Assembly (NCBI RefSeq): GCF_019226825.1
Contig: NZ_CP076643.1
Coordinates: forward strand, 1,178,001 to 1,242,000
Direction: 5' to 3'
Origin: Vibrio ostreae
GTDB taxonomy: Bacteria > Pseudomonadota > Gammaproteobacteria > Enterobacterales > Vibrionaceae
DNA: 64,000 bases
The notes under the pieces were generated by a model. It searched no databases and was not told the origin of the DNA. It saw nothing but the letters and a program-made list of their open reading frames with translations. Shown one piece after another: positions 1-64,000 of the stretch. Positions within the stretch are counted from its first letter, which is position 1. The number at the start of each line of letters is the position of its first letter. A program made the translations under genes and the position numbers.

Positions 1-685
1 TTTCACTGTAGTTTATTAAAGTGTTATCTTTGTGTTCGAATAAATACCAAAATTCATTATTGGTTTCTTTATACCATGAATGATCTGATAATTTTATAAT
101 ACTCTTTATAAGTAATATTTCACTATCGGATGAAAAGCTTTCAGATAAATAATCTAAATTTGCCACCCCACACCTACCAGGTAAGTTTTTTGCCTTTTTA
201 TAAATTGACTGTAAATTCTTTATTTGACTTTTTTTGACAACAATGAAATCCTCAAATAAAGAAAGCTTTTCCCTTGTCACTACTTCAAGGTGAGGCGTGT
301 AAATTTCTAGGTCATGATTAAAATCAAGGTCATCCATCATATTTAAGATGCCTTTAATATTACAATTACCTTTAACAAGATTTAACTCTTCTAATTTTTT
401 TTCAATCTCAGATTTCAACCAAAATTTCTTTGATGCAATTAGATTATATATTGTACTAAGTTCTGAGAATTTACTCTTATCAGCGATTTTTCTGAAATTG
501 TCATTTACAAGCTGCCTTACTCGTTCTCTTGTAATTTCACCAAATCTTTTTCCAGTTTCTTCAAGTGTTGGCCATTCAGAATCAGAGAAACCATAGAAGT
601 AATTTATCAATCTAATATTTCTGTCTTTGGCTTGAGTCTCTTTTAAATTTGTTTCTAGAAAATCAAGTAAACTATCTTCAATCAT
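1..685 (-). CDS. Partial cassette-borne protein with sigma-70 region-4-like helix-turn-helix
   Basis: The reading frame is open from an ATG at 685 to the left window edge (228 codons read, no stop), so the C-terminus lies outside. A GGAG ribosome-binding site lies about ten bases upstream of the ATG. Residues about 40-62 read TLEETGKRFGEITRERVRQL, which has the spacing of the sigma-70 region 4.2 recognition helix (LEEIGxxFGVTRERVRQI). The rest is lysine- and asparagine-rich, and near the edge (around residues 200-225) there are tryptophan-containing segments that could be a second small DNA-binding fold. The DNA is much more AT-rich than the genes to the right. It starts 28 bases past a GTTAGGC core on the same strand, as an integron cassette gene would. 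I infer a DNA-binding protein; it is too divergent and incomplete to call a sigma factor. Confidence 0.75.
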   Translation of the reverse strand, partial: MIEDSLLDFLETNLKETQAKDRNIRLINYFYGFSDSEWPTLEETGKRFGEITRERVRQLVNDNFRKIADKSKFSELSTIYNLIASKKFWLKSEIEKKLEELNLVKGNCNIKGILNMMDDLDFNHDLEIYTPHLEVVTREKLSLFEDFIVVKKSQIKNLQSIYKKAKNLPGRCGVANLDYLSESFSSDSEILLIKSIIKLSDHSWYKETNNEFWYLFEHKDNTLINYSE

Positions 686-713
686 ATTCTATTAACTCCA
701 ATGTTTGGGGAGC

Positions 714-720
714 GCCTAAC
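714..720 (-). other. Candidate integron recombination core (attI/cassette junction)
   Basis: On the minus strand this reads GTTAGGC, the GTTRRRY core at which integron integrases cut and at which the first cassette begins. The first leftward ORF starts 28 bases beyond it. On the other side lie an inverted-repeat block, a LexA box and an integrase-like ORF start, which is the standard integron order with cassettes and integrase divergent. A seven-base motif alone is weak; the context makes the call. The matching attC at the far end of the cassette would lie left of the window. Confidence 0.5.
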
Positions 721-729
721 AGTTCTTAG

Positions 730-866
730 ACAGACAATGTCTGTATTTTATTGTCTATCTATATTTGATGTACTTTTCCCATCACTTTCCTTTCACCATT
801 AGGGCGCCAGTATGAGAGAAGTAGGATTTTACGCTTTTGGGATCACAAAATACCGACATTGTCTGT
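730..866. repeat. 20-bp inverted repeat flanking the putative attI region
   Basis: Positions 730-749 (acagacaatgtctgtatttt) and 847-866 are inverted copies matching at 19 of 20 bases, about 97 bases apart. The left copy contains its own 15-base palindrome, acagaca-a-tgtctgt. Between them lies a second small inverted pair, gcgcctaa (712-719) and ttagggcgc (799-807). These could be integrase-binding repeats of an attI site or the termini of a small element; the sequence alone does not decide. Confidence 0.6.
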
Positions 867-897
867 TTAATCTATCCACAGGCATCACTTACAATAA

Positions 898-913
898 CTG
901 TGCATTTAAACAG
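898..913 (+). promoter_or_regulatory. LexA (SOS) box
   Basis: CTGTGCATTTAAACAG is a perfect CTGT-N8-ACAG match to the gammaproteobacterial LexA operator. It sits 14 bases before the ATG of the integrase-like remnant at 927. Integron integrase promoters in Vibrio are known to be LexA-repressed, so position and orientation fit. Confidence 0.6.
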
Positions 914-926
914 CATTGGTGTTTGT

Positions 927-1007
927 ATGAAATCGCCCTTTTTGACGAGTCTAAAAGAGTTCATGTTGGCTGAACAGTTTTTGACATTTGTCGTCTTTCA
1001 GGTGTGA
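927..1007 (+). pseudogene. Decayed integron integrase (IntI-like) N-terminus
   Basis: The 26-codon ORF begins MKSPFLTSLKEFM, which matches the characteristic start of vibrio IntI tyrosine recombinases as I remember it (MKSxFLxSxxEFM). It continues QFLTFVVFQ, which resembles a segment that lies about 40 residues further on in intact IntI (EEFLTYLAVQ), so an internal deletion is likely. A stop follows at 1005. Downstream to about 1390 I could find no convincing integrase motifs (no boxes with the catalytic Arg, His and Tyr residues) in any frame. The gene would be about 960 bp if whole, so it is dead. The homology is read by eye and needs a search. Confidence 0.5.
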
Positions 1008-1400
1008 AAAGCCCTTTATCTGCGTTGTTCTCTGAACCCTGAATTTCAGAAACGCTACCGCCATACCTTGTCGATAGCAAAGTCGATGAATGACAACAGA
1101 ATGCATAAGTTTATATCAAATTACCGACCTCATTCCTACGGCAATATCAAAGAAAAGGCAGTCGGCGTGATAATTTACGTTGGAGAATACTGCTAACAGA
1201 GGCGAACGCCAAAGGAGAAGGCTTAGATGAACCTGGCACTTTGCGTTTATGTATTATCGTTACCAACATCCGCTTGAGGTGGTTCCGACTCGAGTATGCC
1301 TGGATTGAAAAACCTCATTGATTCAGTCCCTTAAGCGTTTCTTAAGTTTCGTTGCGTAGCTTTGCTTAAAAGTTTTCATTAGATATTCAATGAGTTTGTT
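1008..1400. other. Non-coding stretch, probable integrase decay zone
   Basis: No ORF with a ribosome-binding site or a recognisable product lies here on either strand. In the frame of the integrase remnant a 62-codon open stretch (about 1008-1194) shows only very weak resemblance to IntI. I see no terminator or mobile-element end. Confidence 0.5.
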
Positions 1401-1994
1401 ATGGAATCCTTAAACCACTGGCTATTTCTGCTGATTAACCCCTCTCATCAACCCAGTCCTGCGCTGTTGCAAGTCGCAAAACTGTGTGCAGAACTGCCGG
1501 TTTTTCTCATCCCATTGTGCCTGGCGCTGCTCTGGATGCGCGATAAACACGCTAAAACGATGGCATTTAACGCCGGGTTAACGACCGTATTGGCGCTGGC
1601 GATAAACTATGCCATTTCACTTGTCTGGTATCACAACCGCCCGTTTGTCGATCATTTAGGCATCAAGCTGATCAGTCATGCCAGTGATTCTTCGTTTCCC
1701 AGTGATCACATCACTTTGTTCGCCAGTGTTGCTTTCTATCTGTCTTTCGAAAAATCCTTGCGCAAGTTAGGGCTGGTGCTTTTAGCCTTGTCGTTAAGCA
1801 CCGGATGGGCGCGGGTTTTCGTCGGCGTGCACTATCCTTTCGATATCTTGGGTGGATACCTGATTAGCGCGCTGACTGCATTGCTATTCAAGCAGTATTT
1901 AGCCACTCAGTTTGCAGGGTTGGTGAACTTGATGATTGAGTTAAGTGAGCACATCGCTGGCTGGTTGGTCAGAATGAAGAAGTCTGCTTTGTAA
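1401..1994 (+). CDS. PAP2-family membrane phosphatase (undecaprenyl-pyrophosphatase-like)
   Basis: This 197-residue protein has several hydrophobic segments and the type-2 phosphatidic-acid-phosphatase signatures. The last two motifs are clear: FPSDH (about residues 98-102) with the catalytic histidine, and WARVFVGVHYPFDILGG (about 136-152) with the second histidine and aspartate. The first motif is weaker (YHNRPF, about 73-78, without the usual upstream lysine). Size and motif set match BcrC/YbjG undecaprenyl-diphosphatases, which recycle the lipid carrier at the periplasmic face for peptidoglycan synthesis. Other PAP2 lipid phosphatases cannot be excluded. It stands alone, followed by a stem-loop and then the zinc GTPase gene. 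Confidence 0.8.
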   Translation: MESLNHWLFLLINPSHQPSPALLQVAKLCAELPVFLIPLCLALLWMRDKHAKTMAFNAGLTTVLALAINYAISLVWYHNRPFVDHLGIKLISHASDSSFPSDHITLFASVAFYLSFEKSLRKLGLVLLALSLSTGWARVFVGVHYPFDILGGYLISALTALLFKQYLATQFAGLVNLMIELSEHIAGWLVRMKKSAL

Positions 1995-2047
1995 GCTTAC
2001 CGCGCAAATACTAGCGGCTATTTTAAATTTATCGACACATCCCCCCA

Positions 2048-2080
2048 CAGGCTTTTGTTGTTCCTGACGGCAAAAGCCTG
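2048..2080 (+). terminator. Stem-loop after the PAP2 gene
   Basis: A perfect 10-bp stem (caggcttttg / caaaagcctg) with a 13-base loop lies 54 bases past the PAP2 stop. There is no clean T-run after it, so it is at best a weak intrinsic terminator or an mRNA 3' end. Confidence 0.45.
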
Positions 2081-2152
2081 CTCTTTCACCTGGTTTCAGA
2101 GTCTCTGCCCTTGATATCCAACCAGTTTAAGTTGCCAGACCCCGCGCAATAT

Positions 2153-2167
2153 TGTTATGTTGTAACA
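2153..2167 (+). promoter_or_regulatory. Candidate Zur operator
   Basis: TGTTATGTTGTAACA is a near-palindrome resembling the gammaproteobacterial Zur site (GTTAT-N4-ATAAC type, e.g. znuABC). It lies 64 bases before the start of a His-rich COG0523 GTPase, a family often under Zur control. Promoter elements around it are not obvious. Confidence 0.45.
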
Positions 2168-2230
2168 CTAAATCAGAATAACAACTTCGCATCGCTGTAA
2201 CTCAAGCCCTGGACGTGAGCAAAAATCACT

Positions 2231-3268
2231 ATGAATGAACAAGCAAACACTATCCCGACCAATATCATCACCGGATTTCTTGGGGTCGGAAAAACCACCA
2301 CCATCAATGCGCTGCTGGCGAAAAAGCCGCAAGGTGAATCTTGGGCTGTGCTGGTCAATGAATTTGGTCAGGTAGGGATTGACCAGGAGATGATGCCGAC
2401 CGAAGAGGGTTTGCATATTAAAGAGTTAGCCGGTGGCTGCATTTGTTGTTCACTTGGCGCGTCGCTGGGTCAGACTGTGCGAGCTTTAATCGAACACGCC
2501 AATCCTGATCGTCTGATCATTGAACCGACCGGTATCGGCCACCCGGAAGGTATCATCGACACACTGATGGGACCGGGGTTTAAAAACGTGCTGGATCTGC
2601 GCGCTACGGTTTGCCTGCTCGACCCGCGCTGTCTGGCGCAGGAAGAAGTCCTCAGCAATCCGATTTTCCACGATCAGCTTAACCTGGCCGATGTGGTTCT
2701 GATCAACAAGTGCGATTTGGCAGAAGAGCAGCAAATTGAATTGGCAGAAAGTAGCTTAGGGAATATGTTTCCGCCGAAACAGCATCTGGGCCGGACAATT
2801 CGCGGCAGGATTGAACCTGCTCTGCTCGATCTGGTACGCAATGGTCAGCTCAAAGCGCACTTCCCGGATGCTCATGCTCACAGTCATGATCATGAACACG
2901 AACTTCATGACCATCACCACGAGCACGCCCACGAACATCGTCATGAGACTGTTCCTGAACCGGGTAAACCGGTGCGTAAAACCGGTCACGGCAGCGGTTT
3001 ATACAGCTGCGGCTGGCTGTTCCACCGCGACGATTGCTTTGACTACTGGGCGCTGGAAGAGATATTAACCGGACTGACCGATGTGCAACGTATCAAAGGG
3101 GTGATCCGCATCGGTAACGCCTGGGTCTTCTTTAACCGGGTTAATGACGAGCACGACTTCGATAAAGTCGCCTATCGCCGCGACAGCCGTATCGAAATCA
3201 TCACTACCCGGGAATTAGACTGGCAGCAGATCGAGCGCGCTATGTTGGCGTGCCAGATTAAAGGTTAA
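2231..3268 (+). CDS. COG0523 (CobW/ZagA-type) GTPase with His-rich metal loop
   Basis: This 345-residue protein is a G3E-family P-loop GTPase. It has a Walker A GFLGVGKTT near residue 15-24, the diagnostic metal-binding GGCICC motif near residue 67-72, and NKCD as the guanine-specificity motif near 159-162. Around residues 215-240 lies a stretch almost entirely of His, Asp and Glu, typical of zinc storage or delivery members. A CobW C-terminal domain follows. The family inserts or delivers metals (zinc, cobalt) into client proteins in the cytoplasm. The Zur-like box upstream points to a zinc-limitation metallochaperone, which is inference. It lacks neighbours that would identify its client. 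Confidence 0.85.
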   Translation: MNEQANTIPTNIITGFLGVGKTTTINALLAKKPQGESWAVLVNEFGQVGIDQEMMPTEEGLHIKELAGGCICCSLGASLGQTVRALIEHANPDRLIIEPTGIGHPEGIIDTLMGPGFKNVLDLRATVCLLDPRCLAQEEVLSNPIFHDQLNLADVVLINKCDLAEEQQIELAESSLGNMFPPKQHLGRTIRGRIEPALLDLVRNGQLKAHFPDAHAHSHDHEHELHDHHHEHAHEHRHETVPEPGKPVRKTGHGSGLYSCGWLFHRDDCFDYWALEEILTGLTDVQRIKGVIRIGNAWVFFNRVNDEHDFDKVAYRRDSRIEIITTRELDWQQIERAMLACQIKG

Positions 3269-3421
3269 GCGCCACCCAGCGCGTCCTGAACGCGCTGGGC
3301 CTCTGAATTAGTGTCAAAAGTAATAATAAGATAACGACTGTTTACCTATCATTGACACAAATCCGCCACCAAGCGGCTAGGCTTCGCGACAGATATTTCT
3401 GAGTGAAACCTGTACCTGCCC

Positions 3422-5764
3422 ATGCCTAGAAGACGTTCATCTCTACCGATCAAATCCCCTTGGTTACGCCGCATCACGCAACTTGTTTGCGCGCTGACGG
3501 TTGTGTTGGTTTTGGCCGCGATTTATACCGGAATTCAATTTAACAACCTGGTTAAAGATAAGTTTGAAGGTCAGATGTGGCAGTTGCCAAATGTAGTCTA
3601 TGCCCGTCCGCTGATCCTGAGTCCCGATAGTCCGGTCAGCCAGCAAATCGTACTCAAAGAATTGGCCGAATTACACTATCGTCAAGTGGCCAATCCGGTC
3701 AGCAGCGGTGAATACAGTGTCTCGGGGCGAACTGTCCGTCTGATTCGCCGCCCGTTTGTCTTTCCAGATGGTGAACAACCCGCGGTGCAGGTCAAGATTC
3801 GCTTTGCCGGACAAGGGGTAGCTTCCATGAGCGATGAAGCCAGCGGTCATCCAATCGGCCTGCTGTCGCTTGAGCCGAGAATCCTTGGCATGCTGGACGA
3901 CGATAACACGGAAAAACGTCTCTATATGGCAAAAGACGATATGCCCGAGACACTGGTCGCCGCACTGCTGGCCACCGAAGATCGTGATTTCTATCAGCAT
4001 GATGGCATCTCACCTCTGGCTATCGCTCGCGCATTTATGGCGAATATCAGCGCCGGACATAATGTGCAGGGCGGCAGTACCCTCACCCAGCAACTGGCCA
4101 AAAATCTGTTTCTGTCGCGTGAGCGCAGCCTGACCCGAAAAGTCAAAGAAGCTTATCTCGCGCTTATTATGGATTATCGTTACAGCAAAGATCAGTTGCT
4201 GGATGCGTATCTTAACCAGGTCTATCTGGGCCAGAACGGCAATGATTCCATTCATGGTTTTGCCCTCGCTGCACGCCATTATTTTGCCCTGCCCCTTTCT
4301 GAACTGCGCCTGGATCAGCAAGCTTTGTTAGTAGGGATGGTCAAAGGACCTTCATATTATAACCCGTGGCGCTATCCGGAGCGCGCCAAAGCGCGCCGCA
4401 ACCTGGTACTGAAAATGATGGTCGAAACCGGTTCACTCGAAACCGATGATTACCAGCGTGCCATCGACAAGCCACTCTCTCTGCGAGCACAGGGCAACGA
4501 AAATGCACTGCAACCGGCCTATTTTGATTATGTGAAACAATCACTGCAGGAACACGGCATCGACTATAACAGCGGGCGCGGTCTGCGTCTGTTTACAACC
4601 TTTGATCCTGATATCCAGCAGCATGCTGAGCAGTCGGTGTATAACATCATGCCTCAACTGGAGAAAAAAACCGGCCAGTCGCTGGAAACCGCAATGATTA
4701 TTGCCGACAAACACAGCGGTGCAGTCAGTGCGATGATTGGCAGCCGTAACCCGACCTACCACGGTTTTAACCGCGCCTTACACGCCGAACGTCAGATTGG
4801 ATCGTTGATTAAACCGGCGGTGTATTTGACTGCGCTATCGCAGCCACAGGTTTACACTCTGGCTACTCCGTTATCAGACCGACCGATCAGTATTCGTAGC
4901 GAAAATGATGAGCTATGGTCACCACGCAATTATGACCGTCAATATCGTGGTCAGGTTGCCCTTTATCAGGCACTGGCCCACTCTTACAACGTTCCGACTG
5001 TGAACCTCGGCATGGCTCTCGGCCTGGGGCGGGTCACTCAGACCCTGAGCGCCCTGGGGATCGATTCGCAGCAGGTGCCACAACTGCCTTCGATGCTGCT
5101 TGGTGCTGTGACGCTGACACCGCTTGAAGTCACTCAGATGTATCGGACCCTGGGGAATCAGGGGAAACGACAGACGTTATATGCCTTAAGCGCGGTGCTG
5201 GATGAGCATGGCAGTGTTCTGTATCGTTATCAGCCTGACGGTGAGCAAACGGTGGATGAGCGTGCCGCCTGGCTGACCGAATACGCCATGACACAGGTCG
5301 TCGAGCAAGGTACGGCGCGCTATCTGAAGACTATTGTCCCTTCGCGCACACAGCTGGCAGGAAAAACCGGCACCTCAGATCAGGGGCGTGACAGTTGGTA
5401 TGCCGGCATTGATGACAGCCAGGTGGTCACCGTCTGGGTCGGGCGCGATGACAACCAAGCCGTGAATCTGACTGGTTCGAGTGGTCCGCTGCGAATTTAC
5501 GCCGATTTCTTAAAACGCAACGGTTACCGTTCTTTGGACACGCCGCAACCCGATCAAATTGAATTTGCCGACTACCGCTCAGATGCAAATGGCTTCCTGC
5601 AGCGCAGCTGTCTTGGCCAGATAAACCTGCCAGTGTGGAACATCTCCGGCGAGTCGCAAGATGATTGCTTAACACCGCTGGAAGATGGCCTCAACGATCT
5701 AGGTAACGAAATCAACGAAGCCGGTCGCCAGATTGGCGGATTCCTGAGAAGTTTATTTAATTAA
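3422..5764 (+). CDS. mrcB: Penicillin-binding protein 1b, bifunctional peptidoglycan synthase
   Basis: This class A PBP (780 residues) polymerises lipid II and cross-links the strands in the periplasm. It has a short basic N-terminus, one membrane anchor (about residues 18-38), the UB2H-like region, and a GT51 domain with catalytic Glu186 in LATEDRDF and the GGSTLTQQLAKN motif. The transpeptidase domain has the active-site Ser461 in SLIK, the SYN triad (521-523) and KTGT (648-651). Length and order match PBP1b rather than PBP1a. No outer-membrane activator gene (lpoB) is next to it. A strong bidirectional terminator follows. Confidence 0.95.
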   Translation: MPRRRSSLPIKSPWLRRITQLVCALTVVLVLAAIYTGIQFNNLVKDKFEGQMWQLPNVVYARPLILSPDSPVSQQIVLKELAELHYRQVANPVSSGEYSVSGRTVRLIRRPFVFPDGEQPAVQVKIRFAGQGVASMSDEASGHPIGLLSLEPRILGMLDDDNTEKRLYMAKDDMPETLVAALLATEDRDFYQHDGISPLAIARAFMANISAGHNVQGGSTLTQQLAKNLFLSRERSLTRKVKEAYLALIMDYRYSKDQLLDAYLNQVYLGQNGNDSIHGFALAARHYFALPLSELRLDQQALLVGMVKGPSYYNPWRYPERAKARRNLVLKMMVETGSLETDDYQRAIDKPLSLRAQGNENALQPAYFDYVKQSLQEHGIDYNSGRGLRLFTTFDPDIQQHAEQSVYNIMPQLEKKTGQSLETAMIIADKHSGAVSAMIGSRNPTYHGFNRALHAERQIGSLIKPAVYLTALSQPQVYTLATPLSDRPISIRSENDELWSPRNYDRQYRGQVALYQALAHSYNVPTVNLGMALGLGRVTQTLSALGIDSQQVPQLPSMLLGAVTLTPLEVTQMYRTLGNQGKRQTLYALSAVLDEHGSVLYRYQPDGEQTVDERAAWLTEYAMTQVVEQGTARYLKTIVPSRTQLAGKTGTSDQGRDSWYAGIDDSQVVTVWVGRDDNQAVNLTGSSGPLRIYADFLKRNGYRSLDTPQPDQIEFADYRSDANGFLQRSCLGQINLPVWNISGESQDDCLTPLEDGLNDLGNEINEAGRQIGGFLRSLFN

Positions 5765-5784
5765 TTTTTTAAGTCTTATAGAGC

Positions 5785-5820
5785 AGCGGGCGATCTAAGA
5801 AACTTAGCCGCCCGCTTTTT
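5785..5820. terminator. Bidirectional terminator between mrcB and the porin gene
   Basis: An 8-bp GC-rich stem (agcgggcg / cgcccgct) has an inner ctaag/cttag pairing, with a T-run after it on the plus strand and A-rich sequence before it. It separates two convergent genes. Confidence 0.85.
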
Positions 5821-5868
5821 AAGGGTTAAAATAGAACGTTCAAACTGATAAACCCTGCTTAAACATGA

Positions 5869-7110
5869 TTACCACCAGGCTTCAATTTGTACACCATAGT
5901 TAATCGTGTCATCACTTTTACCACTATTGAATGTGTTGCCGTTTTCGTTGTCTTTAAAATAGCTTGCGTAGAAGCGAATCTCTGGTCGAGCGAAGAAGTC
6001 CTCACCGGTAGACAGCGCGTGGGCGATGGTAAATTTAGTCCCGCCAGATTTTTCACTCACGCCTGAATCCCAGGTTTTCTCTTGATCAAAGTAGCCAACT
6101 TCTAACATTGTTTTGTTATAAGATGACCAGCTATAAGTCGGGCGGGCGACAAAAGAGAACATTTCTTCTTTATCCAGCCAATCACCATGGTCCTGAGCTT
6201 TACCATAAGTCAGAACATGATTGATAACGATACTGTCACTGAGCTTCAAATCACCAGTACTGATAAAACGAAAAGCCTTTGCATCGCTGACATCACCGCT
6301 CCAGTAATCATACCAACCACCACCTTGCGAAATGGCATTCTGTGCTAAACCACTCGTCATATATTGCATAACAAACTTGTTATACCCTAATGAAAAACTC
6401 TGACTTAACTCGGCGGTCACCATTAGACCATCGTCAAAATCTTCTGTCGCGGCTTCCTGTTCGTCAGTTGGATTGACGATTGCATAGTCAACACCGACTT
6501 CTGTCCATGCACCTTCCCAAGGACTAAATCCAGCGTAGCGTAAATCCATGTAGTAGGTATTAAGCTCGCCTGTTGTGTCATCAACATCACTATCCGCTCG
6601 TACCACAGCTGCTGATATCGCTCCCGAGGTTAACTTAATATTTTCAATACCGACACCGTAACCAGAAATGTTCCAGTATTTAGTATCGATAATATGCAGA
6701 TCGTGACGCTGATAAAAACGCTTACCAGCCCAAATAACGGCCTCAGGGGATGCCGGTATATAACCTTTCGCCTGAATATTGAGCTGCTTAATGGCAAAGT
6801 TAGCGCTATCGTCTTTTGTCGACTCAGATTCAAGATTACCATCTGATGACATTTCAAACATACTTTCAAAATACATTGAATGTCCATCCTGATTGAATAA
6901 CTCCTGACCCAGACCTATCTCAGAATAGGTATCGTATTCGTTACCCAGGCGACCCAGTTTAGTTTTGTTAAATTCATCGCCTCCTTCCGTGCCACCGCCA
7001 TCAGCACTTGCTCCGAGCCCGGCGCGAACGTAACCATAAAAATCTACCGCCGAAACTTGTGTTGCCATCAATGATGCGAGTATTGCGACGGTCAGCGTTG
7101 TCTTCTTCAT
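5869..7110 (-). CDS. LamB-type maltoporin-family outer-membrane channel for galacto-oligosaccharides
   Basis: I place the start at the ATG at 7110, behind AAGGAATTCAC, rather than further upstream, because it opens a clean signal peptide (about 21 residues, ending VSA). The mature protein begins VDFYGYVRAG, the LamB signature, and ends with the W-W terminal strand pattern expected of outer-membrane barrels. The 413-residue length fits an 18-stranded sugar porin. It is the last gene of the galactanase operon, so the likely cargo is beta-1,4-galacto-oligosaccharides. The 143-base gap before it carries a stem-loop (7153-7180), which may uncouple its level from the upstream genes. Confidence 0.85.
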   Translation of the reverse strand: MKKTTLTVAILASLMATQVSAVDFYGYVRAGLGASADGGGTEGGDEFNKTKLGRLGNEYDTYSEIGLGQELFNQDGHSMYFESMFEMSSDGNLESESTKDDSANFAIKQLNIQAKGYIPASPEAVIWAGKRFYQRHDLHIIDTKYWNISGYGVGIENIKLTSGAISAAVVRADSDVDDTTGELNTYYMDLRYAGFSPWEGAWTEVGVDYAIVNPTDEQEAATEDFDDGLMVTAELSQSFSLGYNKFVMQYMTSGLAQNAISQGGGWYDYWSGDVSDAKAFRFISTGDLKLSDSIVINHVLTYGKAQDHGDWLDKEEMFSFVARPTYSWSSYNKTMLEVGYFDQEKTWDSGVSEKSGGTKFTIAHALSTGEDFFARPEIRFYASYFKDNENGNTFNSGKSDDTINYGVQIEAWW

Positions 7111-7152
7111 TGTGAATTCCTTTTGTTTTAATAAATGGTTATTGGTGGAAAA

Positions 7153-7180
7153 TATTGCCCGCGCAGATATTCGGGCAATA
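7153..7180 (-). other. Intercistronic stem-loop between ganA and the porin gene
   Basis: A perfect 9-bp stem (tattgcccg / cgggcaata) with a 10-base loop has no T-run after it. It is likely an mRNA processing or stability element, or a partial terminator, between the glycosidase and porin cistrons. Confidence 0.5.
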
Positions 7181-7253
7181 CTCATCCCAGAGAAAATAAT
7201 TTCTCTTATTCTTTTTATTAGGTTTACCAGCCTTAAATTTAGGGCTGATATTA

Positions 7254-9323
7254 TTACAGGTTTAACTTATTTACTATTGTCACAACTTGATATGGGCTTA
7301 TTTTTATCTCCCCACATAAATTATTATTGTCTTGGTCAATCCATTCACCATCAGGACAATTAAACCAACGGACTTCATTACAAAAGTTCATAATAAACAA
7401 GTAACGATTGGCATCGTCTTGCCTTAAACTGATGGAAAGGCCATACGGAACGTTATCAACCAGCGGTTTAATATCAGACAACCTAACGAGTTGTTGATAA
7501 AACTGGCTATTGAAGCCATGTTCGGTTCTAGCGGCGATATAATAGCTGCACCCTTTGCCATAGGTGTTTCGTGTAACCACCGGTTTACCTTCAAACATAT
7601 CTGATCTGTAGCATGCCAGAGCTTGCGCGGTTTCCAGGTGAATGTGTTCCATCAAGTGCTTTGCTTCAAACTCACCCTCTAAAGGAAATTCAGCTGTTGA
7701 TGTCATAGCAAATTCTACCCGCTCATGATCATACATAGAGTCAATCTCTTCAGCCCAGATCCCAAGCACCTCTCGTAACGGACTATTCTCACCGCCAGGA
7801 AAACCACCCAGGAAACAAAGATCGTTTTCATCAACAATGCCGCTCCAATAGGTGGCAACGAGAATGCCGCCATTTTCAACAAATGCTTTTAAACGTTCCG
7901 CTACCCCGGGTTTAACCAGATATAGCATTGGCGCGACCACAATTTTATAAGGGGTAAAGTCACTCAGTTGCTCAATGATGTCGCAATTAATTCCCTGTTC
8001 CCAGAATCCACGATAGTGATCACAAACGGTTTGTTCATAATGCATACCTTGGTTACGTGGCCCAGAAGCATCATCCAATGCCCAGCGATTTTCCCAGTCA
8101 AAAATAATGGCAACATCCGAATTGATTTGAGATCCCGCCACTGAACGTATCTGCTTGAGATACTCTCCTAGCGCTGTAACTTCTCGGCCTGTGCGCGTAT
8201 CAGCGTGACCGACATGGTCGATGACCGCACCATGAAATTTTTCCACTGAACCACGGCTTTTTCGCCATTGAAAATATTGAACCGAGTCTGAACCATGAGC
8301 GATTGCCTGTAATGAAGACAGCAAATGCACACCATCTCGTTTTAACTTAGTAATCGGTTGCCAGTTAGTTTGACTTGGTGTCGATTCCATCAGCAGGAAC
8401 GGCTGCTGTTTCAACGTGCGCATAAGATCGTGATACATCGCCGTATAACAGGCCAATGCCACTTCATCATGGTCCCGATGCCACAACGGATAACTATCCC
8501 AGGAGATAACGTCGATAGCTTTAGCTAATTGCCAATAGTTATAGTCGTAGAAATATTCCATAAAGTTTGCAGTCGTCGGCAACTCAGGATTGATGGCCTT
8601 CAACGGGGTAATCTCGTGCTGACAGAAATTAACCACTCGATCAGTACAGAAACGCTTCCAATCCAGCTTTAATCCATGAACTGAATTCTCACCGATTGGC
8701 GACGGGGACTCAATTTGCTCCCAGTCACTATAGGTATGGCTCCAAAATGAGCTCCACCAACGCTTATTAAGGTTTTCTAAAGTATGATATTTATCCTGTA
8801 ACCAAAGCCGAAATTCTTGCTGGCAATAGTGGCAGTGACAATCACCACCATACTCATTTGATACATGCCATCCGATAACTGCTGGGTGATGACTATATCG
8901 TTCAGCCAGTTTCGTATTAATGGCTGTGACTTTAGCGCGATAGTTCGGTGAACTGTAACAATGGTTATGTCGCTCTCCATGTAACTGTTTCACTCGTTGA
9001 CTATTGACGCGTAGAACGTCGGGATAACGTTGTGATAACCAAGCCGGACGTGCACCACTCGGCGTTGCCAGGAAAACAGAAATATCGTGCTGCGCTAAGC
9101 TATCCAGTACCTGATCGAGCCATTCAAAGTGAAACTCACCTTCCGATGGCTCAAGTGCAGACCAACTGAATATGCCTACTGACATGACATTACATTTCGT
9201 TTGCTTCATTAACTCGATATCCTTTTCGAGGATATCTGGTCGGTCTAACCACTGTTCCGGGTTATAATCTGCTCCATGGAGCAGTCCTTTCATCTTGGGA
9301 ATAACCAATTTCTTGCTTTTCAT
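7254..9323 (-). CDS. ganA: GH42 beta-galactosidase
   Basis: This 689-residue protein has no signal peptide, so it is cytoplasmic. The N-terminal TIM barrel carries the GH42 acid/base Glu157 in SNEYGG and the nucleophile Glu313 in LMESTPS. A cysteine cluster (C122, C162, C164, C167) matches the zinc site of GH42 enzymes. A Rossmann-like trimerisation domain follows (about residues 400-600), then a small C-terminal beta domain. It would split imported beta-1,4-galacto-oligosaccharides to galactose. Its ATG overlaps the stop of the galactanase gene by one base (TAATG), so translation is coupled. The naming follows the Bacillus subtilis ganSPQAB order, which this operon repeats. Confidence 0.9.
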   Translation of the reverse strand: MKSKKLVIPKMKGLLHGADYNPEQWLDRPDILEKDIELMKQTKCNVMSVGIFSWSALEPSEGEFHFEWLDQVLDSLAQHDISVFLATPSGARPAWLSQRYPDVLRVNSQRVKQLHGERHNHCYSSPNYRAKVTAINTKLAERYSHHPAVIGWHVSNEYGGDCHCHYCQQEFRLWLQDKYHTLENLNKRWWSSFWSHTYSDWEQIESPSPIGENSVHGLKLDWKRFCTDRVVNFCQHEITPLKAINPELPTTANFMEYFYDYNYWQLAKAIDVISWDSYPLWHRDHDEVALACYTAMYHDLMRTLKQQPFLLMESTPSQTNWQPITKLKRDGVHLLSSLQAIAHGSDSVQYFQWRKSRGSVEKFHGAVIDHVGHADTRTGREVTALGEYLKQIRSVAGSQINSDVAIIFDWENRWALDDASGPRNQGMHYEQTVCDHYRGFWEQGINCDIIEQLSDFTPYKIVVAPMLYLVKPGVAERLKAFVENGGILVATYWSGIVDENDLCFLGGFPGGENSPLREVLGIWAEEIDSMYDHERVEFAMTSTAEFPLEGEFEAKHLMEHIHLETAQALACYRSDMFEGKPVVTRNTYGKGCSYYIAARTEHGFNSQFYQQLVRLSDIKPLVDNVPYGLSISLRQDDANRYLFIMNFCNEVRWFNCPDGEWIDQDNNNLCGEIKISPYQVVTIVNKLNL

Positions 9324-10555
9324 TACTTACCTTTAAATACGTTTAATGATGGCAAAGCATTACCTTCAAAGTTAAACAACGCTTGGTTCTCCCATGAATT
9401 ACCAATATCCCAAGAGTCACCGCTATAATCCATTCCAGCCTTCGTTGACCAAGTTGCCCCATTGATAGGTAACCAGGCAGGTTCCCAGTAATAGATACCC
9501 AACCCTTTGTTCTCAGGTAAAGAATTAACTAGTTTCATAATGTCGGATAAATATTGAGCCTGACCTTCAACACTGACGTCATATCCGTCGATTGGCCCTG
9601 ACTCAGAGTAACTGTTAGATAATCCGTCACCATTTTCGCTGGTAAACGGAAATGCAGTTTCAACGATAATCACGGGTTTATGATAGCGATTGATAACATC
9701 CGTCATATTGGCTTTAACTTTAGAAATAGGCCCGTGCCACCACGGATAATAAGACATGCCTATGACGTCAAACTCAACATTGCGCTTGGTAATTTCATCA
9801 AACCACCAACGAAATAAACCGTTATCTCCCGCTTCCGCCAGGTGTAGCATGACCTTAATCTCTTGGCCGGCGCTATTCTCACGTACGGCTCTAATTCCCG
9901 ATGTTAGCAGCACTGAAAGTCGGTCGAATTCATGCCCATCCTGTCCCCAACTTTTTCCATCCGGCCAAAGCATTCCACCATTAAGTTCATTACCAACCTG
10001 AACCATATCCGGAATTACACCGGCGCTGATATGGGCCTGCATAACTTCCGACGTGTACTGATAAACTTTGCTACTCAGTTGTTCAAAATTAAGACTATCC
10101 CAGGATTTAGGCTTTTTTTGTTTTTTAGGATCAGACCAAAAATCGCTGTAATGAATATCCAGCAGGAAGCTCATCCCTAAAGCTTTGGCTCTCTGGCCCA
10201 GTTCAATCGAACGCTGCAAAGTGTTATTACCACCTCCGTATTGGATGCCCTTTTCAGATTCAGGATTCACCCATACTCTGGCTCGAATTGAGTTGACTCC
10301 ATGTTCCTTCAAGATTTTAAGTAAATCTTCCTGATGGCCGTTTTCGAAGTACTTTCCCCCCAGTAACTCAATTTCTGGTAACATCGAGATATCCATACCC
10401 TTAATAAAATCATCTCTCAGTTTAGGAGCGCTGATAGAAATATCTTCATTGATCAATCCTACCTTTGCAGTGTTTGACTTAATTTGGCTGGAAGACTGAC
10501 AGCCAGCAATAGCCAGTACTGCACCAATTAATGCAATTCTAAATTTAGTATCCAT
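9323..10555 (-). CDS. ganB: GH53 endo-beta-1,4-galactanase, lipoprotein
   Basis: The N-terminus is a lipoprotein signal with lipobox AIAGC (Cys19), so the enzyme is membrane-anchored, probably at the outer membrane. The GH53 TIM barrel shows KGMDISMLPE early, the acid/base Glu190 in QVGNELNGG and the nucleophile Glu299 in IVETAFP. It would cut arabinogalactan type I side chains into oligosaccharides for import. At 410 residues it is full length. A second, soluble GH53 at 16719 shares only the fold and active-site motifs. The gene sits between the permease genes and ganA. Confidence 0.92.
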   Translation of the reverse strand: MDTKFRIALIGAVLAIAGCQSSSQIKSNTAKVGLINEDISISAPKLRDDFIKGMDISMLPEIELLGGKYFENGHQEDLLKILKEHGVNSIRARVWVNPESEKGIQYGGGNNTLQRSIELGQRAKALGMSFLLDIHYSDFWSDPKKQKKPKSWDSLNFEQLSSKVYQYTSEVMQAHISAGVIPDMVQVGNELNGGMLWPDGKSWGQDGHEFDRLSVLLTSGIRAVRENSAGQEIKVMLHLAEAGDNGLFRWWFDEITKRNVEFDVIGMSYYPWWHGPISKVKANMTDVINRYHKPVIIVETAFPFTSENGDGLSNSYSESGPIDGYDVSVEGQAQYLSDIMKLVNSLPENKGLGIYYWEPAWLPINGATWSTKAGMDYSGDSWDIGNSWENQALFNFEGNALPSLNVFKGK

Positions 10556-10571
10556 ATCGTTCTCTCTGAAA

Positions 10572-11415
10572 TTAGCCTTTCGTACTACCAGCGGTTAAAC
10601 CTGATACGAAATATTTTTGTAGTGATAAATAAAGCAATGCAACGGGAATAGAAATAATTACAGCACCTGCAGCATAAGTGGTATAACTAGCTCCCATTTT
10701 TTCAACCACAAGGTTATATAATCCAATAGGAAGGGTGTAATTTTCTGGAGTTCTTAATATTGTCGTTGCAAGAATAAAATCCCCCCAAAGGTCCCGTGAA
10801 AGAGAATAATGCTACTACTGCTATAATTGGCTTGGAAATTGGTAATATTATTTCAATAAAGATCCTTATATTACTTGCCCCATCCATCTTTGCTGATTCA
10901 TCCAGATCAATAGGGATAGCATCCAGGTAGCCTTTCATTAAGTACGTATTCATAGGTATCATTCCGCCAACGTAAACTAAGACTAAAGCCAGATGGCTAT
11001 TGATTAGCCCCAACATCTGAGCAAGTACAAAAATAGCAATCAAAGCGGAAAACTGTGGAATCATCTGAAGTAAAAGAAACAACATCAGACCATTTTTTCT
11101 ACCTCTGAAGCGAAATCGAGAAAACGCATAGGAAGTACAAGACACACTAAACAATGTCAACACCATGGTTAAGAAACTGATTTTCATGCTATTCCAAAAC
11201 CAAGTTAAATAAGCAACTTTGTCATTAGCAAAAAGAGTTGCATAATGACTCCAGGTCGGTTTATCAGGAAAAATTGATTCACCCATAATACTGTTACCCG
11301 GATAAAAAGAAGCCCCAACCGTCCAGATAAGTGGATAAATTATAATAATAGAAACAATTAGAATCAGAGAATAACTTAGTGCCAATCGAATTCGATTACG
11401 ACGTTTAATACTCAT
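10572..11415 (-). pseudogene. ganQ: MalG/GanQ-type ABC sugar permease, frameshifted
   Basis: The N-terminal 220 residues are a normal MalG-type inner-membrane permease, with the EAA loop SAKMDGASNIRIF and ILPISKP. At a run of six C (10781-10786; six G in the coding strand) the frame breaks after FTGPLG and stops at 10714. In the other frame the protein continues exactly as the family should: DFILATTIL, PENYTLPIGLY and VSGLTAGSTKG, stopping at 10572. Five G would give an uninterrupted 280-residue permease. The rest shows no decay. It is either a recent or phase-variable frameshift, slippage, or a sequencing error. Without it the importer would lack one half of its channel. Confidence 0.88.
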
Positions 11416-11418
11416 AAA

Positions 11419-12726
11419 CTATCTTGCCTCTTCTTTGAATGAGTTCGTCATACGGAACTGCCACAGAGCTATCCCTACTACAAATATTGATAATAATAAA
11501 GTGATGGCAGAGGCAATACTGTATTGAGATGATGACATCGTCAGTTTATAAATCCACGACACCAAGATATCCGTTCCTCCTGCATTACCCCCGATTACCG
11601 CAGGACCACCATTATTAAAAAGATAAATAATATTAAAGTTGTTAAAATTGAATGTGTACTGAGTAATAAGAATAGGTGCAATTGAGTAGAAAACTAATGG
11701 TAATGTTATTGTCCTTAATTGCTGAATCTTACTTGCACCATCCATAGTGGCGGCTTCATATAAATCATCCGGTATCGCTTGTAGTACACCAGTCGTCATT
11801 GCAAATACAAATGGAAAACCTAACCACGTTTGAATCAAAATTAACGCAACTTTAGTCCAGAAAGGATCGGTTAACCAAGCTTTTGGCTCGATACCAAAAA
11901 AATCCAAAATGACATTATTAATGACGCCAAAGCTATCGTTGAACATACCGGTAAATATAAGAATGGTAACAAAGCCAGGCACTGCCCATGGCAAAATAAA
12001 TATTGTTCTAACTAACGGTTTAAACTTAAGATCTTTCTGATTGACCAAAACCGCCAAAAGTACTCCCACGGCACACTGTAAGGTCGAGGCCAACAGCGTC
12101 CAGACTATCGTCCATTGCAAGACATCGAAAAATGTATTTCTCCAGAGATTTATCTGAAAAATATTAAAAAAATTCTTGAGACCGACCCAATCTACCAACT
12201 TTGCTGGCGGCGAGTTATATAAATTATAATTTGTAAATCCAATAGCAAAACCAAAAATGATCGGGAATACAACAACAAAAACAAGCAGTATAAATCCGGG
12301 ACTTATCATCAAATACGGAAATCCTGCATTTATAACATTCCGGTATTGAATACGAATTGAATTAAGCGGTCGGCCTTCATCAATTCTTAAGCCATTTTTA
12401 TACGCATCAAAGAAACTCAATCCGTAAAGTGTCAACCCAAATAACAACACTAATAGTGCGATAACACCTTTTGCTAATAGAAAGACAGAATTGTCCTCAG
12501 GTAAGTTTTCCCCTAGTGTGGTAATCCCCCACATTCCATGCAAAATAAATTCTCGGCTAACACCATAAAAGCTCATCAAAAGCACAAAGAACAGTAATCC
12601 CTTGGCAAACTGGCGGTTATAAAACTGCCCCATACCAGGTATCAAAGCGCAAAGCATGGCCATAAACCTCTGGGAACGGTAGAAGCCTACTCCAGGTTCT
12701 ATGTGTCCACTCATATCAGACATCAC
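11419..12726 (-). CDS. ganP: MalF/GanP-type ABC sugar permease
   Basis: This inner-membrane permease (435 residues) has the extra N-terminal membrane region of the MalF/GanP subgroup and about eight hydrophobic segments. The EAA loop near residues 335-355 reads YEAATMDGASKIQQLRTITL and contacts the ATPase. It would pair with the MalG-like partner that starts three bases after its stop. The partner gene is frameshifted, so channel function depends on that defect. A GC-rich stem-loop lies between it and the binding-protein gene, as is common where the binding protein must be made in excess. Confidence 0.9.
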   Translation of the reverse strand: MMSDMSGHIEPGVGFYRSQRFMAMLCALIPGMGQFYNRQFAKGLLFFVLLMSFYGVSREFILHGMWGITTLGENLPEDNSVFLLAKGVIALLVLLFGLTLYGLSFFDAYKNGLRIDEGRPLNSIRIQYRNVINAGFPYLMISPGFILLVFVVVFPIIFGFAIGFTNYNLYNSPPAKLVDWVGLKNFFNIFQINLWRNTFFDVLQWTIVWTLLASTLQCAVGVLLAVLVNQKDLKFKPLVRTIFILPWAVPGFVTILIFTGMFNDSFGVINNVILDFFGIEPKAWLTDPFWTKVALILIQTWLGFPFVFAMTTGVLQAIPDDLYEAATMDGASKIQQLRTITLPLVFYSIAPILITQYTFNFNNFNIIYLFNNGGPAVIGGNAGGTDILVSWIYKLTMSSSQYSIASAITLLLSIFVVGIALWQFRMTNSFKEEAR

Positions 12727-12760
12727 TTACAACTCCTTACAAGAGACCATCATGTTAATG

Positions 12761-12786
12761 TCCCCCGCGAAAATAAAAACGGGGGA
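12761..12786 (-). other. Stem-loop after the binding-protein gene
   Basis: A perfect 7-bp stem (tcccccg / cggggga) with an A-rich 12-base loop lies between ganS and ganP. By analogy with malE-malF type gaps it probably protects the upstream mRNA or partly terminates, raising binding protein over permease. No T-run follows. Confidence 0.5.
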
Positions 12787-12815
12787 GACGACCAATACAT
12801 AGTAATCTCAATCGA

Positions 12816-14054
12816 TTATTGGCCCATCATTGCGTGGTTTGCCTCGATTTGCATATTGATACTAGCAACCGCCGCATCTAATGCACTTTTCGGATCTTGT
12901 TTATTAGTTGCAATGAGTTGTAATGCGCTATTAGCCGGCCCCCAAACCTCATTCATTTCAGGAATAGATGGCATAGAGGTTGAATAGATAGATTGCATAG
13001 CCACAGCTCGTGCACCAGGATCATTTTTAATCACAGGATCATCGATGAGAGCCTTTACAGCAGGAACCTCACCGGTCAATTCAAAACGGCGTTTGGCATT
13101 ATTATAATTGTTGATGAATTCGATAAATTCTTGAGCCAGAGGTTTATTCTGAGAGAAAGTAGAAATGCTGTAGCTTTTCACTCCCATGAATGCGCCCATA
13201 TGTTTACCTGAAGGCAGTTTGGGTAGTGGGGCTACACCATAATTAATGCCCGCTTCTTTATATGGCTGAAGTGACCATGGACCTGTCTGTACAATTGCAG
13301 CTTTACTTGAAGTAAACAACGAATCGATGGCATTTAGGCCATTATTTCCAACAATACCTGCCGGAAATACTTTTGACTGATAAAACTTCTGGATATATTT
13401 AGCACCTTCGATTGCCCCTGACTCGTTGAGCAATACTTTATTTGAGTTATAAGACCCATCTTCTTTCTTGGCGAAGACATCACCACCCATACCACTGAGG
13501 ATCCCATAGGTATAATAAAGCTCATCCCATTTCGCCAATAGGCCATATTTACCTTCTGCCCGGAAACTCTTGGAAAGTTCGTATATTTCATCCAGTGTTT
13601 CAGGCAATTTATCAATCATATCTTTGTTGTAAACCATAAACAGTGTTTCCACTGATTTTGGTAAACCATACAGTACACCATTATAAGTTAACGCCTCTAT
13701 CGAAGACTCACTGAATGTATCCACTACGTTTTCACTTTCAGTAATTGGCGCGAGCAAACCCTGTATCACGGCACCGCCAATCTGGTCATGTGGAATAAGT
13801 ATTACGTCCGGACCAGTGCCAGCCGGTCCATCCATTCGGAGAGATTCGACTTGCCCACCGTAAGGCATTTCAACGACATTAATTTTGACATCATGTTCTT
13901 TTTCAAACGCTGCAACGGCTTCTTCATTACCAAAGGATTTTTGAATATCTTCCCAAACCAATAGCGATTGCTGTGCGAAGGTTAATGGTGAACAAAACAG
14001 GGCAACAGTGGCAGAAATAAGATTTATTTTTTTACTAAATTTTTTACTATCCAT
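12816..14054 (-). CDS. ganS: Periplasmic galacto-oligosaccharide-binding protein (MalE/GanS-like)
   Basis: This family-1 extracellular solute-binding protein (412 residues) has a basic start, a hydrophobic core and a probable cleavage after LTFA. The mature protein begins with a beta strand (LLVWEDIQ) and has the MalE-like segments PDVILIPHDQIGG and QTGPWSLQPY. It is the first gene of the leftward operon and diverges from the ATPase gene, with a CRP site between. Operon context makes beta-1,4-galacto-oligosaccharides the likely ligand; the ligand pocket itself cannot be read from sequence. Confidence 0.9.
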   Translation of the reverse strand: MDSKKFSKKINLISATVALFCSPLTFAQQSLLVWEDIQKSFGNEEAVAAFEKEHDVKINVVEMPYGGQVESLRMDGPAGTGPDVILIPHDQIGGAVIQGLLAPITESENVVDTFSESSIEALTYNGVLYGLPKSVETLFMVYNKDMIDKLPETLDEIYELSKSFRAEGKYGLLAKWDELYYTYGILSGMGGDVFAKKEDGSYNSNKVLLNESGAIEGAKYIQKFYQSKVFPAGIVGNNGLNAIDSLFTSSKAAIVQTGPWSLQPYKEAGINYGVAPLPKLPSGKHMGAFMGVKSYSISTFSQNKPLAQEFIEFINNYNNAKRRFELTGEVPAVKALIDDPVIKNDPGARAVAMQSIYSTSMPSIPEMNEVWGPANSALQLIATNKQDPKSALDAAVASINMQIEANHAMMGQ

Positions 14055-14148
14055 GAAAAATCACACCTTATTTTTATTAGCAGAAATAAAATTTATGGTG
14101 CAAATATGCTGTATTGTGTTATTTTTTCCTACAAAGGTTATCTACAGA

Positions 14149-14164
14149 TGTGATTTAAATCACT
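14149..14164. promoter_or_regulatory. CRP-cAMP site in the divergent gan promoter region
   Basis: TGTGATTTAAATCACT matches the CRP consensus TGTGA-N6-TCACA in nine of ten core bases. It is placed between the divergent ganS and ATPase genes, so it could activate both. An A+T-rich motif (aaataaaattta) occurs twice nearby (about 14086 and 14203) and might be part of a regulator operator, but I cannot define it. Confidence 0.7.
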
Positions 14165-14276
14165 GTATGTAGTAAAGATTGTGATAACCCAAACATGTAT
14201 AAATAAAATTTACTAAATAACAAAGAATCTGATCACAGCGATTACTAAAATTTTATCTGATAATAAGGAAAACAAA

Positions 14277-15380
14277 ATGTCTTCTATTCTGCTATCTAAC
14301 GTAGTTAAGCGCTTCGGTGACAATCAAACTATCCATGATGTCAATTTGTCTATTGAAGAAGGTGAATTTGTTGTGTTTGTCGGCCCATCAGGCTGTGGTA
14401 AGTCAACATTATTAAGAATGATCGCGGGCCTGGAAGATATCAGTGATGGTACCATTTCTATTGCGGGAAATATTGTCAATGACACGCCACCTTCTGAACG
14501 TGGTGTGGCGATGGTCTTCCAATCTTATGCTCTATATCCCCATATGACCGTAGCCGAAAATATGGGTTACTCGTTAAAAGTGAATAAGGTGCCAAAACCT
14601 GAGCGTCAGTCAAAGGTCAAGTTAGTCAGTAAAGCATTGCAACTGGAACATCTACTCGATAGAAAACCCGCCCAACTATCGGGAGGCCAACGTCAGCGCG
14701 TTGCCATTGGCCGCGCGATTGTCCGAGATCCTAAGGTGTTTCTGTTTGATGAACCTCTTTCTAACCTTGATGCTGAATTACGTGTCGACATGCGTCTGCA
14801 TATAGCAAAATTGCATCAGGACTTACGCTCAACCATGGTTTACGTTACCCATGACCAAGTAGAGGCAATGACTCTCGCCGATAAAATCGTGGTATTGAGA
14901 GACGGAAAAGTAGAACAAGTTGGCTCACCAATGAACCTTTACCAACACCCAAAAAACAAATTCGTTGCGGGTTTTATTGGCTCTCCAAAAATGAACTTCA
15001 TTGATTGCAAGGTCGAACATTGGGATGAATTAAGCTTAACCGTGAAACCTCATGTGGGGGATTCATTAACACTACCGATAAAAACTGAATCTTTGCAAAT
15101 CGGTACAAGCTTAACCATCGGGATTCGCCCGGAACACCTTTCCACAGAGCTGAATATTGTTAAATTAAACTTCCAATGCGAAGTCATTGAACGACTTGGT
15201 GGCATGACTTATGTCTTCGGTCAATGTGGTGGTATAGACGATTTCAAATACCTTCAGCATGGTGATACTCTAGTTAGACCGGGTGATATTATGCCTTTGT
15301 TTGCATCTCCATCAGCATTGCATCTGTTTGAAGCCAGCGGAGAAGCTATCAATTTTACTCAGGTTGATTCCTTACACTAG
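14277..15380 (+). CDS. MalK/MsmX-type ABC transporter ATPase for galacto-oligosaccharides
   Basis: This 367-residue ATPase has Walker A GPSGCGKST (about 38-46), the Q-loop FQSYALYPH, the signature LSGGQRQR (about 134-141), Walker B VFLFDEPLSNLD and the H-loop THD. A C-terminal TOBE/MalK-type regulatory domain follows from about residue 240. It would power the GanSPQ permease. It is transcribed away from ganS, sharing the CRP-containing intergenic region, and the regulator gene follows it. Bacillus subtilis uses a distant shared ATPase (MsmX) for the same pathway, whereas here the ATPase is local. Confidence 0.92.
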   Translation: MSSILLSNVVKRFGDNQTIHDVNLSIEEGEFVVFVGPSGCGKSTLLRMIAGLEDISDGTISIAGNIVNDTPPSERGVAMVFQSYALYPHMTVAENMGYSLKVNKVPKPERQSKVKLVSKALQLEHLLDRKPAQLSGGQRQRVAIGRAIVRDPKVFLFDEPLSNLDAELRVDMRLHIAKLHQDLRSTMVYVTHDQVEAMTLADKIVVLRDGKVEQVGSPMNLYQHPKNKFVAGFIGSPKMNFIDCKVEHWDELSLTVKPHVGDSLTLPIKTESLQIGTSLTIGIRPEHLSTELNIVKLNFQCEVIERLGGMTYVFGQCGGIDDFKYLQHGDTLVRPGDIMPLFASPSALHLFEASGEAINFTQVDSLH

Positions 15381-15405
15381 TTGGATATTCAAACCATTAA
15401 GTTTC

Positions 15406-15434
15406 GGCCAAAGAATGTTGCGAATCCTTTGGCC
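15406..15434 (+). other. Stem-loop between the ATPase and regulator genes
   Basis: An 8-bp perfect stem (ggccaaag / ctttggcc) with a 13-base loop and no T-run lies 25 bases after the ATPase stop and just before the regulator's ribosome-binding site. It may lower read-through to the regulator. Confidence 0.4.
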
Positions 15435-15468
15435 TAGTCAGTTTAGATACGATAAGAAGGCTATTATT

Positions 15469-16476
15469 TTGACAACTTTAAAGGACATAGCTGTAAGAGC
15501 GAATATTTCGACTTCGACGATATCACGCTTTTTAAATAATGACCCTACTCTCTCCGTTAGCGATAAGAAGAAGCAAGCGATTCTTGAAGCGGTTGATGCT
15601 CTTGGCTACAAGTCCCCACAACGAAGTAAGAAGAACTTTAATCAAACCAGTTCTGATGATACTCAAGATTGTGAGATTAATTACGAATTGGTTTTAGTGA
15701 ATTTTCTGACTCCCACTCAAGAGATAGATGACCCTTACTTCACTTCAATACGAGCCGGAATTCAAAACCGTTGCCTTGAAAAAGGCATCACCCTACGTAG
15801 TTTGCATATCCATCAGATAGAAGCCAATCAGGTATTACTACGAAATGCAGCAGCAGTTGTTGCTGTCGGACACTTCTCCAATGAAGAAGTTTCGTTATTA
15901 TATCATACCAACAAAAATTTAATCTTCGTCGATTCAAATCCGCTCGGATTAAAAACAGATTCAGTGTTAATCGACCGTACGGCACTTGCACATGATGTCA
16001 TGAGCTTTATTATCACCAGTCAATGTAAAAAGCCCGCCTTTATTGGAAATAATGAAGAAAGACTCCATGCTTTTCGAGAAGTTACTCAAAGTCATGGCTT
16101 GTATATTGAAAGTCTGTGTAAAGTCAGTAAAGAGTATTGTATTGAATCTGGTTACCAGGCAATGAAAGAGATGCTACAACACAAGACATTACCAGATGTA
16201 GTGTATGCGGCCACCGACATGGTCGCAGTAGGAGTATATCGTGCCATTTATGAACATGGCCTTTCCATCCCTGAAGATATCCAGGTGATTGGTACCAATG
16301 ATATCTCATCTGCCAGGCATATGAGCCCCAGCTTAACAACGATGCGGCTTTTTCCCTTTGAAATGGGCGAAGCCGCGATTGATATGTTTATAGAAACACT
16401 AGCAGGGCGCAGGCACAAAAAAACCGTTCTGTTTAGTCATGAATTTATTTGGCGTGATAGTTTTACAAAAAAATAG
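15469..16476 (+). CDS. LacI-family transcriptional regulator of the galactan locus
   Basis: I chose the TTG at 15469, behind AGAAGG with eight bases of spacing. It gives the canonical LacI start TTLKDIAVRANISTSTISRF (helix-turn-helix, residues 2-21), followed by the hinge helix. The protein is then 335 residues. A periplasmic-binding-protein-like sugar-sensing domain follows, with PDVVYAATDMVAVGVYRA and DIQVIGTNDI near the C-terminal half, as in the EbgR/MsmR group. Its position between the ATPase and the second galactanase suggests it represses both gan transcripts until galactose or galactobiose appears, which is inferred. A longer in-frame extension upstream overlaps the ATPase gene and is not family-like. 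Confidence 0.88.
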   Translation: MTTLKDIAVRANISTSTISRFLNNDPTLSVSDKKKQAILEAVDALGYKSPQRSKKNFNQTSSDDTQDCEINYELVLVNFLTPTQEIDDPYFTSIRAGIQNRCLEKGITLRSLHIHQIEANQVLLRNAAAVVAVGHFSNEEVSLLYHTNKNLIFVDSNPLGLKTDSVLIDRTALAHDVMSFIITSQCKKPAFIGNNEERLHAFREVTQSHGLYIESLCKVSKEYCIESGYQAMKEMLQHKTLPDVVYAATDMVAVGVYRAIYEHGLSIPEDIQVIGTNDISSARHMSPSLTTMRLFPFEMGEAAIDMFIETLAGRRHKKTVLFSHEFIWRDSFTKK

Positions 16477-16718
16477 ATATTATCTTCGCCTTGGTTAATA
16501 GGACTAAAATCAAGGCATCCCATCCTCAACTGTATGATGCCGTATAACATTTAATTAGGTAAATTTTAATAAAACCTGGATCAACTATCACAAACTAAAC
16601 ATTAATTCATTATTCACATCTTACTAATAATCCTAGTCAGGTTTATTTTCTTACATTAGTTGCTAGGTTTTAAATGATATTAACCCAATATCAATTTTAT
16701 AAATCACAAGGCAAAAAT

Positions 16719-17717
16719 ATGTTAAGAAAAGTAAAACACTCGGTATTGCTCTGCTTGTTAGCGTCTACCTCTTATGCAAACGCATTTACTAAAGGTGCGG
16801 ATATCAGTTGGATAACCCAAATGGAAGACAGTGGTTACGAGTTTTACAACGACTGGGGCTATCGGCAAGATGTACTGTCGATACTACGAGATCATGGTAT
16901 GAACGCCATACGTCTTCGCGTTTGGGTCAATCCAAGTGACGGATATTATAATTCGTTACAGGACGTGCTGGTAAAGGCTCAATGGGCCAAAGCTGCCGGT
17001 ATGGATGTGATGATTGATTTCCACTACAGCGACACGTGGGCAGATCCTGCAAACCAATGGAAACCCTCTGCGTGGAATAGTCTCAGCTTTGAAGAACTAA
17101 TGGATAAAGTCTGGACTTACACCAGAGATTCCCTGATTACCCTGAAAGAGGCAGGAATCACTCCTAAATGGATTCAAATTGGTAACGAGACCAACAACGG
17201 AATGCTTTGGAATGATGGGTTAGCCTCCAGTAATATGCGTAACTTCACTTGGCTATTTAATAGTGGCAGAAATGCCGCCAAGGAAATATTCCCTAATGCA
17301 AAAGTCGTCGTACACTTAGCCAACTGTCACGACAATGGTAATTTCCGCTGGATTCTGGACGGACTACAGTCAAATGGTGCATGGTGGGATGTGATTGGTG
17401 CATCTTCATACCCCAAGAATGCCGCGGGGATTACCTGGCAACAAGCCAACAACCAATGTCTTAACAACTTAAATGACCTCGTTAGTCGATATGGAACAGA
17501 AGTCATGATCAGTGAAATTGGCGTGCCATGGGACGATCCAGAATCTAAAACAATAGTCGCTGACCTCATTCACAAGATCCGAAGTGTCAACCAAGGAAAA
17601 GGAATCGGTATCTTTTATTGGGAGCCGCAAGCCTATAGCTGGCAAGGTTACACTTTAGGAGCCTGGAACCCTGAAACGAAACAACCAACCGAAGCCCTTG
17701 ATGCTTTTCTGGAGTGA
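16719..17717 (+). CDS. Second GH53 endo-beta-1,4-galactanase, exported
   Basis: The start at 16719 follows AAGG and opens a signal peptide (about 21 residues, ending YANA). The 332-residue protein is a bare GH53 barrel: KGADISW at the mature N-terminus, acid/base Glu157 in QIGNETNNG, nucleophile Glu266 in MISEIGVPW, and WEPQAY near the end. It lacks the lipobox of the operon's other galactanase, so it is probably periplasmic or secreted. It lies after the LacI-type regulator with 242 bases between, so it likely has its own promoter. Together the two enzymes could divide outside and periplasmic steps. Confidence 0.9.
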   Translation: MLRKVKHSVLLCLLASTSYANAFTKGADISWITQMEDSGYEFYNDWGYRQDVLSILRDHGMNAIRLRVWVNPSDGYYNSLQDVLVKAQWAKAAGMDVMIDFHYSDTWADPANQWKPSAWNSLSFEELMDKVWTYTRDSLITLKEAGITPKWIQIGNETNNGMLWNDGLASSNMRNFTWLFNSGRNAAKEIFPNAKVVVHLANCHDNGNFRWILDGLQSNGAWWDVIGASSYPKNAAGITWQQANNQCLNNLNDLVSRYGTEVMISEIGVPWDDPESKTIVADLIHKIRSVNQGKGIGIFYWEPQAYSWQGYTLGAWNPETKQPTEALDAFLE

Positions 17718-17734
17718 ATTCTGCTCTTTGTGCA

Positions 17735-17762
17735 CAGTAAGGGGACCAGTTCCCCCTTACTG
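17735..17762 (+). terminator. Stem-loop after the second galactanase gene
   Basis: A 10-bp perfect stem (cagtaagggg / ccccttactg) with an eight-base loop lies 17 bases past the stop. The T-run is absent, so efficiency is uncertain, but the position fits a transcript end. Confidence 0.6.
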
Positions 17763-17911
17763 TCAGTGTCCGACCAGCCTATAACTTCTTTACAAGCAGT
17801 CTTAGATTCGACTCATGCAATACTAATGTCACATCCGATAGATAACTTATGCGGCCATTACTAATTTATCCTTTCACATCGTAAAGTTAGGTGTGAAATA
17901 AGTGAGCATGC

Positions 17912-18151
17912 ATGACGAAAGAATCACATCCTTTGGACAAGCGAATCATCAAGTTGATGCAGGAAAAGCGCGGCCTGCTTAAGAAAGAAGCCAAAGCGGT
18001 ACTGAAACAAGAGGTGTACCGGCTTAACCCGGATGAAATCCAGAAAGTGAAACTGTACTCAGAACATTTTGGTTTGAACTCCCAGCAGCAACTGTTGAGT
18101 GAAATTCTCGATCTGCGCCGTGAAGCCTTAATATCACAACTGTCGATTTGA
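17912..18151 (+). CDS. Small charged helical protein of unknown function
   Basis: I do not recognise this 79-residue protein. It is rich in Lys, Glu, Gln and Leu, with no cysteine, no signal and no membrane segment, and reads as two or three amphipathic helices (KRIIKLMQEKRGLLKKEAKA; NPDEIQKVKLYSEHFGL). A GTGAG sequence lies ahead of the ATG. It stands alone between the galactan locus and a leftward dehydrogenase gene. The coding call rests on composition and an uninterrupted frame. Confidence 0.6.
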   Translation: MTKESHPLDKRIIKLMQEKRGLLKKEAKAVLKQEVYRLNPDEIQKVKLYSEHFGLNSQQQLLSEILDLRREALISQLSI

Positions 18152-18259
18152 GATACCGCCCCACCAAATACGTGCCGGTGCCAATTCAACATTTATGCTG
18201 ATTCAACTTTTTTGATGAATAATTGTCTCGTCCTAAACCACGACTACCACCGGTAATAA

Positions 18260-19210
18260 TTACCGCCCGGCGATAAAGGTCAGCAGATTTTCAAACGCCG
18301 TACGAAAATAGAGCTCGTAGCTGTTGCGTTCCACGTAGCCTAAGTGGGGCGTGGCAACGACATTAGGCAGTGATAATAAAGGCTCGTTTTGCGTTGAAGC
18401 AGGTTCGTGTGCAAACACATCCACCGCGGCCCTCTTCCCCGGACAGGCATTCAATTCCTGATACAGTGCGTTACTCTCCACCAGCTCGGCACGACTGGTG
18501 TTGACAAACAGCGAGTCCGGTTTCATCTGCCGCAGATCGTCTGCAGTCACGCAGCCTTTGGTGACCTCATTCAAACGCAGATGAAGTGAGAGAATATCGG
18601 CTTGCGAGAAAAATGCCGCTTTGGACTCTGCGGCCACAAAGCCATCTTCTGTGGCGCGCTGCCGGGACACTTCACTGCCCCACACCAACACTTGCATTTC
18701 AAACGCGTTTGCATAGCGGGCAATTCGCTGACCAATCTTGCCATAGCCCCAGATGCCGAGCGTAAGGCCATGCAGATTACGGCCAAGACCGAGTTGGTTG
18801 CTGTCCTGCCAGCGATCTTGCCACAGGTTGCTGCTGTAAGCGGGAATATGGCGTGATGCCGCCATGATCAACGCCCAGCACAACTCTGCCGGAGCGACAG
18901 GTGAACCGATTCCTTCCAAAACCTGAACCCCAAAGCGGGCGCATAGTGCGGGATCAATATGATTGCTGACCTTGCCGGTCTGACTAATCACCTGCAACTT
19001 AGGTAATGCGTTTAATAAGGAGGCGGTAATTTGTGTTCGTTCGCGAATCAGCACCAGAGCATCCATATCCGCCAGTTTGTGAACTAAGACACTCTCGGGT
19101 AGTGTTCGCGTGATTACGGTCACATTGTGTCCGGCCAGTAAGCCGAAACAGTCGAGTGATTGCACGGCGTCCTGATAATCATCCAAAATCGCTATATTCA
19201 ACAGCTTCAT
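18260..19210 (-). CDS. D-isomer-specific 2-hydroxyacid dehydrogenase (SerA-like)
   Basis: This 316-residue NAD-dependent oxidoreductase has the NAD-binding GIWGYGKIGQRIA (about residues 150-162). The catalytic triad is in order: Arg in NTSRAELVE, Glu in VFAHEPA and His in TPHLGYV. It lacks the ACT regulatory domain of true phosphoglycerate dehydrogenase. The substrate (phosphoglycerate, glyoxylate, hydroxypyruvate or another 2-oxoacid) cannot be read from sequence, and neighbours do not help. It is monocistronic by layout. Confidence 0.88.
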   Translation of the reverse strand: MKLLNIAILDDYQDAVQSLDCFGLLAGHNVTVITRTLPESVLVHKLADMDALVLIRERTQITASLLNALPKLQVISQTGKVSNHIDPALCARFGVQVLEGIGSPVAPAELCWALIMAASRHIPAYSSNLWQDRWQDSNQLGLGRNLHGLTLGIWGYGKIGQRIARYANAFEMQVLVWGSEVSRQRATEDGFVAAESKAAFFSQADILSLHLRLNEVTKGCVTADDLRQMKPDSLFVNTSRAELVESNALYQELNACPGKRAAVDVFAHEPASTQNEPLLSLPNVVATPHLGYVERNSYELYFRTAFENLLTFIAGR

Positions 19211-19316
19211 CCTTATACTGAAAACATCATTGCCGATGAATAAGCACGGTGCTTATTCAATAGCTCCGCCAATAACATAGCATCTGGATTCGGATAAAAA
19301 TCTGGTTGTGGAGCAA

Positions 19317-19622
19317 TTATGATGACTGGGTTTGAAAAAACTCGTCGCGCTCGTCACGGCATTCGTACGATCCCATTTCAAACTCACGACAAATCCAGGG
19401 GCGGTTATCATAGATGGTGCACATGAAGGTTTCTCGGTCGATGGCCGCGCACCAACCATCATCCAGGCGTTTCATCGTTTCACCACCCCACTTATCACGG
19501 CTGATGAATTCATCAGGCACACCGGTATCGGTAAGGATCATGACTTCCAGACGGCAGCAGCAGGCCTTACAGTTAGAGCACAAAACAGGCGGGTTGGTAT
19601 CGGTTTTAACGGGAATATTCAT
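19317..19622 (-). CDS. YkgJ-family cysteine-cluster protein
   Basis: This 101-residue protein has a cysteine pattern CSNCKACCC near residues 15-23, a further Cys at WCAA, and then TFMCTIYDNRPWICREFE. This matches the YkgJ/UPF0153 family, whose conserved cysteines are thought to bind a metal or Fe-S cluster. The function is unknown across the family. It diverges from the chorismate mutase gene, with a terminator-like hairpin in between. Confidence 0.8.
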   Translation of the reverse strand: MNIPVKTDTNPPVLCSNCKACCCRLEVMILTDTGVPDEFISRDKWGGETMKRLDDGWCAAIDRETFMCTIYDNRPWICREFEMGSYECRDERDEFFQTQSS

Positions 19623-19672
19623 AGCACAGGCCTTGGTTCAATTGGCCATCATACCTGTTATCACCTGTGCTG

Positions 19673-19697
19673 TAACCCGAGATCGCGGGTTATTTTT
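19673..19697 (+). terminator. Intrinsic terminator-like hairpin upstream of the chorismate mutase gene
   Basis: A 7-bp stem (taacccg / cgggtta) and a 6-base loop are followed directly by TTTTT on the plus strand. No plus-strand gene precedes it. It could end a small RNA or leader transcript, or act as an attenuator ahead of the gene at 19861. Confidence 0.5.
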
Positions 19698-19860
19698 AAC
19701 GATCACGACCGTCATTCGATGTCAGCGACCATACAAGAGATTGTCAGATGCGTGCAGGTTGAGAACTGGCGATGCAACGTTTTGAATAATTTTAAATTTA
19801 CACTAACATAACGACTTGTTCTCACTCACTCGCCACCATAATCAAATAAATAGGATCGTT

Positions 19861-20392
19861 ATGCGCTTAACAAGGATTTTAATCGCCTCAGCTCTGCTGT
19901 CTTTCAACACGTTTGCCGCACCGGCACCGGATCAACTTTTTTCAACCATCAATCAACGTCTGAGCTACATGGAAGACGTTGCATTATACAAAGCGAATCA
20001 CCACAGGCCGATTGAAGATATTGAGCGCGAAGCGGTCGTGATCGACAAAGCGAGTGATTCCGCCCAGCAGCAAGGGCTTAACAAGCAAAGCATTGTGGGA
20101 TTTTTTTCAAGCTCAGATTTCAGCAGCAAAGGCAATTCAATATCGCTACCGCGCTGATTTGCTCAGCCAGAACACCACGGCTCAACCACGTGATTTAAAT
20201 CAGGTCATCCGTCCGGAACTTCTCAAACTGGGTAAACAGATTAACAGCGAAATCGCGCATTTTCTGCTGCAAGGCGGGACATTCAGCGCCGATGAACTTC
20301 CCCGCTTCAAACAGGCACTCACCGCCCGCTATCTGAGTGACAGTGATAAAGAAATGCTGTTTGCCGCTTTGGCTGAGATCAAACTGCAATAG
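19861..20392 (+). pseudogene. Periplasmic gamma-class chorismate mutase, frameshifted
   Basis: The N-terminal part has a signal peptide (about 20 residues, ending FAA) and the AroQ helix RLSYMEDVALYKANHHRPIE. After LNKQSIVG the frame breaks in a run of seven T (20101-20107). The shifted frame carries the rest of the enzyme, DFFQAQISAAKAIQYRYRAD, and runs to 20392. Six T would give one continuous protein of about 176 residues, the usual size for secreted chorismate mutases, which turn chorismate into prephenate in the periplasm. Both halves are well conserved, so the break is recent, slippage-dependent or a sequencing error. Confidence 0.85.
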
Positions 20393-20424
20393 AACTGCGC
20401 CGCGCAAAATGAATATTGAAAAAT

Positions 20425-20445
20425 GGGCACCGTCAGTGCCCGTTT
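20425..20445 (+). terminator. Terminator after the chorismate mutase gene
   Basis: A stem gggcac / gtgccc with a five-base loop is followed by gttta, 33 bases past the stop. It is short but well placed. The following 200 bases up to the DJ-1-like gene show no convincing gene. Confidence 0.5.
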
Positions 20446-20657
20446 AACTGTTGATGAATCAACATCCCCGTTAAATTACCACAGACGCACACCAAAATAT
20501 TTCGCCACCAGCCAGAACATAGGCCACCTTTGATTGATAGCAACACGACTGCAGCAGCAACTGCCATGAATAACGCTGTCCATGAACTCACTTCTTTGCG
20601 TGTTTGTTCAATAGTTAATGATAAAAACCATATATCTGTCAGTAGGTTAAACAAAAA

Positions 20658-21254
20658 TCATAAATACGCGCAAACCACCGACAAGCCATGATTCACCCGC
20701 TGCTCCTTTTCCCCTACAGGAGCCGTATAGTGTAGTGCCACACGTGCCTGCTCAGTACCTGCCAGTTTTGCTATCACCCAGGCAGCCAGATACTCAGAGG
20801 CCAGACATCCACCGGCCGTCGCGATATTGCCACGGGCATAAAATGCTTGTTCCAGCACAGTCACACCCGATTCCATCACCCAGGGTTTGGTGGTCAGATC
20901 GGTACAGGCCGGAATATCATGGAGAAGACCCAGTACCGACATCAACAAAGTGCCGGAACACTGGCCGCCGATCAGTTGAGTCTCCGGACTAAGCTTAAGA
21001 CGCGACAATACCTGTTCATCATGCGCAATATCCCGGGTGTAGATGCCACTGCCAAACAACACCACGTCCGCCTGATTGGCAAACTCCAGCGGCTGCTGCG
21101 CTTCAATCGTCACTCCGTTCATTGATGTCACTCGTTCACTTGGACTGCAGATCTGCACATTCCAGCCGTGGGGCGTCATCCGGTTAAGAATGCCGGCGGC
21201 AATAAAGGAGTCCAGTTCATTAAAACCATCAAACGTGAGTACTGCGATATTCAT
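20658..21254 (-). CDS. DJ-1/PfpI-family protein
   Basis: I chose the ATG at 21254, behind AAAGGAAGCC, over one further upstream. The 198-residue protein begins NIAVLTFDGFNELDSF and has the nucleophile-elbow cysteine in GGQCSGTLL (Cys near residue 101), with the conserved glutamate of the family likely near the N-terminus. Members include glyoxalases, chaperones, amidase-like proteins and regulator domains. No AraC-type helix-turn-helix is attached, so this is a stand-alone domain. Function is not assignable. Confidence 0.82.
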   Translation of the reverse strand: MNIAVLTFDGFNELDSFIAAGILNRMTPHGWNVQICSPSERVTSMNGVTIEAQQPLEFANQADVVLFGSGIYTRDIAHDEQVLSRLKLSPETQLIGGQCSGTLLMSVLGLLHDIPACTDLTTKPWVMESGVTVLEQAFYARGNIATAGGCLASEYLAAWVIAKLAGTEQARVALHYTAPVGEKEQRVNHGLSVVCAYL

Positions 21255-21708
21255 ATTGGCTTCCTTTATATTCTCTGCAGGTAACAATCCGGCTTCTGAC
21301 GAGCTTTAACACGGCTCCTCGGCTGAAGTGACTTTTTGATGTATTCAAAATAAGCAACTTATCTCGTATTAACAAGCATTAATCCTCGATACACCCGGCG
21401 CGTTTATCATTCGCTTTGGGTTGCTTATCTCCCGTTTCATCGCAGGTTAAAAAGACCACTGAGTATATTTAAATCTGGGTCCGAGTTGTTGCTGCAGGTT
21501 ACCTGCTCAACGCCGGCTGGATACTCCTGTGCGGCTTATTCACGATACAAGCGAGCTTCGCGGCGGAAAAGAAAAACGGCGCCCCGAGGGACGCCGTTTC
21601 ATCTTGGCCGGCAGTAACAGACGAGATCACAGCGAATTTTCGATAGCACTGCAGCTGGTCACACTGACTGCCGCCCTGAGATGAACAGGGCACACGTGAA
21701 TGTCGCGA
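21255..21708. other. Intergenic stretch between the DJ-1-like and sdaA genes
   Basis: Apart from the terminator at 21574-21599 I find no gene, repeat or clear promoter. One leftward ORF here (64 codons) has no ribosome-binding site and a composition unlike a protein. Confidence 0.5.
21574..21599 (-). terminator. Terminator of the sox/sdaA operon
   Basis: Read leftward, the stem aaacggcg / cgccgttt with a ten-base loop is followed by a T-rich run. It lies 110 bases past the sdaA stop and probably ends the long glyA-to-sdaA transcript. Confidence 0.75.
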
Positions 21709-23088
21709 TTAACATTCGATCACGTTAACCGCCAGGCCGCCACGTGATGTCTCTTTATATTTGTCCTGCATGTCCATACCGGTATCACGCATGGTTTTGA
21801 TCACCTTATCCAGAGAAACAAAGTGCTCGCCATCACCACGTAATGCCATTTGGGCTGCGTTGATTGCTTTCATTGCTGCAATCGCATTACGCTCGATACA
21901 CGGTACCTGAACCAGGCCACCAACCGGGTCGCACGTCAGACCCAGGTTGTGCTCCAGACCAATTTCCGCCGCATTCTCGATTTGGCCCGGCGTTCCGCCC
22001 AGTACCGCACACAAACCTGCCGCGGCCATCGCACACGCAGACCCCACCTCACCCTGACAGCCCACTTCCGCACCAGAAATCGACGCGTTTTTCTTACACA
22101 AGATGCCAATCGCTGCCGAGGCAAGCAGGAAGTCAACGATGTTGTCATCCGTAACCTCAGGCGTGAATTCGGTATAGTACATCAGCACCGCCGGAATGAT
22201 CCCCGCCGCGCCGTTGGTCGGCGCAGTCACCATACGCCCGCCCGCGGCATTCTCTTCGTTCACCGCCAATGCATACAAGTTGACCCAGTCCATCGCGTTC
22301 AGCGTAGAACTGATCACATTCGGCTTGGTGCAGTACACCAGAGACTCATGCAGTTTTTTGGCGCGGCGTTTAACGTTCAAACCGCCCGGCAGAATACCTT
22401 CGGCCTTAAGGCCATTGGCAATACAGGTTTCCATTGCACGCCAGATGCCAATCAGTTTTTCACGGATTTCGCTTTCCGGGCGCCAGCTTTTTTCATTTTC
22501 CATCATCAGCTGCGCAATGTTCATATTATGACGTTTGCACAGTTGCAGCAGCTCTTCACCGTTACCGAAATCGTACGGTGCCGATACTTCTGCCGGATGT
22601 TCGTTAGTGGCCTGAGCTTCTTTCTCATCCAGAATGAAGCCACCACCAACCGAAAAGTAGGTATTACGGTAAAGTGTCTTACCATCATCCGCCAACGCGA
22701 TAATTTCCATCGCATTAGGATGATAAGCATGGGTATCATTCAAGAACTGCATATCGTCTTTCCAGTTAAATGGAATCGACTTCTGGCGTTTTACCCACAG
22801 GTTGCCGCCTTCTTTGAGCTCTTTGGTGACCAGAGGGATAATTGAGGTGTCGACCGTATCCGGCAGTTCACCCATCAACCCGACCAAAATAGCGGAATCT
22901 GTACCGTGTCCAACCCCGGTCGCACTGAGCGAACCTAAAAGTTTTACTACGATACGACCGGTCTGTTCCAAGTAGCCGCTCTCGTCGAGTTCGTCGACAA
23001 AACGCTTGGCCGCAACCATTGGACCAACCGTGTGGGAGCTCGAAGGCCCCACACCAATTTTAAACAGATCAAATACACTGATTGACAT
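21709..23088 (-). CDS. sdaA: L-serine ammonia-lyase (L-serine dehydratase)
   Basis: This 459-residue single-chain Fe-S enzyme turns L-serine into pyruvate and ammonia. It begins SVFDLFKIGVGPSSSHTVGP (the beta-domain signature) and has the alpha-domain motifs SGAEVGCQGEVGSACAMAAA and GLTCDPVGGLVQVPC. The cysteines there are ligands of the 4Fe-4S cluster. In this operon it would drain the serine made by GlyA from glycine and methylene-THF released during sarcosine oxidation. It begins 14 bases after purU. It could equally be named sdaB; paralogues are hard to separate. Confidence 0.93.
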   Translation of the reverse strand: MSISVFDLFKIGVGPSSSHTVGPMVAAKRFVDELDESGYLEQTGRIVVKLLGSLSATGVGHGTDSAILVGLMGELPDTVDTSIIPLVTKELKEGGNLWVKRQKSIPFNWKDDMQFLNDTHAYHPNAMEIIALADDGKTLYRNTYFSVGGGFILDEKEAQATNEHPAEVSAPYDFGNGEELLQLCKRHNMNIAQLMMENEKSWRPESEIREKLIGIWRAMETCIANGLKAEGILPGGLNVKRRAKKLHESLVYCTKPNVISSTLNAMDWVNLYALAVNEENAAGGRMVTAPTNGAAGIIPAVLMYYTEFTPEVTDDNIVDFLLASAAIGILCKKNASISGAEVGCQGEVGSACAMAAAGLCAVLGGTPGQIENAAEIGLEHNLGLTCDPVGGLVQVPCIERNAIAAMKAINAAQMALRGDGEHFVSLDKVIKTMRDTGMDMQDKYKETSRGGLAVNVIEC

Positions 23089-23102
23089 TGCCCCAACTCC
23101 TG

Positions 23103-23972
23103 TCAGTGGCTAAGAATAATTGTGCGATCACCAGACAAGAACACACGACGTTCAACATGATGCTTAAGCGCGTTAAACAGCGTGATACGTTCGACGTCCT
23201 GACCTTTTGCGATCAAATCTTCCGGATAATGAGCGTGCCCCACTTCCTGAATGCCCTGTGCGATAATCGGACCTTCGTCCAGGTCATTGTTGACATAATG
23301 AGCGGTCGCACCGACCATCTTCACGCCTTTTTCCCAGGCTTGATGGTAAGGTCGTGCCCCTTTAAAACCAGGCAGCAATGAGTGGTGGATGTTGATCGCT
23401 TTGCCGTCCAACTGCTCACACAACCAAGGCGACAGTACCTGCATGTAGCGCGCCAGGACCACCAGTTCGATATCATATTCGTCAAGCAGGCGAACAATTT
23501 CAGCCTCTTGCTGTGGTTTGGTTTCTGCGCTAACCGGAAGATGGTAGTAAGGGATGTTGTGCCATTTCGCTAACTCTTCCAAATCTGGGTGGTTAGAAAT
23601 GATCAGTGGCACTTCCACTTTGAGCTGGCCGGTACGGTAGCGATACAATAGATCGTTCAGGCAGTGATCGTATTTCGACACCATGATAGCCATACGGGTA
23701 CGATGACCCGGAGCCGTCAAATTCCATTCCATAGAGAAGTCTGCCGCACGAGCGCCAAACGCTTCATCAAATGCCTCGGGTGCAAACGCATCCTGTTCGG
23801 CCGGCAAAAATTCGATACGGATAAAGAACTGGCCAGAAGCTCGGTCATCAAATGACTGAATTTCTTCAATATAATGCCCTGCTTCAGCAAGGTAACGTGT
23901 TACTACGTCGACCGTTCCGACAACACTTGGACAGCGGGCAGTAAAAATCCACGGTTGAGTCATATTCGTCAT
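23103..23972 (-). CDS. purU: Formyltetrahydrofolate deformylase
   Basis: This 289-residue protein has an N-terminal ACT-like domain and a formyltransferase-fold hydrolase domain. The catalytic Asn-His-Asp set is visible in INIHHSLLPGFKGARPY and the later DEGPII. The enzyme splits 10-formyl-THF to formate and THF, preventing folate from being trapped when one-carbon units are in excess. That suits a cluster that loads THF from sarcosine. A small hairpin (23994-24014) separates it from soxG, so its level may differ from the sox subunits. Confidence 0.93.
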   Translation of the reverse strand: MTNMTQPWIFTARCPSVVGTVDVVTRYLAEAGHYIEEIQSFDDRASGQFFIRIEFLPAEQDAFAPEAFDEAFGARAADFSMEWNLTAPGHRTRMAIMVSKYDHCLNDLLYRYRTGQLKVEVPLIISNHPDLEELAKWHNIPYYHLPVSAETKPQQEAEIVRLLDEYDIELVVLARYMQVLSPWLCEQLDGKAINIHHSLLPGFKGARPYHQAWEKGVKMVGATAHYVNNDLDEGPIIAQGIQEVGHAHYPEDLIAKGQDVERITLFNALKHHVERRVFLSGDRTIILSH

Positions 23973-23993
23973 AGATCCCTCTACTCAAATAAG

Positions 23994-24014
23994 ACCGGCA
24001 CATAAAGTGCCGGT
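23994..24014 (-). other. Stem-loop between soxG and purU
   Basis: A perfect 8-bp stem (accggcac / gtgccggt) with loop ataaa lies in the 65-base gap. No T-run follows, so it is probably an mRNA processing or stability element. Confidence 0.45.
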
Positions 24015-24037
24015 GAGATTAGATGTTGTGGTAAGTA

Positions 24038-24706
24038 TTATTTTTCAATCGCTAAGCCGTATTCCAGGCTCGCATCCTGAAGCCACAACCACAGGTAATC
24101 AGCGAAGCTGCGGCGAATCACTAACTCGAAACGCTCATCTTCGATGCGGCGGATGATTGCGCCGCTTTTTGCGAACACACTCGATACCACTTTACCTGCC
24201 GGGAACTCGCTTGGGTGGAAATCGATTGGACACGATTTCTTCAGCACGTCGACCGCAAATGGGCCAGACAGTTCCAGAATGGTTGAGCCGCCACTGCCGT
24301 TGACCAGCGAGTAGTGTCCTGGCAAACGCTCACGGAAAGCCGCTTCGACATCAAATGCTGCCAGACCAGGAACGGTGATCAGCCACTCATCAGGAGATAA
24401 CCAGCGCGCTGCATAGTCACCTTTTGAGGTTGAAGTCAGCGGTTTCAGTGGCAGTGGGAAGCCCAGAATAGACTCCACTGCACTGGTTTGCTCTTCATTA
24501 GATGCATCACACCGCAGTGTCAGGTGACCCATCAGTTTCAGCTCTTTCAGGACCACGCCTTTGCCTTTCGCCGGCATGCTGGCCAGTTTATCCAGCTCAG
24601 CGTGGTGCAGTGGCGATTCACCCAGGATTTCGCCACCAGGGATCTGGTTCATCAGGTCAACGCCACCTTGAACGTTTGCTTTATCAATCACAACAGAATC
24701 AGACAT
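24038..24706 (-). CDS. soxG: Sarcosine oxidase gamma subunit
   Basis: The start at 24706 (MSDSVVIDK) lies inside the end of soxA, an 8-base overlap that implies coupled translation; longer upstream starts would overlap soxA heavily. The 222-residue protein is the small gamma subunit of heterotetrameric sarcosine oxidase, with a GcvT-like fold seen in WLSPDEWLITVPG and STILELSGPFAVDVL. It is needed for assembly and substrate channelling of the methylene group to THF. Confidence 0.9.
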   Translation of the reverse strand: MSDSVVIDKANVQGGVDLMNQIPGGEILGESPLHHAELDKLASMPAKGKGVVLKELKLMGHLTLRCDASNEEQTSAVESILGFPLPLKPLTSTSKGDYAARWLSPDEWLITVPGLAAFDVEAAFRERLPGHYSLVNGSGGSTILELSGPFAVDVLKKSCPIDFHPSEFPAGKVVSSVFAKSGAIIRRIEDERFELVIRRSFADYLWLWLQDASLEYGLAIEK

Positions 24707-27700
24707 GTTGGCGCTCTCCTTTTGGATCCAAGAAAATAGGGCTACAGATTTCAGCTTCGATAACAGAGCCATCAACCTGCGGGTAGAATACTTTCTCACC
24801 CATGCGGTTCAGGCCACCTTTCACAAAGCCCATCGCAATACTGCGGTTCAGGTTCGCACTCCAGTAACTTGAAGTGATATGACCTACCATTGGCATCGGA
24901 ATTGGTGCATTCGGGTCAAAGACGCCTTGTGAACCTTCCGGCAGTACCACGTTTGGATCAATCGTTTTCAGACCAACCAGCTGTTTACGGTTATCACGTA
25001 CACAGTCTTCACGCGCCATACCACGCTTACCGATGTAGCTGAATGGTTTGCTGTTCGCCACACACCAGCTCATGCCAAGGTCGTGTGGATGAACACTGCC
25101 GTCTGTATCCTGACCTGCGATAATGAAGCCTTTTTCTGCACGCAGAATGTGCATGGTTTCAGTACCGTACGGCGTGATGTTGTACTTCTTGCCGTGTTCA
25201 ATCAGTTTCTTCCAAACGTGCATGCCGTAGTTAGCCTGAACGTTGATCTCGAATGACAGTTCGCCGGTGAACGAGATACGGAAGATACGAGCCGGAATAC
25301 CCGCGACTGTTGCTTGCTGCCAGTCCATGAACGCAAAGTTATCTTTACTCAGGTCTGCGTCAGTCAGCTCTTCCAGCAATTTACGGCTGTTCGGGCCGGA
25401 AATCGTTGCTGTCGCCCAGTGGTCAGTCACAGAAGTGAAGTACACTTCCATATCCGGCCATTCTGTTTGATGGTAAAGCTCAAGCCATTCCAGAACGCGC
25501 GCTGCGCCGCCAGTAGTGGTCGTCATCAGGAAGTGGTTTTCGCCCAGGCAGGACGTTACACCATCGTCGAATACCATACCGTCTTCACCACACATCAGGC
25601 CGTAACGACACTTACCGACGGGCAGTTTCGCCCAGGCGTTGGTGTACACGCGCCCCAGGAATTCACGGGCATCTTTACCCTGGATATCAATTTTACCCAG
25701 CGTTGATGCATCCAGAATGCCCACTGACTCACGGACTGCCAGACATTCGCGGTCCAGAGACTGTTGCATGGTTTCATTACCTTTCGGGTAGTACCATGGT
25801 CGTTTCCAAAGACCGACATCTTCAAATTTCGCGCCGTTCTCCAGGTGCCACTGATGCATTGCAGTGTAGCGTTTAGGATCAAACAGCTCTTTACAGTTAC
25901 GGCCGGCAATCGCACCAAACGTCACAGGTGTGTAGTTTGGACGGAATACGGTAGTCCCTGTTTCAGGGATGGTCTTGTTCAGTGCTTTCGCAGTGATTGC
26001 CATACCGTTGATGTTACCCAGTTTGCCCTGGTCAGTACCAAAGCCCATAGCGGTGTAACGTTTTACGTGTTCGATTGACTCGAAGCCTTCACGACACGCC
26101 AGCTCGATACCGGCGGCAGTGACATCGTTCTGGAAGTCTACAAACTGTTTGGGTGCTTTAGACGTTTTCTTATCGTGCGGGATATGGAAAAGCGCCATCG
26201 GTTTTGCTGGAGTTTCAGTGTTCAGTGCTGGCATAGCAACGTCAACCGCGCTTAAACCAACTTCCTGAATCGCTTTGATACCAGCTTCGATACCTTGCTG
26301 CATTGCCGCTTCAGTGGTGAACTTACCAGTAATAGCACCGGCAATCAGTTGCTTCTGCTTAGTTGCACCCGGTACAAAACCAATCACTTCATCATCCCAA
26401 ACCGGACGGCTGCCAGTATGGCAAGACAGGTGCACAACCGGGCTGAAACCGCCAGAGGTTGCAATGGTATCGGCAGACAGGATTTCACCTTTACCACGCA
26501 AAGCATTACCGTTGGCGTCGATTGGAGCCACGCGAACACCGGTCACACGTTTGCTACCTTGTGCTTCAACCACTGCAGACCCTTTGATGACACGAATGCC
26601 AGCCTGAGTTGCTTTGTGAATCAGAACGCTGTCAGCCTGAGCACGGGTATCAACCACAGCCACAACCTGACGGCCGGCTTCATGCCAGTCCAGTGCAGTC
26701 TGGTAACCGCTGTCGTTAGTGGTCATGACGACCAGTTTTTCGCCTGGTACAACCGAGTAACGGTTGATGTAGGTTGAAATCGCACCACACAGCATGCTGC
26801 CTGGCAGGTCATTGTTACCGAACACCAGTGGTCGCTCGTGCGCACCCGTTGCCAGTACAACCCATTTCGCACGGACACGGTGCATGCGCTGACGGACAGT
26901 ATTCACCGGAGCCAGATCAGCCAGGTGATCAGTACAACGTTCATGAATGGTCAGGAAGTTATGATCATGGTAGCCGTTCACTGTGGAACGAGGCAGTAGC
27001 ATCACTTCCGGACAAGATTTCAGCTCAGAGACCACGTCGTTTACCCACTCTGTCGCAGGACGATCGTTGATTTTCTCTTTTGAGCTCAGCAGTGAACCAC
27101 CCATTTCAGATTGTTCATCAGCCAGAATGACACGTGCGCCGCTGCGTGCTGCAGCCAGAGCTGCCATCAGGCCTGCAGGGCCGGCACCGACAACCAGAAC
27201 ATCACAGTGCTGGTTCACGTTTTCGTAGCGATCCGGATCGTTTTCCAGTGGAGAACGGCCAAGACCTGCAGCGCGACGAATGAATTTTTCGTAGGTTTCC
27301 CACATAGACTTCGGATACATGAACGTCTTGTAGTAGAAACCAGGAGGCATCATGCTGCCACCGACTTTACCAATGATACCCATCACGTCGGTTTCAACAT
27401 TTGGCCAGCCGTTAGTCGACTGACCGACGAGTCCGTTAAACAGCTCTTGCTGTGTACCACGAACGTTTGGAACCTGAGTCGCTTCAGTGGCGCCAATTTG
27501 GAAAATTGCATTTGGCTCTTCTGCGCCCGCCGCGACAATCCCGCGTGGACGGCTGTATTTAAAACTGCGGCCAACAACATCAACACCATTCGCCAGTAGT
27601 GCCGATGCCAGCGTATCGCCTTTAAAACCACGATAAGACTTTCCGTTGAACTGGAAAGTAACAGGTTGTGAGCGATCAATACGGCTTTCCGCTGCAATAC

Positions 27701-27716
27701 GATTTACCTGTGTCAT
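24699..27716 (-). CDS. soxA: Sarcosine oxidase alpha subunit
   Basis: This 1005-residue protein has the expected length for the family. The N-terminus is a 2Fe-2S-like ferredoxin fold region (GDTLASALLANGVDVVGRSF). A Rossmann site follows (VLVVGAGPAGLMAALAAARSG, about 173-193), and the C-terminal part from about 600 is a GcvT-type domain that takes the methylene group to THF. The complex oxidises sarcosine to glycine with H2O2 and 5,10-methylene-THF. It lies between soxD and soxG in the standard soxBDAG order. Confidence 0.95.
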   Translation of the reverse strand: MTQVNRIAAESRIDRSQPVTFQFNGKSYRGFKGDTLASALLANGVDVVGRSFKYSRPRGIVAAGAEEPNAIFQIGATEATQVPNVRGTQQELFNGLVGQSTNGWPNVETDVMGIIGKVGGSMMPPGFYYKTFMYPKSMWETYEKFIRRAAGLGRSPLENDPDRYENVNQHCDVLVVGAGPAGLMAALAAARSGARVILADEQSEMGGSLLSSKEKINDRPATEWVNDVVSELKSCPEVMLLPRSTVNGYHDHNFLTIHERCTDHLADLAPVNTVRQRMHRVRAKWVVLATGAHERPLVFGNNDLPGSMLCGAISTYINRYSVVPGEKLVVMTTNDSGYQTALDWHEAGRQVVAVVDTRAQADSVLIHKATQAGIRVIKGSAVVEAQGSKRVTGVRVAPIDANGNALRGKGEILSADTIATSGGFSPVVHLSCHTGSRPVWDDEVIGFVPGATKQKQLIAGAITGKFTTEAAMQQGIEAGIKAIQEVGLSAVDVAMPALNTETPAKPMALFHIPHDKKTSKAPKQFVDFQNDVTAAGIELACREGFESIEHVKRYTAMGFGTDQGKLGNINGMAITAKALNKTIPETGTTVFRPNYTPVTFGAIAGRNCKELFDPKRYTAMHQWHLENGAKFEDVGLWKRPWYYPKGNETMQQSLDRECLAVRESVGILDASTLGKIDIQGKDAREFLGRVYTNAWAKLPVGKCRYGLMCGEDGMVFDDGVTSCLGENHFLMTTTTGGAARVLEWLELYHQTEWPDMEVYFTSVTDHWATATISGPNSRKLLEELTDADLSKDNFAFMDWQQATVAGIPARIFRISFTGELSFEINVQANYGMHVWKKLIEHGKKYNITPYGTETMHILRAEKGFIIAGQDTDGSVHPHDLGMSWCVANSKPFSYIGKRGMAREDCVRDNRKQLVGLKTIDPNVVLPEGSQGVFDPNAPIPMPMVGHITSSYWSANLNRSIAMGFVKGGLNRMGEKVFYPQVDGSVIEAEICSPIFLDPKGERQHV

Positions 27717-27728
27717 CCTAACACTCCT

Positions 27729-28013
27729 TTACTCCGCAACCACTGATGGTTGCTCTCCAATTTTGTAGACTTCTTTGATTTCGTAAGTCTGTGTATCGCG
27801 GGTTACGTTGAAGAACTTGCGACAGCCTGCTGAATGCACCCATATTTCGTGGTGCAGACCACGCGGGTTTTTACGGAAGAACAGGTACTGACCCCACTCT
27901 TCGTCTGTGCATGAATCCGGGTCCAGAGGACGCTGAATGTGCGCCTGGCCCTTAGCATGGAACTCTTCTTCTTCACGATACTCACCGCAGTGAGGACAAT
28001 AGATCAGCAACAT
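27729..28013 (-). CDS. soxD: Sarcosine oxidase delta subunit
   Basis: This 94-residue protein carries the zinc-binding cysteine pair CPHCGEYREEEEFH at residues 6-19 and a further conserved Cys in AGCRKFFNVTRD. It is the small delta subunit of the heterotetramer, with size and sequence as expected. It starts 13 bases after soxB. Confidence 0.93.
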   Translation of the reverse strand: MLLIYCPHCGEYREEEEFHAKGQAHIQRPLDPDSCTDEEWGQYLFFRKNPRGLHHEIWVHSAGCRKFFNVTRDTQTYEIKEVYKIGEQPSVVAE

Positions 28014-28026
28014 AATACGTCTCCTG

Positions 28027-29280
28027 TTAGTGCGCTACGCCTGCGGCACCGTGTTCATCGATCAGTGCGCCATTGTTGAAACGGAACATTGAAAATGGCG
28101 CCGCCAATTCATGCATTTCACCTTTCGCCAGGCTCGCAGCAAATACGTTGCCCGATCCCGGGGTCGCTTTAAAGCCACCAGTACCCCAACCACAGTTGAA
28201 GAACAGGTTCTCGACCGGAGTCTTAGTCATGATTGGACATGCATCCGCTGTTGTATCAACGATACCGCCCCACTGACGGTTCATGCGAACTCGTGAGAAA
28301 ATTGGGAACATTTCAACAATTGCCTGCACGGTGTGCTCAATGGTTGAATAAGAACCACGCTGACCGTAACCGTTGTAGCCATCGATACCTGCACCGATAA
28401 CCAGGTCGCCTTTGTCCGACTGGCTCACGTAGCCGTGAACGTGGTTAGACATGACAACAGTGTCGATAATTGGTTTGATTGGCTCAGAAACCAGTGCCTG
28501 TAGCGGGTGAGATTCCAGCGGCATATCGAAACCGGCCATTTTCGCCAGTACGCCAGAGTTACCTGCCACCACACAACCTACGCGGTCGGCCATGATGTTG
28601 CCGTAACGGTTGGTTTTCACACCAACAATCGCACCATCTTCGATGATCATGTCAACCACTTCGGTTTGCTGAATCAGGTCAACACCCATGCTGTCTGCGC
28701 CGCGGGCAAAGCCCCATGCAACCGCATCGTGACGTGCCACACCTGCGTTAGGCTGCCATGAAGCGCCCATCACCGGGTAACGTGCGTTTTCAGAACAATC
28801 CATGTGAGGAACAATTTCTTTCACCTGTTTTGCGTCCAGCACTTCACCTTTAATACCGTTCAGACGGTTAGCAGCAACACGACGTTCGATATCACGCATA
28901 TCTTGCAGTGTGTGGCCCACGTTCAGACAGCCACGCTTAGAGAACATCACGTTGTAGTTCAGATCCTGTGACAGGCCGTCCCACAATTTCAGTGAGTGTT
29001 CAAACAGGAATGCGGCTTCGTCCCACAGGTAGTTTGAACGCACGATAGTTGTGTTACGTGCTGTGTTCCCCCCACCCAGGTAACCTTTTTCAATCACGGC
29101 TACGTTAGTAATGCCATGCTCTTTGGCCAGGTAGTAGGCTGTTGCCAGACCGTGACCGCCGCCACCAACGATGATGACGTCATATTTCTTTTTCGGAGTC
29201 GGATTACGCCACACGCTCTGCCAGTTTTCGTGGTGAGATAGCGAGTGCTTAAAGAGACCAAAGCCGGAATAATGCTGCAT
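28027..29280 (-). CDS. soxB: Sarcosine oxidase beta subunit
   Basis: This 417-residue flavoprotein has the FAD-binding motif [19 protein letters not shown] (about 35-53) and the [10 protein letters not shown] region. The RSNYLWDEA segment and a histidine shortly after the FAD site are where the family carries covalent FMN and non-covalent FAD. It holds the sarcosine-oxidising site. A ribosome-binding AAGGAAC precedes the ATG. It follows glyA by 48 bases, which contain an AAATGTCA/TGACATTT stem-loop (29311-29330). Confidence 0.94.
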
Positions 29281-29328
29281 TGTTTTGTTCCTTCATTTCA
29301 GCCAAAATCCAAATGTCATCACTGACAT

Positions 29329-30591
29329 TTACTGGTATGCCGGGAAATCACGACATAGCGCTTGGACGTTGTTGCGTACTTGTTCAATCACAAGTGCCAG
29401 CGCTTGCGGTTCGTTGAGCACATCCAAGATGTCTGCAATCCAACCAGCCAGAGCTTCACACTCAGTGACACCGAATTTACGAGTCGTCACCACTGGCGTA
29501 CCGATACGCAGACCAGAGGTGACGAATGGAGACTGAGGGTCACCAGGAACCGCGTTTTTGTTCACAGTGATCCCCGCCTGGCCCAGTGCTGCATCAGCAG
29601 CTTTACCTGTCAGACCCTGACGAATCAGGCTCAGCAGGAACAGGTGGTTGTCAGTGCCGCCAGAAACAACATCGAAACCGCGCTCGATGAAGACTTTCGC
29701 CATCGCCTGAGCGTTTAGAACTACTTGTTTCTGGTACTCAGCAAATTCAGGCTCTAATGCTTCTTTAAACGCAACAGCTTTTGCTGCGATAACGTGCATC
29801 AGCGGGCCGCCCTGACCACCTGGGAATACAGCTGCGTTAAGTTTCTTTTCCAGCTCGGCGTCACGAGAGATGATCAGACCACCACGTGGACCACGCAGAG
29901 TTTTGTGTGTTGTGGTTGTGACCACATCAGCGAAAGGAACCGGGTTCGGATAAACACCAGCAGCAACCAGACCAGCAACGTGCGCCATGTCCACAAACAG
30001 GTAAGCACCAACTTTGTCTGCGATGTCACGGAAACGAGCCCAGTCAACAACGCGTGAGTAAGCTGAGAAGCCTGCTACGATCATTTTTGGTTTGTGTTCC
30101 AGTGCCAGCGCTTCAACTTCGGCGTAGTCAATTTCGCCTGTTTCTTCGTTCAGACCGTACTGCACGGCATTGTAGATTTTACCGGAGAAGTTCACGTGAG
30201 AACCGTGAGTCAGGTGACCACCATGAGCCAGGCTCATACCCAGAACTGTATCGCCTGGCTCACACAACGCCATGTAGACCGCTGCGTTTGCCTGAGAACC
30301 TGAGTGTGGTTGTACGTTGGCGTACTCAGCGCCGAACAGTGCTTTAGCACGATCGATCGCCAGTTGTTCAACATCATCGACATATTCACAACCGCCGTAG
30401 TAGCGTTTTGCCGGGTAACCTTCAGCATACTTGTTGGTCAGCATGGTACCCTGAGCTTGCATAACGCGCGGGCTGGTGTAGTTTTCCGAAGCAATCAGCT
30501 CGATGTGGTTTTCTTGTCGCTTTTCTTCTTTAGTGATCGCCGCCCACAGCTCGCTGTCGTACGATTCGATTGTCTGGTCTTTGCTGAACAT
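29329..30591 (-). CDS. glyA: Serine hydroxymethyltransferase
   Basis: I chose the start at 30591 behind AAGGAGACGAC ([12 protein letters not shown]), because a longer frame lacks a ribosome-binding site. The 420-residue PLP enzyme has [12 protein letters not shown], the GSQANAAVY motif and the PLP lysine in [14 protein letters not shown]. It interconverts glycine plus methylene-THF with serine plus THF. As first gene of the sox operon it is likely a second, catabolic copy: it would take both products of sarcosine oxidase and hand serine to SdaA. No glycine riboswitch motif is visible in the 277-base leader. Confidence 0.94.
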
Positions 30592-30810
30592 GTCGTCTCC
30601 TTGGTATGATCTTTTTTCCTTTATTCGATTGATGCCGGATTCTGGTGTTATCTGGTACACAGTTGAGCCTTGTGTCATCCAAAAACAGAAACCGTAATCA
30701 CAACGCAATAGTAACGAATCGGTAACATGCTACTTGCGTAATCGCGCCGTTAGATTGCGAATTTGCGACAAGGTCAAAAAACGTACATAACCTTTTGTTA
30801 AATATAAAAA

Positions 30811-30840
30811 AACCGGAGTTTATAACTCCGGTTTTGCTAA
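30811..30840 (-). terminator. Terminator of the chemoreceptor gene
   Basis: Read leftward, the stem aaccggagtt / aactccggtt with a three-base loop is followed by a run of seven T. It lies just past the chemoreceptor stop and upstream of the glyA promoter region. The rest of this gap holds no gene. Confidence 0.88.
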
Positions 30841-30868
30841 AAACGCCGTTTTACGACAGATAAAATCG

Positions 30869-32767
30869 CTACAATTTAAAGCGGCCGACAATAGAACCAA
30901 GCTGAGAATTGACGCTGGCAATCTCTTCCGCGTCACGCAGTGCCTGCTGTCCGTTCTTGTCGAGATTACTCACGATGTCGCTGATCGCATTCATGTTACG
31001 ACTGACTTCCTGAGTGACGCTACTCTGTTCTTCAGCGGCAGTCGCGATCTGGGCACTGAGGTCATTGATCTCATCGACAAAGCGGGTCAGGGTTTCTAAG
31101 CTCGCTTCCACATCCACTGAACCGTCTGCAGTTTCCTGACAGCGTTCTTTGGTGTAGCGCATCGAATCGACAACCGTCTGACAACCGCTCAGCAGGTCGC
31201 TCAGCGCTTCTTCTATTTCACCGGTACTCTCTTTGGTGCGACTGGCCAGTTTACGTACTTCATCCGCCACCACAGCAAAGCCACGCCCCTGATCGCCGGC
31301 ACGCGCCGCCTCGATGGCCGCATTGAGTGCCAACAAGTTAGTTTGCTCGGCAATATCACCAATCACGGTCAGAATCGTGCTGATATTTTGCGTCTGATCA
31401 TTCATCTTTTGCACGTCCAGTGACGCTTTCTCTACATCCGCAATCAAGGCCGATACGGTCTGTTTCGATTTGTCGACAATACGCCGTGATTCATCACTGG
31501 TTCTGTTAGCTTGCTGAGTCAGACTGGCTGTATTGGCAGCATCGGTCGCCATAGAATTCGCCGTTGCGTCCATCTCCTCTACTGCAGTAACAATTTGCTC
31601 AGTTTCGGTGACATGGCTTTGCAGAATATCCCTGTTGCTGCTCGACTGCTGACGCAGACGCTGCACGTTGTCCTGCAATGAGCCACTGGCCTGTTTGACT
31701 TCCAGCATCATGTTCTGCAGATCTTCGATAAAGCGGTTTACCCCCTGCGAAATCTGGCCGATGTCATCGTTCGAGGTTACGGTAAGGCGCTGGGTTAAAT
31801 CGCCGTTACCACTGGACAGATTTGCAATAGTATCTCGCAATGAAATAATTGGCCGGTAGAGGAAATTAATTAGAACGAACGCAATTAAGACACACAGTAT
31901 TGTCGCCACCACAGTGACCAGAATAGCATTGGTTCTGGCATCTTCTAATTGAGCGAAGGCAACCGACTTATCCAGACCAATGGCGTAATACCATTTTTTG
32001 TCGCCGGCATGAATGATGTGAGAGAACAGAATTTTGTCCTGCCCGTTAAGATTGTACTCAAACACGGCTTTGTCTTTCCCGACCGCAGTTAAAGCCGCCT
32101 CTTTAAACCACGGATAATCCGTACCTTTGTCGCCACCTTTGATTACAGTCGAAGACGATGCCAGTAACGTGGTGTTCTCATTCATGATCACAGCCACCGC
32201 ACCCGGGATAGTCGTTTTGACCATATCGTTCAAAAACGATAAGGTCATGTCCGCGGATACGGTACCACCCTGCATTTTTTCGATGATGGTGACCCAGTTA
32301 GCTCCGTCAGTGCCCTTATACGGATCGGTGACTGTCACGCCGGAAGCGCGCTGCGCCGCCTGATACCAGGGCCGCTGGGTAACATCACCATTGAATTTGT
32401 GGTTTGGCCAGTTGGCGGTCGCGATGTTCCAGTAGGCATCACCGTTATCAAATGCCAGCACCGCGCTTTCCAGATTGAGTGCGTTAGCCAGAAACTTGGT
32501 CTGGTTAATCAGTTGATCGGCAGAGCCGCTCATCTGCTGATTTTTGTACTGTTGAGCAATTTTGCTCACGCCGCCTACTTTTTCATTGATGTAGGAGCTG
32601 ATCATGGCCGCTTGCTCTAGGACAAAACTGTTACTTTGAGCCATAATACTCTTAGTTAAAGAAGTTTTTTGCTCGTAGTACGAGGCGAAATTGGCCAGTG
32701 CTACGGAGATTGCAACCAGTAAGATAACGGACAATAATAAAGTCCTTTTTAATCCCATGTTTTTCAT
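30869..32767 (-). CDS. Methyl-accepting chemotaxis protein with periplasmic dCache-type sensor
   Basis: This 632-residue protein has membrane segments at about 8-28 and 280-300. A periplasmic double-Cache-like domain lies between them ([19 protein letters not shown] near 130-150). A HAMP region follows (about 302-355), then a signalling hairpin with the invariant tip [34 protein letters not shown]. dCache receptors of this kind often bind amino acids or quaternary amines. Its place between a sarcosine operon and a betaine carrier makes such a ligand plausible but unproven. Confidence 0.92.
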
Positions 32768-32952
32768 TTATTTTTCCATCTCAAATGGTGATTTATGGCA
32801 GTATTAACTGGATACTTTGATATTAAGAGAGTTTCATACCTAATGGAAATGACCTAAATCATTTTCTTGGAAAAAGAGTAGCACTCATATCATCTGAGTG
32901 CTTAGCTTCTCACGACATCTAGTGAATTTTTATAACCAATAATGGAGAGAAA

Positions 32953-34596
32953 ATGAGTAGCGATAACGGTGGTGTTCCCCACCCTAGTGGCAAAGCAAAC
33001 CCGATTGATACGGATTACACCGTTGGTCAGGACAATGTTGTTCTGTCCGTCGGTCCGTTTGGTCTGGACATTCATAACCGTGTTTTCGCGGTATCAGGTT
33101 TGGCGATTGTCATCTTTGTATTTGCAACCCTAATCTTTCGCGAACAAGTCGAACCGCTGTTCCTTGACCTGCGGGCATGGCTGACATCCAGTCTGGACTG
33201 GTTCTTCCTGCTGTCTGGTAACATCTTTGTTGTCGTCTGTCTCGGACTGGCCATATCTCCTCTCGGCCGGGTACGGATCGGCGGTACGGATGCGACACCG
33301 GATTACAGCTATTCAGGCTGGCTGGCCATGTTATTTGCGGCCGGCATGGGGATTGGCCTGGTCTTCTTTGGCGTTTCTGAACCCATGACCCATTTTACAA
33401 CCGCGCTGGGCGGCACCACTGTAGAAAATGGTGTGCGTACCGACTGGGCACCGCTGGGTGGTGCGATGGGCGATAGCGAAGCCGCACGTTCGCTCGGTAT
33501 GGCAGCGACGATTTACCATTGGGCACTGCACCCTTGGGCAATATACGCACTGCTGGCTCTGGGACTGGCTATTTTCTCGTTCAACAAAGGGTTACCACTG
33601 ACTATGCGTTCAGTGTTCTATCCGCTGTTTGGTGAACGCGTTTGGGGCTGGACCGGTCACATCATTGATATTTTGGCTATCGTGGCAACAGTGTTCGGAC
33701 TGGCGACATCTCTGGGCTACGGCGCGTCTCAGGCTGCGACCGGGTTAAACTTCTTGTTTGATATCCCACTGACCGACACCACGCAAATTATCCTGATCAT
33801 TGTGATCACTGCATTTGCACTGCTGTCTGTATTGGCCGGCCTGGATGGCGGCGTAAAACGCCTGTCAGAAATGAACATGCTGCTGGCCGCGCTGCTGCTG
33901 TTTTTCGTGGTAGTCATCGGTCCGACTGCAGCCATCCTGCTCGGTTTTTTCGACAATATCGGTGCTTATCTGACCAACTTCCCTGCACTGTCTATGCCAT
34001 TTGGCCGTGAAGATGTGAACTATTCTCAAGGCTGGACATCGTTCTACTGGGCATGGTGGATTTCATGGTCACCATTCGTCGGTATGTTCATTGCACGTGT
34101 ATCACGCGGTCGGACCGTACGCGAATTTATCGTCTGCGTGCTGATTGTTCCGTCAACCGTGTGTGTGTTCTGGATGACGGCATTCGGTGGTACCGCGATC
34201 AGTCAGTACGTCAACGACGGTTATAAAGCCGTGATGGACGCAGACCTGCCATTGAAACTGTTCGAAATGCTGGAAGTCATGCCTCTGCATGAAATTACAT
34301 CCTTCATCGGTATCGTCCTAGTCGTTGTGTTCTTTATCACATCATCGGATTCAGGTTCACTGGTTATCGACACGATTGCTGCCGGCGGTAAAGTTGATGC
34401 GCCAACACCACAGCGCGTATTCTGGTGTACCTTCGAAGGCTTGGTCGCGATAGCATTGCTGCTAGGTGGTGGTTTGGCCGCGGCGCAGGCCATGGCGGTG
34501 ACAACCGGCTTCCCGTTCACTATCGTCTTGTTGATCGCGACAATATCGCTGATTAAAGGCCTGATGAGTGAACCACGGGTTAAGAAAGCCAAATAG
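32953..34596 (+). CDS. BCCT-family betaine/carnitine/choline transporter
   Basis: This 547-residue inner-membrane protein has about twelve hydrophobic segments. The BCCT substrate motif GMGIGLVFFGVSEP lies near residue 130-143, and the family tryptophan motif WTSFYWAWWISWSPFVGMFI near 357-376. It imports a trimethylammonium compound, probably coupled to Na+ (the sodium/glycine-rich motif type). GGAGAG precedes the ATG. A 7-bp stem-loop (32881-32901) lies in the leader. Next to the sox cluster, glycine betaine or dimethylglycine is the likely cargo. Confidence 0.92.
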   Translation: MSSDNGGVPHPSGKANPIDTDYTVGQDNVVLSVGPFGLDIHNRVFAVSGLAIVIFVFATLIFREQVEPLFLDLRAWLTSSLDWFFLLSGNIFVVVCLGLAISPLGRVRIGGTDATPDYSYSGWLAMLFAAGMGIGLVFFGVSEPMTHFTTALGGTTVENGVRTDWAPLGGAMGDSEAARSLGMAATIYHWALHPWAIYALLALGLAIFSFNKGLPLTMRSVFYPLFGERVWGWTGHIIDILAIVATVFGLATSLGYGASQAATGLNFLFDIPLTDTTQIILIIVITAFALLSVLAGLDGGVKRLSEMNMLLAALLLFFVVVIGPTAAILLGFFDNIGAYLTNFPALSMPFGREDVNYSQGWTSFYWAWWISWSPFVGMFIARVSRGRTVREFIVCVLIVPSTVCVFWMTAFGGTAISQYVNDGYKAVMDADLPLKLFEMLEVMPLHEITSFIGIVLVVVFFITSSDSGSLVIDTIAAGGKVDAPTPQRVFWCTFEGLVAIALLLGGGLAAAQAMAVTTGFPFTIVLLIATISLIKGLMSEPRVKKAK

Positions 34597-34686
34597 CGGT
34601 TTACTTTAAACGACAATGGGCAGGCTCCGTGACCGAGTTTGTGTAACGGAGCCACTCATTGATAAAGAGACACAGATACGAAAAAA

Positions 34687-34715
34687 GCCTCGCAGTCTTC
34701 ACTGCGAGGCTTTTT
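34687..34715. terminator. Strong bidirectional terminator after the BCCT gene
   Basis: A perfect 10-bp stem (gcctcgcagt / actgcgaggc) with loop cttc is flanked by A6 and T5, so it works in both directions between the convergent BCCT and mscS genes. Confidence 0.95.
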
Positions 34716-34745
34716 ATATGAGCACTAAACGCTAACGGCAGAGCA

Positions 34746-35603
34746 TCAGGCCTTGTTCTGGCCCAGCAATTCCTGCGCTTGCGGCTGTGTCATCGTAATA
34801 TGCAGCTCGCGCTGCGGAAAAGGAATGGTCATGCCTGCTTCCTCAATCTTACCTTTCACCTGGCGCTGAATGCTCCAGTAAGTTTCCCAATATTTATCTG
34901 TGGTACACCAGGCACGTAATTGCAGATTCACTGAGCTGTCCGCCAGCATCTGAACCATCACCTGAGGTTTCGGATCCAGCATGACCGCTTCATGGCTGAG
35001 CGCTAAATCCTGAAGCACTTTCAGGCCGGTTTCAATGGAATCCTCGTAAGAGATACCCACCACAATTTCCATACGACGACGGCCATTTCGGCTGAAGTTA
35101 CGAATAGTTGCGTTCCAGACAGTGCGGTTCGGGCTGGAAATATACAGGCCGTCACCGGTTTCAAATACTGAGGTAAACAGACCGATATCTTTTACCGTAC
35201 CGCTGTAACCGGCAAACTCAACGAATTCACCTTTTTTAATCGGTTTCAGGAACAGAATCATAATCCCCGCAGCAATATTGCTCAGGGTATCTTTTAATGC
35301 CAGACCAATCGCTAACCCGGCAGCACCGACTAAGGCAACCAAACTGGTGGTATTGACACCAAACAGGTCGAGAATAATGACCAGAGCGAGAATATAGACA
35401 ATATAACCACCGACTTTAGACATCAGAGAAGCGACAATCTCATCACCATTGCTCACTTTCATGATGGCTTTCTGAATACCGGCACGCAGCAGTTTTGATG
35501 CGATAGAAGCAATCACTAAAATAAGCAGGGTTAAAATTGAGTTCTGGATGATATCCAGAATCAACGCCTGATGTGTCTCGTAAAAGCTGACGAGTAACTC
35601 CAT
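34746..35603 (-). CDS. mscS: Small-conductance mechanosensitive channel
   Basis: This 285-residue protein has three membrane helices. The pore helix is GLAIGLALKDTLSNIAAGIMI, broken at the glycine and alanine packing residues, followed by the cytoplasmic beta domain (KGEFVEFAGYSGTVKDIGLF) and an alpha/beta C-terminal cage domain. It opens on hypo-osmotic shock to release solutes. It fits an osmolyte-rich neighbourhood next to a betaine carrier, though it has its own transcript. Confidence 0.94.
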   Translation of the reverse strand: MELLVSFYETHQALILDIIQNSILTLLILVIASIASKLLRAGIQKAIMKVSNGDEIVASLMSKVGGYIVYILALVIILDLFGVNTTSLVALVGAAGLAIGLALKDTLSNIAAGIMILFLKPIKKGEFVEFAGYSGTVKDIGLFTSVFETGDGLYISSPNRTVWNATIRNFSRNGRRRMEIVVGISYEDSIETGLKVLQDLALSHEAVMLDPKPQVMVQMLADSSVNLQLRAWCTTDKYWETYWSIQRQVKGKIEEAGMTIPFPQRELHITMTQPQAQELLGQNKA

Positions 35604-35680
35604 TTTTATCTCCGTAACGGGTTATGGATGTTGTAAAACAGTGCCCGGTGATATCCGTCGGGCACCAGCATTTGACAGCG

Positions 35681-36652
35681 CTAACCCACGCTGCCCTGAA
35701 TCAGGTAAATGTTATAACTTAAATAACACAGAACGAACACTCCCCCTTCCAGGCGGGAAATGGTTTTCGCTTTGCCAAGTTTGACTGCGGTCAGCAACAA
35801 CAAAGCTGTAAAGAACAAGACCGATGACCAGTCGCGCCAGAAAATTTCCGCGCCAACATCAGAAATGGGTTCAATGACACCGGCAATACCGACGACCGCC
35901 AACGAATTAAACATGTTCGAACCGACAACGTTACCTACGGCCAGATCATGCTCACCTTTGCGGGCGGCGGCTAATGAGGCGGCCAGTTCAGGTAAGGAAG
36001 TACCCAGCGCGACAATGGTCAAACCGATTGTCAGCTCACTGACACCCAGTTCCTGTGCAATATTGACCGCACCCCATACTAAGATACGTGAACTGGCGAC
36101 CAACAGTACCAAACCGGTAACGAGCCAAAAAATAGCGCGGGACAAGGTCATAGATTGCGGCATCACCTGTTGTTCCACTTCAGCCGGTAGCTGGCTTTTT
36201 CGCGAGCGCAAAGCACTCAATAGTGACCAGCCGACAATGCTGACGAACGCCGCTAAGAGTAACCAGGCCTCAATAGAACTGATATCGTGATCCCACAGCA
36301 TCACCCCCAATACCAGAGTGATCAGCAGCAGAATTGGTAACTCTTTCCGAATAATGGTCGAGTGCACAGCTAACGGCGCTATCATCGCCGTCAAACCAAG
36401 GATAAGACTGATGTTGATGATATTGGAGCCGAGTGCATTACCCAAAGCCAACGAGGGATTGCCATCCAGTGCGGCCATCGCGGATACCACCATCTCAGGT
36501 GCTGAAGTACCAAAACCTATCACCAGCATACCAACCACCAATGGCGGTGTACCGGCATAACGCGCACTGACTGCAGCACCTTCGATAAATCGGTCTGCAC
36601 TCCACATCAGGAGAATGAATCCGGCAACAATTGCCAGTATCGAAAACAACAT
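35681..36652 (-). CDS. Calcium/sodium antiporter (CaCA family, YrbG-like)
   Basis: This 323-residue inner-membrane exchanger is made of two homologous halves. Each carries an alpha repeat: GFGTSAPEMVVS with ALGSNIINISLIL in the first, and ALGTSLPELAASL with VVGSNMFNSLAVVG in the second. About ten hydrophobic segments are present. It exports Ca2+ against Na+ or H+. It is monocistronic, 78 bases upstream of mscS on the same strand. The 237 bases on its upstream side hold only a twice-repeated gtcgg-ataaaatt motif. Confidence 0.9.
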   Translation of the reverse strand: MLFSILAIVAGFILLMWSADRFIEGAAVSARYAGTPPLVVGMLVIGFGTSAPEMVVSAMAALDGNPSLALGNALGSNIINISLILGLTAMIAPLAVHSTIIRKELPILLLITLVLGVMLWDHDISSIEAWLLLAAFVSIVGWSLLSALRSRKSQLPAEVEQQVMPQSMTLSRAIFWLVTGLVLLVASSRILVWGAVNIAQELGVSELTIGLTIVALGTSLPELAASLAAARKGEHDLAVGNVVGSNMFNSLAVVGIAGVIEPISDVGAEIFWRDWSSVLFFTALLLLTAVKLGKAKTISRLEGGVFVLCYLSYNIYLIQGSVG

Positions 36653-36889
36653 AGTTTCAGTCCTACTATCTATACATGCTTAAAAACGGGGAAATAAGAA
36701 GGATGTATGAGTCAGTATCAAACTATGGCGTTGTTCTAATAAGTATACCAAATTATCACTTTCAATTGTGACAACAATTTGGGCTCACCATGCTTATTTT
36801 TGCAGTCGGTATAAAATTTGTGGTCGGCATAAAATTCAGCCCAGCCGAACATTCGGATGAGCTGACTGATAAATCAGATTAGATAGACG

Positions 36890-38206
36890 CTAGAGCTTCT
36901 GATTGAACTGGCTGACCGCATCCACAACTCGCTGTGAACCACGCTGAATATCTTCCATCACCTGTCCGGCCTCTGTCGACAGCTCCAGCGTTTCGGCGGC
37001 CTGGGACTGACAGGCAGCAATCAGTTCCACCGCATTACGGGTTCGTTTCAGGTTTTCGGTGACGACAGTACTGATTTCTTCCGTGGTACTGTTGGTACGT
37101 GATGCCAACTGTCTGACCTCATCAGCAACCACCGCAAAACCACGGCCCTGTTCACCGGCACGCGCTGCTTCAATAGCTGCATTGAGCGCCAGTAGATTAG
37201 TCTGGTCAGCGATACCACTGATACTGGCAACTAGATCATCAATACGTTTAGACTGCTCATTAAGTGCTTCAATGCCCGCGCTGGCCTGTTTCATCTGTGC
37301 GACCAGCGCGTCCATTTTTGCAATAGTCGTACTGACAACCTGTTGCCCTTGCGCAGTCTGTTGGCCGGTAATTTCCGACACATCAAAAGCGATTTTTGCC
37401 GCTTGCGACACCGCAATTTCCTGATTAACCAGCTCGGTGATCACGGTCGCGAATTTCACCACTTTATACAGCTCACCTTCCGAGTTATGAATCGGGTTAT
37501 ACGAAGCCTCAAGCCAAACGTCCTGGCCGTGACTGTCTATACGTTTAAAGCGGTCAGAGACAAATTGACCCGTTGCCAGTTTACGCCAGAACTCTTTGTA
37601 TGCGGGTGAATTTACCTCAGCTGAATCACAGAAAATACGGTGATGTTTACCCGCGATCTGCTCATTATTGCGATAGCCCATGGTACGCAAAAAGTTCTCA
37701 TTGGCGCGCAAAATAGTCCCGTCAAGCGAAAACTCAATCACCGCGGTGGAACGGTTGAGCGCCTTAAGCATATCCTCATGCTCTCGGGACGTTTTGATGG
37801 TCCGTGTCAGCTCAGAACCATAGAGAATAAAGCTTTCCAACTTACCTTTACTGTTCAGGTTCGGCTGCAGAATGACGCGTATCCAGGCGTCATCACCGTT
37901 ATTTTTTTCGATCTGTAGAGCGCCATTCCAGTGCTCTTTAGTCTCAATAGCCGCTTTCATACGATTAAAATGCTGGGTGGTTCGGGCTTTCTTGGGTACA
38001 AGCTCTACCAGAGGCTTGCCCACCAGCTTTTCAGCCGCCAGACCCAATTCCGTTTGCAGACGGTGATTGACGGAAGTCACGACTCCATTAGCATCCAGAC
38101 TGATTCGCATCATATCTTCGTCAAGACTGTCACGTACCTGCTCTAAAGAATAAAGTGCTTCACGAAGCCGCTGATTTTCCAGCTGTAATGACTTATTGAA
38201 AAACAT
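36890..38206 (-). CDS. Soluble PAS-domain chemoreceptor (Aer-like, no membrane anchor)
   Basis: The start at 38206 follows AAAAGGG. Longer frames upstream are not protein-like. The 438-residue protein begins with a short coiled coil ([17 protein letters not shown]) and has two PAS domains (about 30-150 and 150-265; [15 protein letters not shown] and [19 protein letters not shown]). It ends with a methyl-accepting domain with the invariant tip [20 protein letters not shown]. No membrane span is visible, so it senses a cytoplasmic cue such as redox state or a bound cofactor. Confidence 0.9.
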
Positions 38207-38669
38207 AGTGACCCTTTTAAAACGCCGAAAGTATAAAAACAATTCTAGACCATTACCGTTCACAGAGCGGGTTCTGACCTGAATGATGAAAAATGCTTCT
38301 GATTGAACAGTGTAATAGGTAAGCCTCAAAACATGCCAGATTTTTGTTTCTGTTGATAATTTTATGGCAGACCAACGGCAATTTGACGCTTGATACACGT
38401 CCATCATGTACCCAGATAAACCAGAGTGTATCGCCGTTGATACATTCACAAAACTGAATACCACACAACAAGAATGAAATGGTCACCGACCATCCAACAA
38501 CCAATAATAACAATTCAACAACAAGAAGAAATAATGATTCATTGACAAAACCCGTTCGCAATCAGTGAACACGGCACCGCCACTGATCGCAAGTGACGAA
38601 CGATGTCAGTGCATAGTTATTTATCAAACCGATAACTATCTCTTACCTCGCAACTATAAGGAAATTGCT
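38207..38669. other. Divergent intergenic region, PAS chemoreceptor / metallo-beta-lactamase-fold gene
   Basis: There is no supported gene in this region, which presumably carries both promoters. The octamer ttgataca occurs twice in direct orientation (about 38391 and 38437), which might be an operator, but no regulator is suggested. Confidence 0.4.
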
Positions 38670-39563
38670 ATGCTTAATGGTCTGCCAGCCGTGATGCTTT
38701 GTGTTGTTTCAGTCTCTGCATTTGCTCAAACGGATGTGATTCTACTTGGAACCGGTACGCCGGTTCCTGATCCGGAGCGTAGTGGGGCTTCAACTGCCAT
38801 TGTCGTTGATAATGAAGCGTACATATTTGATGCCGGCGGCGGCATGGTGCAACGTGCCCTACAAGCTGCGCAGCGATACCAACTGGAGGCGCTTTATCCG
38901 ACCAATATTCGTCATCTGTTTTTAACCCACTTGCACAGTGACCATATCCTTGATGTCCCTGAATTAGCTGCGACCTACTGGTGGCGGCGCGAGCATCAAC
39001 TGGAAATTTACGGTCCGGTGGGCACCCAAAAGTTCATGAATGGTTACTATGATATGTTATCGGTGGATACTGATTTACGTAATTCGGGTAAACAGCCAGT
39101 GAAAAACCCAACCTACTATCAGGCCAAAGTCACCGAGTACAGTCAGGGTCAGGTAGTGTTTGACGATGGTAAAGTCACGGTCGAAGCCTTCAACGTTCCG
39201 CACGGCGCGATCACCCCTGCCTTTGGTTATAAAGTCACCACACCAGACAAAGTGGTAGTGATCAGCGGCGACACCGCCTATACCGACATCATGGCCGAAA
39301 AAGCTAGCGGAGCTGATATACTGGTGCATGAAGTCATCAGTGAGCAGGGGCTTTCCCAACTGACTCCGTTCTGGCAAAGCTATCATTCTAGTAGCCACAC
39401 CACCACATCCAAACTGGCACAAATTGCCCGTAAGGCCAAGCCCGGCAGCCTGGTTTTAACCCATATCTTGCACTACACTGCACCGATTGAAAGCGTGAAG
39501 ACCGAAATAGAGAGCCAGTATGGCGGTACTGTGGTACTGGGGAATGACCTAGACCGTTTCTGA
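38670..39563 (+). CDS. Exported metallo-beta-lactamase-fold hydrolase
   Basis: The start at 38670 follows AAGGAAATTGC and opens a signal peptide (about 18 residues, ending AFAQ). The 297-residue protein has the zinc motif THLHSDH (about residue 88-94), a later GDTAYTD aspartate and the final histidine in LTHILHY. The order resembles RNase Z/arylsulfatase-like members of the superfamily rather than beta-lactamases proper. It is periplasmic. The substrate is unknown and it is isolated by a terminator downstream. Confidence 0.85.
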   Translation: MLNGLPAVMLCVVSVSAFAQTDVILLGTGTPVPDPERSGASTAIVVDNEAYIFDAGGGMVQRALQAAQRYQLEALYPTNIRHLFLTHLHSDHILDVPELAATYWWRREHQLEIYGPVGTQKFMNGYYDMLSVDTDLRNSGKQPVKNPTYYQAKVTEYSQGQVVFDDGKVTVEAFNVPHGAITPAFGYKVTTPDKVVVISGDTAYTDIMAEKASGADILVHEVISEQGLSQLTPFWQSYHSSSHTTTSKLAQIARKAKPGSLVLTHILHYTAPIESVKTEIESQYGGTVVLGNDLDRF

Positions 39564-39604
39564 TCAGGCCTTTCCATCCTCGGCAACTCACCGCAAGTAA
39601 CAAA

Positions 39605-39629
39605 AAGCCACCGTGATATAAGGTGGCTT
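39605..39629 (-). terminator. Terminator between the metallo-hydrolase and alcohol dehydrogenase genes
   Basis: An 8-bp stem (aagccacc / ggtggctt) with a nine-base loop, read leftward, ends in TTTTTG. It terminates the dehydrogenase transcript and may also serve the convergent gene. Confidence 0.85.
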
Positions 39630-39647
39630 GTTAGACTATGGACTGGT

Positions 39648-40724
39648 TTAACCTAGTTTTGTCGACAACGCCGATACGTAATGAATGGCATCGACCAGCT
39701 CTTGTGCACTGATGGTGCGCGGCATATTGCCCATATCTGAGGTATTGACCGACGCAGTGGCAATATCAAACAGTTCCGTCTCCGTCAGTTCGGCAATGTC
39801 AGCCAGGGTGACCGGAATACCACAGCGTTTTGCTAAATCAATTTCTGCCAGGATTTCAGCGTCTGTTCGACCTTCCAGCACTTGCAGTACCAGGTTGCCA
39901 AAACCGACCAGCAAACCGTGACCAAAATCGCGGGTTTTCGGATTGGTGGTAAAACCGTCAAACAGTGCATGCGATGCCGCAACGTGATCACCCACGCCCA
40001 TAATTGAGGTAAACCCGGCAAACAGCAAGATAGCATCGGCAGCACCTTCGAGTGCGTCGCTTGCCTGTTGCTTCACATTATCCTGCATCGCCTGCTCACC
40101 GTAATCACGGATCAGGTCGTAACACAAACGGCCATTCGAATATGCGGAATAGTTAAAGCTGCATTTAGGCAGGTTATCGGCAATCGCACGGAACTCGTAC
40201 AGTTTTGCCAGCGTGTCACCCAGACCCGCCGACAGCCAGCGCGGTGGTGCATGAGCAAGGATATCGGCATCAATAACCAGAGCCAGCGGTGCTTTAGCCA
40301 GCTGCTTCATGCCCATATAGTGGCCTGACTCATCGTACATCACCGTCACGGTTGAAGATGCAGCACACGTGGCAGCAATGGTCGGAATAGTTACAACCGG
40401 CAGTTGCAGGTCATCGGCAACCCATTTGCCCATATCAATCGCTTTACCGCCGCCGATAGCAAAGATCACATCCGCACCGGCACGCTTTGCCTGCTCGCTT
40501 AGGCGCTTCATATTCACTTCCGTCACTTCGCCGCCGTACCAGCTGTCGGTTAGTTCACGGCTGCCCTTTACGCGTTGCAGTGTTGGTAATGTCACTGACA
40601 GCGCGGTCTTGCCTGCTACAATAAACACACGTTGCAGCGAATCACTCAACGATGAAAAGACGTTATCCAGACAATGACTGCCTTTCAGAATTTGGTGCGG
40701 AAGTGAAACGGTTTGAGTTTGCAC
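39648..40724 (-). CDS. Iron-containing alcohol dehydrogenase (GldA/YbdH-like)
   Basis: I prefer the GTG at 40724 behind AGGGA (VQTQTVSLPHQIL), which matches the family N-terminus; a 29-codon longer frame from 40811 is possible. The 358-residue protein has the nucleotide-binding glycines in FAIGGGKAIDMGKW, then VTIPTIAATCAASSTVTVMY, and metal-ligand positions around GDHVAASHALFDGF and FGHGLLVGFG. The IPTIAATCAA stretch is close to E. coli YbdH, a 2-oxoacid reductase, and to glycerol dehydrogenases. The substrate is not certain. It lies ahead of dsdA's stop by 180 bases on the same strand. Confidence 0.85.
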   Translation of the reverse strand: MQTQTVSLPHQILKGSHCLDNVFSSLSDSLQRVFIVAGKTALSVTLPTLQRVKGSRELTDSWYGGEVTEVNMKRLSEQAKRAGADVIFAIGGGKAIDMGKWVADDLQLPVVTIPTIAATCAASSTVTVMYDESGHYMGMKQLAKAPLALVIDADILAHAPPRWLSAGLGDTLAKLYEFRAIADNLPKCSFNYSAYSNGRLCYDLIRDYGEQAMQDNVKQQASDALEGAADAILLFAGFTSIMGVGDHVAASHALFDGFTTNPKTRDFGHGLLVGFGNLVLQVLEGRTDAEILAEIDLAKRCGIPVTLADIAELTETELFDIATASVNTSDMGNMPRTISAQELVDAIHYVSALSTKLG

Positions 40725-40904
40725 GGTAATAATCCCTGTATCCTTTATATCTGGCGCCAATCTACAGAGTAGGCCCGGTGATGAGTATCGAATTCTTTGC
40801 AACTGAGCCATGAATTAAATTCATCGCTCAGGCTTGTCATCATTATGGACCAACCGGACCAGTTCTTCATTATTCAACCGAATGGGTAATGAATATCGAA
40901 TCAG

Positions 40905-42227
40905 TTAAGCCAGATATTTACCCATTTCGTCCGCAGGCACCATTCCGCCGCCGGTTGCCCAGATAACATGCGTGCAATCTGCCAGGCGGTCCATATCAAC
41001 ATCGAGCGATCGCAAATAGTCCTTGTGCTGGCTGACCACGACCGGGCCATACACCGCCGCCGCCGCCGCAGAAGGTTCAACCCGTATATGCTCGCTGCTG
41101 TCCAAGGCTTTCAGCCACCGCAGCATGTGTTCATCACTGATGGTGTAGTAGCCGTCAATCAAACGCTGCATGGCTCGGCCGACAAAACCGGACGGACGCC
41201 CGACCGCCAGACCATCGGCGGCGGTTTTATTATCAACCCCAATATCTTGCACACAGATCTCGTCATGCAGGCCGGTGTGTACGCCGAGCAGCATCGCAGG
41301 CGAATGGGTCGGCTCGACGAAAATGCAGTGCACATGATCGCCAAACGCCAGCTTGAGGCCAAACCCCACCCCACCCGACCCGCCACCGACACCACATGGC
41401 AGGTAGACAAACAGTGGATGCTCAGCATCGACCACGATGCCTTGCTCATCAAACTGAGCTTTTAGACGTTCTCCCGCAACCGCATAACCGAGAAACAGCG
41501 TTTTGGAGTTTTCGTCATCAATAAAGAAGCAATCTGGATCACTTTCTGCTGCTGCACGTCCCTGCGCCACCGCCACTCCGTAATCCTGCTCATACTCAAC
41601 GACTGTCACACCATGTGCCCGCAGCTTACGCTTTTTCCACTCGCGTGCATCTGCCGACATATGAACGGTGACATCAAATCCGAGTTTTGCACTCATGATC
41701 CCAATCGACAGACCGAGGTTGCCGGTTGAACCGACTGCGATGCGGTGGCGGGCAAACAGCGCCCGGCACTCCTCACTGAGTAACTTGCTGTAATCGTCAC
41801 TGAGCTTGAGTAACCCGGCTTGCAGAGCCAATTTTTCCGCATGGGTCAGCACTTGATAAATGCCACCGCGCGCTTTAATCGAGCCCGAGATCGGCAGATG
41901 GCTGTCCTGTTTGAGATACACCGTGCCGATGGCTGCCAGACCGGACTCCGCAATCAACCGTTGTTGCAGTTGGCTGACCGGCGTCAGAGGCGATTCAATA
42001 ATACCCTGGCTGGCGCGGGTGTCAGGAAACGCCTGCATCAGATAAGGGGCGAAGCGACTCAGACGGTCACTGGCGGCTTTCACATCATTGGCATCCAGAC
42101 CCACATCAGGCAGGGCCGTTTTTAGGTCAGTCACCGCGGGGTTGAACCAGCAGGTTTCCTGTAACTGAATCAACTGCTGTACCAAGGGATAACGACTGAC
42201 TAACTGTTCAATCTCGGACTGATTCAA
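40905..42227 (-). CDS. dsdA: D-serine ammonia-lyase
   Basis: This 440-residue PLP enzyme turns D-serine into pyruvate and ammonia. The PLP lysine is Lys118 in SGSIKARGG, and the glycine-rich phosphate loop [13 protein letters not shown] sits at about 279-291. Length matches the family. No dsdC regulator or dsdX permease is adjacent. Instead it sits near an M20 peptidase remnant and acdS, another PLP enzyme, in a set that may handle unusual amino acids. Confidence 0.93.
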
Positions 42228-42337
42228 TTGCTTTCCTTGTGATCTCAGACGCTCAGGTCACGGCCAACGTGCACCTGAGCGCGGTATAGTAGAGTAAAAG
42301 CCACCTGGTCCTAGTGACGATAATGCCAGAGTAAGCG

Positions 42338-42568
42338 CTACAATGTCAGACAGCAACGGGCGACCACAGTTGCGCGCTCAGCGAAGGTATCGATAAAGCA
42401 CGTTTCGCGTTCAGTATGCGCATAAGCGCCAACCGGACCGGTGGCACAAAGCGTCGGAATACCCATTGCCGATGTCCAGCCGGCATCTGAGCAGCCGCCG
42501 GTGAACTCTCCGTCCACCGAGAGGCCAATCTTCGCCGCTTGCTGCTTATACAGAGCCAGCAGAGGATT
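42338..42568 (-). pseudogene. C-terminal remnant of an M20-family metallopeptidase
   Basis: The last 76 residues of an M20 (carboxypeptidase G2/ArgE-like) peptidase are intact, with TGGCSDAGWTSAMGIPTLC and GPVGAYAHTERET carrying the final metal-binding histidine. The catalytic domain with the other metal ligands is missing. Upstream of about 42568 the frame runs into AT-rich, non-homologous sequence. So about three quarters of the gene has been deleted. No insertion-sequence end is recognisable at the junction. Confidence 0.8.
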
Positions 42569-42828
42569 GAGAAATATTGAATTACAAGTTTTAGCGGGCA
42601 GAACACTCCCCAAAGCGGTGCAATCTGTGCCCGAATTTTTAATTAACCAGCTAGAACCAAACCGGTGAAAAATTATTTTAATATGATGGCTATTTAAAAA
42701 TAAATTCATACAACCACAAGAAAAAATTTATTTACACCGTCATAAACCAGTAATGATAAACGTTACTATTTATCTTTGAATCGACCATTAACACCACTGT
42801 GTTTAATAAAATTATATCAACGCAAAAA

Positions 42829-42850
42829 GCCTCGCTCAGCGAGGCCTTAA
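42829..42850 (-). terminator. Terminator of acdS
   Basis: Read leftward, the stem gcctcgc / gcgaggc with a three-base loop is followed by TTTTT. It lies 38 bases past the acdS stop. Confidence 0.9.
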
Positions 42851-42882
42851 ATAATCATGTCAACTTTAGCTACGGTGTAATG

Positions 42883-43899
42883 TTAACCGTTACGGTAGAT
42901 GTAGCTGTAAGCGTTGATAGCCGGTACACCGCCCAGGTGGGCATACAGAACTTTAGATCCTTTCGGGAAAAAGCCTTTACGGGTCAGATCAATCAGGCCC
43001 TGCATCGATTTACCCTCATAAACCGGATCCGTCATCATCCCTTCCGTGCGGGCTGCGATACGGATGGCTTCATTGGTCTCTTCAGATGGCACACCGTACT
43101 CCGGATAAGCGTAATCATCAATGATGACAATGTCTTCTTCGGTGATTGGTGTCGACAGTTCAACTAAATCAGCCGTATTCTGAGCGATACGCAGGACCTG
43201 AGCATGGTTTTGTTGCGGCGTTGCCGACGCATCAATACCAATCACATTACGCGCACGGCCGTCAGCAGCAAAGCCCACCACCATACCTGCCATCGTTGAA
43301 CCAGTAACAGTACACACGACGACGTAATCGAACTTGATGCCCATCTCTTGTTCCTGCTGACGGACTTCTTCAGCAAACTGAACATAACCCAGGCCCCCGT
43401 ATTTATGTTCCGAGGCACCAGCAGGAATCGGATAAGGCTTACCCCCTTTCGCTTCCACATCCGCCAGCGCATTTTTCCAGCTTTCGCGAATGCCGATGTC
43501 AAAGCCATCATTGACCAGTTCAACCTCGGCACCCATCACCCGGCTCATGAGAATATTTCCGACCCGATCGTACACTGCATCCTGAAACGGTACCCAGCTT
43601 TCCTGTACCAGACGGCACTTCATGCCAATTTTCGCGGCGGTTGCTGCCACTAAGCGGGTATGGTTAGACTGCACACCACCAATGGTAACAAGGGTATCCG
43701 CCCCTGACGCAATCGCATCCGGTACAATGTACTCCAGTTTACGAATTTTGTTACCACCAAACGCCAGGCCACAGTTACAGTCTTCGCGCTTGGCATAAAT
43801 GTCGACATCGCCACCGAGAAACTCAGACAAACGGCTCAGCTTTTCAATTGGGGTTGGACCAAAAGTGAGCGGGTAACGTTCAAACTTTTCCAGATTCAT
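42883..43899 (-). CDS. acdS: 1-aminocyclopropane-1-carboxylate deaminase
   Basis: The ATG at 43899 lies behind GGAG and gives 338 residues, exactly the length of characterised ACC deaminases. The family residues fall at the canonical numbers: PLP Lys51 in GGNKIRK, Ser78 in VQSNHTR, and Tyr294 with Glu295 in DPVYEGKS. Leu322 lies in HLGGVPA. Glu295 and Leu322 are the positions said to separate true AcdS from the related D-cysteine desulfhydrase. The enzyme splits ACC to 2-oxobutyrate and ammonia and can act on some D-amino acids. The divergent Lrp-type gene beside it matches the acdR arrangement. Confidence 0.88.
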
Positions 43900-43938
43900 G
43901 GGCAATCTCCTTATTGTCGCCTGATTCCGATTTCATCA

Positions 43939-43953
43939 GCAGACATTGTCTGC
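43939..43953. promoter_or_regulatory. Palindrome in the acdS/acdR intergenic region
   Basis: gcagacattgtctgc is a 15-base palindrome around one central base, 40 bases upstream of the acdS start. It is a reasonable binding site for the Lrp-type regulator next door. The 13-base core cagacattgtctg also occurs, in reverse complement, in the integron-end repeat at 731-743. Confidence 0.4.
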
Positions 43954-44091
43954 CGTCTATGGATACAGACTACCCAAACCCACGAGAAATGTGCTTTCTA
44001 ATTTCGAATTATTTTTAATCAATTATTTCCATAAATACCCATTAGTGTTTAAATAAAAATCATATGTATCGATATTATGGAAGGTTCTTTC

Positions 44092-44556
44092 ATGAACATT
44101 TCGTTAGATAAGACCGATCGCAAACTACTGCAACTGTTGCAGCAGGACGGACGCAAGAGCAATGCTGAACTGGCTGAGATGGCCAACATCAGTCCCGCGA
44201 CCTGTCACCGCCGGGTCGATCGGCTATTTAAACAAGGCGTGGTAAAATCAGTGCGCGCGGAATTAAATCCGGCCGATATAGACCTGGGGGCACTGGTTAT
44301 CGTCGGCGTGGTGCTGGACCGCTCTACCCCGGAAAGCTTTGCTGAATTTGAAGCCGCGATTGTGAAACTCAAAATGATCATTGACTGCCAGTTGGTCGCC
44401 GGTGAGTTTGATTATTTTCTCAAAATCCGCGTAAAGGACATGGCCAGCTTCAATCAACTGCACGCCAATCATTTATTGGCTCTGCCCGGCGTACGTCAAA
44501 TCCGCACCTTTTTTGTGATGAAGGAAGTCAAAGAGAATGCACCACTGGCGTTTTGA
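44092..44556 (+). CDS. acdR: Lrp/AsnC-family regulator of acdS
   Basis: The ATG at 44092 has GGAAGG seven bases upstream, so I prefer it to one five codons earlier. The 154-residue protein has an N-terminal helix-turn-helix (LDKTDRKLLQLLQQDGR; NISPATCHRRVDRLFKQGVV) and a C-terminal ligand-binding RAM domain with GEFDYFLKIRVKDM. It is divergent from acdS, as in acdR-acdS pairs where the Lrp-type protein activates the deaminase. The gene symbol rests on that arrangement. Confidence 0.8.
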   Translation: MNISLDKTDRKLLQLLQQDGRKSNAELAEMANISPATCHRRVDRLFKQGVVKSVRAELNPADIDLGALVIVGVVLDRSTPESFAEFEAAIVKLKMIIDCQLVAGEFDYFLKIRVKDMASFNQLHANHLLALPGVRQIRTFFVMKEVKENAPLAF

Positions 44557-44579
44557 GCCAGACGAGATAGAGGCTGGAT

Positions 44580-45125
44580 TCAGGAACGTGGTGAGTTACC
44601 CACCGCAGTATCCGGCTCTATAGAACCCAAACGTGCCAAACGTGATGATTTGTGCCGCTCCTGATGCAGGATGCGCTGCGCACAACGCTCAATGCGCAAT
44701 AGTTCATAATCCAGTCCGTTATAGTGCTGGGTTTCAAAATGGACGATGACCCGGCGCATACTGCGGATCAACTTGGTATCGTCACTGTCGATGGTTTGAT
44801 AAGGGTCGAGGCTGAGACGTACCCGGACCCGCAGCTGATTCAATTCTCGCACATCCTGGGCAAAGACTTTCTCAGCCAGCAAGCGGTCTAAATCTTTAAC
44901 GCTGTAGTAATGCTTCATCGCTAATGCACTGAAAGCAGAGACATCTTGCTTGAGTTGCGCCTGCCACGCCATTCGGTGCCGTGCATAACTGTGCGCCAGG
45001 CGATCTCGCCGCCCATGCTGACCGACTTGATAAACCACCCAAACTGTCAGCAACAGTACCAGCAGCCCTGCCACCAGCAAGAATCCATGTGATGCAAGAG
45101 TTTGCGCGTCCAATGCCGCCTCCAT
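44580..45125 (-). CDS. Membrane-anchored protein of unknown function
   Basis: I chose the ATG at 45125 (MEAALDAQTL), since the longer frame upstream reads poorly. The 181-residue product has one membrane helix near residues 12-33 (HGFLLVAGLLVLLLTVWVVY). A charged cytoplasmic domain of predicted helices follows, with HYYSVKDLDRLLAEKVF and YQTIDSDDTKLIRSMRRVIV. I recognise no family. It is the end of a leftward stretch behind ybiT's terminator, so probably has its own promoter. Confidence 0.65.
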   Translation of the reverse strand: MEAALDAQTLASHGFLLVAGLLVLLLTVWVVYQVGQHGRRDRLAHSYARHRMAWQAQLKQDVSAFSALAMKHYYSVKDLDRLLAEKVFAQDVRELNQLRVRVRLSLDPYQTIDSDDTKLIRSMRRVIVHFETQHYNGLDYELLRIERCAQRILHQERHKSSRLARLGSIEPDTAVGNSPRS

Positions 45126-45249
45126 CCCCGGTCCAGATCCGGATAACCTCTTTGTGAATCTATGCTCAAAAGTGTAGTCGATAGCGCTTGAGATGCTGCG
45201 ACCAAAAAATACTCCGATAGTCAGACAGTTTTGCGACGCGCATAAAAAA

Positions 45250-45270
45250 ACCACCGCATAACGCGGTGGT
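45250..45270 (-). terminator. Terminator of ybiT
   Basis: Read leftward, the stem accaccgc / gcggtggt with a five-base loop is followed by a run of seven T. It lies 38 bases past the ybiT stop. Confidence 0.92.
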
Positions 45271-45307
45271 TCAGGTAATTCTTTGGCTTGATCGAATTAA
45301 ACCGTCG

Positions 45308-46903
45308 TTAACCCATCAGGCCTTGTTTCGCCAGATACTCATCGTAAGTACCGTGGAAATCGTTCACACCTTCTTTGGTGATCTCGATGATGCGCGTTGC
45401 AATCGATGATACGAACTGACGGTCATGGGAAACAAACAGCAGTGTGCCTTTGTAGTTTTCCAGAGCCAGGTTCAATGCTTCAATCGATTCCATATCCATG
45501 TGGTTGGTTGGTTCGTCCATCAGCAGGATGTTTGGCTTTTGCATAATCAGCTTACCAAACAGCATGCGACCCTGTTCACCACCAGAAATCACTTTTACCG
45601 ATTTCTTGATATCATTTTGTGAGAACAGCATACGACCCAGAATACCGCGCACGGTCTGCTCATCATCGCCCTCTTTCTTCCACTGACCCATCCAGTCCAG
45701 CAGTGACATATCTTCACTAAAGTCGTGAGCGTGGTCCTGCGCGTAGAAGCCGATGTTGTTGTTTTCAGACCACTTGATCATACCCGCCATCGGTTCCATC
45801 GCACCAGCCAGGGTGTTCAGCAGGGTTGATTTACCAATACCGTTTTCACCGATGATGGCGATACGCTCACCCACTTCAACCATCAGATTCACACCGTTAA
45901 ACAGAATGTTCTCTTCGTAACCCTGTTTCAGACCTTCTACTTCCAGTGCGTTACGGAACAGCTCTTTTTCCTGCTCAAAACGAATGAACGGCGACTGACG
46001 GCTGGACGGCTTTACTTCATCAAGCTGGATTTTATCCAGTTGCTTCTGACGTGATGTCGCCTGCTTCGCTTTTGATGCATTAGCCGAGAAGCGGCTTACG
46101 AAGGTTTGCAGCTCAGCAATCTGTGCTTTCTTCTTCGCGTTATCAGCATGCAGACGCTCACGGGCTTGTTCTGCCGCAATCATGTACTGATCGTAGTTAC
46201 CGTGGAACAGACGCAGTTCACCATAATCCAGATCCGCCATATGCGTACATACGGTGTTGAGGAAGTGACGGTCGTGCGAGATGATGATCATGGTACAGTT
46301 ACGCGCCAGCAGAGTTTGTTCCAGCCAGGCGATGGTGTGCATGTCCAGGTTGTTGGTTGGTTCGTCAAGCAGCAGGATCTCTGGCTGCGCAAACAAAACC
46401 TGTGCCAACAGCACTCGCAGTTTCAGGCCAGGAGCCACTTCACTCATCAGACCGAAGTGTTGCTCTTCCGGGATACCCAGGCCAAGCAGCAATTCACCGG
46501 CACGCGCTTCAGCCGAGTAACCGTCCATTTCAGCGAATTCAGTTTCAAGATCGCCCACACGCATTCCGTCTTCATCGGTCATTTCCGGCAAAGCGTAAAT
46601 ACGATCGCGCTCTTCTTTTACCTTCCACAGCTCTTTGTGACCCATGATCACTGTATCGATGACAGTGAATGCTTCGAAGGCAAACTGATCCTGACCAAGT
46701 TTGGCCATACGTTCATTCGGATCCTTTGCAACCGAACCAGAAGACGGCTCCAGTTCACCGCCAAGGATTTTCATAAACGTGGATTTACCACAACCGTTCG
46801 CACCGATCAGGCCGTAACGGTTACCATTACCAAATTTAATCGAGATATTTTCAAATAATGGCTTATCGCCAAATTGCATGGTGATGTTTGCAGTCGTTAG
46901 CAC
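45308..46903 (-). CDS. ybiT: ABC-F family ATPase YbiT
   Basis: This soluble twin-ATPase has no membrane domain and acts on ribosomes. I prefer the GTG at 46903 ([12 protein letters not shown]), which aligns with the E. coli start, over a TTG at 46915. The 531-residue protein has Walker [10 protein letters not shown] and GENGIGKST and two Walker B motifs ([24 protein letters not shown]). The degenerate first signature [15 protein letters not shown], in place of LSGGxxxR, is a YbiT trait. A charged linker (about 235-300) joins the two halves. Confidence 0.93.
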
Positions 46904-47122
46904 AGGGAATCCCAAGTTGTTGGATTGTAAATAAGCGAAAAGTTGGCACTGGCCAACTTTTCAAAGTAATCGGATTCTATCAGTTTTTGTGATTAACATC
47001 ACCCCTAAAAAGCACATTGATAATCAAAGCATCGCTGCGGCGTGAGGCGGCTAAATCAAGATTATCACTAAATCACTTTTCATATATTGTACAACCGATT
47101 CATTCATTGCTATGCTGCGCTC

Positions 47123-47206
47123 GTTAGTCGGGGGGGCCATTTGGCTGAGATCGCAAAGCGAGACCCGTTGAACCTGATTCAGTTAATACTGGCGTAGGGA
47201 ACTAAT
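47123..47206 (+). ncRNA. TPP riboswitch (THI element)
   Basis: The conserved blocks are all present: CTGAGA at 47145-47150, the segment gacccgttgaacctgat at 47162-47178, gttaatac at 47182-47189, and gcgtagggaa at 47192-47201. The closing stem P1 pairs ttagt with actaa. It would bind thiamine pyrophosphate and turn off the downstream thiZXY operon. No separate terminator hairpin with a T-run is evident between it and the 42-codon ORF, so control may act at translation of that ORF. Confidence 0.96.
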
Positions 47207-47308
47207 CCAATCGCATGGCTCCATCGATTGATTATCTTGTGCTGTGATACGGTATCCGTATTTCTGCACCAGACTGTTCCTGCGCACGACACCCAGCAAG
47301 GAACAGTG

Positions 47309-47437
47309 ATGAACCCAATCCAGTCAGTCTCTGCACGACTCAATGTCATTCCAGTCAGTCACCCGAACCGTGCTTTGAGCTTTGCTCACGTCGAACTGTG
47401 TTTCCCTGTGATTGAACAAGGGAATCAGCGTGCATAA
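47309..47437 (+). CDS. 42-residue ORF translationally coupled to thiZ
   Basis: The ATG follows AAGGAACAGTG, a good ribosome-binding site, about 100 bases after the riboswitch. The ORF ends in TAA at 47435-47437, overlapping the thiZ GTG start by eight bases. That is the same 8-base overlap seen between thiZ and thiX, so it looks like a real cistron. The product (MNPIQSVSARLNVIPV at the start) is not recognised; it has no membrane span. It could be a small protein or a leader peptide that lets the riboswitch control thiZ by coupling. Confidence 0.55.
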   Translation: MNPIQSVSARLNVIPVSHPNRALSFAHVELCFPVIEQGNQRA

Positions 47438-48194
47438 CTCATCCCCTGTCCTTGCCATCGAGGATTTAACGGTGCGCTACGCGCAGCAACCGCAGCCTAC
47501 TCTGAACCGGCTCAGTCTGGAGCTGGGTGTCGGCCAATGGAATTGCATCCTCGGTCAGAGCGGTTGCGGTAAAACCACTCTGCTCAAATATCTCGCCGGG
47601 CTGCTGCCAGCCGAATGTGAAATCAGTGGCGGACTGCAAGCGCAGGCGGGTTCAGGCCTCTCAGGCAATATCGCCTATATGGCGCAACAGGATCTGTTGC
47701 TGCCGTGGCTGAGTGTACTGGATAATGTCTGCCTTGCAGCGCGTCTGAAAAATCAAGCCTGCCGGCAGGTCATCACCAAAGCCAAGCATCTGCTTGAACT
47801 AGTGGGCCTAACTTCAGCTATCCATCACAAGCCCGGGCAGCTTTCCGGCGGGATGCGTCAGCGGGTCGCTCTGGCCAGAACCTTATTGCAGGATAAGCCG
47901 GTCGTGCTGATGGATGAGCCTTTTTCAGCGCTGGATGCCGTGACGCGTCATCAGCTGCAGCAGCTCTCTCACCAGTTGCTGGCTGGAAAAACCGTGGTGC
48001 TGATTACCCACGATCCGGCCGAGGCCTGCCGGTTGGCTGATCGCCTGTTTATTCTGGAAAAGACCCTGGACAAAAACGCCGCCCGTCTTGAGTCACTCAA
48101 CTTACCGGTCACGCCAGCCCCCAGAGACTATGACCAGGCAACCACAGAATTACACAATCAGATTTTTGCCCGTTTGGGAGCCCGTCATGCTTAA
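47430..48194 (+). CDS. thiZ: HMP-precursor ABC transporter ATPase
   Basis: I start it at the GTG at 47430, behind AAGGGAA. The 254-residue ATPase has Walker A GQSGCGKTT (about 46-54), Q-loop MAQQDLLLPW, signature LSGGMRQRVAL (about 143) and Walker B VVLMDEPFSALDA, of the nitrate/taurine/pyrimidine transporter subfamily. It energises ThiXY import of a thiamine pyrimidine precursor. It overlaps both the small ORF before it and thiX after it by eight bases. Confidence 0.92.
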   Translation: MHNSSPVLAIEDLTVRYAQQPQPTLNRLSLELGVGQWNCILGQSGCGKTTLLKYLAGLLPAECEISGGLQAQAGSGLSGNIAYMAQQDLLLPWLSVLDNVCLAARLKNQACRQVITKAKHLLELVGLTSAIHHKPGQLSGGMRQRVALARTLLQDKPVVLMDEPFSALDAVTRHQLQQLSHQLLAGKTVVLITHDPAEACRLADRLFILEKTLDKNAARLESLNLPVTPAPRDYDQATTELHNQIFARLGARHA

Positions 48195-48975
48195 TCATCC
48201 ATTCATGCACAGCTCAGCGGCAGCCCAACCACGCCGACTTGCGCGTCTTATCCAACTGACGTTAACCGTGATATTTATTCTGGCGTTATGGCAGGGTGCT
48301 ATCGCTGTTTTTGAATTGCCGAGCTTTATTTTGCCCAGCCCCCAGCAAGTCTTCCTTAAAGCGCTGGCACGCTACGATATCCTGCTGGCCCATGGTTGGG
48401 TGACGTTACAGGAAATCCTGTTTGGTCTGCTGCTCGGTTTGAGCTGCGGCTTATTTTTCGCCTTGCAGATGCTGCTGTTTCAACCCGTGAAACGCTGGTT
48501 ATTACCGGTTCTTATCATCAGCCAGGCGATACCGGTATTCGCTCTGGCCCCGATTTTTATGCTGTGGCTCGGTTACGGCATTGCTTCGAAAGTGGTGATA
48601 GCGGCAATCATTATCTTCTTCCCGATGACCACCTGCGCCTATGACGGTTTAACTTCCACCCCGCAGGGTTACCTGGATCTGGCCAAAACCATGAACGCGA
48701 CCCGCTGGCAAACCCTGATTCAACTGCAAATTCCGCATGCGCTGCCGTCGATAGCGTCTGGCATTCGGGTGGCCTGTGTTGTCGCCCCCATCGGCGCGAT
48801 CACCGGCGAATGGGTCGGGTCCAGCTCAGGATTAGGCTATTTGATGCTGCAGGCCAATGCCCGCATGATGATCAGTGAAATGTTTGCGGCTCTGCTGGTG
48901 TTATCACTGATTTCACTCTCACTCTATTTTTCCGTCGACCTACTACTCAAGCGATGGATCTCCTGGAAACCTTAA
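48187..48975 (+). CDS. thiX: HMP-precursor ABC transporter permease
   Basis: The ATG at 48187 lies inside the thiZ end (8-base overlap). The 262-residue inner-membrane permease has about six hydrophobic segments. It carries the BPD-type cytoplasmic loop TMNATRWQTLIQLQIPHALP and the following GIRVACVVAPIGAITGEWVG, typical of the TauC/SsuC/ThiX group. It forms the channel with ThiZ for the pyrimidine bound by ThiY. Confidence 0.92.
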   Translation: MLNHPFMHSSAAAQPRRLARLIQLTLTVIFILALWQGAIAVFELPSFILPSPQQVFLKALARYDILLAHGWVTLQEILFGLLLGLSCGLFFALQMLLFQPVKRWLLPVLIISQAIPVFALAPIFMLWLGYGIASKVVIAAIIIFFPMTTCAYDGLTSTPQGYLDLAKTMNATRWQTLIQLQIPHALPSIASGIRVACVVAPIGAITGEWVGSSSGLGYLMLQANARMMISEMFAALLVLSLISLSLYFSVDLLLKRWISWKP

Positions 48976-48992
48976 ACGTATAGGAATACCCC

Positions 48993-49937
48993 ATGTTTAA
49001 AAATCTGATTACCTCACTAAGCTTGCTCAGCCTGACGGCGTTTGCCGCCCCGGCCAGTGCAGAAACGTTGTCCCTGATGCTCGATTGGTTCGTCAACCCG
49101 AACCATGGCCCGATCGTGATCGCCAAGCAGAAAGGCTACTTTGAGCAGCATGGCATTGACGTCGACATCCAGGAGCCAGCAGACCCGAGTACTCCCCCTA
49201 AACTGGTCGCAGCCAATAAAGTCGATTTGGCGATCACCTACCAGCCCAACCTGACCATGGACGTGGCAGAAGGGCTGCCGCTGGTGCGCACTGCCACCTT
49301 AATCGCCACACCGCTCAACGCCCTGATGATGCTGGATAACGGACAGCAGCCAGAATTAAAAGATCTGAAAGGGAAGAAAATCGGTATCGCTCTGGCCGGC
49401 AATGAAGAAGCTAACGTAGGAACCATGCTGCGCTCTGCAGGGGTTAGCTATTCCGATGTGAACATCATTAACGTCGGCTGGGCACTTTCTGCATCCCTTG
49501 CCTCAGGCAAAGTGGATGCGATTTGGGGCGGACTACGTAATTTCGAGACCAACCAACTGGCGCTGGAAGGCTATAAGGCCGTCTCATTTTACCCGGAAGA
49601 ACATGGTGTACCCAGTTACGACGAGCTGGTGATTGTTGCCAACCACGATCACTATAACCAGAAAGCGATTGGCGCATTTAATCAGGCACTGCAGCAGGCA
49701 GTCACTTACATCGTCAATCACCCTGAACAAGCCTGGCGTGATTTCGTCGCTTACTCACCCGATACACTGGATAATGAGCTCAATCATAAAGCCTGGCAAG
49801 ATACCCTGACCCGCTTTGCCCTGCGCCCGGCTGCTGTTGATCTGCAACGCTACGATCAATACGCGGAGTTTTTGTATCAGCACAAGCTGATCGCTAAGCT
49901 GCCGGCAGCAGCAGACTACGTGGTGACACTTAAATAA
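48993..49937 (+). CDS. thiY: Periplasmic HMP-precursor-binding protein
   Basis: This 314-residue NMT1/THI5-like binding protein has a signal peptide (about 23 residues, ending ASA) and a mature start LSLMLDWFVNPNHGPIVIAK, which is characteristic of ThiY (formyl-aminopyrimidine binding). AGGAA precedes the ATG. It is last in the riboswitch-controlled operon and is followed by a long stem-loop. Confidence 0.92.
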   Translation: MFKNLITSLSLLSLTAFAAPASAETLSLMLDWFVNPNHGPIVIAKQKGYFEQHGIDVDIQEPADPSTPPKLVAANKVDLAITYQPNLTMDVAEGLPLVRTATLIATPLNALMMLDNGQQPELKDLKGKKIGIALAGNEEANVGTMLRSAGVSYSDVNIINVGWALSASLASGKVDAIWGGLRNFETNQLALEGYKAVSFYPEEHGVPSYDELVIVANHDHYNQKAIGAFNQALQQAVTYIVNHPEQAWRDFVAYSPDTLDNELNHKAWQDTLTRFALRPAAVDLQRYDQYAEFLYQHKLIAKLPAAADYVVTLK

Positions 49938-49944
49938 CCGCTCT

Positions 49945-49984
49945 GCAGCCAGTGTTTTGAATATATCCGCTTAACACTGGCTGC
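49945..49984 (+). terminator. Stem-loop after thiY
   Basis: A perfect 12-bp stem (gcagccagtgtt / aacactggctgc) with a 16-base loop lies just past the stop. There is no T-run, so it may be a stability hairpin as much as a terminator for the convergent pair. Confidence 0.6.
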
Positions 49985-49995
49985 CTGTGCGACAC

Positions 49996-50682
49996 TTAGT
50001 ACTTGATATACACTCTTTCCGGTCGCCCTACTTTACCGTACTCATTCTGACTGACGATCAAACCATGAGTTGAGCAGTACTCGAGATAACGGCGCGCGGT
50101 GGTTTTACTGACACCGGTACTCTGACTGACATGTTCAACGGTAAACTTTTGCCCGCTATGGCGGGAAAAGTGGCTGATAAAACGGTCTAAAGTGACCTGC
50201 TCAATCCCTTTCGGCAACAAATTAACCTGCTGTTTTCGGTGCTGCAGGTTAAACAGATCATCAATATGCTTCTGATTGAGATTGTCGTACGCTTTCATCG
50301 CATTGTTGAGGTTGAGATAACGCTGTAAGGTTTCTTGAAAGCGGTCGAATGAGATCGGTTTGAGTAAATAGTCAAAACATCCCAGTTGCATGGCTTCACG
50401 CACCGAATCAACATCGTCGGTGGCGGTAATCAGTACCACATCCATTTTTCTTTTCTTTTTCTGGCTGATCAGATCACGATATAAATCGATACCGAGACCA
50501 TCTGGCAGATAGTTATCGAGCAGAATCAGTTGCGGCTGATAAGCCTGAATGATGGTTTGGGCGGTTTTTAGGGTTTCGGCTATTCCGACAATCTGAAATC
50601 GAGTCGTGGTCTTAATGATCTCCTGATAGATTTGGGTAATGTTAGGATCATCCTCGATGATAACAACGTCTATTTTGTCCAT
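49996..50682 (-). CDS. CitB/DctR-type response regulator
   Basis: The ATG at 50682 follows GAGGAAGTGAA. This 228-residue regulator has a receiver domain with phospho-acceptor Asp56 in LILLDNYLPDG and the conserved lysine in LLKPIS. A C-terminal CitB-type helix-turn-helix follows (TVEHVSQSTGVSKTTARRYL; KVGRPERVY). It pairs with the histidine kinase upstream and, by position, controls tctCBA. It has a close paralogue at 60998. Confidence 0.9.
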   Translation of the reverse strand: MDKIDVVIIEDDPNITQIYQEIIKTTTRFQIVGIAETLKTAQTIIQAYQPQLILLDNYLPDGLGIDLYRDLISQKKKRKMDVVLITATDDVDSVREAMQLGCFDYLLKPISFDRFQETLQRYLNLNNAMKAYDNLNQKHIDDLFNLQHRKQQVNLLPKGIEQVTLDRFISHFSRHSGQKFTVEHVSQSTGVSKTTARRYLEYCSTHGLIVSQNEYGKVGRPERVYIKY

Positions 50683-50921
50683 TTCACTTCCTCGTTCCAA
50701 AACGGCTTTAAGGCCAAGCCCCTGCCCCCAAAGGCATCAGCGTAACACGTGAGCCTTTTATCCCCGGACTGCGGTACACCCGCAGCCGGGAAGGCCCGCG
50801 TCTGGTTCGGAATTAAAGCCGATAATTGTGCTGACCCGACTGCAATGGCATCTCATCCAATACCGGGCGTTTTATGTTTATATTTATGGTTATGGTTATG
50901 GTTTTAGCGATAGTTATGAGT

Positions 50922-52559
50922 TTATGGTTCAAGCGGGCTATTCGGGATAAAGACCGAAAAGATACATCCCTGCGGAATGGCATCATCAATGTTGATAAAG
51001 CCACCGGCCTGTTCCACATGCCGTTCAACCAGATACAAACCGATGCCATGATTGGCAGCATCGGCTTTACGGGTCGAACCTCTGGCAAAAATAGCCGTCT
51101 TCTCTTGCGCGCTTAATCCTGTGCCATTATCTGATATTTCGATGAGCAGATCCTGGCCGGCATCCGTGATCAGAACCCCCACTTCAGGGGCTGCGACACC
51201 GCTCAGACGACAGGAATCAAACGCGTTATCGATCAAATTGCCTAAAATAGTACACAGCTGATTTTCATCCAGTTTTCCTTTCAGCGCTAAAAGCTGGCAA
51301 GTCGGATCCAAATTCAGTGTGATCCCCAGCTCTTTTGCTCTCAGGGCTTTGCCCAGCAAAAATGCCGCGACCTGATTGAGTAAAATAGCCTGCTTAATAA
51401 AATCCAGGGTAGCCTGCTTGTCATCGCTTTCACTGTTGATGAGCTGCAGCGCTTCATCCGCCTTCCCCATTTTTAATAATCCGGCCAGAGTGGTCAGTTT
51501 GTTAGAAAACTCATGCCGTAATACGCGCAAATTATCACTGTACTGTTTAATCTGGGTCAGGCTGGCACTCACCGCATGAATATCGTTCTGTTCGCGAAAA
51601 CTGATGACCCAACCGACCAGTTCATCGCCATGCATGACCGGCTCGCGATTCGCGACAATTTGAAATCCATTGAGCTGATAGAATTCATCTTTTGGCTGAC
51701 GACGCAACGGATTCAACTCGGTTTGCTCCAGCCAGGCGCAGTCATCGAGATAATCAGCGATGTTCGCCTGATACCGGTTCGCCGCTGCTTCCGGTAAATA
51801 TTGCTGCGCTGAGGGGTTAACGATCATCATTTGACCTTGGCGGTCCACCGCTATGATACCTTCATAAACCGCATTGAGAATTGAGCGCTGGATTTCCCAG
51901 GAGAGAGCTATCTGCTCCGGCTCCATATTGTTCATTTGTTTCTGAATGTGGCGGGTAAACAGCCACACCGATACAAACACCAAAATCAGTAAAACCAGCA
52001 TGTCCACTATGAGAGGCTGCAAATACTCTTTCAGCCAGTGATCAAAGCGAGTCAGCAGATATCCCACTGAAACGACACCAATGATCTGCCCACTGGCATT
52101 CTTGATCGGTGCTTTTCCGCGTACACCATAGCCAAGGAACCCCTCTCTTAATGAGGTGTAAGACTCGCCGCGCAGTAAGGCGCCATCATTATCGCCCCCT
52201 TGCATCGCACGCCCAATCCGGTCATCCACCGGATGAAACAGACGAATGCCGTTTTGGTCACCAATGACAATAAAACTGGCATCTGAATCCCGCATCAACC
52301 GTTCTGCAATCACCCTGATGGTGTGCTTATCCCGGCGCCCGACGCTGGCAATCAGCTCGGGATCGCTGGCAATTTCCCTAGCCTGAATCAGGGCGCGGGT
52401 TCTGACCTGGTGATCCACCGAAGAGGATAAAGTCTGATAGAACCCCCAGGCCATCACCAATGCCTGGATCAGCAATAAGGTCAGTAACAATAGAAAAATT
52501 TTATTTCTGAAACGCCAGCGCACCGGCACAGAGCCTAAAACAGGACGGCTCGATAACAA
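50922..52559 (-). CDS. CitA/DcuS-type sensor histidine kinase
   Basis: This 545-residue kinase has a membrane segment near 20-42 and a periplasmic PASTA-like (sCache/CitAP) domain with SFIVIGDQNGIRLFHP and GDNDGALLRGESY. A second segment lies near 182-202. A cytoplasmic PAS domain follows, then His349 in RVLRHEFSNKL, and an ATPase domain with GNLIDNAFDSC and GIGLYLVERHV. The family senses di- and tricarboxylates. The start is uncertain: the TTG at 52559 or GTGs ten to twelve codons later. It lies 239 bases from the regulator, a gap with a GC-rich hairpin and short ttatgg repeats, and next to tctCBA. Confidence 0.88.
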   Translation of the reverse strand: MLSSRPVLGSVPVRWRFRNKIFLLLLTLLLIQALVMAWGFYQTLSSSVDHQVRTRALIQAREIASDPELIASVGRRDKHTIRVIAERLMRDSDASFIVIGDQNGIRLFHPVDDRIGRAMQGGDNDGALLRGESYTSLREGFLGYGVRGKAPIKNASGQIIGVVSVGYLLTRFDHWLKEYLQPLIVDMLVLLILVFVSVWLFTRHIQKQMNNMEPEQIALSWEIQRSILNAVYEGIIAVDRQGQMMIVNPSAQQYLPEAAANRYQANIADYLDDCAWLEQTELNPLRRQPKDEFYQLNGFQIVANREPVMHGDELVGWVISFREQNDIHAVSASLTQIKQYSDNLRVLRHEFSNKLTTLAGLLKMGKADEALQLINSESDDKQATLDFIKQAILLNQVAAFLLGKALRAKELGITLNLDPTCQLLALKGKLDENQLCTILGNLIDNAFDSCRLSGVAAPEVGVLITDAGQDLLIEISDNGTGLSAQEKTAIFARGSTRKADAANHGIGLYLVERHVEQAGGFINIDDAIPQGCIFSVFIPNSPLEP

Positions 52560-52776
52560 GCTGTGGGTCTTTTTAACAGGGGGCTTGGCTTGGGATCGTC
52601 ATAGGTGAGACAACATCAGATATACAACAACAAAGACCCGTAAGAATAACACGGAGGTAACAGGATGACATTTGGTTGAAACATATTTACTACCAAACTT
52701 TGATATGTGAAACATCTTCCTGCTATGCGAGGTCAATACCGATTCGTTAGGCACTGACACCGAGTGAAATAACGAC

Positions 52777-52809
52777 AAAAGCCAAAATCAGATGATGACT
52801 TTGGCTTTT
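52777..52809 (-). terminator. Terminator of the tctCBA operon
   Basis: A 10-bp stem (aaaagccaaa / tttggctttt) with a 13-base loop lies 53 bases past the tctA stop, with a short T-run in the stem itself. The rest of the gap (52560-52776) holds no gene. Confidence 0.7.
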
Positions 52810-52861
52810 GGAGAATCACTCAATCACATCAGCCCAAGGAGCATGATGTTCTGGGGGGTTG

Positions 52862-54364
52862 TTATGCCGTTTTCAACTCGGATTGACGACGTAGTTTACT
52901 CAGCAGTGGCCACAACACTGAGATCACAGTGACCGCCAACAGCACCTGAGCAATACCGGACTGAACGAAAATGCCCATTTCCTGGTTGGAGATTCTAAAC
53001 GCCTGACGGAACGACTGCTCCATCTGACTGCCCACAATCACCGCCAGAATCATAGGCGCAGTCGGGATATTCACTTTATGCATCACCATTCCCATCACAC
53101 CCAGCACAATCAGAATGTAGAAATCGACGACCGCACTACTGATTGCATAACAACCAACGAAAGCCAGACCCAGCACTATCGGGTAAAGAACGTTGGCAGG
53201 AATCGCCAGCATACGTACCAGGATCCCAGCGAGAGGAATGTTGACAAATGCCAGAATAATGTTGGCAATAAACAGGCTGGCAATCAGGCCCCAGGCGGTA
53301 TCCGGATGTTGGGTAAACAGTAAAGGTCCAGGCTGGATACCCAGCATCAGGAGTGCACCCATCATCACAGCCGTTGTACCTGAACCGGGAATACCCAAAG
53401 ACAACATAGGGATCATCGCGCCGATAGAGGCTGAGTTATTCGCCGACTCCGGCGCTGCGAGCCCTTCTATCGCACCATGGCCAAACTCTTCCTTGTGCGG
53501 AGAAAGCTGCTTTTCATTGTTGTAGCACATCAAAGAAGCCATGGTGCCGCCCGCGCCTGGCAACGCGCCGATGATAAAACCAACCGGTGCACTACGCAGA
53601 ATCGGCCATTTCGAGCGACGCCAGTCATCTTTGCTGATCCAGATACGTTTAAACTTAGTCTGCGCTTTTTTACTGCCATCACTCAGCGCTTCCATACTTT
53701 TCATTACTTCGCCCAAGGCGTAGATACCGATAATCACCACCAGAAAATCAACCCCGGTCTGCAGTTCAAGCACACCAAAGGTGAAACGGCTTAATCCTGA
53801 CTGAGCGTCAATGCCCACGGTCGCAATGGCCAGGCCAATGGCCATAGAGAGGAAACCTTTTAGCATGTTGCCTTTCGACATGGACACGGTCATCGACAGT
53901 GCCGCCAGCATCAGCATAAAGTACTCGGCAGGTCCGAATCGAATCGCAAAATTTGCGACTGGCTCAGCCAGGAAGGTCATTAATACCGCGGCTATCGTGC
54001 CACCAATCAAAGACGCAATCGCCGAGATCGCCAGCGCCGATTCCGCCCGGCCTTTCATCGCCATCGGATAACCGTCAAACGTCGCCGCCAGTGCCGCGCC
54101 GTCTCCCGGAGTATTGATAAGAATCGAGCTACGGGAACCACCAAACATCGCGCCCATGTAGATACCCGTCATGGTGATCAGTGATGCCGTCGGTCCCATG
54201 GCATAAGTCATCGGTAGCAGTACTGCCACACCGGTTGCAGGTCCAAGGCCAGGTAACATACCAATAATGGTGCCCATCACCCCACCCAGAGTGATCAACA
54301 TTAAATAATATGGCTGTAGAGCAATTCCGAATCCATTCAGAAGGCTAGCAAAAATATCTGTCAT
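52862..54364 (-). CDS. tctA: Tripartite tricarboxylate transporter large membrane subunit
   Basis: This 500-residue inner-membrane protein has about twelve hydrophobic segments and duplicated glycine/proline motifs: GMLPGLGPATGVAVLLP (about 35-51) with LINTPGDGAALAAT, and GALPGAGGTMASLMCYNNEKQ (about 263-283) with LGIPGSGTTAVMMG. It is the transport channel of the TTT system. It starts 11 bases past the end of tctB. The substrate (citrate, tricarballylate or another carboxylate) is not evident. Confidence 0.94.
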   Translation of the reverse strand: MTDIFASLLNGFGIALQPYYLMLITLGGVMGTIIGMLPGLGPATGVAVLLPMTYAMGPTASLITMTGIYMGAMFGGSRSSILINTPGDGAALAATFDGYPMAMKGRAESALAISAIASLIGGTIAAVLMTFLAEPVANFAIRFGPAEYFMLMLAALSMTVSMSKGNMLKGFLSMAIGLAIATVGIDAQSGLSRFTFGVLELQTGVDFLVVIIGIYALGEVMKSMEALSDGSKKAQTKFKRIWISKDDWRRSKWPILRSAPVGFIIGALPGAGGTMASLMCYNNEKQLSPHKEEFGHGAIEGLAAPESANNSASIGAMIPMLSLGIPGSGTTAVMMGALLMLGIQPGPLLFTQHPDTAWGLIASLFIANIILAFVNIPLAGILVRMLAIPANVLYPIVLGLAFVGCYAISSAVVDFYILIVLGVMGMVMHKVNIPTAPMILAVIVGSQMEQSFRQAFRISNQEMGIFVQSGIAQVLLAVTVISVLWPLLSKLRRQSELKTA

Positions 54365-54375
54365 ACCCTGGCTCC

Positions 54376-54870
54376 TTAGCTAAACATCAGAGAGGTCGGC
54401 AGATTAATTGCCAACAACTCACTAAAAATAAAATAGATACCGGTCGAGAACAGTACCGCGATCAATAGCGAACGTTTCCATGCCCCGACACCGCTGGTAA
54501 TAAGCAGCATCGCGAACATAAATATCGCCGTGCTTAGCATGTAGCCGGCATGCTCAAAAATTAGCGCGTAGACAAAAGCCGCTACACAGCTCAAAACAAT
54601 CCGATAACGGTGTGTCTTACGTTGCGCGTGCTGCGCAATAAACTCTTGCACTGCTGCCACTGATGGTGCAACACGCCCGTTGATAATCAGCAGAATGCCA
54701 ATCACAATCGTCAGCGCGGCAATCGCCAATGGCATAAAAATGGGTTCCCACGGGTTACCAAACATGGGCCGTGGTAACAAATAGGCATAGCCGCCATAGC
54801 CCAGACCAAACAAAATACTGACCACGCCGGTCAGTCCGTCCCAGTTTGCAGGCTGTGTTTGTTTGTTCAT
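54376..54870 (-). CDS. tctB: Tripartite tricarboxylate transporter small membrane subunit
   Basis: This 164-residue protein has four hydrophobic segments (near 12-30, 42-62, 90-125 and 132-152), as expected for the small TctB subunit. Sequence is weakly conserved in the family; the call rests on topology and the tctC-B-A order. Confidence 0.9.
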   Translation of the reverse strand: MNKQTQPANWDGLTGVVSILFGLGYGGYAYLLPRPMFGNPWEPIFMPLAIAALTIVIGILLIINGRVAPSVAAVQEFIAQHAQRKTHRYRIVLSCVAAFVYALIFEHAGYMLSTAIFMFAMLLITSGVGAWKRSLLIAVLFSTGIYFIFSELLAINLPTSLMFS

Positions 54871-54924
54871 GTTAATGAAGTCCTTATTCCAGCTGAAACA
54901 TAAAGGGCAATTCCCTTTATCAAT

Positions 54925-54952
54925 CTGTTGGCTCCTTACCTGGAGCCAACAG
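54925..54952 (-). other. Stem-loop between tctC and tctB
   Basis: A perfect 11-bp stem (ctgttggctcc / ggagccaacag) with a six-base loop sits in the 100-base gap after the binding-protein gene. Like the hairpin after ganS, it probably raises binding-protein mRNA over the membrane subunits. Confidence 0.6.
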
Positions 54953-54970
54953 CTATTGTTGTAATAATTT

Positions 54971-55954
54971 TTATCGGAACACTTCTTGGATCAGTGTTTT
55001 GTATTGTTCATTGGTCGCAGAGAGAAATTGCTCAAATTCAGCCTGATCCTGATACGCAGCTTCCCAGCCATTACGTTTCATCGCGGCTTTCCACTCGGCA
55101 GTTTCAGTCATTTTCTGCAGTGCATCACGCCAGTAATCCACCGCCTCTTTTGGCATATCTTTTGGCCCGAACAAACCACGCCAGTTTTCAAACGTGACAT
55201 CGATGCCCTGCTCTTTCACGGTCGGGATCTTAGCCATCGCTCCCTCGCCAATGCGTTTGTCAGCTGTTTGTGCCAGTGCGCGCAGCTTACCGCTTTCCAA
55301 CAGACCCGCGACATCACCAAGCCCGGTCGAAATCAGATCAATGTGACCACCCAGTACCTGAGCAACGACGCCACCATCCTGGAAAGAAACGTAATCGATA
55401 TCTCTCAGGTCTTTAACGCCCGCGGCTTTAGCCACCAGCAGGAACTGAATGTGGTCCATAGAACCCGCGGTGGAGATGCCACCAATTTTGATCGACTTAG
55501 GATCCTTCTTGAGAGCGTCCATCACCTGATTAATCGAGGTGTAAGGCGAATCTTGCGGCACAACAAATGCGGCATAATCAGAAATCAAACGAGCCAAAGG
55601 CGTGGTGTCTTTGTAACTATATGGCGTCATCCCCGTCAGATTGGTCAGCAGAATTGGCGGAGAATAGACCGAGATCAAATCGCCTTTGCCTTTTTGAGTT
55701 TGCATGAACGTCAGGTTAACGGCACCACCACCGCCAGGACGGTTAATAACCGGCAGATTTGAGCTGACAAGGTTCTCGTCTTTCAGTGTTTTGGCCACGG
55801 TACGAATGGTTAAATCCCATCCGCCACCTGCGCCGGCAGGTGCGACCATATTAACGGTTCTTGGCGGGTAATCATTGGCAGATGCCGAAGACATTGCACC
55901 CAGTGTAGTGGCAGCAATCAGCAGGTGTGCAAAAGCAAATGTTAGCTTTCTCAT
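54971..55954 (-). CDS. tctC: Tripartite tricarboxylate transporter periplasmic binding protein
   Basis: This 327-residue protein has a signal peptide (about 26 residues, ending ASA). The mature start YPPRTVNMVAPAGAGGGWDL is the Bug/TctC-family carboxylate-binding loop. Later motifs NRPGGGGAVNL and FEQFLSATNEQYK fit too. It captures the carboxylate in the periplasm for TctAB. It is the first gene of the operon. Confidence 0.94.
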   Translation of the reverse strand: MRKLTFAFAHLLIAATTLGAMSSASANDYPPRTVNMVAPAGAGGGWDLTIRTVAKTLKDENLVSSNLPVINRPGGGGAVNLTFMQTQKGKGDLISVYSPPILLTNLTGMTPYSYKDTTPLARLISDYAAFVVPQDSPYTSINQVMDALKKDPKSIKIGGISTAGSMDHIQFLLVAKAAGVKDLRDIDYVSFQDGGVVAQVLGGHIDLISTGLGDVAGLLESGKLRALAQTADKRIGEGAMAKIPTVKEQGIDVTFENWRGLFGPKDMPKEAVDYWRDALQKMTETAEWKAAMKRNGWEAAYQDQAEFEQFLSATNEQYKTLIQEVFR

Positions 55955-56463
55955 AGCGCTATCCTTTAATTATTTTGTATTTGGGAATCCATTCATGAGC
56001 AACACGCAGGGAACAGTACCTCACCCGCGCGCTTCATTTATTGAGCAGATAGGTTGGACAGTGTGGCAAGCAGCGACTAAGTCCACAGCGAGAACCTGAA
56101 CTGCTGCAAGCCTGACGATACTAATTAACAATTCGGTAATTTGTTGCGATAAAGGGCAACATTCGCGTGGCAAATAATGACGCTTATGGTTTTTATGGTG
56201 TTAATTATTTGCGCCAGATTTTGCGGGCGATATGGCCGAGGTGCTGGCAGCGGAATAAAGATTCGGCGGGCCTATACTTCGAGCGTACAAATCGGCTAAG
56301 GCTTGTAATGGAAAGCGTAAACGATATCGGGAAGATGCAGACGTGAATGCCGCTGCGGTCAGAAATTGAAGTGCATTCGAGCAAATGAAATGTATTAGTG
56401 CAGATGAAGCGACAGCAACGATAACCAACCGCCACAGAGAAAAACTCACACTTCAGAAACGAC
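55955..56463. other. Intergenic stretch between tctC and the tRNA genes
   Basis: It presumably holds the tctC promoter. Two overlapping leftward ORFs (56201-56465) have no ribosome-binding site or recognisable product and start inside the tRNA terminator. I see no attachment-site repeat of the tRNA 3' end. Confidence 0.5.
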
Positions 56464-56489
56464 AAAACCCGCTAAAAAGCGGGTTTTGT
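56464..56489 (-). terminator. Terminator of the tRNA-Val transcript
   Basis: A perfect 10-bp stem (aaaacccgct / agcgggtttt) with loop aaaa ends in T4 inside the stem. It lies ten bases past the downstream tRNA. Confidence 0.9.
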
Positions 56490-56498
56490 AAGAAATTT

Positions 56499-56575
56499 TG
56501 GTGCGTCCGAGTGGACTCGAACCACCGACCCCCGCCATGTCAAGGCGATACTCTAACCAGCTGAGCTACGGACGC
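56499..56575 (-). tRNA. tRNA-Val (GAC)
   Basis: The 77-base cloverleaf has acceptor stem GCGTCCG / CGGACGC, anticodon loop TTGACAT (anticodon GAC, reading GUC), TTCGAGT T-loop and an encoded CCA. It is identical to the second copy 37 bases upstream, and closely matches the E. coli tRNA-Val(GAC). Confidence 0.97.
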
Positions 56576-56612
56576 ACACTGCATGTTTATACACTTGCTG
56601 AGTGTTTTCTCA

Positions 56613-56689
56613 TGGTGCGTCCGAGTGGACTCGAACCACCGACCCCCGCCATGTCAAGGCGATACTCTAACCAGCTGAGCTACGGACGC
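56613..56689 (-). tRNA. tRNA-Val (GAC), second copy
   Basis: It has the same 77 bases as the copy at 56499, with anticodon GAC and encoded CCA. It is first in the leftward transcript. A TTGACT -35-like hexamer (about 56736-56741 region on the minus strand) lies upstream, but the -10 box is not clear. Confidence 0.97.
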
Positions 56690-56966
56690 TTTCCCTGAGA
56701 ACGAGATGGATATTAACGACAGATTTTCATGCGTGCAAGTCAAATTTCTTTATTTTTGAATCGATTGGCTTTTCTGTAGACACTTTGTTGATTTTTTACC
56801 CCAACAGCGTGTCATTAATTGAGTTTTATCATATTAAAACAGTGGGCGCTGTGCTGAAGCAGCTCTCCTTTTGTGACTTTAATTCAACAAAACTCTTGAT
56901 TGCTACCTACTTAGAGGTAGTATAAATTTTTATTGGTCGCTAAACGTACAATTGAGACAAAAGAAC

Positions 56967-58022
56967 ATGGATTCACGGTTGTTTGATCACTCGCACACAC
57001 TACGAAGCTCTGTTCTGGCTGGTTTGAGTCTATTCTTGTTCGCAGTCGCACTGGCTTTCTCCTGGTTATACTTCAACAAACAGGAGTTTGTGCTCGCTTC
57101 AATTTACCTGTTTTTCACTCTTTACTCGCTGTACGTGTCCCGCCTTGCTGCACAGCGTAAGCACAAACATCGTCACATCCAATGTTACGTTTACTTAATG
57201 ATGTTTATCATCTGCATCAGCACCTACCTGCAACCTTTAGCAGATGGCCTCTATTTGTGGACGATCTTCTGCCCGATAGTGCTCTATGCCCTGCTCGGCC
57301 TCAACCAGGGCCGCCTTATGTCGGGCATTGTCCTGCTTGCTCAGGTTATGAGTGTCTACGATGACGTGATTCAGGTTTCGGCTTTAAATGCATTGACCAC
57401 CATGGTCAACTTAATCTTGTGTTACTGCGGGGTCTGGATTGTTTCACATCGCTACGAATTCAACCGCGAGAATATCGAGAACTCTCTGACTTACCTCGCA
57501 TCACGCGACGCTCTGACCGGGGCCCATAATCGCCTGTCACTGCGAGCGGCCTTTAACCACTTTGAGAAGCATCGCAGCAGCGTAGATTCACTCAGCCTTC
57601 TGCTGATTGATTTGGACTACTTTAAACAGATTAACGATCAGTACGGACATGATTCCGGTGACAAGGTATTAATAGAAACAGCCCAAATACTGGCCAATGT
57701 GGTGGGCGAAGATAATTTGTATCGTATCGGCGGCGAAGAATTCTGTGTCACTCTGTTTGATACGGTTCTCGAACAGGCGGAGAAGATGGGTGAGCGCCTG
57801 CGCAGCGCAGTTGGAACCCATTTATTCTACTATCGCGAGCAGACAATTCACTTAACCTTAAGTGTGGGCATTTGTGAGTATCAGGCCGGAGATAAACTGA
57901 CCGATTTGATCAAGTTGGCGGATAAAGAGCTCTACCGGGCAAAACATAACGGACGCAATCAGGTTCGTATTTGCCAGACAGTCGAATATGCCGAGTGCCA
58001 ACCGCAAGCTGAATCAGGTTAG
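56967..58022 (+). CDS. Membrane-bound diguanylate cyclase (GGDEF)
   Basis: I start at the ATG at 56967; a TTG five codons upstream is less likely. The 351-residue protein has about five or six membrane helices (residues about 15-165) forming an integral sensor module. A short linker and a GGDEF domain follow, with the active-site GGEEF (about 253-257), the metal aspartate in LLIDLDYFKQIND and the LADKELYRAKHNGRN helix. GGEEF is a catalytically competent variant, so it should make c-di-GMP. The inhibitory RxxD site is not obvious. Its 3' end overlaps the convergent gene by nine bases. Confidence 0.9.
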   Translation: MDSRLFDHSHTLRSSVLAGLSLFLFAVALAFSWLYFNKQEFVLASIYLFFTLYSLYVSRLAAQRKHKHRHIQCYVYLMMFIICISTYLQPLADGLYLWTIFCPIVLYALLGLNQGRLMSGIVLLAQVMSVYDDVIQVSALNALTTMVNLILCYCGVWIVSHRYEFNRENIENSLTYLASRDALTGAHNRLSLRAAFNHFEKHRSSVDSLSLLLIDLDYFKQINDQYGHDSGDKVLIETAQILANVVGEDNLYRIGGEEFCVTLFDTVLEQAEKMGERLRSAVGTHLFYYREQTIHLTLSVGICEYQAGDKLTDLIKLADKELYRAKHNGRNQVRICQTVEYAECQPQAESG

Positions 58023-58697
58023 TGATTCTGCGTCTTCCCCATCATCCAGTTCAAATACCACATTGTAATTTTCTGTATAAGTACAGTGTGGCTGACGGCT
58101 GCAGGTAAAAAATCGACGACCTTTGAACTCGCCCTGACTGGCCACTTTGATGTTCATCGGGCTGCCACAACGTTTACAAAAACGAACTTCTTTGTCGGTT
58201 TCGATCAAGTCAATATGCGCGGCGAGTAACCGGCGCAGTTTGCCCACTTGATAGCTGTAACGGATATTGGCACCGATTAAAGGGATATTTGCCGTCTTAC
58301 ATACCTGCATCAGCAACTTTTCTCGTTCAACCTTAAGCTTGGTCAGCTCCTTGCCATCATCGAGTTCCACAACCACGCGCGGCTCCAATGTTCTGGCATC
58401 ACACACCAGGAAATTAAACTGGCTGCGTGCCACCCGGTTGTTGGCAATAAACCACTGCTTCTTATTCAGACCTTTTGAAGGGGTAACCACCTGGGTCATA
58501 CTGACTTTGGTCAACACAATTCCGTGCTCTCCTACTGCAGCGGTTAACGCGTGATAAAACGTGCTTTCTGCGCTAGTCAAAACTGGCCCTTTACGACGGT
58601 AAGCGTAACTTTTGCTGCCATCATGGCGAATCACGTACTTTTGAATCACCACAAAAAAGACCACCAGCAGTGCCACAATGATGAAGATATTAGTCAT
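58014..58697 (-). CDS. DUF2726 protein with topoisomerase-type zinc ribbon
   Basis: This 227-residue protein has an N-terminal membrane helix (about 3-22). A DUF2726 domain follows (TSAESTFYHAL and VVVELDDGKELTK), a restriction-endonuclease-like fold. A C-terminal C4 zinc ribbon comes next (CKRCGSPM then FFTCSRQPHC). The role is unknown; the fold suggests nucleic-acid binding or cleavage near the membrane. It overlaps the diguanylate cyclase gene tail to tail. Confidence 0.8.
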   Translation of the reverse strand: MTNIFIIVALLVVFFVVIQKYVIRHDGSKSYAYRRKGPVLTSAESTFYHALTAAVGEHGIVLTKVSMTQVVTPSKGLNKKQWFIANNRVARSQFNFLVCDARTLEPRVVVELDDGKELTKLKVEREKLLMQVCKTANIPLIGANIRYSYQVGKLRRLLAAHIDLIETDKEVRFCKRCGSPMNIKVASQGEFKGRRFFTCSRQPHCTYTENYNVVFELDDGEDAESLT

Positions 58698-59116
58698 GAC
58701 GTTCCTTTAACCGCTATTAAATTCAAGCACTGCTCCCAAAGCCTGAACGATGAAATATCATCCCCGAACTCACCACCATCACTATTAGATTCGGAAGCTA
58801 ACTCTTTCATAGATAACTGATGTTTTCCCGAAAGGCCAGCACATTTCTCCGATTTTGCAGAATGTGTAAACCTGACACTAAGTTCCTTGAGCTATCTCCA
58901 GTCCATAGAATTATCTCCAGTCCAGAGAACTATCTCAAAGCCGAAAAACGTTCGCGAAGCCACACAACTATGGTGAAGCGGCCAAACTAACAAGAAGACC
59001 CGCCAATGCGGGCCCCAATCACTCAACAAAAACGCAATAAGCTTAGCCGCGCCCCGTCATTACTGTGACGATTCATGTCACAATGCTGGCTCGCGCTTTA
59101 GCTCAGGTCGGAAGAC
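58698..59116. other. Non-coding stretch with a short tandem repeat
   Basis: There is no supported gene. Two and a third copies of a 19-base unit, beginning tatctccagtcca, lie at 58893-58936. A small hairpin acccgc / gcgggc (about 59006-59021) may terminate. The rest is plain. Confidence 0.5.
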
Positions 59117-60100
59117 TTAACTGAAGATTAAACCGTCCATTAAGGATACCAGCTTGCCAATTTGTGGTTTGGTAATGGTGTCATTGGCTCCGAGCGACAA
59201 AGCTTTGGTACGGTTGTCGTCACTCATCAGAGACGAGAACATCACGATGGGGGTGTTACAGTACGCTTCGGTATCGCGTAATCGCTTCAGTAAATGCATT
59301 CCATCCATGCGCGGCATTTCCACATCAGATACAATCGCATCAATAAGCTCACTGACCGCCAGATTTTCTTCTTTTGCGATACGCTCGACGTCCATCAATT
59401 TCTCATGCGCTTCACCACCATCTTTGCAGGCAATAACGTTATAGCCAGCGGTACTTAACGTATCTTGAATCAGACTGCGGATGAATGCTGAATCATCGAC
59501 CACCATCACCGTTTTCGCATTACGCTTACTGACCATGGTCTGATTCAGGTTGACCGAGCGGTCGACTTTCACATCATACTTCTCCATACTCAATTCCGGA
59601 TTGATGTCAGCAATAATCTTCTCGAAATCGAGGATCATGATCAGCTTGCCTTCTTTACGCACCACAGCAACCACACAGTCCTGTTCACCTGACTCCAGAA
59701 ATTGACTCGGAGATTCGACATCATTCCAGGAAATACGATGAATGCGGCTGATGCTGTCAATCAGGAAGCCATTGGTCATGCGGTTAAAATCAGTCACAAT
59801 CACATATTTGTTGCTGTTTACCGAGCTGGTCGGTACACCAAGCCAACCGGCCAGATCCACTAACGGTGTCAAAATGTCGCGTGAAGAGAACACACCAATC
59901 ATATGAGGCTGAGCATTGGGATAGTCGGTGGTGTCCGGTACACGGATCACCTCTCTGACTTTGGCGACGTTAATGCCGTAATAACAGGTTTTGGTTTCGC
60001 CATTTGCCAGTTGTTTTTCGAGATGAAATTCAATTATTTCTAATTCGTTGGTACCGCTTTCAAGAAGAATGTTACTGCTGGGGTTACTCATATTGGTCAC
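59117..60100 (-). CDS. cheV: Chemotaxis coupling protein CheV
   Basis: This 327-residue protein has an N-terminal CheW-like domain (YYGINVAKVREVIRVPD; MIGVFSSRDILTPLVDLAGW). A C-terminal receiver domain follows, with DDSAFIR, the phospho-acceptor in IVSDVEMPRMDG and the lysine of ITKPQ. It links chemoreceptors to CheA and is tuned by phosphorylation. It follows a periplasmic binding protein gene by 14 bases, so the two are co-transcribed. No other core chemotaxis genes are adjacent. MTNM gives two nearby Met codons; the start is not certain. Confidence 0.92.
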   Translation of the reverse strand: MTNMSNPSSNILLESGTNELEIIEFHLEKQLANGETKTCYYGINVAKVREVIRVPDTTDYPNAQPHMIGVFSSRDILTPLVDLAGWLGVPTSSVNSNKYVIVTDFNRMTNGFLIDSISRIHRISWNDVESPSQFLESGEQDCVVAVVRKEGKLIMILDFEKIIADINPELSMEKYDVKVDRSVNLNQTMVSKRNAKTVMVVDDSAFIRSLIQDTLSTAGYNVIACKDGGEAHEKLMDVERIAKEENLAVSELIDAIVSDVEMPRMDGMHLLKRLRDTEAYCNTPIVMFSSLMSDDNRTKALSLGANDTITKPQIGKLVSLMDGLIFS

Positions 60101-60114
60101 TTCAGTTAGGCAAG

Positions 60115-60885
60115 TTATCGGTATTTGTCTAAAATGGCCTGATATAAGTTCACGCCATCTTTACCGGAAGTATCCCTAATTATATCAATCCCTTTTTGTA
60201 AGTCATTCACCAACTGCTGATCTATTTCTTTATTGAAGGCGAAATAGAGTAAGCCTTGCTGCAAAACAAAAATTGTCGCCAGATCTTCTGCCTGGTAGCC
60301 CGACCTGATAGCCCACCAGTGCGTCGCCTGTTCGTTATAGGCGATAAGATCGATACGGTTTTTGAGCAGCAATTCGGTCAGCACGCCGACATTGGCCGCT
60401 TCCTGCATCAACTCTCGCGGGATGCCGAGTTGGAGCAGGAGCTGTTCACCGACATCATCCCGGATAACGCCGATGCGATATTTCGCCAGGTCAATGGGCT
60501 GGTCAATTTTTATTTTGGTGTCACTGCGAGCCAACACGGAAACCCGGATTTCCCCTATCGGTCCGACCCAGTTGAACAGGGATTCGCGGTGCTGAGTCCG
60601 GGTTGCAGAAAACAGAACCGAACCGGGTTTGAGCAACACCGAGCGATAAGCTCTCGGCCAGGGCTGCATGACAATTTGCTCACTTGAAATTTCACGGCCA
60701 ACTTGCTGGCTGGCCTGTTGCAACAAATCCACTGCAATGCCGGTAATCTGGCCATTATTTGAAAAATTATAAGGCGGGTACTCTTCAATGTAGAAAGTCA
60801 GCTCACTCATATCCGCAGCTGATGACACAGACCAGACCAAAACCGACACAACAGCCGACTTTGCTAACCGTTTCGTTATTCTCAT
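60115..60885 (-). CDS. Periplasmic family-3 solute-binding protein
   Basis: This 256-residue protein has a signal peptide (about 23 residues, ending SSA). The amino-acid-binding (SBP_bac_3) pattern is present: IEEYPPYNFSNNGQITGIAVDLLQ, then QPWPRAYRSVLLKPGSVLFSATRT and YRIGVIRDDVGEQLL. There is no permease or ATPase nearby. As first gene of an operon with cheV it may feed a receptor or act in sensing rather than transport, which is inferred. An ABC partner elsewhere is equally possible. Confidence 0.82.
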   Translation of the reverse strand: MRITKRLAKSAVVSVLVWSVSSAADMSELTFYIEEYPPYNFSNNGQITGIAVDLLQQASQQVGREISSEQIVMQPWPRAYRSVLLKPGSVLFSATRTQHRESLFNWVGPIGEIRVSVLARSDTKIKIDQPIDLAKYRIGVIRDDVGEQLLLQLGIPRELMQEAANVGVLTELLLKNRIDLIAYNEQATHWWAIRSGYQAEDLATIFVLQQGLLYFAFNKEIDQQLVNDLQKGIDIIRDTSGKDGVNLYQAILDKYR

Positions 60886-60997
60886 TCTGATGCCCTTGCG
60901 ACTCTACTGAACTTTAACGCTAGATGAGTCAGATGGGCTTAGACGAGAGCAAGGTCGCAAAAATTCTACTCTGCAATGACTGGCTGTCCGATTGACC

Positions 60998-61681
60998 TCA
61001 TATTCGAGTGACTTTCTTATAGCTGCGCTCAGGACGGCCCACAGAACCATAACGGACATCCGCTTCCAGCTCTCCCGAACCAATCAAATACTCAAGATAG
61101 CGTCGTGCGGTCGTGCGGCTGGCCCCTATTTTCTCACCGGCCTCATCGGCTGTGAGAGTGACAGAATCGACAAACAACTGGCGGATTTTATCCAGCGTTA
61201 CACTGTCTATGCCTTTCGGTAACCGCGAAGCTGACATATCCTGCTGAGCAGAAGAGGTTAACATCTTATCCACCAGTCCCTGATCCAAGTCGGCCAATTT
61301 TCCCAACTCAACCTGACGTGCCAAATACTTTTTCAGGGCCGTTTCCAAACGAGGAAACATCACGGGTTTGAGCAGATAATCGACCACACCGCCGCGCATC
61401 GCCTGCTGCAGTGTTTCCACATCACGCGCCGCGGTAATTAGGATCACGTCACAGCGGGCATTACGGCTGCGTACCCACTGCAGAATATCCAAGCCCGTGC
61501 CGTCCGGCAGATAAACATCCAGTAACACTAAATCCGGTTGCAGCACTTCTAACTGCATCTCGGCTTCCGCTTGTGAGGTTGCAATCCCGACCACATCAAA
61601 GCCACCCGTCTGGTTAAGATATTTATGATGCAACTGAGCGATCGCTACATCATCTTCAATGATCAATACCCGGGTTGTCAT
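60998..61681 (-). CDS. CitB/DcuR-type response regulator
   Basis: This 227-residue regulator has a receiver domain with Asp55 in LVLLDVYLPDGTGLD and the lysine in LLKPVM. A CitB-type helix-turn-helix follows (TADEAGEKIGASRTTARRYL; GSVGRPERSYKK). It shares LPKGI and the same C-terminal layout with the regulator at 49996. Its ATG overlaps the kinase stop by four bases, so the pair is coupled. Its target genes are not evident nearby. Confidence 0.9.
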   Translation of the reverse strand: MTTRVLIIEDDVAIAQLHHKYLNQTGGFDVVGIATSQAEAEMQLEVLQPDLVLLDVYLPDGTGLDILQWVRSRNARCDVILITAARDVETLQQAMRGGVVDYLLKPVMFPRLETALKKYLARQVELGKLADLDQGLVDKMLTSSAQQDMSASRLPKGIDSVTLDKIRQLFVDSVTLTADEAGEKIGASRTTARRYLEYLIGSGELEADVRYGSVGRPERSYKKVTRI

Positions 61682-63303
61682 AGCAGCTCTTCCTTGGGCA
61701 GATAAACCGTCATACGTGTTCCATATTCTTTGTCATTACTATACATCTCTAATTGACCCTGATAGCGATCAGATAACTGCTTGACCAGATACAATCCAAC
61801 CCCCCGGTTATGCTTCGCTTTACTCGATACCCCTTTTTGCAGCAACAGATCCGGGCTGAAATCCTGAGGCAAACCACAGCCCTGATCTTCAACCTCAAGT
61901 ATGATTTCATTGCCGTAGTCGCTGATCGAGACATCGATAACACGCCTCTCCTTTGGAAAACGTTGCGAGTGGCGTATCGCAGTCAGTGTCGCATCAAAGG
62001 CATTGTCTATCAGGTTGCCCAGAATAGTCACTATGTCTTCCGCGTTGATATAACCCGGTAAACAGGCCAGATGCGAGCCATCATCGACATTAAGCTCCAG
62101 GCCAATCTCACGCGCTCGCTCTGTCTTACCCAGCAGCATACCGGCGATCAACGGGTCTTTAATCGTTTCACGCAGAAACTCGATCAAACTCTGGTAATGG
62201 GCGGTTTCCTGACCAATTAGCTGCTGTACCGCCTCCAGCTCTCCCATTTGCACCAGTCCACTGATGGTATTGAGTTTATTGCGATGTTCATGAGTTTGAG
62301 AGCGCAGCATTTCTGCGTACTCTCTGGTCTGGGATAGCTGCTCCGTAAGCTCGCTGATCTCACCACGCAAACGAAAGCTGGATACCGCCCCGACCACTCT
62401 GCCTTCAACAACAATCGGACTTCGGTTGGCAATCAAACGCTGTTTGTTGAGATACAACTCGATATCATGGTCTATGGCCCCGGTTTCCAGCACTTTGTAC
62501 AGATCGCTATTGGGTAATGAGTCGGTCAACAAGCGATTAATGGCCTTATCGCGGTCGATACCTAAAATGTCACAGGCGCTTTTATTAATTGAACGCAATA
62601 CGCCTTTATCATCAATACTGAGAATACCCTCTCTGATCGTACTCATGGTGACATCCAGCTCGACATACAGACGGCCAATCTCCTCCGGCTCAAAGCCCAG
62701 AATCGCCTTTTGAAAACGACGTGACACATAACTTGAGACAATACCATTGGCAATTAACACCAAAAAGGTGATCGCGATAAGGTACGTCAGAAATGGTTCG
62801 ATCCTGTCTTGTAAACGAGCGAGCAGATACCCCACCGAAACAACGCCGATCACCTGGCCGTTGCTGTCAACTACCGCGGCCTTACCGCGCACCGACTGCC
62901 CCAGAGAGCCCTGTGCAAACGAGATGTACTCTTCACCGCCCAGCAAAGCGCGCTCATTATCACCGCCTACCATTGGCTTACCGATTCTCGCGTCAATCGG
63001 ATGAACAATCCGCATCCCTTTATCATCACCAATCACGATGAAAGTGGCGCCGATCAATTGGGTTAAATCGCGGAAACGTTGCTGGATCTCATCAGAGTCA
63101 TCCGCACGTTGAATAACGTCAATCACTATCGACGAGCGGGCCAGAAACGAAGCCACGCCCAGAGCCTTGAGCCCCATCTCTTCTTCCTGAGAATGTTTGA
63201 TGTAGGCAAAGCCGGCGGCGACCAAGACCAACAACTCAATCAAGCCGGACAATGTCATTATGATCAGCATACGTTTGCGAAAGCTGATATCGTTCCATGT
63301 CAT
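61678..63303 (-). CDS. CitA/DcuS-type sensor histidine kinase
   Basis: This 541-residue kinase has membrane segments near 12-33 and 171-191 around a periplasmic sensor (TFIVIGDDKGMRIVHP and GDNERALLGGEEYISFA). A PAS domain follows, then His338 in RSQTHEHRNKL and an ATPase domain with ILGNLIDNAFDAT and GVGLYLVKQLSDRY. The sensor closely resembles the tct-linked kinase at 50922, so a carboxylate is the likely ligand. The gene lacks a transporter neighbour. Confidence 0.9.
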   Translation of the reverse strand: MTWNDISFRKRMLIIMTLSGLIELLVLVAAGFAYIKHSQEEEMGLKALGVASFLARSSIVIDVIQRADDSDEIQQRFRDLTQLIGATFIVIGDDKGMRIVHPIDARIGKPMVGGDNERALLGGEEYISFAQGSLGQSVRGKAAVVDSNGQVIGVVSVGYLLARLQDRIEPFLTYLIAITFLVLIANGIVSSYVSRRFQKAILGFEPEEIGRLYVELDVTMSTIREGILSIDDKGVLRSINKSACDILGIDRDKAINRLLTDSLPNSDLYKVLETGAIDHDIELYLNKQRLIANRSPIVVEGRVVGAVSSFRLRGEISELTEQLSQTREYAEMLRSQTHEHRNKLNTISGLVQMGELEAVQQLIGQETAHYQSLIEFLRETIKDPLIAGMLLGKTERAREIGLELNVDDGSHLACLPGYINAEDIVTILGNLIDNAFDATLTAIRHSQRFPKERRVIDVSISDYGNEIILEVEDQGCGLPQDFSPDLLLQKGVSSKAKHNRGVGLYLVKQLSDRYQGQLEMYSNDKEYGTRMTVYLPKEELL

Positions 63304-63653
63304 GAATATCTCCCTGTCCGCCCAAAACTAACACTAATTTAACAAAGGTGCGAAAGCGGGTTCGATAACTGTGAACACAGCGTGTGTTAGCAACTTGCTC
63401 ATTTTGGTGACAAATTTTCATACATCCTCGCCAGCATCAAATTGAGTAAAAAATCATCAACAACTGGATTTTTTTGCAACAATAAAACATGACATAGATC
63501 ACATGCGATTTGGTTTTTTTTAGCCTGTAGAGGTTCATTCGGTCATATACTGATTGGGCAGTGAGGGCAGAAACGTTGCAGGCAGGGCCAACATAATAAT
63601 TAACTCAATCCTGGTTTGTCGCTTGCGCTACTATCGTAAGAAGGATACTCACC
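63304..63653. other. Divergent intergenic region before the last small ORF
   Basis: There is no supported gene. A CRP-like half-perfect site (catgacatagatcaca, about 63487-63502) lies here; the right half TCACA is perfect, the left is poor. It likely carries the kinase promoter. Confidence 0.4.
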
Positions 63654-63872
63654 ATGGAAAGAGATGCGTTTGGAATATGTTTGTCGCAACAAATGCTGAC
63701 CGAGCACCTGCAGTCAACTTTTACTCATGTTCGTGCTTACGGATCAGAGCAGCAGGATGATCTGCAAGTCGTGCTATCGATACCGCAAATGACAGGACAA
63801 GATCTGCTCGATACCATTCAAAGCACAGAAGAGCTGGTGTGGCGCGCCGACTTTCACTGTCCCGGACGATGA
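63654..63872 (+). CDS. Small acidic protein of unknown function
   Basis: This 72-residue product follows a good ribosome-binding site (AAGGATACTCACC). It is rich in Gln, Glu, Asp and Leu, with two Cys and no signal or membrane helix (it begins MERDAFGICLSQQML). I do not recognise a family. A rightward gene could extend this transcript beyond the window. The start is clear and the frame clean, but a chance ORF is not excluded. Confidence 0.55.
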   Translation: MERDAFGICLSQQMLTEHLQSTFTHVRAYGSEQQDDLQVVLSIPQMTGQDLLDTIQSTEELVWRADFHCPGR

Positions 63873-64000
63873 GCCTGTCTACAAGCAGAAACAGGACTGG
63901 GCTCCTCAGCAACGATAGGGCTCAAAGGCATCATAAAATTGGCCCAACCAACGCTAAATCGACTCTAAGTCTACGCATTTGACTCTTGATGTGTTGATCA

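Follow-up and report, generated by a model that had tools for sequence, protein, structure and literature searches.

A probable vibrio integron platform in decay, with intI reduced to its two ends beside a LexA box and an attI-like region

At the left end of the window (the whole stretch of 64 kb analysed here), an AT-rich ORF, an attI-like region, a LexA box and two pieces of an integrase gene precede a stretch without recognisable gene and a PAP2 gene, in the following arrangement:

2..685, minus strand: presumed first gene cassette, an ORF of at least 228 aa running off the window edge (ORF call; sigma-70 region-4-like N-terminal domain)
714..720, minus strand: GTTAGGC recombination core (attI/cassette junction), read from the sequence, 28 bases before the cassette ATG and aligned with the core region of comparator L124
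726..749, no strand: left arm of an inverted repeat, containing the near-palindrome ACAGACAATGTCTGT (730-744) (repeat search, alignment)
847..870, no strand: right arm of the inverted repeat (repeat search, alignment)
898..913, plus strand: LexA (SOS) box CTGTGCATTTAAACAG, a perfect CTGTN8ACAG, 13 bases before the intI start
927..965, plus strand: intI 5′ remnant, residues 1-13 (profile match and tblastn), in a frame of 26 aa running to a stop at 1005-1007
966..991, plus strand: deletion junction zone, 26 bases versus about 885 in intact intI (arithmetic from the two remnants)
992..1042, plus strand: intI 3′ remnant, RLSGVKSPLSAL followed by FSEP and a stop (1040-1042), in a frame different from that of the 5′ remnant (C-terminal profile)
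1043..1400, no strand: 358 bases without recognisable gene or RNA (Pfam, NCBIfam and Rfam scans)
1401..1994, plus strand: gene for a PAP2-family undecaprenyl-diphosphatase, flanking the platform on its intI side (domain and protein match)

The 13 N-terminal residues of a vibrio-type IntI, MKSPFLTSLKEFM, are encoded at 927-965. Position profiles were derived from 112 of 120 listed IntI proteins, chosen for a length of 317-330 aa and an initial M, and the profile of residues 1-13 gave 32.7 bits at 927, the runner-up among 127,924 placements in the window reaching 8.3. Controls stayed at or below 10.9 bits in 15 first-order Markov windows and at or below 17.9 in 400 shuffles of 901-1200. A preliminary description of this DNA had proposed an IntI-like N-terminus here, to be checked by alignment of 900-1400 with vibrio IntI; the match at 927-965 indeed exceeds every control, and with V. 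cholerae IntIA as tblastn query against 686-1420 the top match is again residues 1-13 at 927-965 (9/13 identical, E 0.006 on this small target). The frame translates as MKSPFLTSLKEFMLAEQFLTFVVFQV and terminates after 26 codons.

A second remnant, absent from that description, corresponds to the IntI C-terminus at 992-1042. The C-terminal profile (residues 309-320) scored 20.3 bits at 992-1027, the best of 127,930 placements, followed by 15.0; 15 simulated windows gave 10.1 to 19.6, and none of 400 shuffles of 901-1200 went beyond 14.2. With one simulated window at 19.6, this putative 3′ remnant is borderline when taken alone in 64 kb. The tied-second tblastn match of V. cholerae IntIA comprises residues 311-320 at 998-1027, in the other frame (8/10 identical, E 0.20). 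At the DNA level, alignment with four intact intI 3′ ends was not significant, the scores being reached by 48, 65, 109 and 113 of 500 shuffles, so that the case for the 3′ remnant is built on the protein profile.

Because the 3′ end survives, the lost part can be bounded. The 3′ remnant starts at residue 309, or at 304 if a weaker VFD match is counted; about the first 13 and the last 12 codons are kept, codons 14 to about 308 are absent, and the net loss amounts by arithmetic to about 859 bases (~0.86 kb). A single deletion of this size would have removed the middle of intI. An internal deletion and a stop in the intI start had been claimed before, and both are correct, as is the claim of a dead integrase. 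The catalytic tyrosine 302 falls in the lost part. Since there are two ends only, mutually out of frame, the catalytic part is gone and the gene can no longer yield an integrase. The vibrio-type intI gene is thus present as a remnant only (residues 1-13 and 309-320), a pseudogene in the sense of IntI homology interrupted by a stop, frameshift or major deletion, and a functional integrase with its catalytic residues is not found here. A 10-base repeat in two copies, at the core (718-727) and in the junction (973-982), was considered as a route of the deletion and dropped as likely chance.

The perfect LexA box is placed in the intI promoter (898-913). The preliminary description had recognised the box; its distance to the ATG is 13 bases rather than the 14 given there. 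The motif CTGTN8ACAG occurs once in the 64 kb for 0.83 expected, and at least once in 61 of 100 shuffles, so the count alone is not significant and it is the position before intI that matters. Among five comparators, a LexA box starts at most 45 bases from the intI start in four (L121, L122, L128 and L129, of which L121 and L122 are near-identical in this region); in the fifth, L124, no perfect box was found near the intI start.

Upstream of the box, the plus strand reads GCCTAAC at 714-720, which is the GTTAGGC core announced in the preliminary description; attI cores follow the motif GTTRRRY. The inverted repeat described there as 20 bp is also present, with a length of 24 bp, and matches at 22 of 24 positions when 30 shuffles of 686-926 gave 13-16. 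Compared with L124, upstream of an intact intI, the attI region scores 53, a value reached by 2 of 300 shuffles, with common blocks including TAACTCC, TAACAG and TTAGACAG. Against L128, L122, L121 and L129 the scores were reached by 61, 142, 97 and 13 of 300 shuffles, respectively; among the five comparators, the region resembles L124 only. Core, inverted repeat, LexA box and intI start follow each other in the order and orientation that had been called standard for a vibrio integron, and by sequence the predicted LexA box and the attI-like region with its GTTAGGC core are in the right places.

One may ask whether the peptide match, the LexA box and the core are merely unrelated coincidences. 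A LexA box alone is expected in 64 kb, and so, by arithmetic, is a 7-base core. The N-terminal match stands above every control, however, and the elements, from the core through the LexA box to the two ends of intI, keep the expected order within 329 bases. We regard coincidence as extremely improbable.

The leftward ORF, 685..2 on the minus strand, starts 28 bases past the GTTAGGC core and agrees with the AT-rich leftward gene noticed before: the GC content of 1-685 is 28.6%, compared to 49.7% for 18260-64000. A search of its 228 visible residues at E ≤ 1e-3 retained none of 461 candidates as a relative, a result weakened by the truncation of the query at the window edge. Residues 13-77 match RpoD_Cterm (E 1.1e-7, far below the model's whole-protein cut-off), and Pfam Sigma70_r4 is matched with E 0.0025, below cut-off. 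A weak similarity to MzaA is confined to the sigma part, the remainder of the protein being without match. A snoJ33 hit of Rfam inside the ORF (E 0.037, below cut-off) was taken as chance. It is plausible that this ORF is the first cassette, in which case attC would be expected at its end, beyond the window. It would then be the last cassette inserted at attI.

On the intI side, the PAP2 protein shares 95% identity with a protein named Vibrio sp. CDRSL-10 TSBA and 60% with one of V. fluvialis, which assigns the window to a Vibrio; the genes which follow encode a CobW-type GTPase and PBP1b. Between intI and PAP2, four frames in and around 1043-1400 (1032-1193, 1068-1193 and 1109-1318 on the plus strand, 951-1106 on the minus strand) were scanned, and 1043-1400 gave nothing above cut-off in Pfam and NCBIfam; matches of 1032-1193 to Ran-binding (E 0.026) and TrbM (E 0.18) were taken as chance. 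Further along, 5869-17717 forms a block of lower GC (0.41-0.44) near the platform. It contains a LamB-type maltoporin and, by eye from the translations, beta-galactosidase-like, galactanase-like and sugar ABC transporter genes.

The platform is not located beside rplT-rpmI-infC-thrS: these four genes were looked for in the window and none was found (best E 0.04). By comparison, rplT lies 71-81 bases past the intI stop in three of the four comparators with intact intI, L128, L135 and L136 (the last two both V. anguillarum), the exception being L124. Three origins are conceivable: relocation of the integron, a rearrangement of the neighbouring chromosome, or the presence of a second platform. 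According to one alternative, a main integron whose intI is intact would sit elsewhere beside rplT, and the locus described here would be a displaced or secondary copy, a rearranged or duplicated platform end with an attI still served in trans by that enzyme. The missing neighbours speak for such a copy, but a rearrangement beside a sole integron would look alike, and we hold this alternative possible though rather unlikely. Searches for a related locus were made at several levels. No PAP2 relative was found in viral contigs. In genome contigs, the best 80 of 276 relatives of the PAP2 flank were at most 46% identical, with none titled Vibrio and no syntenic locus among the matches listed. Among 394 genomes from the order of genome G001, neither the protein search nor a search with the DNA of 686-5764 placed a syntenic locus among the matches listed, the best-scoring DNA match being 72% over 455 bases of PBP1b.

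The atypical flank would also suit the remnant of a mobile integron, carried by a plasmid or transposon, that landed here instead of a sedentary chromosomal one. L124, whose attI region is the most similar, likewise has no rplT in its available stretch, and its second ORF, judged by eye, resembles a phage-type integrase. Against a mobile origin, the N-terminus fits the IntI panel, of which the named members are nearly all Vibrio, no transposase or relaxase match was obtained among the window ORFs scanned, and the DNA of 686-1400 has no match in the plasmid collection. When 1-6000 was compared with phages and plasmids, the four phage records and the 20 plasmid records listed of 27 matched only at positions of at least 2252, and not in the platform. 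Terminal repeats were searched within 640-1400 only. On balance, we judge a mobile origin distinctly improbable.

The 5′ match at 32.7 bits, the 3′ remnant, the setting of the LexA box, the likeness of the attI region to L124 and the AT-rich ORF without relatives together favour a vibrio integron platform in decay, in which intI was gutted but its LexA box stayed behind together with an attI-like region. This reading is very probably correct, even if it is weakened by the borderline 3′ remnant, by an attI likeness restricted to L124, by the failure of L124 to show a perfect LexA box, by the absence of any attC from the window, and by the flank. The intact-looking attI side and LexA box suggest that the loss was recent or that there was too little time to decay. 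An SOS signal could at most lead to a transcript for a 26-residue peptide. Cassettes would neither enter nor leave by means of the locus's own enzyme, and an array to the left, if any, would be frozen unless an IntI acts on it in trans. Should that array be intact, it would offer a natural case in which cassette turnover with and without integrase can be compared.

The platform shares with sedentary Vibrio chromosomal integrons (V. cholerae IntIA/attIA; L128, L135, L136) the succession of presumed cassette, core, attI-like region, LexA box and start of intI, as well as the N-terminus of a Vibrio-type IntI. It differs from them in that only both ends of intI remain and that the flank is PAP2/CobW/PBP1b, not rplT-rpmI-infC-thrS. 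In V. cholerae, according to the available part of PMC3948777, the integrase promoter is LexA-controlled and a cassette promoter lies upstream of attI. The platform also resembles the intI pseudogenes and pseudo-integrons treated in the accessible sections of PMC2426708 and PMC3108266, with an inactivated integrase and a LexA site that may be kept. As excerpted, PMC2426708 counts almost one third of intI genes as pseudogenes, and only 4% in vibrios. In the portion of PMC3108266 at hand, 43% of 1,135 intI homologs are predicted inactive, events above 100 bp being left out; loss of LexA control correlates with intI inactivation, with named exceptions, and for class 5 integrons 44% of mapped integrases seem functional while LexA regulation is predicted in 89%. 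Unlike the pseudogenes of that survey, which took events up to 100 bp only, the present one carries a deletion of ~0.86 kb. CALIN, a term used in the available text of PMC9892861 for clusters of attC sites lacking an integrase, are comparable insofar as the presumed cassettes here would have no working integrase of their own; in contrast to CALIN, an attI-like region, a LexA box and intI ends remain.

That a LexA box outlived its intI had been called notable in the preliminary description. The box is indeed kept beside a dead intI, but a dead intI with its LexA box is already known from what is available of PMC2426708 and PMC3108266; what sets this locus apart is the large size of its deletion, along with its flank. 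Among decayed integron platforms it is a clear case, though a rather ordinary one. Its value comes from the loss of the integrase by a large deletion, with landing site and SOS switch kept, in vibrios, where the available part of PMC2426708 makes intI pseudogenes rare, and from a deletion larger than those taken into account, as far as PMC3108266 is available, by its SOS survey of intI genes.

A side observation concerns phages in intI. Of eleven distinct viral contigs with a match to IntI queries, ten at 57-100% identity were retained, with short matches in L127 (22 residues) and L125 (75); L126, at 25% identity, was set aside. In eight of the ten, the intI frame is normal up to TTQIYT (residue 303) and continues with another tail; in L130 the switch occurs about three codons before that site, and in L124 intI is intact. 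The sites are:

Interrupted intI (intI frame switch): L121:1104, L122:4842, L123:892, L125:207, L127:50, L132:6892, L133:1544, L134:892
Other prophage ends (TTQIYT core): L137:9262, L142:10124

Phage tail or tape-measure genes are present in L121, L122, L125 and L131 and a Rha-type phage regulator in L130; the proteins scanned in L123 and L127 gave no clear phage match, and the scan left out L132 to L134. Both ends are visible in one contig, which has the interrupted intI at the beginning (L125) and, at the other extremity, TTQIYT running into a normal intI C-terminus (L131, L137). The two core copies of this contig differ at third codon positions only; it seems, then, that the phage brings these codons along in a version of its own and provides a new C-terminus. 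The integrase of this contig combines Arm-DNA-bind_2 and Phage_integrase domains and is found in eight contigs at 93-100% identity (counting this one); among the 68 loci, identity then falls to 42-43%. Four of these eight have an interrupted intI, one more (L142) terminates at this core, and the other three show no intI in the available stretches. The phage-tailed IntI remains 320 aa long in four of the six contigs that include the beginning of the gene (L122, L123, L133, L134), with 309 aa in L121 and 314 in L132. The 120 listed IntI proteins comprise 7 with the phage-type tail, 111 with the usual one and 2 with another. From these sequence comparisons, prophages appear to be integrated in vibrio intI at the TTQIYT codons that surround the catalytic tyrosine, another tail taking the place of the last 17 residues. 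Among the papers listed in our literature search, no title or abstract start describes phage insertion in intI; PMC9345347 was considered, and in its available part the elements sit elsewhere.

The putative 3′ remnant picks up at residue 304-309, shortly beyond the phage site (residues 302-303), which raises the idea that a prophage once sat in this intI near the catalytic-tyrosine codons and was later lost with nearly all of the gene, the last codons being its scar. No TTQIYT core is seen between the two remnants, so this route stays speculation, and we consider it very unlikely.

Two comparators call for a remark. In L135 (MK672805, 1-4939) and L136 (MK672802, 4001-8211), an intact intI is followed by rplT, rpmI, infC and thrS. 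The available part of PMC9892861 lists both accessions as V. anguillarum phage records carrying intIA, and the intI stretch has the appearance of host chromosome enclosed by wrongly placed prophage borders; they were used here solely as intact comparators. Finally, the Aliivibrio salmonicida plasmid pRVS1-224 (L129, 3874-5959) carries an unannotated intI, matched in two pieces and 58.5% identical to V. cholerae IntIA, which adjoins a predicted dfrA1 gene.
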